Assembly: GCA_001302245.1 (NCBI GenBank)
Contig: LGYU01000016.1
Coordinates: 434,001 to 498,000, forward strand
Direction: 5' to 3'
Source of the DNA: Chitinophagaceae bacterium PMP191F
GTDB taxonomy: Bacteria; Bacteroidota; Bacteroidia; Chitinophagales; Chitinophagaceae
DNA: 64,000 nt
The notes beneath the pieces were generated by a model. The model searched no databases. It was given only the letters and a program-made list of their open reading frames with translations, and had not been told where the DNA came from. A program made the translations under genes and the position numbers. Positions 1 to 64,000 of this stretch are shown one piece after another (position 1 is the first letter of the stretch; each line of letters begins with the position of its first letter).

Positions 1-160
1 AGGCTGGACCAATCATCATTCCATTATAGAAAAAGATGGTAAATGGTACCTGTTCTATCACGATGTACAACTGAGTGGCAAAACACACCTGCGTAACGTG
101 AAAGTAACTGAACTGCATTATAACGATGACGGTACCATCCAGACCGTTACAGCCCGCTAA
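1..160 (+). CDS. C-terminal fragment of a GH43-like glycosidase
   Basis: The reading frame is open from base 2 to the TAA at 158-160, giving 52 residues of a protein whose start lies left of the window. The fragment contains N-H-H-S, then G-K-W-Y-L-F-Y-H, which is the typical last blade signature of the five-bladed propeller of GH43 arabinofuranosidases and xylosidases. The family call rests on this short stretch only; substrate cannot be read. A terminator-like hairpin follows at 181-221. Confidence 0.6.
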   Translation, partial: GWTNHHSIIEKDGKWYLFYHDVQLSGKTHLRNVKVTELHYNDDGTIQTVTAR

Positions 161-180
161 ACACATAAAAGAATTGAACA

Positions 181-221
181 AAAGGCTTTACTGTCCTGGC
201 AACTCAGGCGGCAAAGCCTTT
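181..221 (+). terminator. Hairpin downstream of the GH43-like gene
   Basis: Nine-base arms AAAGGCTTT (181-189) and AAAGCCTTT (213-221) pair perfectly, with a second small stem (CCTG/CAGG) in the loop. The following T-run is weak, so termination is plausible, not certain. Confidence 0.45.
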
Positions 222-326
222 GTTACAGATAAGCATACCGGGCGTATGTAGCAGAAAAACGCCGCTTTATGGCTGTATTTTACCATCTATGTGCTTTGTG
301 CCACGATATGTTTTTGCTTTGCCGGT

Positions 327-461
327 ATGAAACAGGTCTGGTATCAGAAAAAATGGGTCATGGTGCTGACACATGCAGCACTATGGATCGCCCTGTTCTC
401 GCTGCCCTTTTTATTACGTCCGTACAATGAAAAACAGGATGGATGCTCGCTAAGTCGCTGA
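327..461 (+). pseudogene. Truncated LytS-type sensor kinase start
   Basis: From the ATG at 327 a 44-codon frame reads M-K-Q-V-W-Y-Q-K-K-W, then a hydrophobic segment H-A-A-L-W-I-A-L-F-S-L-P-F-L-L-R-P, and stops at TGA 459-461. This matches how many Bacteroidota His_kinase (PF06580) membrane sensors begin: a short basic N-terminus, then a first transmembrane helix ending in P-[FY]-L-L-R-P. A promoter-like sequence lies just upstream. The frame ends inside the dispersed repeat at 442-483 and no kinase domain follows, so it looks like a gene cut off by repeat-associated deletion. The family assignment is by resemblance only. Confidence 0.4.
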
Positions 462-483
462 GACGCTATACAGTGTTTGCTCG
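442..483. repeat. 42-base dispersed repeat, copy 1
   Basis: Matches 59759-59800 at 36 of 42 bases in the same orientation. It contains an 8-9-base periodic core (CGCTAAGT / CGCTGAGA / CGCTATA). Both copies are intergenic. Confidence 0.7.
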
Positions 484-623
484 CAGCTAAGAGCCTGACA
501 GCTAATTCCTGATAATTCCGTTTGAAGGGCAAGTACTTCCTGCCGTTCTCACATTGATTCCCTGCTTTTTACTATTTTTAGCACCGCCATTATCATTTAG
601 CCTAAGACAATCAACACCCGTGT

Positions 624-1826
624 ATGAAACGGATCCTGCCCACAATTGTGGTTGCGCAGTTTTTATGTACTTCCCTTTGGTTTGCCGGCAACGCCATTAT
701 GCCTGACATTGTACAGCAATTTAAACTGACACCCGGTTGGCTGGCACATCTTACCAGCAGTGTTCAGTTTGGATTTATCAGCGGCACATTCATATTTGCC
801 TTGCTCAGTATTGCCGATCGCTTCTCTCCTTCCCGCGTTTTTATGATCAGTGCCATACTGGCTGCCTGTTGTAATTTCTGTATCAGTTACCCGCATATAG
901 ATACCACCAGGTTGTTGTTGTTCCGTTTTCTCACAGGATTCTTCCTGGCGGGTATTTACCCGATAGGCATGAAGATAGCTGCTGATCATTATGAACAGGG
1001 GCTTGGAAAATCGCTTGGCTTTTTAGTAGGCGCTTTGGTGATCGGCACAGCATTTCCGCACCTGCTGAAAAGTATGATTGCAGGCATGCCATGGAGATAT
1101 GTACTCTACTATACTTCATTACTGTCCATTGCAGGCGGATTATTACTGGTAGTATTGGTACCCGATGGTCCTTACCGTAAAAAAGCAGCAGGTATTAAGT
1201 TCAGTGCGTTGACAGATGGTTTCTCCAACCGCAGGTTCCGTGCAGCAGCTTTTGGCTATTTTGGTCACATGTGGGAACTGTATGCTTTCTGGGTCTTTGT
1301 ACCCGTTATGTTATCTGCTTACAATAGTCATCATGCAGCACACCCTGTCAATGTACCATTACTATCTTTCCTCATCATTGCTTCCGGCAGCATTGCCTGT
1401 ATATTGAGTGGTTTTATTGCCGTGAATGCAGGCACCAAACGTACAGCTACCATTGCCTTACTGGCATCCTGTCTCTGCTGTATCCTGTCACCATTGTTGT
1501 TACAAAGTCAATCACCGGTAATGCTGGTCATATTCCTGTTCTGCTGGGGCATGACGGTTATTGCAGATTCTCCCTTATTCTCTACACTGGTAGCACAAAA
1601 TGCACCTGCCGTATCCAAAGGCACTTCCCTGACCATTGTAAACTGTATTGGCTTTGCCATTACCATCATCAGCATACAATTGCTCAATGCACTGATCAAT
1701 GAAAAAAATGTACAGTATATTTTTATGATACTTGCTGCCGGACCTGTATTCGGACTAATATCGCTATGGAAGGAAAAAGAGATTGTTCGTGCCGGTATGG
1801 TACCAGGTAGTCATCAACAGAACTGA
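624..1826 (+). CDS. MFS transporter
   Basis: A 400-residue polytopic membrane protein with about 12 hydrophobic segments, the size of a typical major facilitator. It starts at an ATG with an N-terminal first helix (VVAQFLCTSLWFAGNAIMPD), followed by a second helix and a central cytoplasmic loop near residues 185-200 (PDGPYRKKAAG). The R-F-L-T-G-F-F-L-A-G-I-Y-P motif is the family motif in helix 4. Substrate is not readable; similar proteins are annotated as cyanate or drug-like MFS permeases. It converges on the Bcr/CflA gene with only 18 bases between the stops. Confidence 0.8.
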   Translation: MKRILPTIVVAQFLCTSLWFAGNAIMPDIVQQFKLTPGWLAHLTSSVQFGFISGTFIFALLSIADRFSPSRVFMISAILAACCNFCISYPHIDTTRLLLFRFLTGFFLAGIYPIGMKIAADHYEQGLGKSLGFLVGALVIGTAFPHLLKSMIAGMPWRYVLYYTSLLSIAGGLLLVVLVPDGPYRKKAAGIKFSALTDGFSNRRFRAAAFGYFGHMWELYAFWVFVPVMLSAYNSHHAAHPVNVPLLSFLIIASGSIACILSGFIAVNAGTKRTATIALLASCLCCILSPLLLQSQSPVMLVIFLFCWGMTVIADSPLFSTLVAQNAPAVSKGTSLTIVNCIGFAITIISIQLLNALINEKNVQYIFMILAAGPVFGLISLWKEKEIVRAGMVPGSHQQN

Positions 1827-1844
1827 TTCATAAAATTTTCACTT

Positions 1845-3071
1845 TTAGTGCACCACACCCTGTGCTGTGGAGCCTGCCTCTACTTTATTCCTGATGCGGG
1901 AACCACCGGCAAACAAAATGATCAGCGCCGCAAATGAAGTCACCGCCATAATAGCGGCCATCGGTACTGCTGATTGTACTTTGAAAAAGCTTACTATGAC
2001 AGACGCCACTGTTCCAATGGTCATCTGAAAAGCACCCAGCAGCGCTGCTGCTGTACCGGCATTCCTTTCAAACGGTGCCAGCGACAATGCCGATGTATTG
2101 GGATTGGCAATGCCGATACAACACAAAATGGCAAAGATCATAACAATGGTACCCACAATGCCCAACTGGTTGCCGGTAGCTGCAATGACAAAAACAAGAC
2201 TGAATGCCGACATACAGATCAGAGTAACCTTTACCACCTGTTCACTCTTATATCGTTTCATCAGCAGGTTGTTCAGTTGGCTGGCCCCGATAAAGCCTAC
2301 CGACAGCAATGCGAAGATCCATCCGTATACCTGCGGACTTACCTTATACACATTCATGAACACCATAGGAGAAGTGGATAGGTAAGCAAACAGCCCCGAA
2401 AAAGCTACTGCGCCGCACAATGCATACGTATAAAACCGGGGTACTGTCAGCACTGAAATAAAATTGCGGATAATAGGCGCCGGTTTCAGCGAAAAGGAAG
2501 GATCGGGCTGATAACTCTCCGGCAGGAAGAAGATTACCGCCAGTAATATCAATGTTGCAATGACAGCCAGTATAATAAAAATGATCTGCCATCCCCAATG
2601 TGCTGTTACAAATCCACCAACAGTAGGCGCAATCATGGGTGATACGCCCAACACCAGTATCAGCAAGGCAAACACACGTGCATTATCCTTTACCGGGAAA
2701 ATGTCACGTACCATAGCCATAGCAGCCACACCTGCAGCACAACTGCCTATTGCCTGTATACAACGCAATACGATCAGTTGCTCAATAGAGGTTACCGCAA
2801 AACATCCTACTGAGGCCAGGATATACACTGCAAGCCCGGCATACAAGGGCTTTTTACGTCCATACCTGTCCAGTAAAGGTCCATACAGCAATTGTCCTGC
2901 AGAAATGCCGATAAAAAAACCGGATAGCGACAACGCCACCTGCTCTACAGAGGTATGCAGTGAGTGCGCAATAGCCGGGAAACCGGGCAGATACATATCA
3001 ATGGAAAAGGGACCGATAGCAGTGAGCGATCCAAGGATAAGGATCAGGAAGAAATAACGTTGTCTGGTCAT
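1845..3071 (-). CDS. Bcr/CflA family multidrug efflux MFS transporter
   Basis: A 408-residue, 12-helix transporter. The start (TAIGPFSIDMYLPGFPAIA), motif A-like loop (LLDRYGRKKPLYAG, about residues 65-78) and helix 4 (RCIQAIGSCAAGVAAMAMVR) are characteristic of the DHA1 Bcr/CflA subfamily, which exports bicyclomycin, chloramphenicol-like drugs or sulfonamides through proton antiport. Length is normal. It is monocistronic and convergent with the preceding MFS gene. Its actual drug range cannot be told from sequence. Confidence 0.88.
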   Translation of the reverse strand: MTRQRYFFLILILGSLTAIGPFSIDMYLPGFPAIAHSLHTSVEQVALSLSGFFIGISAGQLLYGPLLDRYGRKKPLYAGLAVYILASVGCFAVTSIEQLIVLRCIQAIGSCAAGVAAMAMVRDIFPVKDNARVFALLILVLGVSPMIAPTVGGFVTAHWGWQIIFIILAVIATLILLAVIFFLPESYQPDPSFSLKPAPIIRNFISVLTVPRFYTYALCGAVAFSGLFAYLSTSPMVFMNVYKVSPQVYGWIFALLSVGFIGASQLNNLLMKRYKSEQVVKVTLICMSAFSLVFVIAATGNQLGIVGTIVMIFAILCCIGIANPNTSALSLAPFERNAGTAAALLGAFQMTIGTVASVIVSFFKVQSAVPMAAIMAVTSFAALIILFAGGSRIRNKVEAGSTAQGVVH

Positions 3072-3317
3072 ACGCTCACAATAACATTTATGTATTCAGA
3101 AGGTTCAAAGATATAGAATTGTAATACGCTATATTTAACAATCATCACATTCAGCCACCCCGTCATTTTAACCAGGCCAGCAGCAAGTTGCCTGAAAAGC
3201 ATGTAATGGCAAAGGGATAAATCCGGGATGCAATATTCAACCACGCCGGATAGAAGTGGAACAGATAATTCAATAATCCGGCAAAGGGCTGTTATATTTA
3301 CATGTATGCTGCATTAT

Positions 3318-4343
3318 ATGAAACATACCATAATATTTCTATCAGCCTGGGTACTCTGTCCGCTTGCCAATGCCCAAACACAACAGGTAAGCTTTGTACA
3401 GCACACCAACACGCAAACAACAGATGTACTGATCGGTGGTAAATTGTTTACGAGTTTTCTATACTCCGGGCAACTGGAAAAACCGGTACTATCACCCATT
3501 ATCGCTGCAAATGGCAGTACTGTTACCAGGGGATTTCCATTGGCACCACGCAATGGTGAAAGAACCGACCACCCGCATCATGTTGGTCTCTGGTTCAACT
3601 ATGAAAATGTAAACGGACTGGATTTCTGGAACAACTCCTACAATATTCCCGCCGCCAATAAAGCAAAATATGGATGGATAAGAAATGTGCAGCTTGAAAA
3701 AGTTCAAAATGGTAAAACAGGCATACTCAGCTATCACGCCAATTGGGAGAACCAGGCAGGAAAAGTATTACTGCAGGAACAAACCCGTCTTATTTTCAGC
3801 GGAACGGCCAGCAGCAGAACCATAGACCGTATTACCACTTTAACAGCCCGGCAGGACACTGTGTACTTTAAAGATATTAAAGATGGTTTACTAGGTATCA
3901 GGGTAGCTACAGAGCTGGAAATGCCTTCGGATAAAGAAGCAGAGTTTACCGATAGCACAGGCAAACGCAGTAAACATGCTGCTACCGGCAATGGCGCCAA
4001 TGGCAACTATCTCAGCAGTGCGGGTAAACAGGGAAATGACGTATGGGGCACAAGAGGTAACTGGTGTATGCTGTCTGCTGTTAAAGATGGACAACCTGTT
4101 TCCATTGCTATTATTGATCACCCAAAAAATCCCGGTTATCCTACCTACTGGCATGCGCGCGACTATGGCTTGTTTGCAGCCAATCCACTGGGACAATATA
4201 TCTTCAGCAATGGTAAAGAACAATTAGGTCTTACACTCTCCCCCGGGCAATCTGTTACGTTCCGTTTCCGAGTAGTCATTACCTCGGGGCAAACTATTAC
4301 CGCCAAAGACCTGGACAAAGCAGCCGTGGCATTTGCAAAGTAA
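3318..4343 (+). CDS. Secreted DUF6807 (PmoA-like) family protein
   Basis: I chose the ATG at 3318 because it directly precedes a good Sec signal peptide (MKHTIIFLSAWVLCPLANAQ, cleavage after ANA); the frame extends upstream to 3228 but that part has no signal character. The mature part has the conserved N-G-E-R-T-D-H-P-H-H-V-G-L-W-F block and the later DHPKNPGYPTYWHARDYGLF block of the family annotated DUF6807/PmoA in Bacteroidota and Planctomycetes. The His-rich block could bind a metal. Members often sit near glycan or sugar-oxidation genes, but biochemical function is not established. It stands alone here. Confidence 0.8.
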   Translation: MKHTIIFLSAWVLCPLANAQTQQVSFVQHTNTQTTDVLIGGKLFTSFLYSGQLEKPVLSPIIAANGSTVTRGFPLAPRNGERTDHPHHVGLWFNYENVNGLDFWNNSYNIPAANKAKYGWIRNVQLEKVQNGKTGILSYHANWENQAGKVLLQEQTRLIFSGTASSRTIDRITTLTARQDTVYFKDIKDGLLGIRVATELEMPSDKEAEFTDSTGKRSKHAATGNGANGNYLSSAGKQGNDVWGTRGNWCMLSAVKDGQPVSIAIIDHPKNPGYPTYWHARDYGLFAANPLGQYIFSNGKEQLGLTLSPGQSVTFRFRVVITSGQTITAKDLDKAAVAFAK

Positions 4344-4402
4344 ACAGCATACATATTTTTTTATAATAAACGGCCTGTGGAATGGCTTTGTAATCATCAT
4401 GA

Positions 4403-4588
4403 AAACATTCTCCCGGTAAAACGGTGTTCCTGCTGTACTGCGAAAACAGATTTAAGGACGATACTGCTTTTCTGAAACAGACATATGAAGGTGTTGCCTC
4501 ACTGATAACAGAACGCGGCTTTATTAAAATGAAGGAATTTGATACACACCTGCTGGAGTTGTACAAAAAAAGTGCAGACAAAACATAG
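4403..4588 (+). pseudogene. Possible C-terminal gene remnant
   Basis: A frame open from 4403 to TAG 4586-4588 encodes about 61 residues with protein-like composition (FLKQTYEGVASLITERGFIK followed by a Leu/Lys helix) but has no ATG at its beginning. It may be the tail of a decayed gene or a short gene using GTG at 4424. I do not recognise a family. The rest of 4344-4674 shows no gene. Confidence 0.2.
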
Positions 4589-4642
4589 AGCTGATGTATC
4601 CTGCCCTGCTACAATGGTGCGCAGCACAATAATATTGCAAAA

Positions 4643-4671
4643 CAACCTGCGGGGCGCAGCCATGGCGGTTG
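4643..4671. terminator. Weak bidirectional hairpin
   Basis: Outer arms CAACC (4643-4647) and GGTTG (4667-4671) enclose a CTGCG/CGCAG stem; T-rich sequence follows on the plus side. It lies just past the stop of the minus-strand EF-Tu-like gene. Confidence 0.25.
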
Positions 4672-4674
4672 CTT

Positions 4675-5262
4675 TTATTGTTTTAATACCAGGTTGGTAA
4701 TTTCCACCAATTCTCCGTGTGCAATGAGGCGCAAGGCTTCAAACAATTCAAAACGTTGTCCTGCCGCCAGCGATTTACGAAAAGGGCTTTTGGAAAGGAT
4801 GCGCATTTCAGCTACAGCCGTTTCACCCGGAAACACATTGTCCCTATCTACAAACAACTGCTCGCAGGAAGTCAGTTCTTCCCTTCCGTCAAACTTGATC
4901 AAGGGCTTGTAACCGGAAGCTGCCATGCCCTTACGCCCGCCCTGCTCTGTAGTAAGATAAGTTACGGTAGCAATAAAATCAGGAGTTCCTTTATTCACTT
5001 TATCAATATTCACTACCATGGGTTTGGTTCCCTGCTGATAGTGCAAAAAAAATGGTTCCTTTTCCAACTGTTGTTTCATCTTTCCGTTCTCATACTGAAG
5101 CCGGATATTTTTCACTTCTGCCGGATTGTAAGAATAATCCGTTTCCTGCAGTGATTCTATCTGCTGTATCCATTTTCCAATTGCGGCTTGTATGTCACCG
5201 GCATGTACGGTGTGACTATACACTCCATCTTTTTCCATTCTGAATAAAAATGTCTGTATCAT
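4675..5262 (-). CDS. Protein with EF-Tu-like C-terminal beta-barrel
   Basis: About 195 residues from the ATG at 5262 (an upstream ATG at 5310 would add 16 polar residues). The C-terminal half reads F-I-A-T-V-T-Y-L-T-T-E-Q-G-G-R, then G-Y-K-P-L-I-K-F-D-G, V-F-P-G-E-T-A-V-A-E-M-R-I-L-S and FELFEALRLIAHGELVEI. This pattern resembles domain III of elongation factor Tu, but there is no GTPase domain. The N-terminal 90 residues look like a small alpha/beta domain that I do not recognise; stand-alone proteins of this type exist in Bacteroidota without assigned function. It is likely cytoplasmic and monocistronic. Confidence 0.65.
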   Translation of the reverse strand: MIQTFLFRMEKDGVYSHTVHAGDIQAAIGKWIQQIESLQETDYSYNPAEVKNIRLQYENGKMKQQLEKEPFFLHYQQGTKPMVVNIDKVNKGTPDFIATVTYLTTEQGGRKGMAASGYKPLIKFDGREELTSCEQLFVDRDNVFPGETAVAEMRILSKSPFRKSLAAGQRFELFEALRLIAHGELVEITNLVLKQ

Positions 5263-5604
5263 AAAGCGTTTATCTGTCTGTTCGCCTGAGATCTCTTCTT
5301 TGCCGGTCATGTATCCTTTTCACCGCATTAAAATACGCAAAAAACACTTTTTATCATAAGAGAAACCTATAAGTTAACAATTACACTTCCGGTTTCATTA
5401 CTATATGATACAGAAATATGAATTACAGCACAATACAGGATAGTATTTTATTTATATTATCCCTTCGCAAGCAGGATAAAACAGGATGGTTATTTAAACA
5501 ACTCTTTTAGCTTTAGTATACTAACAGCAGGGTTGCTGCCCTGCCGGCAATAAAGTATATTCGGTTTCACGTCAGTTGTTCATTAACCCACAATATTGTT
5601 TGCC

Positions 5605-8307
5605 ATGCTCAGGAAATTGCTGCTTTTGACGATCGTATCCGGAATTGTCTTTCCTTTTTATAGTACAGCACAACTAACGGTGCGGCAACTTACCTGCAAT
5701 TACCAGGTAAACCCCATTGGCCTTGACGACCTTCATCCGCAACTGAGCTGGATACTGGATGCTTCCGGCAGTAATATTATGCAGACCGCTTATGAACTAC
5801 GGGTAGGCACCGATGCACATGCATTGACAAAAGGCAGATCATTGGTATGGAATACGGGCAGAATCAGTTCAGCTCAATCCGTGCAAATAGCTTACCGGGG
5901 CACACCATTGATAGCCGGTCAGCAATATTACTGGCAGGTAAGAGTATGGGATAACCAGCAGCACGCTTCCGCATGGAGCACCGTTAACAGTTGGGAAACA
6001 GGTTTACTGACCGCTGCCGACTGGAAAGCAAAATGGATCGCACCACATGACACCACCGGCGGAAAGATCATTCCCTGCCCGCTTTTTCGTAAGCATTTTA
6101 CCTTAACAAAGAATATTAAAAATGCAAGATTGTATATTACCGCACATGGTTTGTACGAAGCCTACCTGAATGGCCAACGCATAGGCAATGATTATTTTCG
6201 TCCGGGTTGGACAAGTTATGCCAAACGTCTTCAGTACCAGGTGTACGATGTAACCACTTTACTGAAAAAAGGAGCCAATGCAACCGGGGCCATTGTAGGA
6301 GATGGATGGTACCGGGGCAATATGGGCTTCAGCAATAAACGGAACTTATATGGCAAAGAACCCGAGCTTCTTTTTCAACTGCATGTAAACTATACTGATG
6401 GCAGCAGCGAGCAGATCGTTTCTGACGGTTCATGGAAATGCAGTTTAAACGGACCGGTTCTCACGTCTGATATTTACAACGGTGAAGTATATGATGCCCG
6501 CAGGGAAATAACAGGCTGGACAACCGCTGCATTTAATGATGCAGCCTGGCCAACAGTAACAGAAAGTAAAGCAGGTACAGTCAACCTGGTGGCACAACAA
6601 GGTCCTTCGGTGACCAAACATGAACATTTTAAACCCATCAAAATATTTACCACTCCCAAAGGTGAAATGGTTGCAGATTTTGGCCAAAACCTTACAGGAT
6701 GGGTACAATTGCATGTAACAGGAAAAGCAGGTGACACCATTACCCTGCACCATGCAGAAGTACTGGACGCTGCCGGCAATTTTTATACAGAAAATCTACG
6801 GGCAGCCAAACAGGAAACCAGGTTTATTTTAAAAGGTGGGCAACAGGAAGAACTGGAACCGCATTTTACTTTCCAGGGTTTTCGCTATGTGCGCATTACC
6901 GGTTATAAGCCAGACAGCAATGCACTGACTGCTGTTGCCATGTATTCAGACATGACACCATCCGGAAGTTTTACCTGCTCCAATCCACTGATCAACCAGT
7001 TACAACACAATATTCAGTGGGGACAGAAAGGGAATTTCCTGGATATCCCTACCGACTGTCCGCAACGTGATGAACGACTTGGCTGGACAGGTGATGCACA
7101 GGTATTTTTTAATACAGCGGCCTTTAATATGGATGTGACCGGCTTTTTCGGTAAGTGGTTGCTGGATCTGCAGGCAGACCAGGATGCGGAAGGCAATGTT
7201 CCTTCCGTAATACCGGATTGCCTGAGATCATTCTTAAAAGGTTCTGCAGGCTGGGGTGATGTAGCCACTATTATTCCCTGGAATTATTATGTGGTGTATG
7301 GCGATACTACTTTACTGCAACGTCAGTATAACAGCATGAAAGCATGGGTGGATCATCTGCATGCCATCAGCAAAAACAATTTATGGAACAGTGGTGCGCA
7401 TTACGGTGACTGGCTGTTCTTTTCACCCGATGATGACAATGACGGCAGGGCTGCTATTACCGATAAATTCCTGATTGCACAGGCTTTCTATGCCTGCTCC
7501 ATGCAGAACCTGGTCAATGCGGCAAAAGTGCTGAGCAATGATGCTGACGTTAAAACGTACTCTGTATTGCTGGATTCTGTGAAACAAGCTTTTCAAAATG
7601 AATATACAACTCCCGGCGGGCGATTGGTATCCAGTACCCAGACAGCATACGTACTGGCACTGAACTTTGATCTGTTGCCCGAAAAAATGCGAAGTGCTGC
7701 GGCCAAACGGCTTGTTGATAATATCGCAGCCTATGGCAATCATCTTACCACAGGTTTTCTGGGCACGCCCTATCTCTGTCATGTATTAACCCGTTTTGGT
7801 TATACCGACGTAGCATACAAACTGTTGTTACAGGAAACCTTTCCTTCCTGGCTGTATCCTGTAAAGAAAGGTGCTACCACCATCTGGGAACGCTGGAACG
7901 GTATTAAACCCAACGGTTCGTTTCAGAATGCCGGCATGAACTCCTTTAACCATTATGCATATGGTGCTATTGGCGACTGGATGTATAAAACAGTGGCAGG
8001 TATTAATCCCGATCAGCAGCAGCCGGGTTACAAACATATCATCATTGCTCCCAAACCAGGCGGTGGCCTTACCTCCGCAGGTGCCACTTATCAAAGTCTG
8101 TACGGGGTAATCAAAAGCAACTGGACGATCAAAGATGGAAAATTGTTGCTGGATATTATGATACCCTGCAATACCAATGCTACTTTAATATTGCCTGATG
8201 CTCCCAATGCAGTGAATGATGGCAGCATGCAGCGTAACGGGAAAGACCTGCAGAAAAAGCTGGGTTCCGGTACCTATCATTATGAATATGCTTTTGTTCA
8301 ACCATAA
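5605..8307 (+). CDS. Secreted GH78 alpha-L-rhamnosidase
   Basis: A 900-residue enzyme with signal peptide (MLRKLLLLTIVSGIVFPFYS, Ala-Gln next). The ATG at 5605 is preferred over the in-frame TTG at 5596. Order: Ig-like N-terminal domain, rhamnosidase N-terminal lectin-like domain (YEAYLNGQRIGNDYFRPGWT), concanavalin-like domain, (alpha/alpha)6 catalytic barrel and C-terminal beta-domain. The catalytic-region motif D-C-P-Q-R-D-E-R-L-G-W lies near residues 485-497. It should release terminal L-rhamnose from pectin side chains, glycolipids or flavonoids in the periplasm or outside. No SusC/SusD partner is adjacent. Confidence 0.9.
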   Translation: MLRKLLLLTIVSGIVFPFYSTAQLTVRQLTCNYQVNPIGLDDLHPQLSWILDASGSNIMQTAYELRVGTDAHALTKGRSLVWNTGRISSAQSVQIAYRGTPLIAGQQYYWQVRVWDNQQHASAWSTVNSWETGLLTAADWKAKWIAPHDTTGGKIIPCPLFRKHFTLTKNIKNARLYITAHGLYEAYLNGQRIGNDYFRPGWTSYAKRLQYQVYDVTTLLKKGANATGAIVGDGWYRGNMGFSNKRNLYGKEPELLFQLHVNYTDGSSEQIVSDGSWKCSLNGPVLTSDIYNGEVYDARREITGWTTAAFNDAAWPTVTESKAGTVNLVAQQGPSVTKHEHFKPIKIFTTPKGEMVADFGQNLTGWVQLHVTGKAGDTITLHHAEVLDAAGNFYTENLRAAKQETRFILKGGQQEELEPHFTFQGFRYVRITGYKPDSNALTAVAMYSDMTPSGSFTCSNPLINQLQHNIQWGQKGNFLDIPTDCPQRDERLGWTGDAQVFFNTAAFNMDVTGFFGKWLLDLQADQDAEGNVPSVIPDCLRSFLKGSAGWGDVATIIPWNYYVVYGDTTLLQRQYNSMKAWVDHLHAISKNNLWNSGAHYGDWLFFSPDDDNDGRAAITDKFLIAQAFYACSMQNLVNAAKVLSNDADVKTYSVLLDSVKQAFQNEYTTPGGRLVSSTQTAYVLALNFDLLPEKMRSAAAKRLVDNIAAYGNHLTTGFLGTPYLCHVLTRFGYTDVAYKLLLQETFPSWLYPVKKGATTIWERWNGIKPNGSFQNAGMNSFNHYAYGAIGDWMYKTVAGINPDQQQPGYKHIIIAPKPGGGLTSAGATYQSLYGVIKSNWTIKDGKLLLDIMIPCNTNATLILPDAPNAVNDGSMQRNGKDLQKKLGSGTYHYEYAFVQP

Positions 8308-8374
8308 TGTAACGCCCGGTCAATGTAGTGAATTTGTTAACCGGTAATAATTACGGAAGATTGTAAAAACAAAA

Positions 8375-8400
8375 AGGTCCCGCCCGTTTGGGCGAGACCT
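8375..8400 (-). terminator. Strong intrinsic terminator of the FAS1 operon
   Basis: Read on the minus strand, AGGTC-CGCCC-type arms around an AAAC loop form a GC-rich stem followed by TTTTTGTTTTT. It lies 110 bases past the stop of the IPT/NHL gene and so defines the 3' end of the long minus-strand operon. Confidence 0.8.
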
Positions 8401-8509
8401 CACCAATGCAAACTGCTCAACTAAAAGTTCCGTATCAGATGCATCATTTATACTTGGCTGTATAAAAGGGAATACAGAACGGGAAAAGTTACAGTTTTAC
8501 CGGCTACGC

Positions 8510-10666
8510 TTATTTTAAAATGATCTTACGAACAGACTTGTTTCCTCTTTCTGCCACATAAATATTCCCCTCATTATCAACACACAATGCCATAATACCA
8601 TTGAAGGTAGCAGTACTTAACGATCCATCCTGCGAACCAGACACAGGTGTAAAACCTCCCTGCCAGCCTGTAATAGTAGTTACCTGTCCGTCTGCCATCA
8701 TACGCACGGCATTGTTATCAATCGTATACAACCTGTTGCTCTGTCTGTCGTACACCACACCTGTGGGCATGCCGAACAATGCTGTATTATAAGGACCGTC
8801 CCTGTATCCATAACTACTACCGGCATAGGTAGTACGAACGCCATTGACTACCTGGAATACAGCATTGTAGCTGTAATCACTGGCAAAGAATACCACCCCG
8901 TTGTTATTAATGGCAATAGGACCGGTAGGTGATTCATACCCGTTGGCCAGTTTTGTGGCATTACCAAACTGATCAAGCTTTGAAATATTGCTGTACTGCA
9001 TGCCCACATATATCACCTCATCTTTATCAAGACCAAGACCAGTGGGATAAAATCCAAGTTGTGCATAGGTAGACACATCACCGGCTGGTGTTATCTTCCG
9101 GATCCTTTTGTTATTGGCATCACAAACATAAATATTATCCTGTTTGTCAATAGCAAGTGTATTGGGATAAGAGAACCTTGCCTGTGCACCTGTACCATCC
9201 ACATAACCGGCAGCCACATCGCCGGCAAACAGGCTTACTACACCGGCGGGCGTTACCTTCATTATCTTATTACCATCTGCCACAAATACATTTCCCTGTT
9301 TATCTACCGTAATGGCCGTAGGAAAATTAAATAGGTTTTGAGTGCTTCCTCCTGCAATGGTGATCACTCCTGATTTGGTAAATACAGGACCGATCGCTTC
9401 CAGTCCGCCGCTACGCACTATTACAGCACCGGTAGAAGTACCTACCGGCACTTTTACGTTCAATTGGGTAGCAGTTGCAGATAATACGGCAGCAGGTGTA
9501 CCATTGAATAATACCACGTTGTCAGACGGTACAGTACTAAAGCCCAGACCATTGATCGTTACATCTGTACCTTCTACACCATTATCGGGCAACAGTTGTA
9601 TTACACTCAGTTGTTGTTCTTTAAAAACAGGACCATCTGTGGTCTGCGCATTTACAGTAACAACAACATTACCGGTACCTGCACCAGCCGGCACTTTCAC
9701 AGAGATCTGCTTTTCGGCTGCACTGGTTAGCACAGCCGTTTTACCATTAAAGGTGACAACTACTTCATCAGCAAATGCACTGAAGTATTCTCCTTTTATT
9801 ACTACATCCGCACCGGCAGGGCCGCTGAGCGGTGTTACCGATTTAATAACAGGACTGGGTACTACTGTAAATGTATTGCCAATGGTTTTCTGTCCATTGA
9901 TCATTACCGAAACAGGACCAGTAGCCACACCTGCCGGAGCTGTTACTACCAGTTGACTAGCGGTAGCACTCACCACGGTAGCATTTTTACCATTAAAGGC
10001 TACTGTATTGCCAGCTACCACATTACTGAAACCTTCACCATTGATGGCAACCTGTGTACCCGCGCCACCCGTAAGCGGTTTGATACTGTTGATGCGCTGA
10101 AAGGTAAAATCCGGACCCGTCACCGTTTTGCCATCTACCGTTACTGCGATCTTTCCGCTGCCCGCAGCTTCGGGCACTGCTGCTACCAGCAGGGTATCAT
10201 TCACACTGGTTACCAGTGAGGCTTTACCATTCACCGTTACCCGTGCAGGCGCATTCAGGCTACTGAAGCCTTCCCCACGGATAGAAATATTGGTTCCTGC
10301 CGGACCATTGAGCGGACTAACGTTACGCAGGCTCAGTTGCTGGTAAGTATAAGTGCCCAGGTCCAGTTTTTTATCACCCACTTTTACAGATACCACACCT
10401 GTTTTACCAGTCTCGGGCGACAGTACGATCAGCATACTGTCTCTTACATCCACTACCCTGGCCGGTGTACCGTTAAAGTCCACTTCATTATCACCAGCCT
10501 TTGCACCAAAGCCTTGCCCGCTGATGGTAACAATAGTTCCTGCATTACCACTGTTGGGCCAGAAACTTTTTATTTCAAATGCCGGTTTGCCGGAATCATT
10601 GTTGTCTTTTCTGCAGGCAATGCCCAATGCTATCAGCACTACCAGCAGGTATAGATATTTTTTCAT
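8510..10666 (-). CDS. Lipoprotein with five IPT/TIG domains and NHL propeller
   Basis: The ATG at 10666 starts an SPII leader ending L-G-I-A-C-R-K; an ATG at 10687 would only add seven polar residues. Residues ~30-435 hold five tandem IPT/TIG Ig-like repeats, each with P-x-x-G-x-x-G-T and G-x-G-F motifs (e.g. SPLNGPAGTNISIRGEGFSS). Residues ~440-718 form an NHL-type six-bladed propeller with repeated D-x-x-G-N-[IV]-[FY]-V and V-R-K-I/V-T-P motifs. Similar IPT-NHL lipoproteins accompany TonB receptors in Bacteroidota and are thought to be surface glycan- or ligand-binding proteins. It is the last gene of the operon, 29 bases after the Oar-like receptor; no catalytic residues are visible. Confidence 0.88.
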   Translation of the reverse strand: MKKYLYLLVVLIALGIACRKDNNDSGKPAFEIKSFWPNSGNAGTIVTISGQGFGAKAGDNEVDFNGTPARVVDVRDSMLIVLSPETGKTGVVSVKVGDKKLDLGTYTYQQLSLRNVSPLNGPAGTNISIRGEGFSSLNAPARVTVNGKASLVTSVNDTLLVAAVPEAAGSGKIAVTVDGKTVTGPDFTFQRINSIKPLTGGAGTQVAINGEGFSNVVAGNTVAFNGKNATVVSATASQLVVTAPAGVATGPVSVMINGQKTIGNTFTVVPSPVIKSVTPLSGPAGADVVIKGEYFSAFADEVVVTFNGKTAVLTSAAEKQISVKVPAGAGTGNVVVTVNAQTTDGPVFKEQQLSVIQLLPDNGVEGTDVTINGLGFSTVPSDNVVLFNGTPAAVLSATATQLNVKVPVGTSTGAVIVRSGGLEAIGPVFTKSGVITIAGGSTQNLFNFPTAITVDKQGNVFVADGNKIMKVTPAGVVSLFAGDVAAGYVDGTGAQARFSYPNTLAIDKQDNIYVCDANNKRIRKITPAGDVSTYAQLGFYPTGLGLDKDEVIYVGMQYSNISKLDQFGNATKLANGYESPTGPIAINNNGVVFFASDYSYNAVFQVVNGVRTTYAGSSYGYRDGPYNTALFGMPTGVVYDRQSNRLYTIDNNAVRMMADGQVTTITGWQGGFTPVSGSQDGSLSTATFNGIMALCVDNEGNIYVAERGNKSVRKIILK

Positions 10667-10695
10667 CTGATTATATTGTTGATACATGAATCGGG

Positions 10696-13600
10696 TTAAA
10701 ATGAATACCTGAGTCCCATCTGCACCTGAGCTCTTGAATTGAAAAAATCAATGGAATATGGTTTGCCCGGATTGTCAAAAGTATATACCGGGTATGGACC
10801 AGGGTTCTGTCTGGCAGGGAAAGTTGGTGTTAATCCCACGCTGGCAGTAGAGTTAAAGGTATTGGGTGAGAAATATACACGCCCCCAGTTGCTGTTGATC
10901 AGGTTGGTCAGGTTGATTACATCAATGGTAAGTGTGATAAAGTGTTTGTTGGGCAGATGGTATTCCTGCGCAATACGCAGATCGGCCTGTACATTCCAGG
11001 GCGTATGACCGGTATTGCGTTCTGTAAATGCACCACGGCGTGAACGCAGGTATTTATTACCGTCAATATAGCTGTTAAAGGCGATGGCCTGTGCAGCAGC
11101 CGTTACAGTTTGTCCTGCAGTATTGGTATAATCCTGGAAAAAACGGATGGCTTCATCAGTTGTTGGGATATATACCAGGCTAACCTGCTGCGGCAATCCC
11201 TGTACACTGTTGTTCACAATTCCATACGTAAAAGGACTTCCGGATTGCGCTGTTACAAAGAGCGTAACATTGGTGATCCAGCTTTGGTTCCATGATTTTC
11301 TGTATGCAGCATTGGCTACGATACGGTGACGGATATCAAAGTTTGACCACGCCAGCCCGGGATTGTTCGGGTTCAGTGCCTGGTTCAACTGCCAGTTACT
11401 TTCCATTGAGTTGCGGATACCGTTCGATATATCTTTTGATCCGCCATAGGTATAGGCCAGTGAAGCATTTAAACCAAAAGGATAGTTGCGGTTTACTGAT
11501 GCAGTAATATTATAACGATATCCTTTGCTGGTATTACTCAGCAGGTATGCATTGGAAAAATGCGGATCTACCATACCACTGAAAACAGGTTGTTGCTTTT
11601 CTTTATCATAACCAAAATAGCGTGGATCATCTTTGATATTCACCTGCCGGAACATCACATCTTTCATCGTTTTGGTAAAGATGCCTTCCAGCGTGAATTT
11701 GTAACCTGTAGCGTTGGTATAATCCATACCTACGCTGGTACGCCATACCTGTGGCAGTACAAAATTGTTATCAATTACATCCACCTGTGTTTTACCTGCA
11801 TTCCTGTTCTTTACATCAGCACCGTTCTGTTCTATAAAGCCAGCTATACCATTATTGCCACCACGCAGGGGATCAGAACCGGGTACAAAACTTTTGGCAT
11901 CGGCCTTCTGGTCAAATGAACCGTAGTTGATGCCATTGTTGTAATAGGCATAGGCGATCCATGCAAATGGTATACGGCCGGTAAATAAACCGGTACCACC
12001 GCGCAGTATGATACGCTGATCACCATTTACATCATAACGGAAACCCAGCCTGGGTGAGATCTGTACCTTACCCAGGTAACCGTTGTTGATGCGGTTGAGC
12101 GGCGTATAGGTATACGTAGTACCAAAAGCATTATCAGTATAGGCATTGCGGGTAAGATCGCTCAAAGCAGGCTTGGCAGGCAGCCATGTATAGTCTGCCC
12201 TAAGCCCGGGAACCAGTTTCAGTTTTTCAGAAAGCTGGATTTCATCCTGCGCATACAAACTGTGCATATTCACCTGGAAGGTTGCTTCAGGGTGTGCCAG
12301 GATGTAGTCGCGATTGTTGTTGTTGTAATTGTAGCTGCCACGTACACGATATGGCTTATTGCTGAGATAATCGTTAATACTTAAAAAATCCACACGACCG
12401 TTCCAGCTATTCACAAAACCGTAGTCAATTGAATACAACTCATTGTGTGTTCCGAACAATACGGTATGATTGCCTTTGCGCCAGGTAACATTACCTGTCA
12501 ACTCCAGCGTACGTTGTTTCATATCAAAAATGCTGGCTTCCCTGTCTGTACCGAAATAAATGGTAGTACCGGGTGTGCGGCCTGTAATCTGCACCTGTGG
12601 TAATGAAGGATCGGATGTAGGATTGCGTTTATCATGCACTACACTGTAACCGGCAATAAAGCTGGACGACCAGCGGTTACCCAATCGTGATTTCCACTCC
12701 AGCACGGTAGAATGCTGGTTGTTCACCTGCTGGTAAGCCATGCTGCTGAAACGGAAGTCCTGCTGATCACGATCCATATTGACGGCTTTGGACAGAATAG
12801 TGTTGTTTCTAACAGACAACTGGTTTCTGTCATTGATATTCCAGTCAATACGGTTAAAGAATTTCTGTGAACGCGAATAAGCAGTATAAGCACCGGCTGT
12901 TCCGGGATCGAAAGCGTTGCCATAGCGGCTGATAGTTGCATTACGGATACTCTCTGCATCGTTTACAGAAAGGATATTGGCTGTTTCTGCCTGACCTGCC
13001 ATTAACTGTGCGGGGTCTTTCCGGTCTGTAATTTCTTCGTTGGTAAAAAAGAAGAGTTTATTCTTAATGATAGGGAACCCTACCCTGAAACCAGCCTGGT
13101 AATCATAAAAATCGCTGTTCATTTTTCCCAGCGTACCGGCTTTGTCTTTACCTGTCAGTGCTGCATTGCGGCCATACCCATATACAGAACCTGTAACGGT
13201 ATTGGTACCACTGCGGGTTACAGCGTTGATGCTTCCGCCGGTAAAGTTGCCGATCTTCACATCAAACGGTGCCAGATACACTTGCATATCTTCAATAGCA
13301 TCCAGCGAAATAGCGTTGGTACGTGTACTGGAACCGGGCATACCGGAACTACCGGTAATACCGCCCAGTGAAGGACTGAAACCGATAGCGTCGTTGTTGA
13401 TAGCTCCGTCAATAGTGATATTGTTGTACCGGAAATTGGTACCGGCAAAAGAGTTGTCTTTGGTTGCCTGCGGTACCAGCTTGGTCATATCCTGTATACT
13501 GCGTGCAATAGTAGGCATACCGGCCAGTTGTGCACGGTTGATGTTCTGCCCGGCACCAAAGGTATTGGCTTTGGGACCAGCTTTTTTTGCACGCACTTCT

Positions 13601-13959
13601 ACTGCAGATAATTCAGTACCGGCATCGGCCATTACAAAATTGAACTGCAACTGGTCGCCCAGCCGGATATTTACCTGTTCCAGTTTTTGTGTTTCTCTTC
13701 CCGTCATACTTACACTGATGGTATAAGGACCACCAATACGCAGGCCGGTTAAATAATAACGTCCGTCATTACCGGTTGCCATTCCATATTTTGTACCCGA
13801 AGGTTCATGCACTGCAATAACAGAAGCACCGGCCAGCGGCTCATTTTTACTGTCTGTTACTTTACCTCCGATAGTACCGTTCGTTTCCTGCGCCACAACA
13901 GTACTGCCTGTTACGGCCAGCAATACAAACAGGGAAACTATGTATAAAATCTGTTTCAT
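10696..13959 (-). CDS. Oar-like TonB-dependent receptor
   Basis: 1087 residues: Sec leader (MKQILYIVSLFVLLAVTGST…VAQ), carboxypeptidase-regulatory-like domain at ~28-115, plug domain from ~140 with D-G-A-I-N-N-D and S-I-N-A-V-T-R-S-G-T-N, and a long beta-barrel ending in a terminal aromatic strand (QVQMGLRYSF). The plug and barrel follow the Oar/OmpA-related class, not the SusC/RagA class: there is no SusC signature and no SusD follows. It is expected in the outer membrane importing or exporting a ligand with TonB energy. It sits 13 bases after a FAS1 lipoprotein gene, in the same operon. Confidence 0.9.
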   Translation of the reverse strand: MKQILYIVSLFVLLAVTGSTVVAQETNGTIGGKVTDSKNEPLAGASVIAVHEPSGTKYGMATGNDGRYYLTGLRIGGPYTISVSMTGRETQKLEQVNIRLGDQLQFNFVMADAGTELSAVEVRAKKAGPKANTFGAGQNINRAQLAGMPTIARSIQDMTKLVPQATKDNSFAGTNFRYNNITIDGAINNDAIGFSPSLGGITGSSGMPGSSTRTNAISLDAIEDMQVYLAPFDVKIGNFTGGSINAVTRSGTNTVTGSVYGYGRNAALTGKDKAGTLGKMNSDFYDYQAGFRVGFPIIKNKLFFFTNEEITDRKDPAQLMAGQAETANILSVNDAESIRNATISRYGNAFDPGTAGAYTAYSRSQKFFNRIDWNINDRNQLSVRNNTILSKAVNMDRDQQDFRFSSMAYQQVNNQHSTVLEWKSRLGNRWSSSFIAGYSVVHDKRNPTSDPSLPQVQITGRTPGTTIYFGTDREASIFDMKQRTLELTGNVTWRKGNHTVLFGTHNELYSIDYGFVNSWNGRVDFLSINDYLSNKPYRVRGSYNYNNNNRDYILAHPEATFQVNMHSLYAQDEIQLSEKLKLVPGLRADYTWLPAKPALSDLTRNAYTDNAFGTTYTYTPLNRINNGYLGKVQISPRLGFRYDVNGDQRIILRGGTGLFTGRIPFAWIAYAYYNNGINYGSFDQKADAKSFVPGSDPLRGGNNGIAGFIEQNGADVKNRNAGKTQVDVIDNNFVLPQVWRTSVGMDYTNATGYKFTLEGIFTKTMKDVMFRQVNIKDDPRYFGYDKEKQQPVFSGMVDPHFSNAYLLSNTSKGYRYNITASVNRNYPFGLNASLAYTYGGSKDISNGIRNSMESNWQLNQALNPNNPGLAWSNFDIRHRIVANAAYRKSWNQSWITNVTLFVTAQSGSPFTYGIVNNSVQGLPQQVSLVYIPTTDEAIRFFQDYTNTAGQTVTAAAQAIAFNSYIDGNKYLRSRRGAFTERNTGHTPWNVQADLRIAQEYHLPNKHFITLTIDVINLTNLINSNWGRVYFSPNTFNSTASVGLTPTFPARQNPGPYPVYTFDNPGKPYSIDFFNSRAQVQMGLRYSF

Positions 13960-13972
13960 TGATGTTTGTTTT

Positions 13973-14953
13973 CTACTGATTTTCTTTTAATACCTGGTCT
14001 GTGATGTGTACCACACCGTTGCCAGCCATCAGGTTTGCTTTTACAATATTCGATGCGGATGTATTACCAATACCTTTTACTGTGATACCGGTATACAGTG
14101 CACCCGTTTTCAGTAACGTCACAGAGATATTATCGCCATTCAGCATAGCCTGTTCTGTTTTATCAGAACTGCCGGTGGTAAGAATATAATCGTATATAAA
14201 CCTGCGGCCTTCAAACAAATTATAGTTCAGCAGTTCGGTCAGTTTTGCCGGATCAGTTTTGGCAATACTGTCTGTGGAGGCAAATCCCAGCGTACGGAAA
14301 GCATTGTTGTTGGGTGCAAATACTGTATAGGCTTTATCGGAAGCCAGCATCGCTTTCATACCTGCCTGTTGTAACGCTACATTCAGGAAGGTAAGTGATG
14401 TATCCGCCGCCAGTGCATCAGATAGTTTATCGTGCACCATTGGCTGCAGTACCTGGTCCATCACCTGTATCAGCCCGTTACTGGCCTTCAGGTTGTAGGT
14501 AAGTATTTTTGTACCATTGATGGTAAGAACCGTATCGCCATTCTTTAACCAGCGGGTTACATAGATCTTCTTACCGGTAATGGCTGTGATCTCCTGGTTG
14601 AACCTGAAAGGCAGTTTATTCAGCTCCCACGTACCGCTTACAATATGATAAGGCACCAGGTTGTTCAGTACTACAGCGCTTTCAGTCAGTACCCGGTCAG
14701 CTGTAGTGTACCCGTTCTTAATAAAAGCATTGTTATCCGGCAGCAGTACCGTGTATGGACCTTCATCGGCCAGCATCTTTCTGTAAGCTGTACGTTGCAG
14801 CGCCGTATTGAAAAAGGAGAAATTGAACTTATTATCGTCAATAATATAGTTAAGGCGGTTTGATATTTCATTGCCGGTAGCAGACTGGTCATGATCCTTT
14901 TTACAGGCAGCCAGCAACAACACCATTAAACCGCTGTATATTGTTTTTTTCAT
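13973..14953 (-). CDS. Lipoprotein with two FAS1 (fasciclin) domains
   Basis: Start chosen at ATG 14953 (or 14959), giving a short SPII leader M-K-K-T-I-Y-S-G-L-M-V-L-L-L-A-A-C; longer frames overlap the upstream gene. Two FAS1 domains follow, residues ~30-165 and ~166-326. The second is canonical, with Y-T-V-F-A-P-N-N-N-A-F and N-G-V-V-H-I-T-D-Q-V-L; the first is more divergent (YTVLLPDNNAF). FAS1 domains mediate adhesion and ligand binding. It is the last of three tandem FAS1 genes between the two TonB receptors of the operon. Confidence 0.88.
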   Translation of the reverse strand: MKKTIYSGLMVLLLAACKKDHDQSATGNEISNRLNYIIDDNKFNFSFFNTALQRTAYRKMLADEGPYTVLLPDNNAFIKNGYTTADRVLTESAVVLNNLVPYHIVSGTWELNKLPFRFNQEITAITGKKIYVTRWLKNGDTVLTINGTKILTYNLKASNGLIQVMDQVLQPMVHDKLSDALAADTSLTFLNVALQQAGMKAMLASDKAYTVFAPNNNAFRTLGFASTDSIAKTDPAKLTELLNYNLFEGRRFIYDYILTTGSSDKTEQAMLNGDNISVTLLKTGALYTGITVKGIGNTSASNIVKANLMAGNGVVHITDQVLKENQ

Positions 14954-14972
14954 TTGCATTTTTTTAAAGGTT

Positions 14973-16169
14973 CTAGGGCATAAACAGGTCATCTACCGCA
15001 TGTATAACGCCATTGGTAACACGAACATTCTTTTCAGTCAGGCCAACAGGTGCAACTGATGAACCCAGGCGTTTTATCATTGGCTCATCATTGCGGCTGC
15101 TGAAAGCCAGGTTCAGCTTTACAGGCGGACTTGACCACATTTGTCCTGCCATGAGTGTTATACCCGTTAGTATGCTGCCATTATCTACCAGGTCGTTCGA
15201 AAAAAAGACAGGCCCTGTTCCTCCCTCTCCGATATACAATCTGTACATCAGCAACCCGTGCGGCAACAGCAGCGAATCCAGAGATGTTACCGGTTCCTGG
15301 TAATAATAATTTTCATCAACCTCAGGGTCTGCTAATGGCCAGACTCTGGTACAGTAGTCCCTGACATCATCTACCGTAAACATCCCATGCTTATTAAAAG
15401 CAGCGTTGGTGGGAGCAAACAGGGTTGCCTGCGTACTGCCCGGAGCCCCGATCAGCAATTGTAATGAAGACACAGACAGCCAATTTGACTGGTAGAGGCT
15501 GTCATTGATACGCATTGCTTCTGTAAAAAGGAAAAAGCGCGGATCATCGGTAAGGTATTGCCACATCGTTTTTTCCGGACGTGCTATCATCCTGGTTACT
15601 GGATAGATCATTCCATTGATGGCTTCTTTTCCATTGCCCCATTTATCTACTCCTGTACCATTTACGTACAGGCTGTCGTTGTGTTTACCGGCAAACAGGA
15701 AAGTCACATATCTTTTACCATTGGGTGTATAATTCGGCAGGTCTGTGCGTTCGGCCAATGTGGGTAAAGACCGGTTTCCTTTCACAGCTTCAAGCCCCAC
15801 AGGCAAATAACGGCCAGGTACTATATAACCGGATAATAAAGTATCCAGCTTCTGGGCGCTGGTAGTATTGATCTTGTCAAGCGTCCAGCCCGCATCCTGA
15901 AATGCCTTATCAGTAGGAATAAAAAAAGTGTAGTAAGCTGATCCGTATTTTTTCACCAGGGCCTCCATACCTGATCGTTTCCATGCCTGTTGAAAATAAG
16001 TATAAGATGACTGATCGATCAGTTGCTGCCAGGTTTTATCTGCACCGCTATAAGGCACAGGTTCCCCTACAGGTTCGGGCATTATATCCTCTTTTCTGCA
16101 GGCAAAAAGCACTGTTGCAATCAATAATGCAGTCATCATCAGTTGTACCGTATAAGTATTCCGGTTCAT
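14973..16169 (-). CDS. Lipoprotein with two FAS1 domains
   Basis: 398 residues with lipobox leader ending A-T-V-L-F-A-C-R-K. FAS1 domain 1 spans roughly residues 45-210 (YTFFIPTDKAFQDAG), domain 2 roughly 215-398 (ATLFAPTNAAFNKHG … NGVIHAVDDL). A long insertion in the second domain separates the two halves. It is surface or periplasmic lipid-anchored, and 14 bases separate it from the preceding FAS1 gene. The three paralogs are too divergent to be recent duplicates. Confidence 0.87.
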   Translation of the reverse strand: MNRNTYTVQLMMTALLIATVLFACRKEDIMPEPVGEPVPYSGADKTWQQLIDQSSYTYFQQAWKRSGMEALVKKYGSAYYTFFIPTDKAFQDAGWTLDKINTTSAQKLDTLLSGYIVPGRYLPVGLEAVKGNRSLPTLAERTDLPNYTPNGKRYVTFLFAGKHNDSLYVNGTGVDKWGNGKEAINGMIYPVTRMIARPEKTMWQYLTDDPRFFLFTEAMRINDSLYQSNWLSVSSLQLLIGAPGSTQATLFAPTNAAFNKHGMFTVDDVRDYCTRVWPLADPEVDENYYYQEPVTSLDSLLLPHGLLMYRLYIGEGGTGPVFFSNDLVDNGSILTGITLMAGQMWSSPPVKLNLAFSSRNDEPMIKRLGSSVAPVGLTEKNVRVTNGVIHAVDDLFMP

Positions 16170-16183
16170 GTGTTTATAATTTT

Positions 16184-17278
16184 TTACTTCCGCATTACTG
16201 CCGGGTTAAGAATCAGGTTATCGATCACATGTATTATTCCATTGCTGGCTACACGATCAGCACTGAGCAAATAATTTTTGTAATAGGAAACAGTAGAAGG
16301 TCCGCGTGTATTGTTTACCCATTGCCCTTCACCCTTTAATGAGTTTAACCATATCACGGCCACATCCTTTTTATAGAAGTAATCATACTGGTAGTTGGGA
16401 ATAATACTGGTACTATCCATCACAATAGATTCTGCCGGTCTGATGCCACTACTTCCGCTAATAGCATATGCATCGGTAGAAAAAACGTGTACTGATCGCA
16501 GCAGCAGCGGGTAAATACCAAATGCCATTGGTTTGAACCGGTCTGTCTGTATTCTGCCTGCACTATCGGCAGTGATGCCATAACTGAGGAATGCTGTGTT
16601 GGAAGGGGCAAAAATGGTCAGCGGATCTTTTATTTTCAGATCATCCCAGTATCCGAACCTTTTCATCACCGCACTGAAAATGGTAAGATTGGTATCGGCA
16701 GCAATATAATCCTGTACAGTTCCACGAGTGTAATTCAGCGGGCGGCGCATGATATGTATTACACCATTTGTCAGTGCAATATTCCTTTTTTCATTTGCCA
16801 TGATCATAGTACCGTTCACGAATACAAAATGGTTATCATTCCCTATACCAAATCCTTCTTTACCTATAGTTACATATACTTCAGCACCAGCCAGGGTATT
16901 ATATTTGTTATCAAGCTGCTGTGGAAAATCGGATACAAAATACCGGTTGCGTATAATATGATACTTCAGTAAAAAGCGAAGACTGTCTGTATTCATTTTA
17001 TCGAAATCCTTTGCACTGGTAATACCTACTTCATTGAAAGCTGTATTATCAGGTAAAAAGGCTGTAAATAAACCCGGCTGTTTCAGGCTGTCAAGAAGAT
17101 CAGTTTTCTTCAACGCTGCCAGCAGCAGGCTGAGATCATAATTATTTTCAATAAACTCACCCAGTGTACGCGGAACAGATGTTCTGTCCACCGGAGCTGT
17201 TAAATTATCTTTTTTACAACCTGCTGTCAGCAAGGCCAGCGAAAGCAGTACAAAAGATATGCGTGAAAAGTATGACAT
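16184..17278 (-). CDS. Lipoprotein with two FAS1 domains
   Basis: 364 residues, leader ending L-A-L-L-T-A-G-C-K-K. FAS1 domain 1 at ~35-190 (FTAFLPDNTAFNEVG, NGVIHIMRRPL), domain 2 at ~190-360 (LTIFAPSNTAFLSYG, NGIIHVIDNL). All key FAS1 H1/H2 motifs are recognisable. First of the three tandem FAS1 genes; spacing to its neighbours is 27 and 14 bases, indicating one transcript. Confidence 0.88.
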   Translation of the reverse strand: MSYFSRISFVLLSLALLTAGCKKDNLTAPVDRTSVPRTLGEFIENNYDLSLLLAALKKTDLLDSLKQPGLFTAFLPDNTAFNEVGITSAKDFDKMNTDSLRFLLKYHIIRNRYFVSDFPQQLDNKYNTLAGAEVYVTIGKEGFGIGNDNHFVFVNGTMIMANEKRNIALTNGVIHIMRRPLNYTRGTVQDYIAADTNLTIFSAVMKRFGYWDDLKIKDPLTIFAPSNTAFLSYGITADSAGRIQTDRFKPMAFGIYPLLLRSVHVFSTDAYAISGSSGIRPAESIVMDSTSIIPNYQYDYFYKKDVAVIWLNSLKGEGQWVNNTRGPSTVSYYKNYLLSADRVASNGIIHVIDNLILNPAVMRK

Positions 17279-17305
17279 GGATCTGTATAATTAGGTTAAT
17301 AATTT

Positions 17306-18475
17306 TTAGTAGATGGGCGGAGCATATTTACGCTGAATAGTGGTAAGAAAAAATCTATCGTTGATAAATTCCAGTGTATTTACTGTTGCAAACGACTGGG
17401 GATTGTTTCTCCCAGAGTGGATACTGACAATAAGCCCGGTACGCAGATCTGCCTTTATACCATAAGGAAGACTAGTGTTACCAACCACGTATCCATAATC
17501 TCCCATAGCAATAGCCGAATATTGTCCGGGACTGGAGAAGGTCATGCCTTCCGGTGAAATGCCCGGAGTGCAGAACCTGAACACCTGGGCCATGTTTCCG
17601 GTAAATATCCTGGAGGCACTGGTATCTGCAAACAATGGAAAATTGTAATAAGGATTAACATGCGGCTCCAGCGATCGGACTACATTCCCCATAGGTTCAT
17701 TATTAAAACCGGGAATCGGCACCAGTGCTGTATTCTTCAGCCGGGTGAGTGAATAATATATGTTCATATTATCCTCCATCTTCAGCGTGCCAAGTGCATT
17801 ACCATCTTTGATCTTTGATGTAGTAGCAAAATATCCTTTGGAGCTGAGGTTATAAAAGTTGATGTATACCAGCGAATCGCTCAATGGTTGTTTTACAAAT
17901 GTTTCATTGCGCAGGTAAAGACCAGTCTGTTTGGTATCATAATCCTTTTCCAGCACATGCATGGTATACACTTCGCGCGTCTGCAATTCGATAGTGGTGT
18001 CTATCAGTGAAATACCACGCAGGTTTTTGGCAAGACTGAAATACGGCGTATTGTTATAAGGGCGGGTACGGAAAATAATTCGGTGTTTTCCGGAAGGTAC
18101 CTGTGCCCAGCTGGACAGATCATAACCGTTCAGTATGGGAGCTGCCAGTACTTTTAATGAGCCGGGATATTCTTTCTGCCACAATGTGGTATTCACAGCA
18201 TCGGGATAAGGCCTGGCCCAGGTATCCCTTTTATCCAGGAAGTCTCCTACAATGGCTGCGCTTTCGGGCACGCCATCTTTGTCCAGGACAGGATCGATCA
18301 GCATGGTCAGAAATGGCTGAGGTGCATCTTTGTTGCCCAGTGTAACATTATAGCTGAGACAATTGAACACCCGCAGATAAGCCGGGTTGTCAATGCCTGC
18401 AAACTCTGTTTTACGGCAACCTGCCATTAACCACAAAGCAAAAAATGATAGTATTATCAGTGATCTCTTTCTCAT
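17306..18475 (-). CDS. Surface lipoprotein of unknown family
   Basis: 389 residues with SPII leader ending F-A-L-W-L-M-A-G-C-R-K. The mature protein begins with L-R-V-F-N-C-L-S-Y and has a beta-rich pattern with motifs like V-Y-I-N-F-Y-N-L-S, similar to the way DUF4397 proteins report 'lives on the surface' beta-sandwiches, but I do not firmly recognise a domain. There are no enzyme motifs. It is 9 bases downstream of the DUF4397-like gene and 27 upstream of the first FAS1 gene, so it likely belongs to the same surface complex. Confidence 0.75.
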   Translation of the reverse strand: MRKRSLIILSFFALWLMAGCRKTEFAGIDNPAYLRVFNCLSYNVTLGNKDAPQPFLTMLIDPVLDKDGVPESAAIVGDFLDKRDTWARPYPDAVNTTLWQKEYPGSLKVLAAPILNGYDLSSWAQVPSGKHRIIFRTRPYNNTPYFSLAKNLRGISLIDTTIELQTREVYTMHVLEKDYDTKQTGLYLRNETFVKQPLSDSLVYINFYNLSSKGYFATTSKIKDGNALGTLKMEDNMNIYYSLTRLKNTALVPIPGFNNEPMGNVVRSLEPHVNPYYNFPLFADTSASRIFTGNMAQVFRFCTPGISPEGMTFSSPGQYSAIAMGDYGYVVGNTSLPYGIKADLRTGLIVSIHSGRNNPQSFATVNTLEFINDRFFLTTIQRKYAPPIY

Positions 18476-18484
18476 TGCAGTATT

Positions 18485-20197
18485 TTATTTGTTGTGTTTT
18501 ACAATGATCATACGGGCATTGCCTGCTGTTTTACCTACCAGTGCCACAGTATAAAATCCAGGCTCGCGGTTAGGCAACGGAGTGGTTTTATACAGATCTG
18601 TACGGGCAATGAAATCAGTGCTTTTCAATGGCTGTACCTGTTGCTGCCAGTTGCCCGGTAATACGCCGGGAGTTGACTGATAAACCAGTATCTGTCCGGG
18701 TATATTCAGTAGCAACTGTGCATAAGGGTCGATGGTCACCGGCTGTCCCAGCAGAATATGCTGTGTTGCTTTGGTAGCCGAACTGCCCGACATAGGCACA
18801 AAAGGCTGGCCGTTGTTGGTAGTAAACGTTATCTCGTCCAGCTCTGCACACAGGTTTAGAAAACGTATCCAGTTGGGGGTTGTTTCTTTGTACATGCTGT
18901 AAGAGCCTTCTTCACCGGCATTGCCGTTGTAGTATTTTGAACTGAGATTATTGGCGGCAAGTGCTATTGCGGCTTTACCATCTTTGGCAGTATACAACCA
19001 CGCAGTGATATTATCACCGGGTTGCAATGCTGTGGTGGTTTGCGCCAGTAGTGCTCCATTTTTATCTGTTGCCTTTATAGTATAGTTGCCGGTTATATAT
19101 AGTTCGTAAGCGGTCTGCCGGGTAAACGCCAGTGACTCACCCAATGGTTTTTCATTTACCAGCCACTGTACACCTGTACCTTGTATGGTATTTACGGCCT
19201 GTAACCTGGCATACGTGGTATTAACCGGTTCGCTGATATCAGTAATGATGCGGAATGTGTTCCCTTCAGTATTGACAGTTTCGCCGTTGGGGTTGCCTGT
19301 TGGTATCACACAGTCGTAGTTCATAGATACGGCAATGGTGTATATACCACCCGGCTGAAAGGTTTTAAATGGTGCATAAGTAAGCCATGTATCGGATCTC
19401 CCACCAACACCAGGTGAGCCATAAAAATCCATAAGCGTTCCCGTGATGGTATTTAAAGGAAACGAACTGTTACCCTGTACTTCACGACCGTCTGCATCCA
19501 TTACCTTAAACTGGTAAGTACCATAAGGAACTTCGATATAATCGGACCATGTACCGGGAGCCACATTCTGTACACCGGTAACAGGAGTGCCATCTGCCCA
19601 GGCCAGCGACATAGGCCCTTTCCTGTACACGCCCGCCACAGAAAATGCATCGGGGGGAGATGAAAGATTGACCAGTCGTATTTTAAAATTTGCAGGATTG
19701 GAAGGTGGTGAAACAGAACGTGGCACAGCTATCAGCGAATCCAGGTACGTTGCCCTGTTGGGTCTATAGCGCACATAATAGTAATCATGCGGATCATTGA
19801 AATCGTCCTTCGCGCGGAACCTGCGCGATTCGGGCAGACCATTTCTTTTGCCCAGTGAATTGAATACAATGCTATCTATCCAGCCATTTGCATTAACAAA
19901 CTGCAGGGGAATAGCATAGGTCAATCCCATACGTCCGGTTTCCGGGAAATAAATGGTGCCTCTTGTCTGATCTGCTCCGAAATAGCCATCGATATCCGGA
20001 GGTATAAAGTTGGTAAGCTTTAGTCCGTTAATGGTCAGTTGCGGTGCACCGGCCATATTCACGATCCGTGCGCTGGAAGCTGTCAGCGGCTCAGTGTTCG
20101 GGCGGTTATCGTATTCAAAATCCTGTTTCTTTTTGCAGGCACAAATACACAGTACAGCCAATAGCCATAAACCTGTATATGCAATTTTCATTTTCAT
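18485..20197 (-). CDS. DUF4397-like surface lipoprotein
   Basis: 570 residues. Leader ends L-A-V-L-C-I-C-A-C-K-K (start at ATG 20197, or 20191 two codons later). Near residues 165-260 the sequence F-K-I-R-L-V-N-L-S-S-P-P-D-A-F-S-V followed by P-Y-G-T-Y-Q-F-K-V is typical of DUF4397 beta-sandwich repeats; a second similar unit appears near 330-420 (YARLQAVNTIQGTGVQWLVN, AYELYITGNYTI). It is probably anchored at the outer membrane as partner of the STN-TonB receptor encoded 12 bases upstream, in the place where a SusD would be in a classical locus. Ligand unknown. Confidence 0.75.
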   Translation of the reverse strand: MKMKIAYTGLWLLAVLCICACKKKQDFEYDNRPNTEPLTASSARIVNMAGAPQLTINGLKLTNFIPPDIDGYFGADQTRGTIYFPETGRMGLTYAIPLQFVNANGWIDSIVFNSLGKRNGLPESRRFRAKDDFNDPHDYYYVRYRPNRATYLDSLIAVPRSVSPPSNPANFKIRLVNLSSPPDAFSVAGVYRKGPMSLAWADGTPVTGVQNVAPGTWSDYIEVPYGTYQFKVMDADGREVQGNSSFPLNTITGTLMDFYGSPGVGGRSDTWLTYAPFKTFQPGGIYTIAVSMNYDCVIPTGNPNGETVNTEGNTFRIITDISEPVNTTYARLQAVNTIQGTGVQWLVNEKPLGESLAFTRQTAYELYITGNYTIKATDKNGALLAQTTTALQPGDNITAWLYTAKDGKAAIALAANNLSSKYYNGNAGEEGSYSMYKETTPNWIRFLNLCAELDEITFTTNNGQPFVPMSGSSATKATQHILLGQPVTIDPYAQLLLNIPGQILVYQSTPGVLPGNWQQQVQPLKSTDFIARTDLYKTTPLPNREPGFYTVALVGKTAGNARMIIVKHNK

Positions 20198-20209
20198 CGT
20201 TTGTTACTT

Positions 20210-23200
20210 TTACAATGTGTATGTAAGACCCAGCATCAGTTCTGCACCACGGTTAAAACTTCTGCGCACATATTTTCTACCATAGAATTTACCGCCTGTA
20301 CCGGGGTTGGCATATACTTCTTCAATAGGTTTGTCCAGTATGTTTTTTGCAAAACCTTTCAGTTGTAGTCTTTTGAACAACTGTTGGGTAAATACCAGGT
20401 CCAGTACAGGGTTGGGTCTTGAGTACAGATCGGGTGTACCATCCAGGTTGATCTGTATCAGCCGCTCTCCTACCATGTTGAAGGAAGTGGTGATATCTGT
20501 TCCGGTTTTTTTATTGTTATAGTTCAGATAAATGTTAATGGAGTAAGGCGCCTGTTCAAACAAAGGGCTGTTGGATGGCGCACGGCGGTCAAGCGCGCGT
20601 GATGTTTCCAGACGTTCTGGTGTTTTTTTGATATCACTCTGTGCCAGCAACAGGTTCGATCCCAGGAAGAACTTCTGCAATGGTGTCCATAGCGTACCCA
20701 GGTTCTTTACAGCTTCCAGCTCTATACCATATACACGGCCTTTGTTGGGATCGTTCTGAAACTCAATAGCAGGAAACTCAGGAAACCTGGCATCAAGCCC
20801 TTTTGAATTCTGTTTAAATACTTTGGTAAGCTGGTTGTCGATCTCTTTGTAGAACAATGAAGCTGATAACACTTCACCCGATGCAGGGAACCATTCCCAA
20901 CGAAAATCATAGTTGGTCGTACGCTGATTTTTCAGTTTCGGATTACCCACCATCAATGCAAACTGGAATGGATCAAAATCAAATACATTGGTCAGTTCTC
21001 TCAATTCTGGTCGTGCCAGTGAATTGTTGTATCCCAGCCTGAAGTTCATGCTCTTATTCAGGGTATAGGTAAGGTTGGCAGAATAGAAAGGCGTATAATC
21101 TGTTTTGTAAAGAGAGTTGGGTTCGGTATATACCAGGTTCACTTTATTACCACTGGCATCGGTAGTAGTGATCGAAGCATCGAGGAAAACGTTGAAAGTA
21201 TCTACTGCGGCCTGTATATCGGTCATTTCAAAACGCACACCACCTGTAAGACGCAGTGCTTCCGTCAAACGCAGATCCAGCATGCCGTAAAAAGCGCGTG
21301 TTTCGTAATACCCTTTATAGTTATTGGGCGATTTCTGCGTATTGTATAAAAAACCTCCCAGTCGAGGAGCACCTTCTTCGTTGTAGCTGGATTGCGGGCG
21401 GATGCCGATTCTGTCGTACCCTACCAGTCTGTCCAGATTGCCATTTACCTCGTATAAAGGAGTAGACTTGCTCACTGAATAATTAGAACCGGGCAGGTAC
21501 AACACGTTTTCTGAGAACGTTCTTTTGCGGTGCAGGTAGTTCACCCCTGTTTTAAACTCCTGTTTCTGTCCCAGCAGCTTAAAAGGGATACTCAGGTCTG
21601 CCTTATAATTGTAATTATCTTCTTTCAGTTTTCGAAAACGGCGACCGTTGGGATCAGCCTGTATAATGCCATAAGGGCCATAACCATTTACATATCCCGA
21701 CACCAGTGAATACAAATGCTCTGTTGCTATGTAAGTATTTTCGGAATTCGGTACTTCAGATGGTCCAGCATATACGGCGCCGCCATTGGGTTTGTAATCG
21801 GCCAGGTTTGCAAAACGATAATCCGGATCATCCTGGCTCGAAGAAGAGGTTGCCAGGTTATAACTTAACCGCGGAGTATACTCTCCCTTCAGCAGTTTGT
21901 GCTCGCCCTGCAGGTTGAATGTATTCAGTGTACGATAGCTCTGACGCAACGAGTAGATGACGTTGGAAACCCTGCCAGGAATACCGGTGTACTCATACGC
22001 ACCATACAGGTTACTAGTTTTTGTTTCTGTACCCCTGCTACCCAGGTATTGCACACTGATCTCGTGCTGCGGATTAAATTTATAGGTTAAGCCACCCAGA
22101 AAGCCGTAGTTCAGTGTCTGTGTACCGGTATTCTCCCTGTAGTTGAGATATTTTCCAAGATTGATATTATTGGGAGTAATATAGTTAGGGATAATGCGGG
22201 GACTGTATACGTTTGTATTACCCGTCAGCACACCCTGGTAAACGCTGTACTGTGTAAGTTTACCATCATTAATATCAGTAGTTCTGCTATAGTAATTGGC
22301 ACCCAGTATTAAACCTACCTGGTGCTTTTTAAAAACAGTATAATTATTGCCATAGGTAATGGAATAGTTCTGGTTGAGCGGGGCAGTTTTATAACGCGTG
22401 GTGAGTACGGGATCAAACTGGTGCATGATCCTGTTCACACGACTCACTTCGTTCAGCATGGCGGGATCATTACGGCTTGCTGCAATTTTTTGTTGTATAT
22501 CTTTTAATCCACCTGGATATTGTGCAGCGAGCTGCTGAAATTCAGCGCTCAGTCCTTTATTTTTCACCTTCTGTCCCAGGAAACCCATATCACTGTTGTA
22601 AAAACTGTTCACCTGGTTACCGGTACGTGTGTTCATACCGGTTTGTACACTCACAATAAAAGTTTCTTTGGCAGGTATTGATTTTGTTTTCAGCTCCACA
22701 ATACCTGCCGCCGCATCAGCGGGTTTATCAGGCGAAATACTTTTGTAAATGGTAATATTATCAAGCAGGCTGGCCGGTATCAGGTCCAGCGGAATGGCGC
22801 TTCTGTCGGGATCTGAAGATGCGAGGCGGATACCATTCAACTGACCGATCACACTTCTGTCGCCCAGACCACGGATGGCAACATACTTGTCGTCTGTAAT
22901 AGTAACACCCGATACACGCTGCAATGCCTGTGTAGTGGTAATACTGGCTGTACGTTCTATCTGCTGGGCAGAAATGGCATCAGAAATAGTAGCTGCATTT
23001 TTACGTTCTGTCAGCACCGCCGCTTCTGTATTTAAACGACGTTTTACAGATACGGTTACTTCACTCAGTGAAGTTTCACCGGGCAATAGTGTAATAACAA
23101 TATCTGCGCTACTGTCACGCACAGCTACTTCCCGTTTGTCATAACCGGTATAGCTGAACACCAGTAGGGTATTTCTGCCCGGCACTTTGATGGTGAACAC

Positions 23201-23710
23201 ACCATCCTGATCGGTTACGGTACCGGTTTGTGAGCCTTTGATACTTACCGATACACCGGCCATTGGCTTGCTTTTCTCATCGCTGATCTTTCCTTTTACA
23301 CGCCAGGGCTGACCACCGGTTTCAACAGCAGGTGCATGTTCTTTTTTCCTGATCACGATCTTACCATTCACCTCCTGCCAGTCGAATCCGGTTGCTGATA
23401 ACAGGGTGTTCAATACTGACGATACTGATTTGCCGGCAAAAGTGACTGTGTACTTTTTGGTAACTGACTTCAGCTCGCTGGGCTGATAGTACACATTGAA
23501 GCCCGAAACTGTTTCCAGTTTTTTTAGACAACTGATAATGTCTTCGTCCTTGAATTGCACCGTAATAATCTTGCCAGCCGGCTGTTGTGCATTGGCAACA
23601 GCAAACTGTAAAACCAGCACGACCATAGTGAGCAGTAACCTAATACAATACTGCCACGATCTTTTTTGATTGTGATTTAACCCAAACAGTAGTTTTTGTT
23701 GCATTTGCAT
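20210..23710 (-). CDS. TonB-dependent receptor with STN signalling domain
   Basis: 1166 residues. After a long signal peptide (cleavage near VANAQQ) comes an STN/secretin-N domain (~48-120, I-I-T-V-Q-F-K-D-E-D-I-I-S-C-L-K-K-L) that in FecA-type transducers contacts the FecR anti-sigma factor. Then a carboxypeptidase-like domain (~138-215), a plug with Y-V-A-I-R-G-L-G-D-R and S-S-D-P-D-R, and a barrel ending G-L-T-Y-T-L. The RGLGDR…DPDR plug belongs to a non-SusC receptor subclass. It lies downstream of sigma and fecR genes, so it should both import a ligand and report it to the regulator. Confidence 0.92.
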   Translation of the reverse strand: MQMQQKLLFGLNHNQKRSWQYCIRLLLTMVVLVLQFAVANAQQPAGKIITVQFKDEDIISCLKKLETVSGFNVYYQPSELKSVTKKYTVTFAGKSVSSVLNTLLSATGFDWQEVNGKIVIRKKEHAPAVETGGQPWRVKGKISDEKSKPMAGVSVSIKGSQTGTVTDQDGVFTIKVPGRNTLLVFSYTGYDKREVAVRDSSADIVITLLPGETSLSEVTVSVKRRLNTEAAVLTERKNAATISDAISAQQIERTASITTTQALQRVSGVTITDDKYVAIRGLGDRSVIGQLNGIRLASSDPDRSAIPLDLIPASLLDNITIYKSISPDKPADAAAGIVELKTKSIPAKETFIVSVQTGMNTRTGNQVNSFYNSDMGFLGQKVKNKGLSAEFQQLAAQYPGGLKDIQQKIAASRNDPAMLNEVSRVNRIMHQFDPVLTTRYKTAPLNQNYSITYGNNYTVFKKHQVGLILGANYYSRTTDINDGKLTQYSVYQGVLTGNTNVYSPRIIPNYITPNNINLGKYLNYRENTGTQTLNYGFLGGLTYKFNPQHEISVQYLGSRGTETKTSNLYGAYEYTGIPGRVSNVIYSLRQSYRTLNTFNLQGEHKLLKGEYTPRLSYNLATSSSSQDDPDYRFANLADYKPNGGAVYAGPSEVPNSENTYIATEHLYSLVSGYVNGYGPYGIIQADPNGRRFRKLKEDNYNYKADLSIPFKLLGQKQEFKTGVNYLHRKRTFSENVLYLPGSNYSVSKSTPLYEVNGNLDRLVGYDRIGIRPQSSYNEEGAPRLGGFLYNTQKSPNNYKGYYETRAFYGMLDLRLTEALRLTGGVRFEMTDIQAAVDTFNVFLDASITTTDASGNKVNLVYTEPNSLYKTDYTPFYSANLTYTLNKSMNFRLGYNNSLARPELRELTNVFDFDPFQFALMVGNPKLKNQRTTNYDFRWEWFPASGEVLSASLFYKEIDNQLTKVFKQNSKGLDARFPEFPAIEFQNDPNKGRVYGIELEAVKNLGTLWTPLQKFFLGSNLLLAQSDIKKTPERLETSRALDRRAPSNSPLFEQAPYSINIYLNYNNKKTGTDITTSFNMVGERLIQINLDGTPDLYSRPNPVLDLVFTQQLFKRLQLKGFAKNILDKPIEEVYANPGTGGKFYGRKYVRRSFNRGAELMLGLTYTL

Positions 23711-23815
23711 TTTCGTTTATGAATGAGAAAACGATCCCGTTTCCAGTTGTTTACTGAAAAAAAATGACTTGTTTACCGGTAACAGTTACGATACCGGCGT
23801 ACTATCCGTTATGTA

Positions 23816-24805
23816 TCAGGATGCTCTTTTTATTACTACAGTGTTTCCATTTGTTACAGACCATGAAAGGCCCGACGATATACATATCACATCCAACACA
23901 TCTTTCCAGCTTTCCTTACGGGTAAAACTTCCGCTGAAAGTGGCCTGAGTAGCTGTAGCTGTGCGAATATTTTCTATATTGATACCATATTCTGCCGCTA
24001 CGGTCTGCAATACAATTGCAAGAGGTGTTTCATTAAATACCAGGTTATTATTTGTCCAGTTGGTAATATTTACAGCATCAATGTTATTGGCAATGGTTAC
24101 CAGTCCGTCTTTCCGACGATAGGTCACCTGCTGATCGGGTGTCAGCAATGCCACCGGTTTATCTGCCACACTTACCTGTACCTTGCCTGTTACTACTGTT
24201 ACAACAGCATCTGCAGTTGCTGCATTGTTCACTTCAAACGAAGTACCGAGTACTTTCACCTGTATATCATCACTTTCTACTACAAAAGGTTTTGCAGGAT
24301 TGTGCGTGATACTGAAAAAGGCTTTTCCTTTTAATGCAGCATATCGTTTTGTGCCACGGTATTTTTCAGGATAGCTGATACTGCTGTTGGCAGCCAGTGT
24401 TACAATACTGCTGTCGGGCAACAGCAGTTTTTTAATTTCATACGGACCGGTAGCTTTTGTTTGCAGCGTCACCGGATCTATCATATCCAGTATACGGTAC
24501 CTGAACAGGTATCCTGCCACCAGGAACACTGCCAGTCCGGCCCATAAGGCCGCATACCGCAACATACGTTTACTGAAACGTACTACACCGGAATGCTGTT
24601 CATCAGATAATACTGCAGATACTTCAGCAGCAGGCCTCACACGTTCCCACAGCCTGTTTTTGATAAATGCTTTATCCTGCTCAGAAAGCTCATCATGGTG
24701 TTTTTCTGCCAGAACGATCCATGCTTCCAGCATTTTCTGTTCACGTGCAGTAGCCTGTCCGTCAAGATATTTCTGTAAAAGACGCTTCAGTTGTTCTTTG
24801 TCCAT
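23816..24805 (-). CDS. FecR-family anti-sigma factor
   Basis: 329 residues: a cytoplasmic N-terminal region (~1-85, YLDGQATAREQKMLEAWI), one transmembrane helix at ~87-105 (ALWAGLAVFLVAGYLF), then the periplasmic FecR domain with L-P-D-S-S-I-V-T-L-A-A-N-S and F-F-S-I-T-H-N-P-A-K-P-F-V-V motifs, ending in a DUF4974/STN-like C-terminal domain. It should hold the upstream ECF sigma factor and receive the signal from the STN domain of the receptor encoded 105 bases downstream. Confidence 0.92.
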   Translation of the reverse strand: MDKEQLKRLLQKYLDGQATAREQKMLEAWIVLAEKHHDELSEQDKAFIKNRLWERVRPAAEVSAVLSDEQHSGVVRFSKRMLRYAALWAGLAVFLVAGYLFRYRILDMIDPVTLQTKATGPYEIKKLLLPDSSIVTLAANSSISYPEKYRGTKRYAALKGKAFFSITHNPAKPFVVESDDIQVKVLGTSFEVNNAATADAVVTVVTGKVQVSVADKPVALLTPDQQVTYRRKDGLVTIANNIDAVNITNWTNNNLVFNETPLAIVLQTVAAEYGINIENIRTATATQATFSGSFTRKESWKDVLDVICISSGLSWSVTNGNTVVIKRAS

Positions 24806-24842
24806 TTCGTTGAAATTGTTTCCTTTTTGTTGTAAAAAGAAA

Positions 24843-24866
24843 AAGGCGCTCTATATAAAGCGCCTT
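24843..24866 (-). terminator. Intrinsic terminator between sigma and fecR
   Basis: Perfect 8-base arms AAGGCGCT / AGCGCCTT with an 8-base loop; on the minus strand the stem is followed by TTTTTCTTTTT. It lies 30 bases after the sigma factor stop and 38 before the fecR start, so it must reduce read-through into the rest of the operon. Confidence 0.75.
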
Positions 24867-24895
24867 AAAACTTCTTTTGGTACTATGCGGTTGTA

Positions 24896-25477
24896 TTATC
24901 GAATTGTTAACTCATAAAACAATGTTATCAGCAGTGCTTCCGACATGGGTTTGCGCAGCCTGGCAATGGCACTGCTCAGTTGGTTTTTAACCGTTTGTTC
25001 AGACAGTTCCAGCAATACCGCAATTTCCTGTATGGCCAGTCCCTGCTGGCGGCTTAAACGGAAAATTTCCTGCATACGGCCGGGCAACCTGCCGATCTCT
25101 TCTTCCAGCAATTTGTCCAGCTCATCCACACCCATTTTATCCAGTATATTATTAAAGATGGGGAGCACACTTTCGTTGACAGTCGTAATGTCGTCTGTAT
25201 TATCCAGCATTTTTTTCAGTGCGGCAATGATCTCGTACGAAACAGCTTTAAAAAGATAATGCTGAACAGAGCTAATATTTCTTACGGCGCGCTGTTCCCA
25301 TATTTTCATAAAGATATGCTGCACTACATCTTCTGCCTCCTGTCGTGATTTCAGCCGCCGCCAGGCAAACAGGTACAGTTTTTCCCAATAACGCTCAAAC
25401 AGTTCTCTGTAAGCCTCCTGATCATCCTGCCTGATGCAATTAAACAACTCTGCGTCAGTTAGTTTTATCGTTTGCAT
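24896..25477 (-). CDS. ECF RNA polymerase sigma factor (FecI-like)
   Basis: 193 residues from ATG 25477 (an in-frame ATG at 25519 is less likely). Region 2 is F-N-C-I-R-Q-D-D-Q-E-A-Y-R-E-L-F-E-R-Y-W with the -7/-10-contacting R-R-L-K-S-R-Q-E-A-E-D-V-V-Q-H-I-F segment; region 4 carries the HTH G-L-A-I-Q-E-I-A-V-L-L-E-L-S-E-Q-T-V-K-N-Q-L. It is the expected activator of the FecR/STN receptor operon below it. Confidence 0.92.
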   Translation of the reverse strand: MQTIKLTDAELFNCIRQDDQEAYRELFERYWEKLYLFAWRRLKSRQEAEDVVQHIFMKIWEQRAVRNISSVQHYLFKAVSYEIIAALKKMLDNTDDITTVNESVLPIFNNILDKMGVDELDKLLEEEIGRLPGRMQEIFRLSRQQGLAIQEIAVLLELSEQTVKNQLSSAIARLRKPMSEALLITLFYELTIR

Positions 25478-25680
25478 GATACCTGTTAAAGAAAAAATAG
25501 GGTTTCCATCGCGCTGCAAGTTAGCCGGGTTATTAAAAAAGTACTGTACAGGATCATTGTCATTTTATTAATTTTTTAAATAATTGCCTGTTATTACAGA
25601 ATAATACACACCGGTATATTACCAGAAAAAAGTAGCTTTAAATATACATGCTCCGCATTGTTCACCATTAAGCTGCTGCT

Positions 25681-26037
25681 ATGCAACCTGCCATACGGAT
25701 TAAACGTGTATATGAAGCACCACAGAAAAGTGACGGAACCCGCATTCTTATAGATCGTTTATGGCCCCGTGGACTTACCAAAGAAAAGGCTGCTATACAC
25801 GAATGGGCCAAAGACATTGCGCCCTCCACTGAATTGCGTAAATGGTTTGGACACACCATGGACCTATGGGGCGATTTTCAGAAACAGTATAAAGCTGAAC
25901 TTGACAGCAACCCGGCTGTAGCTGCCTTCCTGGAACAGCACCGTCATAACAAAGTGATCACATTACTGTATGCAGCCAAAGATGAAGAACACAATCACGC
26001 GCTGGTGCTGCAGCAGTATCTCAGCAAACAATTTTAA
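25681..26037 (+). CDS. DUF488 family protein (YeaO-like)
   Basis: 118 residues. R-I-L-I-D-R-L-W-P-R-G-L-T-K-E, W-A-K-D-I-A-P-S and the C-terminal L-L-Y-A-A-K-D-E-E-H-N-H-A mark the DUF488/YeaO family, small cytoplasmic proteins with conserved Arg, Asp and Cys/His residues and no settled function. A promoter-like TAGCTTTA lies about 43 bases upstream. Divergent from the sigma gene. Confidence 0.88.
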   Translation: MQPAIRIKRVYEAPQKSDGTRILIDRLWPRGLTKEKAAIHEWAKDIAPSTELRKWFGHTMDLWGDFQKQYKAELDSNPAVAAFLEQHRHNKVITLLYAAKDEEHNHALVLQQYLSKQF

Positions 26038-26341
26038 GTACTGCAACCACCAGCTACAGGCATTTATTGTCGTCTTATATAAATGATCCTTTGCTGATAG
26101 TAAGCAGCATTACATGTTAGTTAAAGTAGTGATATAATGTCATCATTATGCCATTACTATACCTGAACCATTAAACAAACAGCCTGATCTGCCCATTATT
26201 TTATTATCATTGAGTTAACAACACCCTTATTTTCCGGAGAGCAGATTTTACTACGTAATTTATTACCCCGTTACCCGCCCGGCACAGGAATTGAAGCATT
26301 GTTTCAGCATTCATATATACAAACACCATAAATTATATTAT
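26038..26341. other. 304-base intergenic region
   Basis: AT-rich, without a gene I can support. It holds a small perfect palindrome, ATAATG-TCAT-CATTAT (26134-26149), possibly an operator for the acidic small protein downstream. Confidence 0.35.
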
Positions 26342-26602
26342 ATGAGCAAGAAAACAAAACCTGCCGACAACGACAACAATCTTCCGGGTAATCCCCGCTA
26401 TGGAGCCAAAGATGATATCTATGCACATGAGCAGAAGGAAGAATTTACTGAAGGTGAAGAAGCAATGGAGGAAAATCTTGATGTACCCGGTGCAGAACTG
26501 GATGATGAAGATGAACTGATTGGCGAAGAAGATGAAGAGAACAATTATTACAGCCTTGGCGGAGACAATCATGACGACCTGGAAGAAGATAATGGCGACT
26601 AA
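26342..26602 (+). CDS. Small highly acidic protein
   Basis: 86 residues from ATG 26342, chosen because the upstream extension is not acidic and has no typical start. Composition is dominated by Asp, Glu and Asn (GEEDEENNYYSL, DDLEEDNGD), with no hydrophobic core, so it is likely disordered and cytoplasmic. Small acidic proteins of this type are common in Bacteroidota without known role. I recognise no domain. Confidence 0.6.
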   Translation: MSKKTKPADNDNNLPGNPRYGAKDDIYAHEQKEEFTEGEEAMEENLDVPGAELDDEDELIGEEDEENNYYSLGGDNHDDLEEDNGD

Positions 26603-26696
26603 AAACGAAGTGTTTTATCTTTAACTATATCCGTACTCTTTTTTCATGCCTTATTGTATCTTAACATCTTTGTGCGGCAACTGCTAAAAAAAGTTC

Positions 26697-27152
26697 ATGG
26701 AATCTATGTACAGTCCACTGGTGCATAACCGTACCATGCCTTCCTGCACCGTAATTCCTGTATTGGCATATAATAATGTAGAAACAGCTATTGAATGGTT
26801 GTGCCGGACATTTGGTTTTACCGAACGCTGGCGGGCAGGAAACCACCGGGCACAGCTATCTTTTGGTGAAGGCACTATTGCCGTAACGGCACAATCGCAA
26901 CAAACGGACGGCACGACTTCTTCACAACATATTTCGCCCCATCACTCACTCATGGTACGCGTTAGCGATGTAACCGCGCATTACGAACATACTACCCGGC
27001 ATGGTGCACAGGTATTACTGCCGCCGGCTGATTTTCCCTATGGTGAAAGGCAATACACGGTAACTGATATCGGCGGACATATCTGGACCTTTTCACAATC
27101 CATTGCCGACCTGCTTCCTGAAGATTGGGGCGGTAAGTCAGGGCACATGTAA
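26697..27152 (+). CDS. VOC/glyoxalase family protein (PhnB-like)
   Basis: 151 residues with one bleomycin-resistance/glyoxalase fold: N-terminal P-V-L-A-Y-N-N-V-E-T-A-I-E-W-L, the R-V-S-D-V-T-A-H-Y-E strand-helix, and the closing Y-G-E-R-Q-Y-T-V-T-D-I-G-G-H-I-W-T-F metal-site strand. An internal ATG 13 codons in could be the real start. Cytoplasmic; substrate not readable. Confidence 0.85.
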   Translation: MESMYSPLVHNRTMPSCTVIPVLAYNNVETAIEWLCRTFGFTERWRAGNHRAQLSFGEGTIAVTAQSQQTDGTTSSQHISPHHSLMVRVSDVTAHYEHTTRHGAQVLLPPADFPYGERQYTVTDIGGHIWTFSQSIADLLPEDWGGKSGHM

Positions 27153-27219
27153 TAGAATAGCATGCAGGTTTATCTTAAATGCATTCAGAATGAAGCATTT
27201 AGCATTCCGTCATTAGCAG

Positions 27220-27227
27220 TACCTTTG
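27220..27227 (+). promoter_or_regulatory. -7 promoter element TACCTTTG
   Basis: A perfect match to the Bacteroidota -7 consensus TAnnTTTG ends four bases before the helicase ATG at 27232, so transcription would start at or within a base or two of the start codon. Confidence 0.5.
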
Positions 27228-27231
27228 CAGG

Positions 27232-29139
27232 ATGGAGTATTTCAAAAAGCTGCAGGACTTACTAAAAACAGAACGGCAGGAAGATAAAAGACTATATGAG
27301 GAACAGGCAGAAAGAGCATCCGTACAGGTGCGCAGGGAAAATGGTGTTACCTGGTATCCCATTGCCATCCGTGATACAGAAATGGGTCGTGGTGATTACC
27401 TTACCGTAGAAGTAGAACGTACTACACACCAGGATATTATACACCAGCTTCGCTCCGGCGCTTCCGCAGCATTGTTCTCCAATCACAATCCCAAAGAAGA
27501 CCGTGTGGAAGGCGTCATTGCCTTTCAGAACGGCAATCGTTTAAAACTCACACTGCGTACAGATGAGTTGCCCGACTGGAGCCGCGATGGCAAACTGGGT
27601 ATTGACCTGTTGTTTGACGACAATAGTTATGATGAAATGCAGAATGCCCTGAAGCAGGCTGCAACACTGACAGAAAAAACGGAAGATGGTAAACTTATCC
27701 GTATACTGACCGGTGAACAATTGCCCTCTTTCGATGAACGCGTTACAATACCTGTTATTTCTTCCCTGAATGCTTCGCAGCAGGCGGCTGTACAAAAAAT
27801 TGTTGCAGCCAATGATGTGGCTATCGTACATGGCCCTCCGGGTACCGGTAAAACAACTACATTGGTACAGGCTATTAAAACACTGATACAACAGGAACCA
27901 CAACAGATACTGGTGGTAGCACCCAGCAATACTGCCGTTGACCTGCTGAGTGAGAAATTGGCTGAACAGGGATTGAATGTATTGCGCATCGGCAACCCGG
28001 CGCGGGTATCAGATAAATTACTGTCGTTAACACTCGACAGCCGTATGGCAGAACATGCCAGTATGAAGGAGATCAAACGGTTCAAAAAACAGGCTGCTGA
28101 ATTTATCAGTATGGCGCATAAATACAAGCGCAATTTTGGAAAGGCAGAACGTGAACAACGCAAGGCCCTGTTTGACGAAGCACGTAAGATCATGCGTTCT
28201 ACTGAAACCACTGAGCAATACATCATCAATGATATTACAAGTCGTGCACAGGTGATTACGGCCACGCTGGTAGGTTCCAATCATTATACGATCAGGAACC
28301 TGAAGTACAACACTGTTATTATTGACGAAGCCGGACAGGCACTGGAACCCGCCTGCTGGATACCCATACTGAAAGCTAAAAAAGTAGTGTTGGCCGGTGA
28401 TCACTGCCAGCTACCTCCTACCATCAAATCAAATGAAGCTGCCAGAAACGGGTTAGGTACAACACTGATGGAAAAATGTGTGCAGCTTTACCCGCAGGCT
28501 GTTACGTTGCTGCAGGAACAATACCGTATGCACCAGGCCATTATGAGTTATTCGTCTGCTGTTTTTTATAACAACCAATTAAAAGCAGACCGGTCTGTTG
28601 AGCAACGCCTGCTATTCAATGGTGATCAGCCATTACTGTTTATTGATACCGCAGGATGCGGGTACGATGAGAAAAATGAGGAAACCAGTATCAGTAATCC
28701 GGAAGAAGCAGCATTTCTTTTCAAGCATGTTAACCAGGTAGTGCAGGAGTTGGGTACACATTATACCCCGCAACACTTTCCTACCATTGCCATTATCTCT
28801 CCCTATCGTCACCAGGTAGAAATATTAAAAGAGCAATTTCAGCACAATGCTGCGTTGCAGCCATACCATAACAGAATATCCGTCAATACCATTGACAGTT
28901 TCCAGGGACAGGAACGCGATATTGTTTATATCAGTATGACACGCAGTAATTCAGATAACAACATCGGTTTTCTGTCTGACATACGACGCATGAACGTGGC
29001 CATGACCCGTGCACGTAAAAAACTGGTGATCATTGGCGACAGTGCTACCCTGTCACAACTACCGTTCTATGCTGATTTCATTGCTTATACCGAACAGCAA
29101 AATGCTTACCAGAGCGCCTGGGAGTTTGCGGATCTATGA
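27232..29139 (+). CDS. UPF1/IGHMBP2-like superfamily I helicase
   Basis: 635 residues, a full-length SF1B-type helicase. Walker A is G-P-P-G-T-G-K-T-T (201-209), motif II D-E-A-G (365-368) in V-I-I-D-E-A-G-Q-A-L, motif III G-D-H-C-Q-L-P-P-T, motif V T-I-D-S-F-Q-G-Q-E-R-D, motif VI M-N-V-A-M-T-R-A-R-K-K-L. The N-terminal ~150 residues form the beta-barrel/stalk typical of eukaryote-like UPF1 family members found in many Bacteroidota. Probably RNA or DNA 5'-3' translocase; stand-alone gene. Confidence 0.9.
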   Translation: MEYFKKLQDLLKTERQEDKRLYEEQAERASVQVRRENGVTWYPIAIRDTEMGRGDYLTVEVERTTHQDIIHQLRSGASAALFSNHNPKEDRVEGVIAFQNGNRLKLTLRTDELPDWSRDGKLGIDLLFDDNSYDEMQNALKQAATLTEKTEDGKLIRILTGEQLPSFDERVTIPVISSLNASQQAAVQKIVAANDVAIVHGPPGTGKTTTLVQAIKTLIQQEPQQILVVAPSNTAVDLLSEKLAEQGLNVLRIGNPARVSDKLLSLTLDSRMAEHASMKEIKRFKKQAAEFISMAHKYKRNFGKAEREQRKALFDEARKIMRSTETTEQYIINDITSRAQVITATLVGSNHYTIRNLKYNTVIIDEAGQALEPACWIPILKAKKVVLAGDHCQLPPTIKSNEAARNGLGTTLMEKCVQLYPQAVTLLQEQYRMHQAIMSYSSAVFYNNQLKADRSVEQRLLFNGDQPLLFIDTAGCGYDEKNEETSISNPEEAAFLFKHVNQVVQELGTHYTPQHFPTIAIISPYRHQVEILKEQFQHNAALQPYHNRISVNTIDSFQGQERDIVYISMTRSNSDNNIGFLSDIRRMNVAMTRARKKLVIIGDSATLSQLPFYADFIAYTEQQNAYQSAWEFADL

Positions 29140-29142
29140 GTT

Positions 29143-29216
29143 TAGGTTATAAGCTTTAAGTGATAGGTTACAAGTAATCGCAAAGTAGCAGCGATACACT
29201 TACAACTTAAAACCTA
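29143..29216. repeat. 20-base inverted repeat between convergent genes
   Basis: Arms 29143-29162 and 29197-29216 pair at 17 of 20 positions around a 34-base loop. It lies exactly between the helicase stop and the SDR stop and may act as a bidirectional terminator or be a dispersed palindromic element. Confidence 0.5.
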
Positions 29217-29221
29217 ACCTT

Positions 29222-30079
29222 CTACCCATTTACAATAAACCCACCATTGGGATGTAATACCTGCCCGGTAATGAACGTTGAATCACCGGAAGCAAGAAAT
29301 ACATAGCAGGGCGCAATCTCAACAGGTTGTGCCGGTCTGTGATACATGGTATCCTTGCCAAATTCCTGTACTTTCTCGGGTGTAAAGGAAGCAGGTATTA
29401 ATGGAGTCCATACAGGACCCGGTGCCACAGCATTTACACGAATCCGTCTTTTCATCAGAGACTGTGCAAGGCTGCGGGTAAAAGAAACCAATGCCCCTTT
29501 GGTGGCTGAATAATCAATTAATGAAGCATTGCCTTTATAAGCGGTTACCGAAGTAGTATTGATGATACAACTTCCTTCTTTCAGATGTGGTATGGCATGC
29601 TTTACCAGGTAAAAAGGAGCAAACAGGTTTACCCGGAAAGTCTGCAACAGGTCATCTTGCTGAATGTGCTCTGCACCCTGTTGTGGAAATTGTACAGCAG
29701 CATTATTTACCAGTATATCAATATGCCCTAACTGATCCAGTGTTTCTTCCACCACGTTTTTACAATTCTCTTCCTGTGCTATATCGGTTGACAACAGTAT
29801 GGTTCTTACCCCATATTGCTGTATCGCAGCCTTGGTTTCCTTTGCATCTTCATGTTCATCAAGATATACGATGGCAATATCTGCACCCTCTTTGGCAAAG
29901 CTGATAGCTACTGCCCTTCCTATACCGCTATCACCACCGGTAATAACAGCCACTTTTCCCTGCAGTTTGCCACTGCCCGGCTTACCATCGTCATACACCG
30001 GTTTGGGATACATATCTTTTTCAGATCCAGGTTGTTTACCTTGTTGCTGTGGCGGTATTTTTTCTATAGTATTTTTCAT
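29222..30079 (-). CDS. SDR family oxidoreductase (YghA/YhxC-like)
   Basis: 285 residues. After a polar 40-residue N-terminal extension typical of stress-linked SDRs (Y-P-K-P-V-Y-D-D), the Rossmann fold has T-G-G-D-S-G-I-G-R (47-55), N-N-A-A, catalytic S with Y-S-A-T-K (Y-x-x-x-K) and P-G-P-V-W-T-P. The enzyme is NAD(P)-dependent and cytoplasmic; substrates of this subgroup are unclear. It is followed upstream by a small basic DUF6496 gene, 24 bases away, likely co-transcribed. Confidence 0.9.
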   Translation of the reverse strand: MKNTIEKIPPQQQGKQPGSEKDMYPKPVYDDGKPGSGKLQGKVAVITGGDSGIGRAVAISFAKEGADIAIVYLDEHEDAKETKAAIQQYGVRTILLSTDIAQEENCKNVVEETLDQLGHIDILVNNAAVQFPQQGAEHIQQDDLLQTFRVNLFAPFYLVKHAIPHLKEGSCIINTTSVTAYKGNASLIDYSATKGALVSFTRSLAQSLMKRRIRVNAVAPGPVWTPLIPASFTPEKVQEFGKDTMYHRPAQPVEIAPCYVFLASGDSTFITGQVLHPNGGFIVNG

Positions 30080-30103
30080 ATTGCAATGTTTTTGAAAAGG
30101 GAA

Positions 30104-30337
30104 TTAAGTATGCGAACGGGAAGTTGTTCTTTTACCGGCAGTTTTGGGTGCAGCTTTTTTACCGGTTGCTTTTACCGGAACTCTGGCACCTTCTTTACGG
30201 GCTTCAGCTAAGCCGATGGCTATCGCCTGCTTTCTGCTGATTACCTTTTTACCGGTACCAGTTTTCAGCTCACCACTCTTTTCTTCATGAATTGCTTTGC
30301 CCACTTTTTCACCGGCTCTTTCAGAATACTTTGCCAT
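30104..30337 (-). CDS. DUF6496 small basic protein
   Basis: 77 residues: A-K-Y-S-E-R-A-G-E-K-V then E-L-K-T-G-T-G-K-K-V-I-S-R-K-Q-A-I-A-I-G-L-A-E-A-R, the conserved core of DUF6496, and a Lys/Arg-rich tail. Family function is unknown; the charge suggests nucleic-acid binding. First gene of a probable two-gene unit with the SDR. Confidence 0.85.
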   Translation of the reverse strand: MAKYSERAGEKVGKAIHEEKSGELKTGTGKKVISRKQAIAIGLAEARKEGARVPVKATGKKAAPKTAGKRTTSRSHT

Positions 30338-30840
30338 AACACATATTTTTAAATGTATAAATGATCTTCATCAATATCACTAAAAAACCTGTGCCAGCGC
30401 GGGTTACCAGTTCATATCATGAGTAAAAAAAATATACAAAGGAGGTATTAATAAAAAAAGCTGCCTCACATAAATGAGACAGCTTAAAGTATAGATACAG
30501 GTTAGTAAACTGTGTTGTTTTGCTTTTTTATCAGGCTTTACCTGAATCAAGGCAAAGATTTCACACCACCAAGTTAAGAAGCTGTTACATATTTTGCAAG
30601 TATCAGGCACTTATTTTTTATGTATTATCAAATAAATTGCCTGCTTCATATACTCTGTTCGTGTTATTCATGTCTTATTTCTGTGTCACAGTTATTGTTA
30701 TACCTGTATAACATCATCAATAGCGGTTAACGGCATCACTTATCTGTCGTACTATACATGCTCAACTCTAAACAGCCATTACATGGCTGTTGCCTGTATT
30801 TACCTTACTTTTACACAGCAATACTGATATACAATTCTGT
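30338..30840. other. 503-base intergenic region with orphan terminator
   Basis: No protein gene can be supported between the DUF6496 start and the Crp/Fnr gene. It contains a strong minus-strand terminator (30458-30485) with no gene feeding it, so a small RNA on the minus strand within about 30486-30790 is possible. A TACTTTTA promoter-like element (30806-30813) lies before the Crp/Fnr gene. Confidence 0.4.
30458..30485 (-). terminator. Orphan intrinsic terminator
   Basis: Arms AAGCTGCCTCA / TGAGACAGCTT (one mismatch) around a six-base loop, followed on the minus strand by a run of seven T. No minus-strand gene precedes it. Confidence 0.65.
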
Positions 30841-31425
30841 ATGTTTGAACCAATAGACCAGTTTACCGCAAAGTATATTCACCTCACGGAAGAGGAAAAG
30901 GAACTATTTCATTCCCTGCTAAAGTTTAAAAAAGTAAAAAAGAAACAGTTCCTTTTGCAGGAAGGTGAGATCTGCAATTTTGAAGCCTATATCTTAAAAG
31001 GCTGTATCCGTACTTACTTTCTGAACCAAGACGGAACAGAAACCATTTTAATGTTTGCAGTAGAAGACTGGTGGGTGAGCGATATCCGCAGTTTTACAGA
31101 ACAATGTCCCTCCAATATGTTCATTGAAACCATGGAAGACTGCGAACTACTGACAATAGATTATAAAAACAAAGGGGTGCTTTTTGATAAGATCCCGAAG
31201 TTTGAAAGATTGTTCCGGTTGTTGGTACAACGCTCGCTTGCCGTGCTGCAACAACGTTTTTACGGCTCTGTTTCACAAACCGCTGAAGAAAGATACCTGG
31301 CCTTTATTGAAAAATACCCGCATATTGTACAGCGGGTACCACAACACCAGATTGCACGCTATATTGGTGTTTCTCCCGAATTTCTGAGCAAAGTGCGCAG
31401 TACGATGTATAAGAAGAATTACTGA
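30841..31425 (+). CDS. Crp/Fnr-family cyclic-nucleotide-binding-like regulator
   Basis: 194 residues from ATG 30841. The N-terminal cupin-type cNMP domain shows F-L-L-Q-E-G-E-I-C and the C-terminal H-Q-I-A-R-Y-I-G-V-S-P-E-F-L-S-K-V-R helix-turn-helix (~165-185). The Arg/Ser of the E. coli CRP cAMP pocket are not evident, as in most Bacteroidota members, so it may sense something other than cAMP or act without ligand. It is convergent with the quinone-stress cluster; whether it regulates it is open. Confidence 0.85.
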   Translation: MFEPIDQFTAKYIHLTEEEKELFHSLLKFKKVKKKQFLLQEGEICNFEAYILKGCIRTYFLNQDGTETILMFAVEDWWVSDIRSFTEQCPSNMFIETMEDCELLTIDYKNKGVLFDKIPKFERLFRLLVQRSLAVLQQRFYGSVSQTAEERYLAFIEKYPHIVQRVPQHQIARYIGVSPEFLSKVRSTMYKKNY

Positions 31426-31445
31426 AAAGTTGATGATCTGATGGC

Positions 31446-31520
31446 TTGATGGCCGGATGGCTTTGCATCCTGTATGTCATAAATCATAACAATTTAACAA
31501 TCAAACCATCCAGCCATCAA
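31446..31520. repeat. ATGG-type palindromic element, copy 1
   Basis: Arms 31446-31465 and 31502-31520 (TTGATGGC…GGATGG…TTTG) pair at 18 positions with one bulge. A related element with the same layout and an ATCATAACA core lies at 58314-58374. Confidence 0.6.
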
Positions 31521-31543
31521 ACAATAAATCACCCAAACAACTT

Positions 31544-32161
31544 TTACTTAAACACCAACCCATTCGCCTGTTCAACCTCATCCTGGCTGATAGTATGCCC
31601 CATATTGCTATATACCTTTTCAGTTACCTGTGCATGCATTTCACGCAGTATGTTAGATGTTGCATACACACGCTCTACGGGTACATGCGGGTCAGGATCA
31701 CTGGTACCGATAAATACAGGAGTGCCACCAAAATCACCATTGTAGTTGCTGCGGTTGATCTTATCACCTATCAATCCGCCGGTAAAAGCTACCACACCGC
31801 CATACCTTGCAGCATTACGGGTTACAAATTCCAGCGTTAAACAGGCTCCCTGTGAAAAGCCGGCGAAATAAATATTGCCGGGCACAAATCCCTGCTCCTG
31901 CAGATCCTGTACAATTTCCTTTAATACAGATAAGGCACCGGATAAATAAGGTTCATTCTCTGCAACCGGTGCCAGGAAAGAATAAGGATACCAGGTGTTG
32001 CCTGTTGCCTGCGGTGCTATCAATGCATAGTCTTTTACATTCAGGTAACCGGCCAGCGACAATATATCTTCAGCACTACCCCCACGGCCATGTACCAGTA
32101 TCAATACTTTTTCTGCTTCATCCAGGCTTTTGCCTGCTGTAACGATCTTTTTAGTATGCAT
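31544..32161 (-). CDS. Phospholipase/carboxylesterase (MhqD-like)
   Basis: 205-residue alpha/beta hydrolase. Oxyanion region H-G-R-G-G-S (~24-29), nucleophile elbow G-F-S-Q-G (~100-104), Asp in S-D-P-D-P-H-V-P (~162-169) and His in N-M-G-H-T-I complete the triad. B. subtilis MhqD is of this family and is co-regulated with the dioxygenase MhqO in the quinone response; here the two genes also lie adjacent, the dioxygenase being 159 bases upstream. Expected to act on an ester in the cytoplasm. Confidence 0.87.
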   Translation of the reverse strand: MHTKKIVTAGKSLDEAEKVLILVHGRGGSAEDILSLAGYLNVKDYALIAPQATGNTWYPYSFLAPVAENEPYLSGALSVLKEIVQDLQEQGFVPGNIYFAGFSQGACLTLEFVTRNAARYGGVVAFTGGLIGDKINRSNYNGDFGGTPVFIGTSDPDPHVPVERVYATSNILREMHAQVTEKVYSNMGHTISQDEVEQANGLVFK

Positions 32162-32203
32162 ATCATCCCTTTTTTAGTAATGATCTTTTGCTTTCCAGGA
32201 CTT

Positions 32204-32252
32204 TCGTTTAAACGAATACTCCCGGCCGGCGTTTGTTCCGGCGGGAATATTC
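32204..32252. other. Palindrome and long hairpin in operon gap
   Basis: A perfect 12-base palindrome TCGTTTAAACGA (32204-32215) abuts a roughly 15-base-pair stem (32214-32229 with 32238-32252) around an eight-base loop. There is no T-run, so it is more likely an RNA processing or operator element than a terminator. Confidence 0.45.
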
Positions 32253-32320
32253 ATTCATCAACACAACACACTAAGCTATAAGATCATCGATTCATCATTA
32301 TTGACTTAATCCTGCTCTTT

Positions 32321-33256
32321 TTATTGCAATGCCGGCAATACCTTTTCAATCTCATTGCGCATAGATTCATATTGCACCGGCAGTTTCAGGTGCGTTCCCA
32401 GTTCATTCAATGGTTCATCTACTGTAAATCCGGGGTTATCGGTTGCAATTTCAAATAACACGCCACCGGGTTCCCTGAAATACAGTGAATAAAAATAATC
32501 ACGATTGATCTTTGGTGTAATATTCAATCCACGACTCAGGATCTTTTCACGAAATGCCATTTGTACTGCTTCATCGGGCACCCGGAATGCCACGTGGTGA
32601 TTGGTACCAGCAGCACCATGTCCTGCTGTTCCGCCGGGCACTTCTACCATATCAACAATAGCTGCATTTGCAACTGCATCCGTTACAAAGCGGTAACGAT
32701 TGCCATCCTGCCGTTGTAAGGTATACCCAAATACATCCGTCAAAATTGTGGCTGTAGGCTGTACGTTTTTCAGGGTCAGGGTTACATTGTGAAAACCTTT
32801 GATGCCATCCGTTGCTTTAATGGCTGCTGTTTCCCAGGGCAAACGGTTATCTGCCTGTTTGGGAACGATCAGTTCCAGTTGTAATCCATCAGGATCCTGG
32901 AAGGGCAGGTAAAGCTCACCAAACTTTTCAGCAGTTTCACCATGTTTTACATTGAACTCCTTAAACCTGTCTTTCCAGAAATCAAGGCTACCATCAGCCA
33001 CTGCGTAACCAATATCTGTAGCCATACCTGTACCTGTCCGCCCCTGTCCTATACCTTCCCAGGGAAAGAACGTGAGAATAGTACCGGGAGTTCCGTTTTC
33101 ATTACCATAATAGAAATGGTATGTTCCCGGATCGTCAAAGTTAACGGTCTTCTTCACCATACGCAGCCCCAGTACTTTGGTATAGAACTCATAATTGCGT
33201 TGCGCGTTGTTAGCAATGGCTGTGATATGATGTATGCCTGTGATTCTGTTTTCCAT
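32321..33256 (-). CDS. Ring-cleaving dioxygenase (MhqO-like)
   Basis: 311 residues from ATG 33256 (M-E-N-R-I-T-G-I-H-H-I-T). Two tandem VOC modules: metal ligands are expected at the His of G-I-H-H-I-T, the second module's H-H-V-A-F-R-V and the Glu of L-F-E-I-A-T-D-N-P-G-F. Length and motifs match the LinE/MhqO group that opens hydroquinones and catechols with Fe(II). The frame extends upstream to 33349 but that would overlap the next gene. Neighbour of an MhqD-like esterase, pirin and YceI. Confidence 0.88.
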   Translation of the reverse strand: MENRITGIHHITAIANNAQRNYEFYTKVLGLRMVKKTVNFDDPGTYHFYYGNENGTPGTILTFFPWEGIGQGRTGTGMATDIGYAVADGSLDFWKDRFKEFNVKHGETAEKFGELYLPFQDPDGLQLELIVPKQADNRLPWETAAIKATDGIKGFHNVTLTLKNVQPTATILTDVFGYTLQRQDGNRYRFVTDAVANAAIVDMVEVPGGTAGHGAAGTNHHVAFRVPDEAVQMAFREKILSRGLNITPKINRDYFYSLYFREPGGVLFEIATDNPGFTVDEPLNELGTHLKLPVQYESMRNEIEKVLPALQ

Positions 33257-33293
33257 AATAATGTTTTTAATTGCCTGTAGTAACATTTGTTGA

Positions 33294-33629
33294 TCATTTA
33301 CCAGCTCCAACCTGCATTCCCTGTGCATCCAGTATTGTAAGGATCTCATTTGTTAACAACCCACTGCCACCACCGTGATGACGGATGACGATTGCTGCAG
33401 GATTTACCTGCAACAATCTTTCCTTTAACCTCACTTCTTCTTCCTTTTCAATACCTGCACACAACAGCACTATATGGCACGGGTCTGTGCTGCAAACCGC
33501 CACCGCTTCTTCATCCGTTGTAACAGTAGTACCGATCCAGTTTTCAGGCGTGTTCAACAACCTGTTCAATACCTGCATGATCTCTGCATTGCGGCCTACT
33601 GCCAGTATATATAACTTTTCCAGTTGCAT
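33294..33629 (-). CDS. Small receiver-like protein, unknown function
   Basis: 111 residues with alternating hydrophobic strands and helices (LEKLYILAVGRNAEIMQVLN, HIVLLCAGIEKEEE, AAIVIRHHGGGSGLLTNEIL) that resemble a response-regulator receiver fold lacking the phospho-acceptor Asp (it has L-L-C-A-G instead). It sits between YceI and the dioxygenase with 35 and 37 base gaps, so it is likely a member of the same unit. No established function. Confidence 0.65.
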   Translation of the reverse strand: MQLEKLYILAVGRNAEIMQVLNRLLNTPENWIGTTVTTDEEAVAVCSTDPCHIVLLCAGIEKEEEVRLKERLLQVNPAAIVIRHHGGGSGLLTNEILTILDAQGMQVGAGK

Positions 33630-33664
33630 GATGCCGGTGTTTTTTATTAAACAATTGCAGTTGC

Positions 33665-34213
33665 TTATGCAGTCTGCTCTGCCAGTTGTATATCAGCAAG
33701 TATACGGATATCTTCACCTACCAATACACCACCCGTTTCCAGTGCAGCATTCCAGCCAAGACCAAATTCTTTACGATTGATCTTTGTATCAATACTGAAT
33801 GCTACTTTGGTGTTACCCCAGGGATCACGTACCGTACCGCCGTATTCAACCGGTATGCTGATAGTATTGGTAACATCTTTTACAGTCAACTGACCCTCCA
33901 GGATATAATCACCTTTGTTGTCAGATTTTTTAAATGAACCGGATACAAATTTTATCTGCGGAAATTTTTCTGCATCAAAGAAGTCAGCAGATTTCAGGTG
34001 GCCGTCCCTCTGTTCATTGCTGGTGTTTACAGAAGCTACATCAGCCGTGAAAGTGATCTTTGCATCGGTAAAATCTTCTTTACCGGCCTCTACCTGTATA
34101 TCAAACTTTTCAAATTTGCCGGTTACGGTAGAGATCATCAGGTGTTTTACTTTAAAACCTACTTCAGAGTGCGCTGTATCTAATGTCCATTTGGTTTTTG
34201 CTACAGTTTCCAT
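33665..34213 (-). CDS. YceI family lipocalin-like protein
   Basis: 182 residues, without signal peptide. W-T-L-D-T-A-H-S-E-V-G-F-K-V-K-H-L at the start, D-F-F-D-A-E-K-F-P-Q-I-K-F and F-G-L-G-W-N near the end are YceI signatures. The fold is a beta-barrel that binds isoprenoid-type quinones in homologs. Here it probably works in the cytoplasm in the quinone-stress cluster, with its own promoter motif upstream. Confidence 0.9.
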   Translation of the reverse strand: METVAKTKWTLDTAHSEVGFKVKHLMISTVTGKFEKFDIQVEAGKEDFTDAKITFTADVASVNTSNEQRDGHLKSADFFDAEKFPQIKFVSGSFKKSDNKGDYILEGQLTVKDVTNTISIPVEYGGTVRDPWGNTKVAFSIDTKINRKEFGLGWNAALETGGVLVGEDIRILADIQLAEQTA

Positions 34214-34250
34214 TGTTTTTATATTTTTAATTTGTTTTTGATTGATGATG

Positions 34251-34298
34251 TAAAATTACATTGAGCGGGTGCCTTTGTCCATTAACCTTGTTTAAGAA
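34251..34298 (-). promoter_or_regulatory. YceI promoter with shared upstream motif
   Basis: A -7-like TAATTTTA (34251-34258) and, 19 bases further upstream, a 21-base motif (34278-34298; minus strand TTCTTAA then ACA then AGGTTAATGGA). The same motif at the same spacing precedes the pirin gene. There is no -33 TTG, as expected for an activator-dependent promoter. Confidence 0.6.
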
Positions 34299-34303
34299 TT
34301 GGT

Positions 34304-34319
34304 CTTAACATAGGTTAAG
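34304..34319. promoter_or_regulatory. CTTAAC-N4-GTTAAG palindrome
   Basis: A perfect 6-4-6 inverted repeat next to the YceI motif; its half-site resembles the TTCTTAA part of that motif. Candidate second operator site. Confidence 0.5.
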
Positions 34320-34329
34320 AAAACGGGTG

Positions 34330-35049
34330 TTACACTTCCATCGGCACTTCCATGACCAGTATGGTAGCCTTATCCTGTTGTGCAGTGAAAACAATAGTAT
34401 CTGCACCGGTTATACCAATACCATCTCGGGCTTCCAGTTGAGCGCTTTCTGTATCAAATGCTCCGCTGATCACGAACAGGTATACACCGTTGCCTTTTTT
34501 GTGCAAAGGATAAGAAATCTGTATCCCTTTACTGAATGTACCCATACTGAACCAGGCATCCTGATATACCCAGGTAGCTCCGGGTTGTGGCTGTGGAGCA
34601 ATAAACTCCTGCAAACGGTTCTGTTGTTGTGCAGCATCCAGCACCATCTGTTCATAACGCGGTGTTACATTAAGTTGATTGGGATATAACCATATCTGTA
34701 AAAACTTAGCAGCTTCTTCTGCACTATAATTGTATTCACTATGAAATATGCCACTGCCAGTACTCATTACCTGTACACCACCTGCACTTGTAACAGCAGC
34801 ATTGCCCATATTGTCTTTATGTTCCAGCGCGCCTTCCAGCGGAATACTGATGATCTCCATATTATCGTGCGGGTGTAGTCCAAAGCCTTTACCACCCAGT
34901 ACTATATCATCATTCAATACCCGCAATGCACCAAACTGCATTCTGTCGGGATTGTAGTAACCTGAAAAAGAGAATGTCTGGAAACTCTCCAGCCAGCCAT
35001 GTGATGCATGACCGCGGGTAGCTGCTTTATGTACGATGGTATTGATCAT
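34330..35049 (-). CDS. Pirin-family protein (YhhW-like)
   Basis: 239 residues, bicupin. H-P-H-D-N-M-E-I-I-S-I-P-L-E-G-A-L-E-H-K-D holds the metal-ligand histidines and the conserved glutamate; G-H-A-S-H-G-W-L and G-L-H-P-H-D are pirin/YhhW signatures. Members have quercetin 2,3-dioxygenase-like activity or redox-sensing roles and use Fe(II). It leads the quinone-stress cluster and is transcribed from its own promoter bearing the shared motif. Confidence 0.9.
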   Translation of the reverse strand: MINTIVHKAATRGHASHGWLESFQTFSFSGYYNPDRMQFGALRVLNDDIVLGGKGFGLHPHDNMEIISIPLEGALEHKDNMGNAAVTSAGGVQVMSTGSGIFHSEYNYSAEEAAKFLQIWLYPNQLNVTPRYEQMVLDAAQQQNRLQEFIAPQPQPGATWVYQDAWFSMGTFSKGIQISYPLHKKGNGVYLFVISGAFDTESAQLEARDGIGITGADTIVFTAQQDKATILVMEVPMEV

Positions 35050-35069
35050 ATAAGTTATTTTTTACAGTA

Positions 35070-35117
35070 CAAAGTTGCTGTAAACGTATACCCCGATCCA
35101 TTAACCTGGATTAAGAA
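35070..35117 (-). promoter_or_regulatory. Pirin promoter with shared upstream motif
   Basis: CAACTTTG (35070-35077, one mismatch to TAnnTTTG) and, after exactly 19 bases, the motif 35097-35117 (minus strand TTCTTAA then TCC then AGGTTAATGGA), identical to the YceI motif at 19 of 21 bases. Confidence 0.6.
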
Positions 35118-35221
35118 ATCAATCCGGAGACCAATGCTTTGCGGCAGGCTATATGTTTTGTGTTACAGGAGCGTTAAACTTTCAGTATTTCCACAAGTCT
35201 TATACACCCAAATACCTTAAG

Positions 35222-36163
35222 ATGAAACTTAACCGCTACCTCACACTCTTATTTACAGTACTGATATTTAGCTCATTAAGCGCTATAGCACAACAATCAG
35301 CCGAACAGGACTCTACCGGGTTACCGGGTGACAATTTCAGTCTTGCCGGAGCACTTGAACTCTTTAAAAAAGCAGGTTCGCCCGAAGAGTTTGAAAAACT
35401 ACTGAATGCTGAAGACAACAAAGTGAACAATCTTGATCTCAATGGTGATGGCCAGACTGATTACATCCGGGTTATTGATAAAAAAGATAAGGATGTTCAT
35501 GTGCTGGTATTACAGGCTATTGTATCAGAAAACGAAAACCAGGATATTGCCGTTATTGAACTGGAAAAAACAGGTAGTGAAAATGCCGTGATCCAGATTG
35601 TAGGTGATGAAGATATTTTTGGCGAAGCAACGATTGTAGAACCTGAAAGCGGTGATGACAATACCCTGATGGAAACTACAGGCAATATGTTGGCACATGG
35701 TCCCAATATCGGTTTTAGTGATATAACCAATAGTATTGTAGTGAATGTATGGGCATGGCCCTGTGTACGTTTTGTATATACTCCGGCCTATGTAGTGTGG
35801 GTTTCACCATGGACATGGGTAAGCCGTCCTGTATGGTGGCATCCCTGGCGACCGCTGGCATGGCATGTATACCGTCCCTTCCGTTATCGTTATCATGCAA
35901 CATACGTAGTAGTGAATACACACCGTATTGTACATGCACAAAGAATATACCGGCCGGTGCGCGTAACCTCTGTTACTGTGCGTACCCGTAATGAAGTAGC
36001 TGTAAAGAACTACCGTGTTACACGAACTACCCGTTCAGCAACTGTCACTAACCCCCGCAATGGCAACACCCACAAGGTTACCCGGCGTACCACCACTGTA
36101 GAAGGACCGCGTGGTAATGCTGCTACCCGTACCCGAACCACCGTAAGAAAAAGAAGAGGATAA
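35222..36163 (+). CDS. Secreted Trp/Arg-rich protein with EF-hand-like loop
   Basis: 313 residues from ATG 35222 with signal peptide (LLFTVLIFSSLSAIAQQ). The N-terminal third contains D-L-N-G-D-G-Q-T-D, a calcium-loop-like motif in a repeat known from Bacteroidota periplasmic proteins. The middle is remarkably Trp/Tyr/His-rich (WVSPWTWVSRPVWWHPWRPL) and the C-terminus is a basic Thr/Arg-rich tail (TRTRTTVRKRRG). Probably periplasmic or cell-envelope-associated and nucleic-acid or lipopolysaccharide-binding; function unknown. A strong terminator follows. Confidence 0.75.
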   Translation: MKLNRYLTLLFTVLIFSSLSAIAQQSAEQDSTGLPGDNFSLAGALELFKKAGSPEEFEKLLNAEDNKVNNLDLNGDGQTDYIRVIDKKDKDVHVLVLQAIVSENENQDIAVIELEKTGSENAVIQIVGDEDIFGEATIVEPESGDDNTLMETTGNMLAHGPNIGFSDITNSIVVNVWAWPCVRFVYTPAYVVWVSPWTWVSRPVWWHPWRPLAWHVYRPFRYRYHATYVVVNTHRIVHAQRIYRPVRVTSVTVRTRNEVAVKNYRVTRTTRSATVTNPRNGNTHKVTRRTTTVEGPRGNAATRTRTTVRKRRG

Positions 36164-36190
36164 ACAAATTAGTATACCTGTATTATTTTA

Positions 36191-36216
36191 AAGCCCCCTG
36201 ACCGGGGCTTTTTTGT
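36191..36216 (+). terminator. Intrinsic terminator
   Basis: AAGCCCC / GGGGCTT stem around a six-base loop followed by TTTTTTG, 27 bases past the stop of the preceding gene. Confidence 0.85.
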
Positions 36217-36331
36217 TGACCACCGGCTTCCAGTAACTTTGTTAAAACGTTCACGCATAACGGTTCTTTTTGTATTTTAATGTCTTGTTCTTCTTCCGGG
36301 AAGAGCAGATTATTCACCAAATAAACCCCTT

Positions 36332-36736
36332 ATGGCTCAAAAACCATCAAATGCGTTTGTTGCAGCATCCTGGATCGCTTTAGGTGCAGGTATGCTGGGA
36401 TTTCTTATCGGTCTATGGCGTGCTGAAATGCAACTCAATGAAAAAGGTTACTATTTTACCGTACTGATGTTCGGTTTATTTGCCGTTGTATCTGTACAAA
36501 AAAGCGTGCGCGACAGGCTGGAAGGAATTCCAGTAACAGATATTTATTATGGCCTAAGCTGGTTCTCTACTATTCTGTGTATTGTACTTATGGTTATTGG
36601 TTTATGGAACGCTACACTACTGCCCAGTGAAAAGGGATTTTATGGTATTGCATTTTTACTGGCACTATTTGGTGCCATTGCCGTACAAAAGAATACCCGT
36701 GATGCAAAAGATCTGGTTGTAAAAAAAGATCAGTAA
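36332..36736 (+). CDS. YiaA/YiaB family inner membrane protein
   Basis: 134 residues with four hydrophobic helices arranged as two repeats, each a helix pair ending F-[AG]-x-x-V-Q-K ([15 protein letters not shown] and [13 protein letters not shown]). This internal duplication is the YiaAB domain pattern. Integral membrane protein, function unknown. A terminator follows directly. Confidence 0.87.
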
Positions 36737-36760
36737 AGTTTATTGATGATATCGAACAAA

Positions 36761-36797
36761 AGCCGCTGAACGTGATACAGCGGCTTTTGTTTTTTGT
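36761..36797 (+). terminator. Intrinsic terminator of the YiaA-like gene
   Basis: AGCCGCTG / CAGCGGCT perfect arms (36761-36768, 36778-36785) followed by TTTTGTTTTTTG. Confidence 0.85.
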
Positions 36798-36815
36798 ATA
36801 GGGTATAAAAAAATA

Positions 36816-36835
36816 CCCCGCCAGGAATAGCGGGG
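36816..36835 (-). terminator. Intrinsic terminator, minus strand
   Basis: CCCCGC / GCGGGG perfect arms with an eight-base loop; on the minus strand the stem is followed by ATTTTTTT. It probably ends the COG0523 GTPase transcript, about 320 bases past that gene's stop. Confidence 0.7.
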
Positions 36836-36914
36836 CTCAACTAAACCAACAGGTGTACGGAGGGCAGCTACTAACCAAATACAATTACATTGCCACACGG
36901 GTATAGGAGGTTGT

Positions 36915-37166
36915 TTACTGTATTGTTAGCATGCAATATTGCATGTAGTTTTTTTCTGTTCTACAATCAGTCATCAGGCAGGTCATTCCGGAAAATGCAT
37001 ATTCAGTATACTGCTTAAATGCAGGATTCATGCTTTTCAACGTTCCAGCTCTCTCCCTTCGGTCGAGATGATGGGCTCCCGGAGTAAATATTACATCATT
37101 ATTTCGGCTGGTAACGACTTCTGAAGTAAGTATAGCTTTCACTACTTCAGCAAAGTGCTCATCCAT
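36915..37166 (-). CDS. Doubtful 83-residue ORF overlapping the GTPase stop
   Basis: The ATG (37164-37166) overlaps the GTPase stop codon, and the frame lies within the GTPase transcript that ends at 36816. The beginning ([20 protein letters not shown]) looks protein-like, but the middle runs through a dispersed repeat (37048-37071). I cannot recognise a family; it may be a decayed gene or a chance frame. Confidence 0.25.
36930..36945. other. 16-base perfect palindrome
   Basis: CATGCAATATTGCATG, in the 422-base gap 36737-37158 that also holds two terminators and a dispersed-repeat remnant. Could be an operator or replication-related site; nothing else around it supports a role. Confidence 0.4.
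37048..37071. repeat. Dispersed-repeat remnant (CTCCCTTCGGTCGAGAT type)
   Basis: CTCTCCCTTCGGTCGAGATG resembles the ATTTCGACCGAAGGGAGAAAT element that recurs in intergenic regions of many Bacteroidota. Only one copy is seen in this window, so this is recognition from prior knowledge rather than from repetition here. Confidence 0.4.
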
Positions 37167-38355
37167 TCAAAGGAAATGCATCATCAAATGCTTCGCCTGT
37201 TTCCATGGCAGCTACTTCTGCACCATTACACAAACAGGCTTCCAGCTCATTGTAAATAGTTCTCTTATCAAGATCACGACCAATAATGACCAGCTCGTTA
37301 TGACGATCACCAAAACGTTTATCCCAATTTCCTTCTATTTGTTGCTGGTTATCTATAAAAGCGGCATAGCGTATCCGCTCACTAAAAGGCATGCTGCTCC
37401 ACCATACTCCGGCCTTTTCAGCGCGCAGACTGCCTCCTGCCTGGCTCCAGTTGATCGCATCATGCGGTCTTGACGCCAGCCAGAACAACCCTTTGCTGCG
37501 GATAATACTGCCATCCCATTCGTGATTGATATATTTCCAGAAACGCTCCGGGTGAAATGGCCTGCGGCTGCGGAATACAAAACTGCTGATGCCATAAGTT
37601 TCGGTTTCCGGAATATGGTGTTTTTTGTTCAGCTCTTCTATCCAGCCTGCTGCCTGACTGGTTTTATCAAAATCAAAAAGGCCTGTATTCAATACCTGCC
37701 GTAATGGAACTTTACCAAAAGTGGATTCAACAATATGTGCATCTGCATTCAGCTTACGCAGGATCGCTTTCAGCAAACCCACATCCTGACGTGTTACCAG
37801 GTCTGTTTTATTCAGGATGATCACGTTGGCAAACTCTACCTGGTCTGTTAACAGGTTTACAATAGCCCGGCTATCATCTGTTACGTCCCTGTCGTGCAAT
37901 GTTTCAGCAGAAGAATAATCCCGGATGAAATTATAACAGTCCACCACCGTTACCAGTGTATCCAGTTTTGCTACCTTACTCAGGTCTATATTATTGTTCT
38001 CGTCCTGGTAAAAAAAGGTTTGTGCTACAGGCAGCGGTTCACTGATACCGGAGCTTTCAATTAACAGGTAATCAAAACGTTTTTCGCCGGCCAGCTTCTC
38101 CACTTCCAGCAGCAGGTCTTCGCGCAGTGTGCAACAAATACAACCATTACTCATCTCTACCAGTTTTTCATCTGTGCGGTTGAGCGTATTTTCATTCTTT
38201 ACCAGTTGTGCGTCTATATTCACTTCGCTCATATCATTTACAATAACTGCTACACGCATGCCTTCTTTATTGTGCAGGATGTAATTGAGCAGAGAGGTTT
38301 TGCCCGCACCAAGAAAGCCACTCAGTACTGTTACAGGCAAACGATTGTCTGTCAT
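37159..38355 (-). CDS. COG0523 GTPase, zinc metallochaperone-like (CobW domain)
   Basis: 398 residues from ATG 38355. Walker A G-F-L-G-A-G-K-T (13-20), metal motif G-C-I-C-C (71-75) after E-M-S-N, switch E-S-S-G-I-S-E-P, and N-K-T-D base recognition, then a CobW C-terminal domain. Members of this ZNG1/YeiG/ZigA group deliver zinc to target proteins under zinc limitation. A Cys/His-containing small protein is encoded 99 bases upstream with a zinc-box-like palindrome before it, which supports a zinc role over cobalamin or nitrile hydratase. Confidence 0.9.
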
Positions 38356-38454
38356 GATCAGGGTATTATCGGTTTGTAATAACATATCTGCTGTTTTATC
38401 AAACAGCCATTCAAATGAAACGGCTATACTATCAGCATAGCGTGGTGATGTTTA

Positions 38455-38838
38455 TCAGCAAAAGGCAACTGCGGGAGGACCTCTGTGAAAGTAATAGCTG
38501 AAAGAAAAGGATGTAAAGTAAAGTGGTTTCTCTTTGTCTGGTACAATGATATGCTGTACACAGGTTAATACAGGTTGTTCCGGTTGCACATCTGCATCCT
38601 GCCACAACTGGTATTCACAAATACTGCAATGAACAGCGTATACGTTGTTGAATATAACAGCCTGCGCATGGTAACTGTTGCCTGGAGCATGCTGTACCGG
38701 TATATGTTCATGCAAACATTTTACAACCTGTACGCCGCACAGCAATACCAGCATGATCCATGCTGCTGTTTGCTGTAACAGGCGATTCCGTTGTAATAAC
38801 ATCTGCAAATTCCGTTTTGTAGTATGCAAGCTATTCAT
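38455..38838 (-). CDS. Small membrane/periplasmic Cys-His protein
   Basis: 127 residues (ATG 38838, or 38802 at M13). One hydrophobic segment at ~24-40 (AAWIMLVLLCGVQVVKCLHE) is followed by potential metal ligands: H-E-H, H-A, V-H-C-S-I-C-E-Y, V-L-T-C-V-Q-H. The C-terminus ends H-R-G-P-P-A, a pattern I have seen in Bacteroidota proteins near metal-uptake genes. Function unknown; co-transcribed with the COG0523 GTPase. Confidence 0.6.
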   Translation of the reverse strand: MNSLHTTKRNLQMLLQRNRLLQQTAAWIMLVLLCGVQVVKCLHEHIPVQHAPGNSYHAQAVIFNNVYAVHCSICEYQLWQDADVQPEQPVLTCVQHIIVPDKEKPLYFTSFSFSYYFHRGPPAVAFC

Positions 38839-38842
38839 TTAT

Positions 38843-38859
38843 TTGCAACAACGATGCAA
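38843..38859. promoter_or_regulatory. Zinc-box-like palindrome TTGCAAC-N3-GATGCAA
   Basis: A 7-3-7 inverted repeat with one mismatch, located 5-21 bases before the ATG at 38838 (or 41-57 before 38802). A Fur/Zur-family site is plausible by its position before a COG0523 operon; the Zur consensus of this lineage was not checked. Confidence 0.4.
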
Positions 38860-38896
38860 TTATGTGAAATATATTTTACTCTCCCCCCAAATAAAA

Positions 38897-38920
38897 AACC
38901 CCGGCATTGCTGCCGGGGTT
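38897..38920 (-). terminator. Intrinsic terminator of the dehydrogenase/cytochrome pair
   Basis: AACCCCGGCA / TGCCGGGGTT perfect 10-base arms, TTGC loop; on the minus strand a T-run follows. Lies 24 bases beyond the cytochrome stop. Confidence 0.85.
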
Positions 38921-38943
38921 CTGTCAGTATTGTTTTGCAGCGC

Positions 38944-39429
38944 TTATTTTCCGCGGGCTGTTTTTACATCCTTTTCTGTAACTGCACCGGCTTTGTTGCC
39001 AAAGCTGTTGCGCACATAAGTCAGCACATCTGCAATCTGTTTATCAGTAAGATAATTCATGGGTGGCATGACGTTGTGATATGATTCGCCATCAATTTCC
39101 ACATTACTCATTCCTTCCAATACCACTTTAGCCAGTTTTATTTTATTACCCAGTACATAACTGGTCTTTATCAGTGGAGGATTCAGGTTCTGTACACCTC
39201 CACCATCCAACTGGTGACAGGACACACAGGTTTGCATATATACCTTTTTCCCCTCAGCTATAGTTGTCTGCAATGTATTTCCTGTTGCGGGCGCCGCTTT
39301 TGTACCCGTTTTGGCAGCAGGCGCTTTTTGTGTTGCAGTTTTCTTTGCAGGCGGATTTTTTGTTTGTGCCAGTACTATAGTAAATAAAGTCAGCCCGCTT
39401 ATGATCAACACCGTTTTCTTCATGTACAT
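38944..39429 (-). CDS. Secreted c-type cytochrome
   Basis: 161 residues: signal peptide (cleavage near VLAQ), an Ala/Lys/Pro/Thr-rich linker (~23-50) and one cytochrome c domain with C-V-S-C-H (68-72) and an axial Met in N-V-M-P-P-M. The ATG at 39427-39429 overlaps the stop of the upstream dehydrogenase (TAATG), implying translational coupling. It likely accepts electrons from that quinoprotein-like enzyme in the periplasm. Confidence 0.9.
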   Translation of the reverse strand: MYMKKTVLIISGLTLFTIVLAQTKNPPAKKTATQKAPAAKTGTKAAPATGNTLQTTIAEGKKVYMQTCVSCHQLDGGGVQNLNPPLIKTSYVLGNKIKLAKVVLEGMSNVEIDGESYHNVMPPMNYLTDKQIADVLTYVRNSFGNKAGAVTEKDVKTARGK

Positions 39430-40700
39430 TACTTTTTATAGGAGATTTTGTAGATGGAACCTTTTACATCATCCGATACATACAGCGAACCATCTGCACC
39501 CTGTGCCAGTCCGCATGGACGATGATCAGCTCTGCCCGAAGCAGTTTTTTCAGGAGAACCGGAGAAGTTATCAGCAAATACTTCCCACGGGCCAAAAGGT
39601 TTACCATCTTTAAAAGGCTGAAACACTACAAAAAAGCCTGCCTGCGGTTCGGGTGAACGGTTCCATGAACCATGAAAGGCAATGAATGCACCATTCTTAT
39701 ATCTTTCCGGAAACTGGTTGCCGGTATAGAACAATAATCCATTGGGAGCCATGTGTGCAGGATAAGCTGCTACAGGATCTATAAATGAACTACTGCCCTC
39801 TTTTTTACCATCTCCGCCATATTCAGGAGCTTGTATCTTTTTGTGCTGCGCATCGTCATAATAAATGTAAGGCCAGCCGGCATTATCTCCTTTTTTCAGG
39901 GCATACAGACATTCTGCCGGCAGGTTAGTAGATTGCTCTACTGTATACAGATCAGGAAACAGGTCGTGCAACTGGTCACGGCCATGCTGCATAACAAACA
40001 GTTGATTGTTCTGCTGGTTCCAGTCAAGCCCTACCACATTGCGTAAACCAGTAGCATAGCGCACACCATCACCATAGGTCTGGTTCAGCTTGTCTGCTTT
40101 GAACATCCAGATGCCACCGGCTGAATCCAGTATAGGACAGCCTTCACGCCCCATAGATCCTTTCTGCCTGTCCTGTACCTGACATGAGTTGGAGTAGGCA
40201 CCAATATTTACATACAAATTACCGTTGTTGTCCAGCACCACCGATTTTGATTCATGCTGTCCGCGGTTAATTAACCCTGTTACAATCACTTCTTTTTTAG
40301 CAGTATCAATGATCTCATTATTACTGTTGAGTTTGTAACGATACACTTCTTCATTGGATGAAGCATACAGGTAGCCATTTTTTACATATACTCCTGTACC
40401 ACGGTAATTGCCAAATCCCATTTTTACAGTGGCAGTATTGTTGCTTTCCTGTAATACGATCACTCCTTTACCGCCAACAGGTCTGTCCAGTTTTACATAA
40501 ATGGTTCCCTGCGGGGTAACGGCAATATGCCTTGCCCGGCCGATGCCGGTTATTAAACTGTTTGCAGTAAAGCCTGCAGGTAATTTTAAGCCTGCGTTGG
40601 TTGCAGGTGCTTTTTCCGGAGCCTGCGCTGTTGTGTATTGGCCAGCCATTGCCAGTATTGCACCCAATGCAACACCTTTGTACCAGTTTCCCATTTTCAT
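39429..40700 (-). CDS. Sorbosone-dehydrogenase-like PQQ/sugar dehydrogenase
   Basis: 423 residues with signal peptide (AILAMAGQYTTAQ) and a six-bladed propeller of the soluble-glucose/L-sorbosone dehydrogenase type: R-H-I-A-V-T-P-Q-G-T-I-Y-V, G-L-R-N-V-V-G-L-D-W, R-D-Q-L-H-D-L-F-P-D and F-H-G-S-W-N-R. His and Arg residues match the quinone/Ca sites of that group. A cytochrome c is translationally coupled downstream, which fits a periplasmic sugar oxidation chain. The substrate is uncertain. Confidence 0.88.
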   Translation of the reverse strand: MKMGNWYKGVALGAILAMAGQYTTAQAPEKAPATNAGLKLPAGFTANSLITGIGRARHIAVTPQGTIYVKLDRPVGGKGVIVLQESNNTATVKMGFGNYRGTGVYVKNGYLYASSNEEVYRYKLNSNNEIIDTAKKEVIVTGLINRGQHESKSVVLDNNGNLYVNIGAYSNSCQVQDRQKGSMGREGCPILDSAGGIWMFKADKLNQTYGDGVRYATGLRNVVGLDWNQQNNQLFVMQHGRDQLHDLFPDLYTVEQSTNLPAECLYALKKGDNAGWPYIYYDDAQHKKIQAPEYGGDGKKEGSSSFIDPVAAYPAHMAPNGLLFYTGNQFPERYKNGAFIAFHGSWNRSPEPQAGFFVVFQPFKDGKPFGPWEVFADNFSGSPEKTASGRADHRPCGLAQGADGSLYVSDDVKGSIYKISYKK

Positions 40701-40886
40701 ATATAGTGGTTATTATGTGGAATAGAACGGAGAGCTGCCAGGTTATTTTTTTGAGCACCACTCCCCATATTGCAGCAAATTAATATTTCTTCTGACTTTT
40801 CCAACGCCGGTTGTCCTTTTTGTGGATTTAACGGTTGTTAATGAAGCGATCAGGCGTCCGGACATGCTGATGAACATAAACAAAAA

Positions 40887-40910
40887 CGGTCCCGCAAGCT
40901 TACGGGACCG
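40887..40910 (-). terminator. Intrinsic terminator of the xylan-type PUL
   Basis: CGGTCCCG / CGGGACCG perfect arms; on the minus strand followed by TTTTTGTTT. It lies about 200 bases beyond the GH3 stop. Confidence 0.75.
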
Positions 40911-41007
40911 TGGAGGAAAATATTCAATATGTAATGGGGCAATATCATCCAGGCCACTGCTCACTATTCATCTTATAACTCTATGCCGCAGAATTAAGTT
41001 TCTGATT

Positions 41008-41030
41008 CCGGCTGGTGAGACACCAGCCGG
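41008..41030. other. Perfect 10-bp stem, 3-base loop
   Basis: CCGGCTGGTG and CACCAGCCGG around AGA. Between the GH3 stop and the terminator, within the PUL transcript's 3' region; it may stabilise the mRNA end. Confidence 0.5.
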
Positions 41031-41110
41031 GGTACTAAGAACGAATGCTCAATAAGTAATTTTCAACTAACAATGTTCAATACTGAACGCCTATCATCAC
41101 CCACCAATCA

Positions 41111-43414
41111 CTACTCACCATTCCCTACTCCGCCGCCTTCTAATGTAATCGTTTGCTTTAATGGTGTGCTATCAGATGAACCTCCAAGCATCAATTCAAA
41201 AGTACCGGGTTCTGCTACCCATTGCAGCCGACGATTATAGAAAGACAGCTTTTCTTTATTGATCACAAAACTAACCACTGTGCTTTCGCCGGGTTTCAGA
41301 CTGATCTTTTTAAAGTCTTTCAGTTCTTTTACAGGACGTACCACAGAAGAAATATTGTCGCGGATGTATAATTGTACCACTTCTTCACCGGCATATTTAC
41401 CGGTGTTGGTGAGTTTACAACGTACCGTCAACTCATCATTACCATCTTTCAAACTGTTTTTATCAACACTAAGATCAGCATAGGCAAAAGTAGTATAGCT
41501 TAACCCATAACCAAATGCATACCGTGGTGAATTGGGCCCGTCAATATAAGCAGAACGATAACGGATGTCTTTTTCATTTTTTACCGGGCGACCTGTATTG
41601 TAATAGTTGTATGAAACAGGGATCTGTCCCATGTTGCGTGGAAAAGTGATCGGCAGTTTTCCGGAAGGATTATACTCACCATACAATACATTGGTGATCG
41701 CATTACCGGCTTCAGAACCCAGCCACCATGCGTATACAATGGCATTGGCATTGTCTGCAATATCATTAAAGATCAAAGGTCTCCCGGCCATCAATACAGT
41801 AACTACCGGTTTGCCCGTTGCCTGTACCGCACGGAACAACGCTTCCTGTACACCCGGCAGGTGAATATCGGATCTTGATTTTGCTTCACCGCTCATTTCA
41901 CCATGCTCTCCCAGTGTCATGATTACGATATCTGCCTGCTGTGCAATCTTAACAGCTTCGGCAAATCCTTTATCATTGCTGCCTTCAATATCGCATCCTC
42001 TTGCAAACAGTATTTTTGTTTCCTTACCTGCTTTCTGTTGCAGGCTCTGCAGGAAGGTTACAGTTTGTAAAGTGTCGTTGGGGAATACCACCCAACTACC
42101 ATTCATATCCCTGCGGGAATTGGCCAGCGGACCTATCACTGCAATGGCTTTATAATTGCGTGCCAGTGGCAGGATATTTTTTTCATTTTTCAGCAACACG
42201 ATAGATTTTTCAGCCACTTTGCGGGCAATGTCGCGATGCTGTGCTTCCTGTTGTGCTACCTGCTGTTCACGGGCAGCGTCTGAGAATTTATAAGGGTCTT
42301 CAAACAAACCCAGTTCAAACTTTTTGTATAAGATGCGTTTTACCGCGTCGTCAACCACACTGATATTTACGGCGCCTTCTTTTACCAGTTGTACCAGGTT
42401 GCTGCGATAGGCCTTGCTTTCCATATCCATATCACTGCCCGCAATGATGGCTTTCTGTGCAGCATCTTTATCATTGGCTGCATATCCCCAGTTGATCATT
42501 TCACCAACAGAATTCCAGTCGCTTACTACAAAACCACTGAATTTCCAGGCACCTTTCAGAATATCGCGTTGCAGGTAGCTGCTGCCTGTGGCTGGTATAC
42601 CATTCAGCGTATTGAAAGAGTTCATGAATGTGGCCACACCTGCATCCGCAGCTGCTTTGAATGGTGGCAGATAGCTTTCCCATAACTGGTGCTCACTCAT
42701 ATCCACCGCGTTATAATCCCTGCCGGCAATGGCAGCACCATAAGCAGCAAAATGTTTGGCACAGGCCATAATGGCGTCTGTACCGCCTAAACGCTCACCC
42801 TGGAAACCTTTTACCCTTGCACGCGCAATCATGGAACCCAGGTAAGTGTCTTCCCCGGCGCCTTCCATTACGCGTCCCCACCGCGGATCACGGGCTATAT
42901 CCACCATCGGGGCAAATGTCCAGTGAATGCCAGCCGCAGCAGCTTCTTTGGCAGCAATATGTGCAGATTGCTCTATGGCTTCCATATCCCATGATGCAGC
43001 TTCAGCCAATGGAACGGGAAAAACTGTTTTGTATCCATGTATCACATCCAGGCTGAACAACAAAGGAATTTTCAATCGTGACTGTAATGCCACCGCCTGT
43101 ATATCGCGGGTGTCTTTTACGCCTTTTACATTGAGCATCGATCCTACCCAGCCATTTTTCAGTTCATTGAGCTGGTTCGTTTTTTTATCGCTTACCGGGC
43201 CTGTTACTTCACGGCCGGAATACTGGTTCAACTGACCTACTTTTTCTTCCAGCGTCATCAGCTTCAGTAAAGAATCCACTCTTTCACTGATGGGTTTTAC
43301 CTGTGCTTGCGTTGCCTGGCTACACACCAGCAGCAGGCAACTGCCCGCTAACCGTGCATGCTGTTTTATTTTCTGTTTGTATGTTTTATTACCTGTACTT
43401 TTTTTCCATTTCAT
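41111..43414 (-). CDS. GH3 beta-glucosidase/beta-xylosidase
   Basis: 767 residues, BglX-like architecture: leader (cleavage near ATQAQ), GH3 barrel with R-W-G-R-V-M-E-G-A-G-E-D and nucleophile D299 in F-V-V-S-D-W, the alpha/beta sandwich with the acid/base region, and a C-terminal fibronectin-like domain. Its ATG overlaps the upstream GH2 by 26 bases, which indicates coupling. GH3 members here hydrolyse beta-linked gluco- or xylo-oligosaccharides; substrate not separable from sequence. Confidence 0.9.
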   Translation of the reverse strand: MKWKKSTGNKTYKQKIKQHARLAGSCLLLVCSQATQAQVKPISERVDSLLKLMTLEEKVGQLNQYSGREVTGPVSDKKTNQLNELKNGWVGSMLNVKGVKDTRDIQAVALQSRLKIPLLFSLDVIHGYKTVFPVPLAEAASWDMEAIEQSAHIAAKEAAAAGIHWTFAPMVDIARDPRWGRVMEGAGEDTYLGSMIARARVKGFQGERLGGTDAIMACAKHFAAYGAAIAGRDYNAVDMSEHQLWESYLPPFKAAADAGVATFMNSFNTLNGIPATGSSYLQRDILKGAWKFSGFVVSDWNSVGEMINWGYAANDKDAAQKAIIAGSDMDMESKAYRSNLVQLVKEGAVNISVVDDAVKRILYKKFELGLFEDPYKFSDAAREQQVAQQEAQHRDIARKVAEKSIVLLKNEKNILPLARNYKAIAVIGPLANSRRDMNGSWVVFPNDTLQTVTFLQSLQQKAGKETKILFARGCDIEGSNDKGFAEAVKIAQQADIVIMTLGEHGEMSGEAKSRSDIHLPGVQEALFRAVQATGKPVVTVLMAGRPLIFNDIADNANAIVYAWWLGSEAGNAITNVLYGEYNPSGKLPITFPRNMGQIPVSYNYYNTGRPVKNEKDIRYRSAYIDGPNSPRYAFGYGLSYTTFAYADLSVDKNSLKDGNDELTVRCKLTNTGKYAGEEVVQLYIRDNISSVVRPVKELKDFKKISLKPGESTVVSFVINKEKLSFYNRRLQWVAEPGTFELMLGGSSDSTPLKQTITLEGGGVGNGE

Positions 43415-45209
43415 CGTAAAATATTTTCAACGTATAGAATGCCAGTTTCTTTTTTCCTGTTTCAGAAAACAATCCTTTACGGTTCCAGAAATCCTGGTAC
43501 AAAGGATGTTGCCTGCGTGGTGAACGGAAATCAACCAATATCCACGGGGTCATGCCACGCAATCCGCTCATGGTAGTCAGGAATTTCAATTGTTCGCGGT
43601 ACAGTGCATCCTGGTATTCTTCACTCCATCTTGTACGTTCATCTGCATGAAAACCAGCCAGTGCATCGCCACCAAATTCTGTGATCACTACTGGTTTATT
43701 GTACTTAATGCGAAAACTATATTTATGGATCTCATCCGGTGAACTCCAGTACCAGCCTGCATATTCATTAAAACTTACCAGGTCCAGTTTTTCACCCAGC
43801 GGATCATCTACTATTACATCAGTGCCTTTACGGTGTACTTCCAGTGCCGCCGCTACCAGTCTTGTACTATCCAGTAAACGTGCATGTGTTGCCAGTTTAC
43901 CCATGAACTGGTGACGTGGTTCGCTCAACGGTGTTTCATTCCCGATTGACCACACAATCACTGCAGCACGGTTCTTATCGCGTAGGATCAGATCTGACAG
44001 TTGTTGCTGCGCATTGTTGTAGGTAGCTGCATTTTGCCATGATATAGTCCAGTATACCGGTACTTCAGCCCACACCAATAGTCCCATCTCATCTGCCAGC
44101 CTCACCATCTCTTCACTATGAGGATAATGCGCCAGGCGCACATAATTACAATTCAGTTCTTTTGCCCAGTTCAGTAACATGCGCATATCACCTTCCCCAC
44201 GCAAACGTCCGGGTATCAAAGGGTTCTCATCATGAATGGAAATACCACGCAAAAACACTGATTTACCATTCAGCAATATGTCCTTCCCTTTTGTTTCAAT
44301 AGTTCTGAAACCGATACGATCTTTTACCGTATCTGTTGCCATAGCAACCACAACGTCATACAACTTCGGATTTTCCGGCGACCAGTAACTTAACTTCTTT
44401 ACCGGAATGCTGAACGCAACTTTACCGGATGCATCGGTAGTAACTATCTGCCTGATACCTGCTTCTGGAATACTGATCGTTACCGTCTGCGCATTCTCTG
44501 TACCGTTCACCTGCACAAACCCATCAATCCGATCCAGGTTTCCTTTTGCCAGTTGCAGTTTATAATCTGCAATATACGTTTGCGGCAGTTCACTTAATAA
44601 AACATCACGGGTGATACCACCATAATTCCACCAGTCTGTATTTACAGTAGGGATCTCATCCTGCCTGCGGGTATTATCCGCTTTTACCACTACTACGTTT
44701 TCACCGTTCGTCAATTTACCGGTCACATCAAACTGAAAAGGCGTAAATCCTCCTTTGTGAATACCCAGCTTTTTGCCATTCAGGTAAACATGCGCTTCAT
44801 AATTGACTGCACCAAAATACAGCAAGTATTTTTTTCCTGCTACAGGTGTTACCACAATTTTTTTCCGCAGCCATACAGTACCCTCGTACAATTGTAGTTT
44901 TTCTACCTGCGAATTCCAGTCGCCAGGCACTTTCAGTGTAGGCGAAAGATCGAAGTTGTATTCCAGCAACTCTCCTTTGTCTTTAGCTGTACGATCATCA
45001 TAAAAACCACCTTTTCCGGAAGCAGATTGGTCAAACGGGTCATGCCGGTAATCATAGTAACCGTTTTCATAAGGATCTATAATATAATTCCAGCGCCCGT
45101 TCAGGCTGATATTTTTACGACCATAAATATGTTGTATCAGTTCCTGCGCCTGCAGGCAATGTGCTGTTACCAGCATCCACACCAATAATAAGCGGGTACG
45201 TGTATTCAT
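43389..45209 (-). CDS. GH2 beta-glycosidase, glucuronidase-like
   Basis: 606 residues: leader (AHCLQAQ), GH2 sugar-binding domain (YFGAVNYEAHVYLNGKKLG), Ig-like domain and TIM barrel. Acid/base E425 in W-S-I-G-N-E-T and nucleophile E511 in V-I-T-E-F-G-G. The late W-N-R-K-G-L-F contains N-x-K (N576, K578), the motif E. coli UidA uses to bind the glucuronate carboxylate (G-N-K-K-G-I-F), so beta-glucuronidase is the better guess over beta-galactosidase. Size is that of UidA. Followed, with overlap, by GH3. Confidence 0.85.
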   Translation of the reverse strand: MNTRTRLLLVWMLVTAHCLQAQELIQHIYGRKNISLNGRWNYIIDPYENGYYDYRHDPFDQSASGKGGFYDDRTAKDKGELLEYNFDLSPTLKVPGDWNSQVEKLQLYEGTVWLRKKIVVTPVAGKKYLLYFGAVNYEAHVYLNGKKLGIHKGGFTPFQFDVTGKLTNGENVVVVKADNTRRQDEIPTVNTDWWNYGGITRDVLLSELPQTYIADYKLQLAKGNLDRIDGFVQVNGTENAQTVTISIPEAGIRQIVTTDASGKVAFSIPVKKLSYWSPENPKLYDVVVAMATDTVKDRIGFRTIETKGKDILLNGKSVFLRGISIHDENPLIPGRLRGEGDMRMLLNWAKELNCNYVRLAHYPHSEEMVRLADEMGLLVWAEVPVYWTISWQNAATYNNAQQQLSDLILRDKNRAAVIVWSIGNETPLSEPRHQFMGKLATHARLLDSTRLVAAALEVHRKGTDVIVDDPLGEKLDLVSFNEYAGWYWSSPDEIHKYSFRIKYNKPVVITEFGGDALAGFHADERTRWSEEYQDALYREQLKFLTTMSGLRGMTPWILVDFRSPRRQHPLYQDFWNRKGLFSETGKKKLAFYTLKIFYDEMEKKYR

Positions 45210-45314
45210 GAGATGTTTTTTCCGTGAAATGTCAATCGTGAGACGTGAGTTGCCAGTCCCGGATTATTCAATAATATTGATTAGTAAAATAATCGCTATT
45301 CCATTTTTAAATCA

Positions 45315-46382
45315 TCAGGGTTGTACTCCCTGCAACACGCCATAATACGCAGGTTTGCGTTTGTAATTGCTATCGAACAACAACGGCCAGTCCGGGCGAT
45401 TGTAATTGGATGGAATCCAGGAATCAGCATCACCCACATTCCAGGTAGTGATACCAAACTGCTGTGCTTTGGGAATAGCATTGAACGTTTTGGTGATCAG
45501 GAAATATTTCTGTTTCTGTTGTTCAGCCAGTGAAGCAGTGAAGACCAGGTTGGCTACATTATCCGGATTCATAGCAATGTCCAGCTCAGCTATATGCACT
45601 TTTAAACCGGTTGCAGCCGCACTGGTGATAGCATTGACAAGGTTATTATCAGCTTGTGTATAGCGTGTATGCATCTGCAGTCCAATACCATGAATGGGAA
45701 TACCACGGTTTTTCAGATTGTTCACCAGGTTCAGGATCGCAGTACGTTTAGTAACGCCGTATTCGTGTCCGTAATCGTTGTAAAACAATAATGCCCCCGG
45801 ATCAGCCTCATGCGCATATTGAAAACTGCGGGCAATATAATCGTCGCCCAGTTTCTGACGCCACAGGCTGTTACGCAATGTTCCATCTTCGTTAATGGCT
45901 TCATTCACTACATCCCAAGATGTTACCTTTCCTTTGAAATGGGTTACAACTGTTTGTATGTGTGTTTTCAGAAGGTTTTCCCATGCAGCGGAATCACCTG
46001 AAAAATTGGCTACCCAATCAGGTAATGACTGATGCCATACCAATGTATGACCATGCACCCGCTGGTTATTCTGTTCCGCAAAACTTACCAGGTAATCTGC
46101 ATCGGCCCAGTTGTAGGTATCTTTTGCAGGATGAATGGTACCGATCTTCATGGCATTTTCCGGTGTAATACTATTGTATTCCTTTATTACCAGCGAACGG
46201 TAGACATCTTTTGTTTTTAACAGGTTTACACTGACTGCTGCACCTGCGGGAAAAGGCAGATCTTTTTTCAGACTGGTATCTGCTGCAGGCGGGGCCGGAG
46301 GTTCAGGAGCAGACTGACTGCTGTTTTTGGAACAGGCAGCCAGTGTAAGCAAAAGTGCGTATGTAAGAATATTTTTTTTCAT
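45315..46382 (-). CDS. GH10 endo-beta-1,4-xylanase lipoprotein
   Basis: 355 residues, SPII leader ending L-L-L-T-L-A-A-C-S-K, so surface- or periplasm-anchored. GH10 signatures: H-T-L-V-W-H-Q, W-D-V-V-N-E-A-I-N-E with acid/base E161, and H-I-A-E-L-D-I with nucleophile E266. A Pro/Ala/Glu linker follows the lipobox. This is the enzyme that most clearly points to xylan as target of the locus. Gap to GH2: 105 bases. Confidence 0.93.
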   Translation of the reverse strand: MKKNILTYALLLTLAACSKNSSQSAPEPPAPPAADTSLKKDLPFPAGAAVSVNLLKTKDVYRSLVIKEYNSITPENAMKIGTIHPAKDTYNWADADYLVSFAEQNNQRVHGHTLVWHQSLPDWVANFSGDSAAWENLLKTHIQTVVTHFKGKVTSWDVVNEAINEDGTLRNSLWRQKLGDDYIARSFQYAHEADPGALLFYNDYGHEYGVTKRTAILNLVNNLKNRGIPIHGIGLQMHTRYTQADNNLVNAITSAAATGLKVHIAELDIAMNPDNVANLVFTASLAEQQKQKYFLITKTFNAIPKAQQFGITTWNVGDADSWIPSNYNRPDWPLLFDSNYKRKPAYYGVLQGVQP

Positions 46383-46439
46383 AATGATCTTTTTCAGATG
46401 GCAAATGACTAATACAAATCCTGTAGTTACCGGGATGTT

Positions 46440-47855
46440 TTATTGCGCATTGCGTTTACGTGCATCAAAAAAATCTATTAGTGAGTACACCTGTGTATTC
46501 AGCTCTTTCATTTTATCCAGCAACGGTTGATATACCTTGTACCGGTTGCTGACGATGCCTTTATTGGCATCTGTATTGGAAGGATCGGCATTGATGTTTG
46601 CAGGATCATTATCCTGGTATTTGAACCACTGGAATCCTACGCAATTACCTGACTCCAGCAATCCCAATGCAAAGTTCTGGTAGAAAAGCCCGCGCTCTTC
46701 CTGTGTTCTGACAATCCAACCGGCCCCTGAATAATTGGGCATACCGCTATCCATACCTTTAGTATACCATTCCGTTACCAGGAAAGGTTTGCCACTCCAG
46801 GCTTCCCAGTTCTTCATATCTTCTGCCACAGGTGTCCAGAAACGATAGTAGTTAATGGCAATCACATCCACATACCTGCCCACTGCTTCAAAAAATGGTT
46901 TTACTTTCAGCTCATAGAAATGCAGGCGACTGCCCAGGTACAGGTGATTGGGATCATATTTTTTGATAGCGCGCGCTACAATGGAATAATACCTGTCGGC
47001 CATAAATCCCAGGAACAGGTGCCGTACAGAATCGGTGATCGCAGTTTTGCTGATGCCGCGTTCTTCTATCCACCGGCGTGCAGCCTGGTATCCATGATCG
47101 GTTGTATCTTTTTTACTCAGGTAGCGGTCAAGACTCAGGCGTTCAAAAGGCAGCTCGTTATCAGAAAAATATCCAAACAGGTTTTTATCGTTTTTATTCG
47201 CGGCCAGTTGTTGTGCATACTTGTCGCAAAATGTTTCAAACTCCGGATCAAAAACAAAAATGGTATTGTCCGGATATCCCATGTGGCCAGCCTGTTGATA
47301 TACACCTCCTTTCTGTTTACCATAATCACTCATAAAATTTTTGATAATGGTATAGGAGAAAGGTTGTTTGTTTTGCGAGGCTGCAGCTTTTGCCTGCTCT
47401 ACATCGCTCCAGGCACCCAGCGAATTGAAACCATTGTTGCGCAGTAAAGTGTACGTAGCAGTAGCCCACTTGCTCACATCACCAAACTGTTGCTGTAATG
47501 CCAGCTTACTGCTGTCAGAAGGACCAGCCGACACACTGACCACACCGATATTGATAAAGGCATTTCCATCTGGGTCTGCAATCCACCAGCGATCTTTTTC
47601 TTTCACAGCACTGAAATAGCCGGTACTTTTCAACTTCACATCAGTACGGCCTCCATATTTATCAATCGCTATAGCAGCAGGTTTATATTGCTGTAATGTA
47701 CTTACAGCACGCGTGGGCCAGGCCTTCCACTCACCATACTGTTTTTCCTTGCTTTTTGCCACCCGGCTTTCTACCATAATACTGTACTCACTTCCCTGTT
47801 GCGCGTTGGCCTGCAGTGTACATGACAGAAATGCAACAGATAGTATTGTTCTCAT
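46440..47855 (-). CDS. Agarase-like (beta/alpha)8 glycoside hydrolase
   Basis: 471 residues with signal peptide (LSCTLQANAQQ). Motifs: R-W-W-I-A-D-P-D-G-N-A-F-I-N-I-G, L-R-N-N-G-F-N-S-L-G-A-W-S-D, acid/base candidate Glu in F-G-Y-F-S-D-N-E-L-P-F, nucleophile candidate Glu in L-V-T-E-W-Y-T-K-G. The opening motif resembles GH50 agarases and related clan GH-A families; the exact CAZy family is uncertain. It takes the place between the SusC/D pairs and GH10 where xus loci carry xusE. Confidence 0.75.
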   Translation of the reverse strand: MRTILSVAFLSCTLQANAQQGSEYSIMVESRVAKSKEKQYGEWKAWPTRAVSTLQQYKPAAIAIDKYGGRTDVKLKSTGYFSAVKEKDRWWIADPDGNAFINIGVVSVSAGPSDSSKLALQQQFGDVSKWATATYTLLRNNGFNSLGAWSDVEQAKAAASQNKQPFSYTIIKNFMSDYGKQKGGVYQQAGHMGYPDNTIFVFDPEFETFCDKYAQQLAANKNDKNLFGYFSDNELPFERLSLDRYLSKKDTTDHGYQAARRWIEERGISKTAITDSVRHLFLGFMADRYYSIVARAIKKYDPNHLYLGSRLHFYELKVKPFFEAVGRYVDVIAINYYRFWTPVAEDMKNWEAWSGKPFLVTEWYTKGMDSGMPNYSGAGWIVRTQEERGLFYQNFALGLLESGNCVGFQWFKYQDNDPANINADPSNTDANKGIVSNRYKVYQPLLDKMKELNTQVYSLIDFFDARKRNAQ

Positions 47856-47864
47856 ATTAACACT

Positions 47865-48004
47865 GATTACACGGATTTAAAATACAGATTACACGGATTG
47901 AAGAACAAAGATTATGCAGATAAAGAACATGGATTGTTCCGATCACAGAACATTATCATTCCAACTATCTAAGATCAGCATCTGCACAATCCATGTTCTT
48001 TATC
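47865..48004. repeat. Complex intergenic repeat with 19-bp inverted repeat
   Basis: Two direct copies of GATTACACGGATT (47865-47877, 47887-47899, 22-base period) followed by a perfect 19-base inverted repeat (47919-47937 with 47986-48004; arm GATAAAGAACATGGATTGT). It lies inside the PUL operon between SusD and the agarase-like gene. Confidence 0.75.
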
Positions 48005-48020
48005 CCTGAAATCCGCGATA

Positions 48021-49682
48021 CTAGTAGCCATCATTCTGTTTCAATGCCGGTTGCCGGTTGATATCGCTTTGTGAAAAAGGAAACCAGTAATTCCTGGCCT
48101 GAAATACCCTGTTCTCTACCGTGAAACGCTCATAATTGAGCGTACCGTTGGGATTCACCGTAATACGCATACCCGTAACAGGCTGATTCAAATATTGCTC
48201 GCCCAGTTTCCAGCGACGCACATCATAAAAACGATGCCCTTCAAAACACAGCTCTACCCTGCGTTCATTCTGGATACGTGCACGCATCTGGTCTTTGGTC
48301 AGTCCCGAAGGCAATACCGGCATCACTATGCCCGCACGCTGACGCACCATGTTTACGTATTTATATACATCCGATACAGGTCCCTGTACTTCGTTCAGTG
48401 CTTCTGCATAGTTGAGTAAGATCTCCGCATAGCGGAATACTACCCACGGACGACGCGCATTGGTATTGGACGCCTGGTTCCAGGTAGCAGCTTCGCTCAG
48501 GAATTTGCGCAGGTAATAACCGGTTTTAGTAGCATTTACATTCGCATTCAAACCGTCCTGTCCGCCTACATAAGTTTGTATAGGCCTGCTTTTGAAAGAA
48601 CGTCCATTGTAATTGATGGTGAGGGCCAAACGAGGGTCCCTGTTATTATAGGGATTGGCTGCATTGTATCCTGAAGTGGGATCGGTAATGGGTTTGCCAT
48701 TGGTCATTTCAAAAGCATCTACCATTTCCTGAGTGGGATCGGTACGCCCCTTAGCACCATCATAGCTGATCGGTGCATTGTTTACTTCAATGTCGTTGCG
48801 GTTCAGTGCCTGTGTGGCAAAGATCACTTCATTGTTGTACTGTGCCGATCCGTAATTGAAAATATTGTAATAGGAAGTGAGCAGGCTGTGCTTGTTACTG
48901 TCAATAAGGGCTTTGGCAACATTGGCAGCCGCCTGCCATTTGGCGATATCATTACTGGGATTATTCAGCGGACTGGCTGCGTACAACAGCATTCTTGATT
49001 TCAATGCCAGCGCTGCCATCTGTGTAGCACGGCCACGATTGGCTGCACTCCATGATTGTGTCCATACCGGTAACATTTTAATAGCAGAATCGCAATCTGC
49101 CACAATCTGGTTTACACATTCCTGGTAACTATTCTTTGGTTGATTCAGATCCTCAGTCCTGCTGAACACACGCGTTGCCAGTGTAACAGCACCATACCTT
49201 TTCACCAATTCAAAATGAAACATAGCACGCAGGAAAAAGGCTTCCCCGCGCAAACGCGCCACGTCAGCTTCAAAGGTCAGTCCATCCTGCGGAATGATAG
49301 CAGCCGCAGGAGCTTTTACCAGGAACAGGTTCACTTTCCGTAAACCGGTATATATGTCACTGTATACATTATTGACAGTACGAACAGATCCCCATGTTCC
49401 ATTATTGAAGATGTTAATAGACGAGTTGAGGTTGGAGTTAACCGCTTCATCACTGCCTGATGCCAGCATGGCACCATCTCCATCCAGGTCAAATTCGTCT
49501 GGTACAGTAAAATAGGCGTTGTTCAATACACCACGTGCATAGCTGTCATTGGCCCATACCTGTTCATCGGTAATGGGTCCTTCCGTAGTACTGCCATCCT
49601 GCAAAAAGTTCTTGCGGCAGCTCCACAATACCACCGGCAACAACAGCAGGTATAATTGACGTATGTTGATCACTTGTTTCAT
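48021..49682 (-). CDS. SusD/RagB-family lipoprotein (pair 2)
   Basis: 553 residues, SPII leader (LLLLPVVLWSC), alpha-helical TPR-rich SusD fold; N-terminal F-L-Q-D-G-S-T-T-E-G-P-I-T-D-E-Q-V-W and C-terminal R-R-W-K-L-G-E-Q-Y-L, Y-W-F-P-F-S-Q-S-D-I-N motifs. Surface glycan-binding lid of the SusC encoded 62 bases upstream. Confidence 0.93.
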   Translation of the reverse strand: MKQVINIRQLYLLLLPVVLWSCRKNFLQDGSTTEGPITDEQVWANDSYARGVLNNAYFTVPDEFDLDGDGAMLASGSDEAVNSNLNSSINIFNNGTWGSVRTVNNVYSDIYTGLRKVNLFLVKAPAAAIIPQDGLTFEADVARLRGEAFFLRAMFHFELVKRYGAVTLATRVFSRTEDLNQPKNSYQECVNQIVADCDSAIKMLPVWTQSWSAANRGRATQMAALALKSRMLLYAASPLNNPSNDIAKWQAAANVAKALIDSNKHSLLTSYYNIFNYGSAQYNNEVIFATQALNRNDIEVNNAPISYDGAKGRTDPTQEMVDAFEMTNGKPITDPTSGYNAANPYNNRDPRLALTINYNGRSFKSRPIQTYVGGQDGLNANVNATKTGYYLRKFLSEAATWNQASNTNARRPWVVFRYAEILLNYAEALNEVQGPVSDVYKYVNMVRQRAGIVMPVLPSGLTKDQMRARIQNERRVELCFEGHRFYDVRRWKLGEQYLNQPVTGMRITVNPNGTLNYERFTVENRVFQARNYWFPFSQSDINRQPALKQNDGY

Positions 49683-49744
49683 TGTTCATATTTTGGTTTG
49701 CCCGGCAATCATGTATATGCCACATGACTGACTGCAATCGTTTT

Positions 49745-52700
49745 TTAAAAATTAACATTCAGTCCTGCCGTGAACGTGCGCAAATAAGGATAAGAAGAGC
49801 CATATCCTGCCGCCGGCATTTCAGGATCAAAAGGAAGATCTTTAATCTTGCTGAATGTTAACAGGTTAAATCCGCTGATATAGAACCTGCAACCTGTTAT
49901 CCTGATCCTTTTTAAAGATGCAGCAGACAGGTTGTAGCCCAGCTCTGCTGTTTTTAAACGCAGGTAATCACCCGAACGCAGCCAGTACGTAGAACTCACC
50001 GTATTGTTTCCTCTATCGGCGATCGCCATACGCGGCCACAATGCATTGGTTTTATCCGAGGTCCAGCTATCGGGACTGAATTGATTGATATATCCTGTAG
50101 CCGATGTACCTGCATTGATCAGGTCATTGATCTGAATGGTACGCCCTTCCACGCCCTGGAACTGCAATGACAGGTCAAAATGATTCCAGGAAACAGTGGC
50201 ACCAAATCCGTAATAAGAACGCGGCACATCGGAATAGTTGGTCATTACATAATCCAGGTTATCAATCACGCCATCATTGTTGATGTCTTTATACCTGATA
50301 TCGCCCGGTTTTACTATACCTGAAAAACGTTGTACGGGTGCGGCATCAATCTCTGCCTGATTCTGGAATATACCTTCGGCCAGCAGAAATCTCCGTACAT
50401 AATCAGCGCCCTGCTGTACGCCGCCAATGGAATAACCCACCTGTTTCTGATAAGCAGGCAATCCCGCTTCTTCATTCAATGCCAGGATAGTGCTTTTAGC
50501 ATAAGTATAATTGGCGTTGATGGCTACACGCACTTTACTGATGTTTTTTTCATAAGTAGCACCGGCTTCAAAGCCTCTGTACCGCGCTTTACCTGCATTG
50601 ACATTCACAGTGCCTTGTCCCAGGATATTGGGTAACAGTGCACTGGTCAGCAGGTCTCTCCTTTCTTCGCTGAAATAATCAAAAGACAATGACAGTGCCT
50701 GGCTGAACAAACGTGTGTCGAAACCAATGCTTGATTTAACCGCTTTTTCCCAGGTAAGGTCGGGATTGGCCAACTCCAGTTCGGAGGTATTTGATACGGC
50801 AGAATAACCTGTTCCGAAGAAGTATTGAGAGCCGCCACGGGTATAATAGTCCCTGTAGGCAAACCTGCGTGTGCTTACACCGCCATTACCCACCAGTCCT
50901 ACCGAACCACGCAGTTTGAGGTAATCCAGGAAGGCCAGCTTACGCATGAATGATTCATCAGAAATGATCCATGCCGCAGATACTGCAGGGAACCAGCCAA
51001 ATCTTTTGCCGGGAGCAAAGTTCTGGCTGCCACCATAAGTAGCTACCACATCAGCAAAATAGCGTTGTTTGTAATTGTAGGAAAGACGATTGGCATACGT
51101 GATGCTGGTATTGTCCAGTCTGCCGGGAGCAGCACTTACCGCAGTCTGGAAACGTGTGGTGAAATTGAAACCATGATCACTAAAATTGCGATCATAATCA
51201 AAACCGCCCCAGAATTCATTATTGCGTACATTACCACTGAAAGAAGTACTGCGGTAATTAAGCGGTGCTTTAGTGCCATAACGTGTATAACCGGTGCCAG
51301 CACTGTTCTGCTCATATACCTCATACGCCTGGTCAAAACCAGACTGGTACATACCGGTAATATCGTAAGTATAGAACACATTTACCGATAACCCTTTTGT
51401 AATAAAGTCCAGTTTCTGCCGCACTTTTAAAGTAGCCAGCAGTGTGCGGTACAGATCCGTAATACTACCACCTTCGCTCAACATGGCAAGCGGATTGCTG
51501 CGGAACAAAGAACTGCCGCCATAAGAGCCATCTGCATTCTTAATCGGAAACGCATTGGACGGCGTGGTAAACACGGTTGTATTGAAACTGCCTGTACCAG
51601 AGCCGGGATAACGCAGGTTCTCTACCCTTCCGCCGATATCCAGTACCACATCCAGGTTCTTGTTGAGCCGCATATCAAGATTGGTGCGGAAATTATAACG
51701 TTTGTAATTGGCATTGGCCTTATACTTATCGTTGTATCCGCCTTTATATAAACCATCCTGGTTATAGTAGCTTAGCAAAGTAAAATACCGTGCAAAAGCA
51801 TTACCACCACTAATGGTCATTACATAACGCTGTACCGGTGATCCTTTTTTGAAGAACATATCCGGCAGATTGTTGTTGGGATATTTGTACGGATCGCTGC
51901 CATTTTTATATGCATCCAGTGCTGCCTGGCTGTAGCGTGGCGCACTGCCATTGTTCTGCAATGCCTGATTGTACATCAGCGCATAGTTGTACGAATCCAA
52001 TGGCTTTACCATATCAACCGGCGTTTGAACACCTCCCTGTACATCCAATGAGATTTTTGTAGTAGATGGACTGCCGCGACGTGTAGTTACATACAATACG
52101 CCATTGGCAGCATTCATACCATACCATGATAAAGAAGCAGCATCTTTCAGTACGCTGATGCTTTCAATTTCATTCAGATCCATATTCACAAAATCACGCT
52201 CCACTCCATCTACCAGTACCAGTGGCTGCTGTCCGCTGTTGTATGATGAACGGCCACGTACCAGGAAGGTTGCATCATCAGTACCGGGTCTTGACCCTGT
52301 TTGCTGTACATATAAGCCGGGTATGCGGCCTGCCAGTGCATTATTGAGCGTAGACAAGGGTATCTGTGGCAGATTGGTTCCTTTTACACTGCTGATGGAC
52401 GCAGACACTGCTCTCTTTTTTCTTACACCAAAAGGTATATATACATTATCGTCATCGCCCGCATCGATCAGGCTGGCAATCATTACAATGTCCACGCCGG
52501 TCAGTTCTACCGCCGGCTTCTGTAATGTATTGTATCCTTTCTTTTTGAAGATGAGCACATCGTTGGTATTGCAATCAATACTAAAACGGCCATCTGCACC
52601 GGTTGTAATGCCGGATGTTTTTTCCTGTACCAGTATTTCCACTCCTTCCAGTGGTTGCTTGTGCTGATCCAGCATACGCCCGGCAGCTGTTTGTGCCGCA

Positions 52701-52780
52701 TTGGGATTTTGCGCTATGCCTGCCACTGACAACAATACCAGCAGCCATAGCAGAAAAGTATATTTATGTTGTACGTTCAT
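49745..52780 (-). CDS. SusC/RagA TonB-dependent receptor (pair 2)
   Basis: 1011 residues: leader, carboxypeptidase-like domain (~30-105), plug with L-V-L-V-D-G-V-E-R-D and S-I-S-V-L-K-D-A-A, barrel with the SusC/RagA repeat motifs (LDYLKLRGSVGLVGN, GDIRYKDINNDGVID) and terminal N-V-N-F. Lacks the STN domain, so it depends on the neighbouring sigma/FecR through the other receptor. Imports oligosaccharide with the downstream SusD. Confidence 0.93.
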   Translation of the reverse strand: MNVQHKYTFLLWLLVLLSVAGIAQNPNAAQTAAGRMLDQHKQPLEGVEILVQEKTSGITTGADGRFSIDCNTNDVLIFKKKGYNTLQKPAVELTGVDIVMIASLIDAGDDDNVYIPFGVRKKRAVSASISSVKGTNLPQIPLSTLNNALAGRIPGLYVQQTGSRPGTDDATFLVRGRSSYNSGQQPLVLVDGVERDFVNMDLNEIESISVLKDAASLSWYGMNAANGVLYVTTRRGSPSTTKISLDVQGGVQTPVDMVKPLDSYNYALMYNQALQNNGSAPRYSQAALDAYKNGSDPYKYPNNNLPDMFFKKGSPVQRYVMTISGGNAFARYFTLLSYYNQDGLYKGGYNDKYKANANYKRYNFRTNLDMRLNKNLDVVLDIGGRVENLRYPGSGTGSFNTTVFTTPSNAFPIKNADGSYGGSSLFRSNPLAMLSEGGSITDLYRTLLATLKVRQKLDFITKGLSVNVFYTYDITGMYQSGFDQAYEVYEQNSAGTGYTRYGTKAPLNYRSTSFSGNVRNNEFWGGFDYDRNFSDHGFNFTTRFQTAVSAAPGRLDNTSITYANRLSYNYKQRYFADVVATYGGSQNFAPGKRFGWFPAVSAAWIISDESFMRKLAFLDYLKLRGSVGLVGNGGVSTRRFAYRDYYTRGGSQYFFGTGYSAVSNTSELELANPDLTWEKAVKSSIGFDTRLFSQALSLSFDYFSEERRDLLTSALLPNILGQGTVNVNAGKARYRGFEAGATYEKNISKVRVAINANYTYAKSTILALNEEAGLPAYQKQVGYSIGGVQQGADYVRRFLLAEGIFQNQAEIDAAPVQRFSGIVKPGDIRYKDINNDGVIDNLDYVMTNYSDVPRSYYGFGATVSWNHFDLSLQFQGVEGRTIQINDLINAGTSATGYINQFSPDSWTSDKTNALWPRMAIADRGNNTVSSTYWLRSGDYLRLKTAELGYNLSAASLKRIRITGCRFYISGFNLLTFSKIKDLPFDPEMPAAGYGSSYPYLRTFTAGLNVNF

Positions 52781-52819
52781 TTCTTTTGTTTTGCTGTTTG
52801 TAATTCCTGCCGGATTGTA

Positions 52820-54490
52820 TTACCAGCCTTCATTTTGCTTCAGAATATTCTTGCTTTTGTAGATCTCAATACGCGGAATGGGATAACGGTGCATATAGGA
52901 TTTATACACCTTTTGCATATTGACAGGCAGTAACACCGGTGTATAGGTAAATGAACCGTTGGTATTGCGTACCACATTCATTCCATACATAGGTTTGGTG
53001 ATCACTTCTGTACCAATATCCCAGCGCATAATATCATACCATCTGAAATCTTCAAAAGCCAGTTCCACAGCCCGCTCATGACGAATGGCGTCACGCATCT
53101 GGCTTTGAGAAAGCCCTGCGGGCAACGGCGGCATGTTTACACTGGTACGCTGGCGTATCAGGTTCACCGCACTGTATACACTGGCATCGGGACCGGCAGC
53201 TTCGTTCTGTGCTTCGGCATAATTCAGCAGTATCTCAGCATAACGGAAGAAAACAAAATTGATCAGGGCTGTACCCGCCACATTGCGGATATACACTTCG
53301 GGCCACATTTTACGGCAGTAATAGCGCGTAGCAGTATAAATAATATTGCTAGCTAAATAATCTTTACCTCCATCCCACATCTGCATATTTCTTCCCTGCC
53401 ACGCAACGTTGTTGTACAGGATATTGGCATAAAAACGGGGGTCTCTGCCAGCATAAGGATTCTGTGGATCATAACCGGAAGTGGGATCCGTGATAGCTTT
53501 TCCCGTAGCCTGCATTTCATACATGTCCACATGGTTTTGCGTGGGATTGAGCGATCCCTGCGCACCACCTGAACCAGGTGACATTACAAAATCCAGCAAC
53601 ATACCATCTATGGCACGTGGTCCCCGCACCTTGATCATAATGTATTCAGGTGAGGTTGCCACATTCAATATATCTGCATAGGTAGATTGTAATGAATACT
53701 GGTTCATATCCATGACAGATTTTGCTGCCGCAGCAGCAGCCTGCCATTTGGCAAGATCATTCTCTGGGTTGTTCAGTTTGCTGGCAGCATACAGCAATAC
53801 GCGTGAACGCAATGCCCTGCATGCACCCTGTGTAGCCCTTCCGAGGTTAGAGTTATCATAATCAGTGGGCAACATGCCATCTGCAGCATCCAGATCTTTG
53901 ATAATGAAATCCACACACTCATTGTAAGTGTTCCGGGGAAAATCAATATTATCATTTACACCGTACACCTTATCCATGATGGGTACACCACCAAAACGCT
54001 TGATCAGTTCAAAGTAAAGGAAGGCACGAAGAAAATACATCTCCCCTTTGATCCTTGTGGGCGACTGGTTGGCATTCCAGGGCACATTGTCCATACGGGT
54101 CAGCATCATATTCGTAATACGGATACCACCGTAAGCGCGGTTCCATATATCGCCAATATCGTTCAGTGATTCACCACCTTTTTCATAATGGTCGTGATAG
54201 GTGCCATTGGTGATGGTACGTACAGATACATCATTGTTACCAGACACGGCCTCATCTGCAAACTGGCCGGTTATACCACGGTGATCATTAAAACGGGCAT
54301 ATTCATCTACCAGATAATTATAGGCATTGTCTGCATATTTAGCTGCCAGTATGGGATCTTTAAATACCTGGTCTTCCGAAATATTTACACTGGGCGCACG
54401 GTCAAGGAATTTCTGACATGATGAAAGCAGGAAGAGCGAAATAAAAAAATATGAAACACGAAGTAAGGAATGCGGGCACTCGTTTGACAT
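52820..54490 (-). CDS. SusD/RagB-family lipoprotein (pair 1)
   Basis: About 556 residues from ATG 54490, which gives a normal SPII leader ending L-F-L-L-S-S-C-Q-K; earlier in-frame ATGs (54592, 54616) would add up to 42 odd polar residues before the lipobox. SusD motifs D-R-A-P-S-V-N-I-S-E-D-Q-V-F and F-F-R-Y-A-E-I-L-L-N-Y-A-E-A. The N-terminal extension coincides with dispersed-repeat sequence (54485-54509). Partner of the STN-SusC encoded upstream. Confidence 0.88.
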   Translation of the reverse strand: MSNECPHSLLRVSYFFISLFLLSSCQKFLDRAPSVNISEDQVFKDPILAAKYADNAYNYLVDEYARFNDHRGITGQFADEAVSGNNDVSVRTITNGTYHDHYEKGGESLNDIGDIWNRAYGGIRITNMMLTRMDNVPWNANQSPTRIKGEMYFLRAFLYFELIKRFGGVPIMDKVYGVNDNIDFPRNTYNECVDFIIKDLDAADGMLPTDYDNSNLGRATQGACRALRSRVLLYAASKLNNPENDLAKWQAAAAAAKSVMDMNQYSLQSTYADILNVATSPEYIMIKVRGPRAIDGMLLDFVMSPGSGGAQGSLNPTQNHVDMYEMQATGKAITDPTSGYDPQNPYAGRDPRFYANILYNNVAWQGRNMQMWDGGKDYLASNIIYTATRYYCRKMWPEVYIRNVAGTALINFVFFRYAEILLNYAEAQNEAAGPDASVYSAVNLIRQRTSVNMPPLPAGLSQSQMRDAIRHERAVELAFEDFRWYDIMRWDIGTEVITKPMYGMNVVRNTNGSFTYTPVLLPVNMQKVYKSYMHRYPIPRIEIYKSKNILKQNEGW

Positions 54491-54509
54491 TTCACTTTTC
54501 ACAATTGAC
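54485..54509. repeat. TTCACTTTTCACAATT-type repeat in SusD leader
   Basis: Sequence of the kind found in intergenic dispersed repeats; its GTGAAATGTCAA part recurs before the GH2 gene (45224-45235). It spans the preferred start codon of the SusD gene. Confidence 0.4.
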
Positions 54510-54602
54510 ACCCCGCCTGTTAAAATATCTGAAGCAGGCCTTTCATTGGATGCTCCTTTCAGCAAACCTGATATATAATTAATACGTTTCATTGGCAACA
54601 TT

Positions 54603-57600
54603 TTAGAATTGAACATTCACACCAAAATTGTAAATGCGGGATGTGGGGTAAATAGACTGCTTTGAAAAATCGGTGTTCGACAGGTTGATATTCTCAGGAT
54701 CCAGGTACATTTTGAACTTTGTCCACGTATGCAGGTTCTGTCCTGACAGGTACACACGTATAGCAGCTATATTCATTGATCTTACCCAACGCTGTGGCAG
54801 GTTCCACGACAGTTCTGCGTTGCGTATTTTGAGATAAGAAGCATCCTGCAGTATGAAATCGTTCAACTGGTAGTTGATAAAGGTAGCACCGCGCGAGTGC
54901 AGTGCAGGCCATTTGGCAGTAGCTGCTGTTTGCGGTGTCCAGCGGTCCTGCATAAATTCGTACATCTGCTGGCCGTTGTTCTGTTCAGTCAGTATTACAT
55001 CCGAACTTACATTGGCTACCCCCTGGAATAATACAGACAGTGAAACACCTTTCCACGATATGGATGGTGAAAAGCTATAGATGTATTCCGGTGTACGGGA
55101 ATAACCAATGGGTACACGATCATTTACATCAATGATACCATTCTTGTCATAATCCAGGTATTTCAGATCGCCGGGTATTACCAACGAGCCCAGTGTGTTC
55201 ACCGGTGAGGCATTGATATCATCTTTGGAAGCATAAAAACCGGTTGTTTTATAACCAAAGAACTGTCCTACCCTTTTACCTTCCTGTTTCTGATAAGCAG
55301 GACTACCAGCCGGCTCATCACGGTTAATGATCTTGTTACGGGCAAATGACAACTGTGTGCCCAGTCCGTAAGTGATCTGTCCCAGTTTACCCTGGTAGTT
55401 CAACTCTATCTCATATCCTTTATTGTATACTTCACCAATATTCAGCGCAGGATATTTCTGGCCATACATAGCCAGACCAGAGGAGCGGTCGGTAAGAATG
55501 TTTTTTCTGCGCTCATCAAACAGGTCAACAGTAATACTCAGCGCTTTGTTGAAAAAACTGCCTTCAATACCGATATTGCGTTTGGTACCGGTTTCCCAGG
55601 TCACTTCAGGATTACCAAAAGATGATTGCACCACTACGTCATAAGTAACAGCAGAGGTAGGCAATCCAAACCGCACACCGTTACCGGGTTTGGAGTATGT
55701 AGCAACACTTCCGCCAGTTTGTACGCCATAGTTATCCAGGAACAGGAAACGCACATTGAGTTTATCATTTCCTACCAGGCCATAAGAACCACGCAGTTTC
55801 AGGTTATTGAGCCAGGGAACATTGGACAGGAATTTTTCATTGCTCAGTGTCCAGCCTGCAGATACAGCGGGAAAGAACCCGTATTGTCTGCCGGGTGCAA
55901 AATTCTCTGAACCGTTGTAAGCAGCATTGAATTCAAGAAAATAACGTCTGTCGTAGTTATAGGTAATACGGCTTACCAGTCCCTGTGATGCTTTGGGCGG
56001 TGCATCCAGGCCACTTCCTTTGCTATTGATCAGTTGACGTACACCCAGCAACAGACCTGTAAATGCATGCGGACCAAACGTTCTGTCGTAATTAAACCCC
56101 GCCTGGATATTGGTACTGATCAAACCATCGTAAGAAGTGATCAGGCCACTCAGGGGTTCATCACGCGGGCGATCGGAAGACAACGTAACTGCTTTGGTTT
56201 TACGATCTATTACATAGGCTGCCCAGTTGGCATTGCGACGGGTAATACCGGAAAAATAAGAATCGTAGCCAAATACCGTTTTGAATGAAAGTCCTTTGGT
56301 GATGCCGTCCAGTTTATAATTCAGGTTAAAAGTACTTTCCATGTTGTTGTTATCGTCATTGCGGGTACCCCACCTGGTGATCACAGCATAAGGGTTCCAG
56401 ATATTGGTACCCACAGCAGGATTTTGTGCAATGCGTCCATCTGGCAGCGTCACCGGAAATGCAAAAGAAGGTGTCTGCAATATGCGCGAGATCATCGCTT
56501 CTACATTGTCGTACGAGAAAGAACCTGATCCGGACTGCAATCCTGATGGCTGATAACGTTTTTGTAAACGGCCACCCAGGCGTACACTGATCTGCAGGTT
56601 TTTGCTAAGAGTAAAATCTATGTTTGAACGGAAATTGTACCGTGTATAAGAAGGAGAAGTTCTGAAGCCGTAAGGTGATTCAAATTTTTTAAAGATACCA
56701 TCTTCAAACAGGTACCCTACTGAAGCGAAATACTTCACCATTTTGGTACCACCGCTTACATTGATATTGTGCTGGGTTTGCGGATATGTTTTGCGGGTAA
56801 GATAACCGAACCAGTTAATATCGGGATATCCCAGCGGATCAGAGCCATCTTTAAATTTCTGCAATTCATCAGCACCCCAGGTTTCAGCCAAACCATCATT
56901 GCGATTCGCTTCATTGATCAGCGAAGCATTGGTATAGGCATCCACTGCTTTTGGTATGCCGGTATAACGCTGCAAACTGATGTTGCCGCTATAGCTGATC
57001 CGCGGGCGACCTTCTTTACCAGCTTTGGTGGTGATCACAATAACACCATTGGCACCTTTAATACCAAATACGGCAGTAGAAGCTGCATCTTTCAATACAG
57101 TAATGGTCTCAATTTCATTGGGATCTATATCACCAAAACCAGAACGCTCTACTCCATCTACCACCACAATAGCAGCGCTGTTGTTGTAAGTAGCTGCTCC
57201 CCTGATGTTGATCAATGCCTCATTGGCACCCGGCTGACCACTGCGCTGTACGGCAGACAAACCGGTTAAACGTCCTACCAGGCTATTGGTAACATTGGAG
57301 TTGGGCGATTTCAATACTTCAGAACCATTTACGGTACTGATAGCTCCTGTTAAGGTTGCTTTTTTCTGGGTACCATACCCCACTACCACTACCTGGTCAA
57401 GTCCCTGACTTTCTTCAGACAACACAATGGTTACAAATGCTTCTTTGCCTACTGCTTTCTTCACGGTTTTGTACCCTACCATTGATACTTCCAGTATTGC
57501 ATTGTCATCAGGCGCCTCAATAGTAAACTCGCCTTTGTTATTGGTTTGTGTGTATTTACCGGTGCCGGACACAGACACCGATGCACCCGGCAACGGGTGA

Positions 57601-58067
57601 TTCTTTTGGTCTGTTACAACACCTTTGATCAGTATACGTACCGGTATGGCAGGCGTATTACCCGGCATGGCCGTGATATTCTTCCTGACTTCCAGTATGA
57701 TCGTTTTTTTGAAAACAGTATAGGCAAGCGGCTGATCCCTGAATATTTCCTTCAGTACATCGTTCAGTTGCACGCGGTTGGCCGTAATGGTAACGGGCAC
57801 CGTCTGATGCAACATTTCATCAGTATACAGGAAGCTGAACCCGGTTTGCTGCTCAATAGACCGGAAGATCTTTTCCAGCGGAGCAGCACGTTCAGACAGG
57901 GATACCTGCTGTGCCTTCACATCTGCATGCGCATGCAGACAGGCTACAAACAGTAAAAGGGCCATGATTTTCATCACCAACACAAATTTGTAAGAGGATG
58001 AGAAAAAGAGTCTTGCTGCCTTTTTAAGAATAGAACCTGTTCTTTCGGCAAGAGCAATCAAATACAT
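54603..58067 (-). CDS. SusC/RagA receptor with STN domain (pair 1)
   Basis: 1154 residues from ATG 58067; ATG 57974, just before the hydrophobic leader (MKIMALLLFVACLHAHADVK), is an alternative, and the frame to 58166 is unlikely to be coding. STN domain (about 35-110 of the mature protein, E-K-I-F-R-S-I-E-Q-Q-T-G-F-S-F-L-Y), carboxypeptidase-like domain, plug with I-V-V-V-D-G-V-E-R-S and T-I-T-V-L-K-D-A-A-S, SusC barrel motifs. It couples import to the FecR/sigma pair encoded upstream. Confidence 0.93.
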   Translation of the reverse strand: MYLIALAERTGSILKKAARLFFSSSYKFVLVMKIMALLLFVACLHAHADVKAQQVSLSERAAPLEKIFRSIEQQTGFSFLYTDEMLHQTVPVTITANRVQLNDVLKEIFRDQPLAYTVFKKTIILEVRKNITAMPGNTPAIPVRILIKGVVTDQKNHPLPGASVSVSGTGKYTQTNNKGEFTIEAPDDNAILEVSMVGYKTVKKAVGKEAFVTIVLSEESQGLDQVVVVGYGTQKKATLTGAISTVNGSEVLKSPNSNVTNSLVGRLTGLSAVQRSGQPGANEALINIRGAATYNNSAAIVVVDGVERSGFGDIDPNEIETITVLKDAASTAVFGIKGANGVIVITTKAGKEGRPRISYSGNISLQRYTGIPKAVDAYTNASLINEANRNDGLAETWGADELQKFKDGSDPLGYPDINWFGYLTRKTYPQTQHNINVSGGTKMVKYFASVGYLFEDGIFKKFESPYGFRTSPSYTRYNFRSNIDFTLSKNLQISVRLGGRLQKRYQPSGLQSGSGSFSYDNVEAMISRILQTPSFAFPVTLPDGRIAQNPAVGTNIWNPYAVITRWGTRNDDNNNMESTFNLNYKLDGITKGLSFKTVFGYDSYFSGITRRNANWAAYVIDRKTKAVTLSSDRPRDEPLSGLITSYDGLISTNIQAGFNYDRTFGPHAFTGLLLGVRQLINSKGSGLDAPPKASQGLVSRITYNYDRRYFLEFNAAYNGSENFAPGRQYGFFPAVSAGWTLSNEKFLSNVPWLNNLKLRGSYGLVGNDKLNVRFLFLDNYGVQTGGSVATYSKPGNGVRFGLPTSAVTYDVVVQSSFGNPEVTWETGTKRNIGIEGSFFNKALSITVDLFDERRKNILTDRSSGLAMYGQKYPALNIGEVYNKGYEIELNYQGKLGQITYGLGTQLSFARNKIINRDEPAGSPAYQKQEGKRVGQFFGYKTTGFYASKDDINASPVNTLGSLVIPGDLKYLDYDKNGIIDVNDRVPIGYSRTPEYIYSFSPSISWKGVSLSVLFQGVANVSSDVILTEQNNGQQMYEFMQDRWTPQTAATAKWPALHSRGATFINYQLNDFILQDASYLKIRNAELSWNLPQRWVRSMNIAAIRVYLSGQNLHTWTKFKMYLDPENINLSNTDFSKQSIYPTSRIYNFGVNVQF

Positions 58068-58088
58068 ATATTTGTCAATGTTTATCCG

Positions 58089-58108
58089 GTACGGACTTGC
58101 GTCCGTAC
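58089..58108. promoter_or_regulatory. Hairpin upstream of STN-SusC
   Basis: Perfect 8-bp arms with a tetraloop (GCAA on the minus strand, a GNRA-type loop) ending 22 bases before the ATG at 58067; it could affect translation of the leader mRNA. Confidence 0.4.
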
Positions 58109-58313
58109 GGAGGGTTATCTGATAAATAATCACGCGATGATTGTAGGTTAGTTTAGCCCAAAACATTCCCGGATTTCGCCCGCCAGCGGAATCCGTTTTT
58201 TATTTTAAGGCCAGCGTAGTAAGCAGTAGTTTTTTACTTCATTGGCATTTTTTTTAGCATGAGCAATCAGTTGTTTTATTGGTTGATGTAAAAAGTGAAT
58301 TACTTCTATGAGT

Positions 58314-58374
58314 ATTGTTTGATGGTTTTATGGTCATCAATCATAACAGTCAAACCATACAACCATAGAACAAT
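58314..58374. repeat. ATGG-type palindromic element, copy 2
   Basis: Arms 58314-58334 and 58354-58374 pair at 18 of 21 positions. Same core (ATCATAACA then TCAAACCAT) and layout as 31446-31520. Confidence 0.6.
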
Positions 58375-58424
58375 TCATCATTGTATTATACATCTGCACA
58401 TTCGCAAATAAACCCATCTGCACA

Positions 58425-59627
58425 TCATCTCGCTCCTGCTTTCACCACTATCTTATTGCCTTCTATATCAAAATGCATGGTGCGGGTAAGTTCCAGCATC
58501 TTCACTACTTCCGATACCGGTACATTGCGCGCAATAACACCATTAAAGTGTTGGTTCACCGGGTATCCTTCATATACCACCTCTACATTATACCAGCGTG
58601 CCACTTGTCGCATTACATTTTCTATATTCATTTTCCTGAACCGGAACAATCCTTCTTTCCATGCCACTACATCTTCCACGTCTACTGTCTGTACCTGTAT
58701 TGGTGCTGTGTTGCCTGATACAACAGCAGCCTGCTGACCAGGTTTCAGTATAACATTGCTCTGTGTCAATGGCCGTGCCACCCTTACTGAGCCTTCCAGC
58801 AAAGTGGTATTTACCGCCGCTTCATCCGTATAGGCGTTGATATTGAAATGTGTTCCCAGTACTGTAATCTCTGCATCGCCGGTTGCCGGATCACCCAGCG
58901 TGGTTTGTTTATTCACTTTTACATGAAAAGGCATCGCAGCATTTTTCGCTACCTCAAAATAGGCCTCGCCATAGATCTCTACCTGCCGCTCATGTCCTGT
59001 AAATGCGGTGGGGAAACGGATACCGGAAGCTGCATTCAGCCACACTTTTGTACCATCTGACAATACCAACTGATACTGACCGCCGCGTGGCACCGACAAT
59101 GTATGCCAGGCTATTTCTGCATTACTGACATTGCCCGAAGTTTTGTATGTTAGCTGACCACTATCCTGTTTTACCACCTGCAGGTGTTGCTGACTGCGCA
59201 GTGTGCCGTTCTGTACATCATCCAGCACAATGCGTGAACCGTCGGGCATGGTCAGTACCGCTTTGTCTGAACCGGGTTGTATATCCTGTACTTCTTTTTG
59301 CGGTGCAATTGCTACCGGTTGGGGTGCCGGTTTCAGCCACCAGTATGCCGCAGTGGTTATACATAATAATATGACTGCCGCCACTGCCACGCGCGGCCAC
59401 AGGCGGCGCACAACAGCAGGTTCCGGTTGCTGACGATGCTGCTGTACATAATACAGCATACGTGATTCCAGTTCCTGTTCGTTGCTGGCAAATGATGAGG
59501 GGATATTCACCGGCTCATCCTGGGGGGTATTGTACCAGTCTGCCAGCTCTTTTTCTTCTGCCGGCGTAATGGTATTGTTCAGCAGTTTTTCTGCTAACTC
59601 CCAGTATCTTTTATCTGAATGTTCCAA
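58425..59627 (-). CDS. FecR-family anti-sigma factor, TTG start
   Basis: 400 residues beginning at TTG 59627 (L/M-E-H-S-D-K-R-Y-W-E-L-A-E-K-L-L-N-N); no in-frame ATG precedes it before a TAG stop, and the next ATG would remove the conserved N-terminal anti-sigma domain. One transmembrane helix (~82-100), FecR domain (L-P-[DG]-G-S/T-x-V-x-L-N-A type: LSDGTKVWLNAASGIRFP) and C-terminal DUF4974 domain. Controls the sigma factor encoded upstream; signal comes from the STN-SusC. Confidence 0.9.
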   Translation of the reverse strand: MEHSDKRYWELAEKLLNNTITPAEEKELADWYNTPQDEPVNIPSSFASNEQELESRMLYYVQQHRQQPEPAVVRRLWPRVAVAAVILLCITTAAYWWLKPAPQPVAIAPQKEVQDIQPGSDKAVLTMPDGSRIVLDDVQNGTLRSQQHLQVVKQDSGQLTYKTSGNVSNAEIAWHTLSVPRGGQYQLVLSDGTKVWLNAASGIRFPTAFTGHERQVEIYGEAYFEVAKNAAMPFHVKVNKQTTLGDPATGDAEITVLGTHFNINAYTDEAAVNTTLLEGSVRVARPLTQSNVILKPGQQAAVVSGNTAPIQVQTVDVEDVVAWKEGLFRFRKMNIENVMRQVARWYNVEVVYEGYPVNQHFNGVIARNVPVSEVVKMLELTRTMHFDIEGNKIVVKAGAR

Positions 59628-59729
59628 TAGTATAAAGGTTGTCTATACCATTAGTCAACTGAGAAAAGACAATCCCTTAGTGGGGTGAAAGATTTTTTTT
59701 GAAGAGAAGGCGGAGGTCGGAAGTATGAG

Positions 59730-59963
59730 GTTTGAAAAGTCGGGAAGACCGGAAGAAAGATGCCCGCAAAGCCGCTGAGACGCTATGTAGTATTTGCTCG
59801 TGGCCAGCAGCTCCAAGCTCATCCCAGATCTCGTCTTACATTTTGTGCAGCTTTCAGATATCTCATTTCGCCTTATCATTCGTTATGTTGTTACTTTCCT
59901 CATGGCTCATTCGATATGACGGGTCGCTGGTGAGAGGTACAAGTTTGAAAAGTCGGGAAGACC
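59730..59963. repeat. 21-base direct repeat pair
   Basis: GTTTGAAAAGTCGGGAAGACC-type sequence occurs identically at 59730-59750 and 59943-59963, 213 bases apart, in the same orientation. Its AGTCGGGAAGACCGGAAG part has the 8-9-base periodicity typical of Bacteroidota intergenic repeats. Confidence 0.75.
59759..59800. repeat. 42-base dispersed repeat, copy 2
   Basis: 36 of 42 bases identical to 442-483, same orientation; here it lies between the two direct-repeat copies. Confidence 0.7.
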
Positions 59964-60004
59964 AGAGGCGGGTGTTAAACGTTCAGCAATGGGCGTTGTT
60001 CAAC

Positions 60005-60589
60005 TTACAATTTACAACCTATCACAAAAGCAATCACCGCATATGAACCCAGATTCATTTTCAGATGGCGGGTGGCGCGTGCAAGATGTGCTTCTACTGT
60101 TTTTTCGGAGATATCGAGTGTGGCAGCTATTTCTTTTTGAGACAAGCCTTTTTCACGGCTCAGTTTAAATACCAGTCTGCATTTTTCAGGTAATTCTGCT
60201 ACCAGTTTTTGCAGGCGTTCGCGCAGTTCTTCAAACTGCAGCCATTGTTCGGTAGACACATCAGCCTCAGGTGTATGAATAGCTGCATGTTGGGCATATT
60301 TCAGTTGCTGGTTTCTTTTTGCCAGCACATTCAGTACTTTATATTTTACTGCCGCGGCCAGGTAAGTACCCAGTGAAGCTGTAATATTCAATCCGGTTTT
60401 CCTGTTCCACAGATCGAGAAAAACATCCTGTACCACCTCTTCCGCTTCTGCCAGGTGTTGTAATTTGTGAGCAGCTACGGCGAACATTTTTTTCCAGTAA
60501 CGACGGTAAATTTCAGTGAAGGCCTCGTTGTCGCTTGCTTTCAGCAGGTTCAGTAATGAGTTGTCATCCAGGTGTGTATAAGCGATCAT
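60005..60589 (-). CDS. ECF RNA polymerase sigma factor of the PUL
   Basis: 194 residues. Region 2 (A-F-T-E-I-Y-R-R-Y-W-K-K-M-F … A-E-A-E-E-V-V-Q-D-V-F-L-D-L-W) and region 4 HTH (G-L-S-Q-K-E-I-A-A-T-L-D-I-S-E-K-T-V-E-A-H-L). Expected to activate the PUL when released by the FecR protein encoded 377 bases downstream. Confidence 0.92.
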   Translation of the reverse strand: MIAYTHLDDNSLLNLLKASDNEAFTEIYRRYWKKMFAVAAHKLQHLAEAEEVVQDVFLDLWNRKTGLNITASLGTYLAAAVKYKVLNVLAKRNQQLKYAQHAAIHTPEADVSTEQWLQFEELRERLQKLVAELPEKCRLVFKLSREKGLSQKEIAATLDISEKTVEAHLARATRHLKMNLGSYAVIAFVIGCKL

Positions 60590-60765
60590 AAGCAGGCAAT
60601 CAGATAATAAACAGAGTCCTTAGATGCTTCAAAGTAACAAAAAAATAATAAAAAACACCTGGCCGCTTATCATAGCGTTCACAGACACCACCAAAGGCAT
60701 CTTTTTGGAAGGATATTATTCACACTAAGACATTAACAATCAACATTACAAAAAATATTTAAATT

Positions 60766-60783
60766 TATGTAGTCAACTACGTA
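60766..60783. promoter_or_regulatory. GTAGT-CA-ACTAC palindrome before the MarR-GNAT gene
   Basis: Inner 5-2-5 arms (60769-60780) with two more matching bases on each side, 24 bases before the ATG at 60807, where a MarR autoregulatory operator would be expected. Confidence 0.45.
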
Positions 60784-60806
60784 TATTTATACAATAATTA
60801 GTATTT

Positions 60807-61781
60807 ATGAACATATTCAATGAGTCGGGTGCCCTGGCTGTTTCTACCCGCCTGCAAAGATTGAGCGATCAGTTCCGGAAAGATGGTCAATTGATCTATA
60901 AGGCCAACAATATTGATTTTGAACCAAAATGGTTCCCTGTTATCTATGCACTTCATCGCTATCCTACGCTAAGCATTGTAGAACTGGCAGAAGAGATCGG
61001 CTATTCTCACCCCTCTACCATCAGTTTGCTGAAAGAACTGGAAAAAGAAAAATTCATCCGCTCATTTAAAGATAAAAAGGATGAGCGCAAACGCATGGTT
61101 AAACTAGCTCCCAAAGCCGAAGAACTGATCGTTCGTATGCAGCCCGTATGGGAAAAGATCAAACAAACTATCGAAGAGATCACCAATACTACCAATAACC
61201 TGATGCAGGCACTGGACGAAACGGAGTACCAGTTACAGAAGGAAGGTTTTTTTAAACGCTATCAACGCATTGCCGAACAGGAAACGACTGATGCCATTAA
61301 AGTGGTGGACTATTCTCCCGAATATGCCAAAGCGTTTTATGACCTGAACATTGCCTGGATCTCTGCTGCGTATGAAGTGGAAGAAGAAGATAAAAAGATA
61401 TTATCAGACCCCGATAAATACATACTGCAAAAAGGAGGTGTTATCATCATTGCATTGTACAACGGTACTCCGGTTGGCACCTGCGCACTGATCAAAACAG
61501 AAGCAGGTGTATATGAAATGTCCAAAATGACAGTGGCAGCCGAAATGCGTGGCAAGAATGCCGGCAAAATACTGGGCAATGCCATTATTGAAAAAGGACG
61601 TTCGCTGGGTGCAGATAAGATCCAGTTGTTTTCCAACAGGAAGGGTTCTGCAGTAGCTATTCAATTGTATAAAAAACTGGGTTTTATAGAGATACCCCTG
61701 GAAGGTCAGGCCTATAAAAGAGCTGATATCAAAATGGAACTGGTGCTTAATAAAAAAGCGGCAACAACGGCTGAACATTAA
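60807..61781 (+). CDS. MarR-GNAT fusion regulator/acetyltransferase
   Basis: 324 residues. The N-terminal MarR-type winged helix (~1-150) has the recognition region L-S-I-V-E-L-A-E-E-I-G-Y-S-H-P-S-T-I-S-L-L-K and wing K-D-E-R-K-R; the C-terminal GNAT domain (~165-318) shows M-S-K-M-T-V-A-A-E-M-R-G-K-N-A-G-K-I-L-G, the Q/R-x-x-G-x-G/A acetyl-CoA loop, and R-K-G-S-A-V-A-I-Q-L-Y-K-K-L-G-F. Fusions of this kind are known; substrate unknown. Divergent from the PUL sigma gene. Confidence 0.9.
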   Translation: MNIFNESGALAVSTRLQRLSDQFRKDGQLIYKANNIDFEPKWFPVIYALHRYPTLSIVELAEEIGYSHPSTISLLKELEKEKFIRSFKDKKDERKRMVKLAPKAEELIVRMQPVWEKIKQTIEEITNTTNNLMQALDETEYQLQKEGFFKRYQRIAEQETTDAIKVVDYSPEYAKAFYDLNIAWISAAYEVEEEDKKILSDPDKYILQKGGVIIIALYNGTPVGTCALIKTEAGVYEMSKMTVAAEMRGKNAGKILGNAIIEKGRSLGADKIQLFSNRKGSAVAIQLYKKLGFIEIPLEGQAYKRADIKMELVLNKKAATTAEH

Positions 61782-61880
61782 AAAACTGTAGTTTTCATTT
61801 GATGTAAATCAGAAATTCTCCGGCCTTGTAGTTAAAAAAAGAGATTTACTGTTATATAGTTGCATTCTTACCTCCGGTTA

Positions 61881-61915
61881 AACAGCGTGCTGCTTTTTGC
61901 ACACGCTGTTTTTTA
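61881..61915 (+). terminator. Intrinsic terminator of the MarR-GNAT gene
   Basis: AACAGCGTG with CACGCTGTT arms around a T-rich loop, followed by TTTTTA; about 100 bases past the stop. Confidence 0.7.
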
Positions 61916-61975
61916 TTTTCCTGCACACCAGTACTTTACCTCAACCTGTTATCCGATTCACTACTACCATAAAAA

Positions 61976-61997
61976 AAGCGATCCCTTGCGGGACCGC
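61976..61997 (-). terminator. Intrinsic terminator of the T9SS protein gene
   Basis: GCGATCCC / GGGACCGC arms (one mismatch) with TTGC loop, T-run following on the minus strand; 62 bases past the stop at 62059. Confidence 0.65.
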
Positions 61998-62058
61998 CCT
62001 TTTGCTTTACTCTCTCTCTGAAATCTTTGGTTTTTCATTTCATACTCCGTCGCAACTA

Positions 62059-64000
62059 TTATGAGCGCTTGATCACCTTGAGTATTTCCTGGTTACTAAG
62101 CCTGATGAAGTAAACGCCGTTCTGGTATTTGCCCAGGTTGAATAGCTGGCTGGAGCCGGTAATTTTTATCAGTTCCAGCAACTTACCACCTTCATCATAC
62201 ACATGAGCTTCTGTGCCTACCAGTTTGCTATCTCCCACCACTACCGTTACCAGGCCCTGTGTGGGGTTAGGATATACCAGTGAAGCCGTTCTGTCTTTTA
62301 CATCGTAGGTAAGACGTACAATGCCTGAGTATTTAAAGTTGCCATCTATATCTACCTGTTTCAGGCGATAGTACATTACCTTACTGTTCAGCTTATCTAT
62401 ATTGTAATCAGTATACTGGTAGGTACTGCCCGCTGCAACGTTACCCCGTGAGGCAACAACGCCGATACCGGTAAAGTTCACTCCGTCAAATGAACGTTCT
62501 ACCCTGAATTCTTTGCTGTTTTGTTCGCTGGCAGTAGCCCAGTCCAGTATATTGTTTTTGTTGTGTGTGCTACCGTTAAAATACAACCAGGTTACCGGCA
62601 ATGCTGTACCGATGTAGACCGACTTCACTTCACCGGGACGTAACACTTCCGTATTGCCCACACTGTCAGTAGCCAGTACAAAAAAGTAATAACGATTACC
62701 GGGTTTGCTGCTGAAGGTGGTATCGGTACGTGTAATACCCGAACGCACTATCTGGTAATTGATACCATCGGTAGATACATACAATGTATAGTAATGTAAT
62801 CCGCTGCCATTGACATCATCTGTACCGCCCCAGCTTAATGCAACCGAATTGGTAACATTGGCCGGCATTGAATTCAGATGACTTACCGGTGCTACCGCAT
62901 CAATGGTATTGCGGGTAATATTGGTGGGTATAGTATCGTTGGAATCAAATACGATATTAGCTGTTGCCAGTATACTGTCCAGTGTGTGTGCAGTACTGAC
63001 AGGTTTGATACTGAAGTTTACAAAACCATGTCCGGATGTAAGCTTTGCTGTATCCTGCAGCAATAAAAATCCTTTTAACGGATCAGAAGGCGGTAACAGT
63101 GTTACCGGATCAATGGACTGGAACTCCCAGAATGCCTGATTCTTCAGCACATCATATCCTGCCGTCATATCTACATACAATCCCAGTGAATCACGGCAAT
63201 CGAGACGTTGATAGGCAGAAGCTGTTCCCGGTGCAATGGTAAATGTAAGACTGTTAAATCCGAAAGTGCCCAGCTGGAAGGAAGCCGGATCCATTTTTTC
63301 ATGGAACGGCAACACTACTTTTACATATTTGGCCGGAGCACTGGCTGATTTGTCATTTTCAAACAGGATGGTGTAAGGCAAACGATCATTCACGCTTACC
63401 CATCGTTTATCGGGCATACCATCAGGACCAATAATTTCATTCGGATCAAAAGACGCTACCACATGCGTAGAACCATTTTGTCCGCCACCACCACCGGGAC
63501 CATTCCGTTGCGGACCATTGGGATCATTGTTCTGCGGACAATCCTGTTTGGGCCTCAGGCGTTCTCCGTTCTCAATACGCTGCCTGATCCTGTCCCACTT
63601 CTCCTGGTTCTCCTGCGTCCAGCCTTCTCCATGTTGTACTTTTTTGGTATACCACCAACTGCTGGTAGTACGCACTCCACTGGTAAACAAAGGAATCTCT
63701 GCAGCTTCGCCATGTTCTGCTATAGAGCGACCGGTCAATGCTTTTACCATTTCATTGGTAAGGCCGTAAATAGCCAACCCACCGCCAACACCTACCAATA
63801 CAGCACCAGAGGTAGTAGCTGTTACCGCTGCACCTGCCGAACCCAGGCTGGCAGTAAGTCCCTGACCAGCCATCAAACCATTGGCTGTATAACCAGCAGT
63901 AGTGATACCCAAACCGGTAGATAAAGAACCGCTGCCAAGACTGATGATACCGTCTACACGTTGTCCGTTTGAATAAGAGTCCCAGTTAGAACCCAGATCA
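62059..64000 (-). CDS. Large T9SS-exported protein, C-terminal 646 residues
   Basis: The frame is open to the window edge, so the N-terminus is missing. Visible order: a Gly/Ala/Thr-rich hydrophobic stretch (SLGSAGAAVTATTSGAVLVG), a basic region and Gly-rich linker, a conserved beta-domain starting S-F-D-P-N-E-I-I-G-P-D-G (DUF7619-type), a fibronectin-III-like domain (~345-450 of the visible part), and a type A T9SS sorting domain (V-Y-P-N-P-T-Q-G … G-V-Y-F-I-R-L). The last domain directs secretion through the type IX system to the surface or medium. Function unknown. Confidence 0.85.
   Translation of the reverse strand, partial: DLGSNWDSYSNGQRVDGIISLGSGSLSTGLGITTAGYTANGLMAGQGLTASLGSAGAAVTATTSGAVLVGVGGGLAIYGLTNEMVKALTGRSIAEHGEAAEIPLFTSGVRTTSSWWYTKKVQHGEGWTQENQEKWDRIRQRIENGERLRPKQDCPQNNDPNGPQRNGPGGGGGQNGSTHVVASFDPNEIIGPDGMPDKRWVSVNDRLPYTILFENDKSASAPAKYVKVVLPFHEKMDPASFQLGTFGFNSLTFTIAPGTASAYQRLDCRDSLGLYVDMTAGYDVLKNQAFWEFQSIDPVTLLPPSDPLKGFLLLQDTAKLTSGHGFVNFSIKPVSTAHTLDSILATANIVFDSNDTIPTNITRNTIDAVAPVSHLNSMPANVTNSVALSWGGTDDVNGSGLHYYTLYVSTDGINYQIVRSGITRTDTTFSSKPGNRYYFFVLATDSVGNTEVLRPGEVKSVYIGTALPVTWLYFNGSTHNKNNILDWATASEQNSKEFRVERSFDGVNFTGIGVVASRGNVAAGSTYQYTDYNIDKLNSKVMYYRLKQVDIDGNFKYSGIVRLTYDVKDRTASLVYPNPTQGLVTVVVGDSKLVGTEAHVYDEGGKLLELIKITGSSQLFNLGKYQNGVYFIRLSNQEILKVIKRS

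Follow-up and report, generated by a model that had tools for sequence, protein, structure and literature searches.

A ten-gene block on the minus strand (25477..8510) of the window, the whole 64,000-nucleotide stretch of DNA analysed here, most likely encodes an undescribed cell-surface machine for nutrient uptake. Two TonB-dependent receptors and six lipoproteins are specified behind a sigma factor and FecR gene, and about 100 soil Bacteroidota loci preserve this gene order.

Composition of the block

The genes run sigma–FecR–STN receptor–DUF4397–LipoX–FAS1a–FAS1b–FAS1c–Oar–IPT/NHL:

24896..25477, minus strand: ECF sigma factor of the Sig70_bacteroi1 type (Sigma70_r2/r4 above the Pfam cut-off)
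23816..24805, minus strand: FecR anti-sigma factor with FecR_C domain (PF04773 and PF16344 above cut-off)
20210..23710, minus strand: STN-type TonB-dependent receptor, TIGR01782-like (plug and barrel above cut-off)
18485..20197, minus strand: multi-domain β-sandwich lipoprotein with DUF4397 (PF14344, 40 bits, two stretches)
17306..18475, minus strand: LipoX, an orphan lipoprotein modelled as tandem Ig-like β-sandwiches; marker of the system
16184..17278, minus strand: FAS1a lipoprotein, two FAS1 domains (PF02469, E 2.6e-30)
14973..16169, minus strand: FAS1b lipoprotein, two FAS1 domains, the second diverged (PF02469 on the N half)
13973..14992, minus strand: FAS1c lipoprotein, two FAS1 domains (PF02469, E 8.4e-39)
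10696..13959, minus strand: Oar-like TonB-dependent receptor (PF25183, 152 bits)
8510..10687, minus strand: propeller-type lipoprotein with five IPT/TIG domains and NHL repeats (PF01833 in five stretches, PF01436)

Pfam and NCBIfam matches, together with profile–profile comparisons, bear out the ten gene identities proposed in an initial annotation made from sequence. The sigma factor scores 121 bits against TIGR02985 (cut-off 126.4) and adjoins a FecR protein with a FecR domain, a FecIRA-type feature. The first receptor is built from STN, CarboxypepD_reg-like, plug and barrel regions. Its STN domain lies below the Pfam cut-off in the window copy (20.5 bits against 28.4) and in locus L038, is above it in L034 (48.4 bits) and is undetected by Pfam in L044 and L050, L044 still having an aligned N-terminal region. 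In the Oar-like receptor, PF13620 (CarboxypepD_reg) and PF25183 (Oar-type barrel) are above cut-off; a plug-like region and a TonB-box-like segment are conserved, as judged by eye.

Both FAS1 domains of FAS1a and FAS1c are found by Pfam, as is the first of FAS1b. Profile–profile comparison (hhalign) matches the remaining half of that protein to the other FAS1 halves at 97–99% probability, which confirms the six FAS1 domains claimed for the block. All six lipoproteins carry a lipobox. The unit holds neither an inner-membrane transporter nor a gene for an unlipidated cargo protein. Close packing of the genes was also described correctly as far as the intergenic spacing of 8–105 bases goes, but FAS1b and FAS1c overlap by 20 bases as annotated.

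The same gene order recurs across genomes

Using LipoX as the marker for locating cassettes, we found it in 14 of 299 sampled genomes of the family (the window genome included), belonging to 7 of 104 genera. A genome has up to three copies in this sample; four matches are listed for genome G104, but two of them are pieces of one gene. Conserved order had been suggested as something to look for in Chitinophagaceae, and it is present in 20 loci, drawn from 13 further genomes of this family, with STN receptor identities down to about 50%. A scan using one genome per species yielded 141 relatives, from which 80 named loci were kept, overlapping the 20-locus family set; they come from Filimonas, Pseudobacter, Pseudoflavitalea, Chitinophaga, Pedobacter, Mucilaginibacter, Sphingobacterium, Parapedobacter and Desertivirga. 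The exact ten-gene string occurs in order in 58 of these 80. Contig ends, an extra sigma or FecR gene, duplicated or split receptor genes and an exchange of Oar with IPT/NHL (L117, L122 and L130) account for the rest. Chance or a local oddity is ruled out by an order that recurs in about 100 loci, and conservation beyond the window genome, the lack of which the initial annotation had named as a refutation, is decisively shown.

IPT/NHL is absent from L045, L047–L050 and L132 and is therefore not essential to the unit; the core consists of the seven other structural genes. Full-length DUF4397 partners are confined to LipoX cassettes (21 of 21 full-length matches in 298 genomes), and neither protein was seen without the other in the family sample. 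Two diverged cassettes have a fourth FAS1 gene before Oar (13255-14271 in L049 and 5814-6758 in L050), so FAS1 gene number can change. In L128 (Chitinophaga sedimenti) a stop codon lies within the LipoX match and the STN receptor is split, reflecting either sequencing errors or a decaying cassette.

Sampling 395 genomes across the class turned up a single further clear match. The system is thus limited to a few lineages and is patchy inside them.

The cassette diverges as a unit

Genomes can carry two to four diverged copies of the cassette, with STN receptors that are 53–76% identical within a genome. Across pairwise identities among 90 distinct cassettes, all structural parts track the STN receptor (Spearman 0.79–0.85; 0.62 for FecR). 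Up to 33 cassettes from multi-copy genomes were compared, and for every component the closest counterpart of each lies in a different genome, the pattern expected if the unit diversified by function. Flanking genes are common to close relatives only, among the loci compared. Taken together, the co-divergence, the lack of same-genome nearest relatives and the unshared flanks mean that the cassette behaves as a self-contained module present in parallel versions. Co-divergence is evidence that the parts are inherited together, not that they touch.

The two receptors are the most conserved parts (median identities 63% and 67%), and FAS1b is the fastest-diverging structural component (median pairwise identity 30%). 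The highest partial rank correlation of divergence is that between Oar and the STN receptor (0.42; bootstrap 0.31–0.51), which we treat as weak, like the other partial correlations, and which may be inflated because long, conserved proteins give less noisy distances. Within the window genome, the closest paralogue of the STN receptor is 29% identical and that of Oar is a lone gene (G000:C34) at 46%.

Terminators and a candidate promoter element

Three features of the DNA bear on transcription:

8374..8401, minus strand: strong intrinsic terminator at the block end (12-pair stem with 8 GC, U-tail; fold z -3.9)
24843..24866, minus strand: terminator- or attenuator-like hairpin between sigma and FecR (10-pair stem, U-tail; fold z -6.1)
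24879..24911, minus strand: candidate sigma-dependent promoter region GTTAACAATTCGATAATACAACCGCATAGTACC, overlapping the end of the sigma gene (GTTAAYA enrichment)

Of 84 loci, 42 have a terminator after the final gene. The block had been described as one operon ending in one terminator; the strong end terminator stands, but a second hairpin separates sigma from FecR. That hairpin is kept only in the closest relatives (L031, L032 and L033), and where present it suggests that sigma may form a separate or attenuated transcript, in the window copy as in these three. From the STN receptor to IPT/NHL, the seven gaps have medians of 4–21 bases over the cassettes compared, with no terminator within them in any cassette examined.

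The word GTTAAYA, sometimes occurring as a spaced pair, lies in the 150-base stretch ahead of FecR in 24 of 84 loci (2.5 in shuffles) and in the 250-base stretch ahead of sigma in 19 of 71 (3.5 in shuffles), counts that take in related loci and are not independent. We regard it as a candidate sigma-dependent promoter element.

Modelled folds and export-like signals of the lipoproteins

LipoX has no match in Pfam or NCBIfam and is conserved across a 55-row alignment. Single-chain AlphaFold models of LipoX (pLDDT 87) and the DUF4397 protein (pLDDT 89.5) are mostly β, folded as tandem Ig-like modules. The best PDB fold matches for both are extracellular domains of PepT1/PepT2, with low TM-scores; LipoX also shows weak similarity to Bacteroidales fimbrial proteins, again with low TM-scores. 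The fold search with these two models returned neither an enzyme fold nor a hint of a ligand, and searching by sequence found no known structure for LipoX or for either receptor barrel. LipoX as a diverged FAS1 or DUF4397 protein was considered and dropped, there being no hhalign support.

In 93–99% of detected lipoboxes, K, R, H or Q stands at +3 and an acidic residue follows between +4 and +7, a pattern similar to C-X-K-(D/E)2-X, which was established as a surface-export signal in Capnocytophaga (PMC5080379). The strict form C-X-K-(D/E)2 is present in about half of the FAS1c proteins and in few or none of the other lipoproteins. These export-like signals agree with the surface location proposed for the lipoproteins at the outset.

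Comparison with known systems

Sigma/FecR regulation is found in many SusCD systems, and SusCD copies, like those of the block, diversify by paralogy. SusCD/PUL utilisomes also pair a TonB receptor with surface lipoproteins, including Ig-like surface-binding proteins (PMC7618045), a layout resembled by the TonB receptors and putative surface lipoproteins of the block; the block differs in having two unlike receptors and an obligatory FAS1 trio. It fails the defining features of SusCD/PUL systems that were tested: the SusC-type model TIGR04056 gives 76.6 bits against a cut-off of 368, over the N-terminal part only; none of the ten proteins has a SusD family match, the LipoX and DUF4397 models being all-β; and there is no carbohydrate-active enzyme in the block. 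The absence of SusD and of a hydrolase had been noted correctly from sequence.

In BtuBG and XusAB (PMC10404256, PMC13142918) a SusD-less TonB receptor works with surface lipoproteins and no enzyme, as is proposed for the block. Each of these has one receptor and one principal lid, whereas the block has two receptors, five or six lipoproteins and sigma/FecR, and its propeller protein is dispensable. Oar of Myxococcus xanthus (PMC6434023) is an Oar-like TonB-dependent transporter of the same type as the second receptor; there it is needed for protein secretion, whereas Oar of the block is tied to the STN receptor and lipoproteins and has no evident cargo gene. FecI/FecR/FecA signalling combines a sigma factor and FecR, both matched here, with a receptor that begins with an STN domain, of which the window copy gives a match below cut-off; it controls iron-citrate uptake genes, where the version here would govern a multi-lipoprotein surface block.

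All component types are known except LipoX. As far as we found, the novelty lies in the combination being fixed, in the pairing of two receptors and in the lack of SusD and enzymes. The open-access literature, to which the search was confined, yielded no description of this gene set, in line with the earlier remark that no system with the exact set was known.

Bacteroidota commonly carry FAS1, DUF4397 and Oar-like proteins, most of which, to our knowledge, have no known role there. A nearly invariant, multi-copy, enzyme-free cassette gives these orphan families one testable shared context, and it would add a layout with two receptors to the SusCD, BtuBG and XusAB forms of lipoprotein-assisted TonB transport. 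Cultured carriers for testing are available in Chitinophaga, Pedobacter and Sphingobacterium.

A model for uptake and its alternatives

We consider it probable, with moderate confidence, that the block encodes a SusD-less, self-contained outer-membrane uptake machine, a counterpart of the SusCD and BtuBG systems. An STN receptor with bound ligand signals through FecR to its ECF sigma factor. By analogy with these families, the STN receptor of the block would both sense its ligand and import it through TonB; its STN domain would signal to FecR, which would release the sigma factor, and the released sigma would raise transcription of the block, making the system self-inducing. On the surface, the Ig-like (DUF4397 and LipoX), FAS1 and IPT/NHL lipoproteins may capture the ligand or cap the barrels, and the assembly may include the Oar-like receptor as a further TonB-driven gate; the initial annotation had proposed a capture or adhesion complex that feeds the STN receptor, with Oar as second port. 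Because the unit encodes neither an enzyme nor an inner-membrane transporter, the ligand is probably prepared elsewhere and probably arrives already small enough, as an oligomer, glycopeptide or chelate. Paralogous copies would probably serve different ligands. The gene set, its order and conservation, the co-divergence and the export-like lipoprotein signals are observed; import, along with the physical complex and the ligand class, is what we infer from the gene content and from precedent: in SusCD utilisomes, BtuBG and XusAB, Bacteroidota TonB receptors work with ligand-binding or capping surface lipoproteins (PMC7618045, PMC10404256, PMC13142918), and BtuBG (PMC10404256) and XusAB (PMC13142918) are precedents for such uptake in SusD-less form. 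Counting against uptake, the STN domain falls below the Pfam cut-off in the window copy and escapes Pfam in L044 and L050, few or no lipoproteins other than FAS1c carry the strict export signal, and there is no obvious reason for a pure uptake system to have two different receptors along with three FAS1 proteins. Tentatively, and with the odds against it, the two different TonB barrels and the FAS1 and Ig-like lipoproteins could form one complex of an undescribed machine class, one barrel sensing or importing and the other importing or exporting, with parallel versions in each cell alongside or in place of SusCD.

The same parts might instead attach the cell to a surface or a neighbour, with FAS1, Ig-like and IPT domains forming an adhesion or matrix-binding complex and the receptors serving mainly as sensors that switch the adhesins on. 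The six lipoproteins are indeed non-enzymatic binding proteins, LipoX has its weak, low-scoring likeness to fimbrial proteins, and the FAS1 protein Fdp of Rhodobacter sphaeroides acts in adherence (PMC7561615). Adhesins, however, have no need of TonB-driven barrels, and it is two full TonB-dependent receptors that sit in the core as its most conserved parts, while the IPT/NHL protein is dispensable; we judge adhesion unlikely. Surface export or display is less likely again: the Oar-like receptor would export or place the lipoproteins or a secreted protein, the STN receptor being the sensor. PopC secretion in Myxococcus requires Oar (PMC6434023), the Oar–STN correlation is the highest of its kind and the unit lacks an inner-membrane importer, but Oar-type barrels also occur as lone genes, as at G000:C34, no unlipidated cargo gene is present and protein length and conservation may inflate the correlation.

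There is also a slim chance that the system pirates micronutrients or siderophores in the manner of Xus and Btu, the IPT/NHL propeller acting as the lid. It would account for a SusD-less receptor with a propeller lipoprotein and no enzymes, BtuG being a β-propeller lid (PMC10404256) and XusB a lipoprotein that hands iron-siderophores to XusA (PMC13142918). A propeller protein missing from several cassettes, however, cannot be an obligatory lid, and no flanking gene recurs beyond close relatives.

Neighbouring genes

Reading a substrate for the uptake machine from adjacent genes was abandoned, the flanks not being conserved. An α-L-rhamnosidase of GH78 type (window 5596-8307, plus strand) converges on the block end. 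Other loci do not have it as a recurrent flanking gene, so it is probably unrelated to the block, and, lying also on the opposite strand, it was set aside as a substrate hint. Elsewhere in the window genome, L051 (G000:C9:1-20000) and L052 (G000:C13:208000-227900) each have large multi-FAS1 lipoproteins beside two SusC/SusD-like pairs, L052 with a GH88-family protein and L051 with a possible pectate-lyase-like protein, judged by eye and lacking a Pfam match; in this genome, then, ordinary SusCD systems have FAS1 lipoproteins as partners too. Further along the window, a tightly packed run of genes at 41111-58166 (minus strand) includes a TonB-receptor-like protein at 54603-58166.
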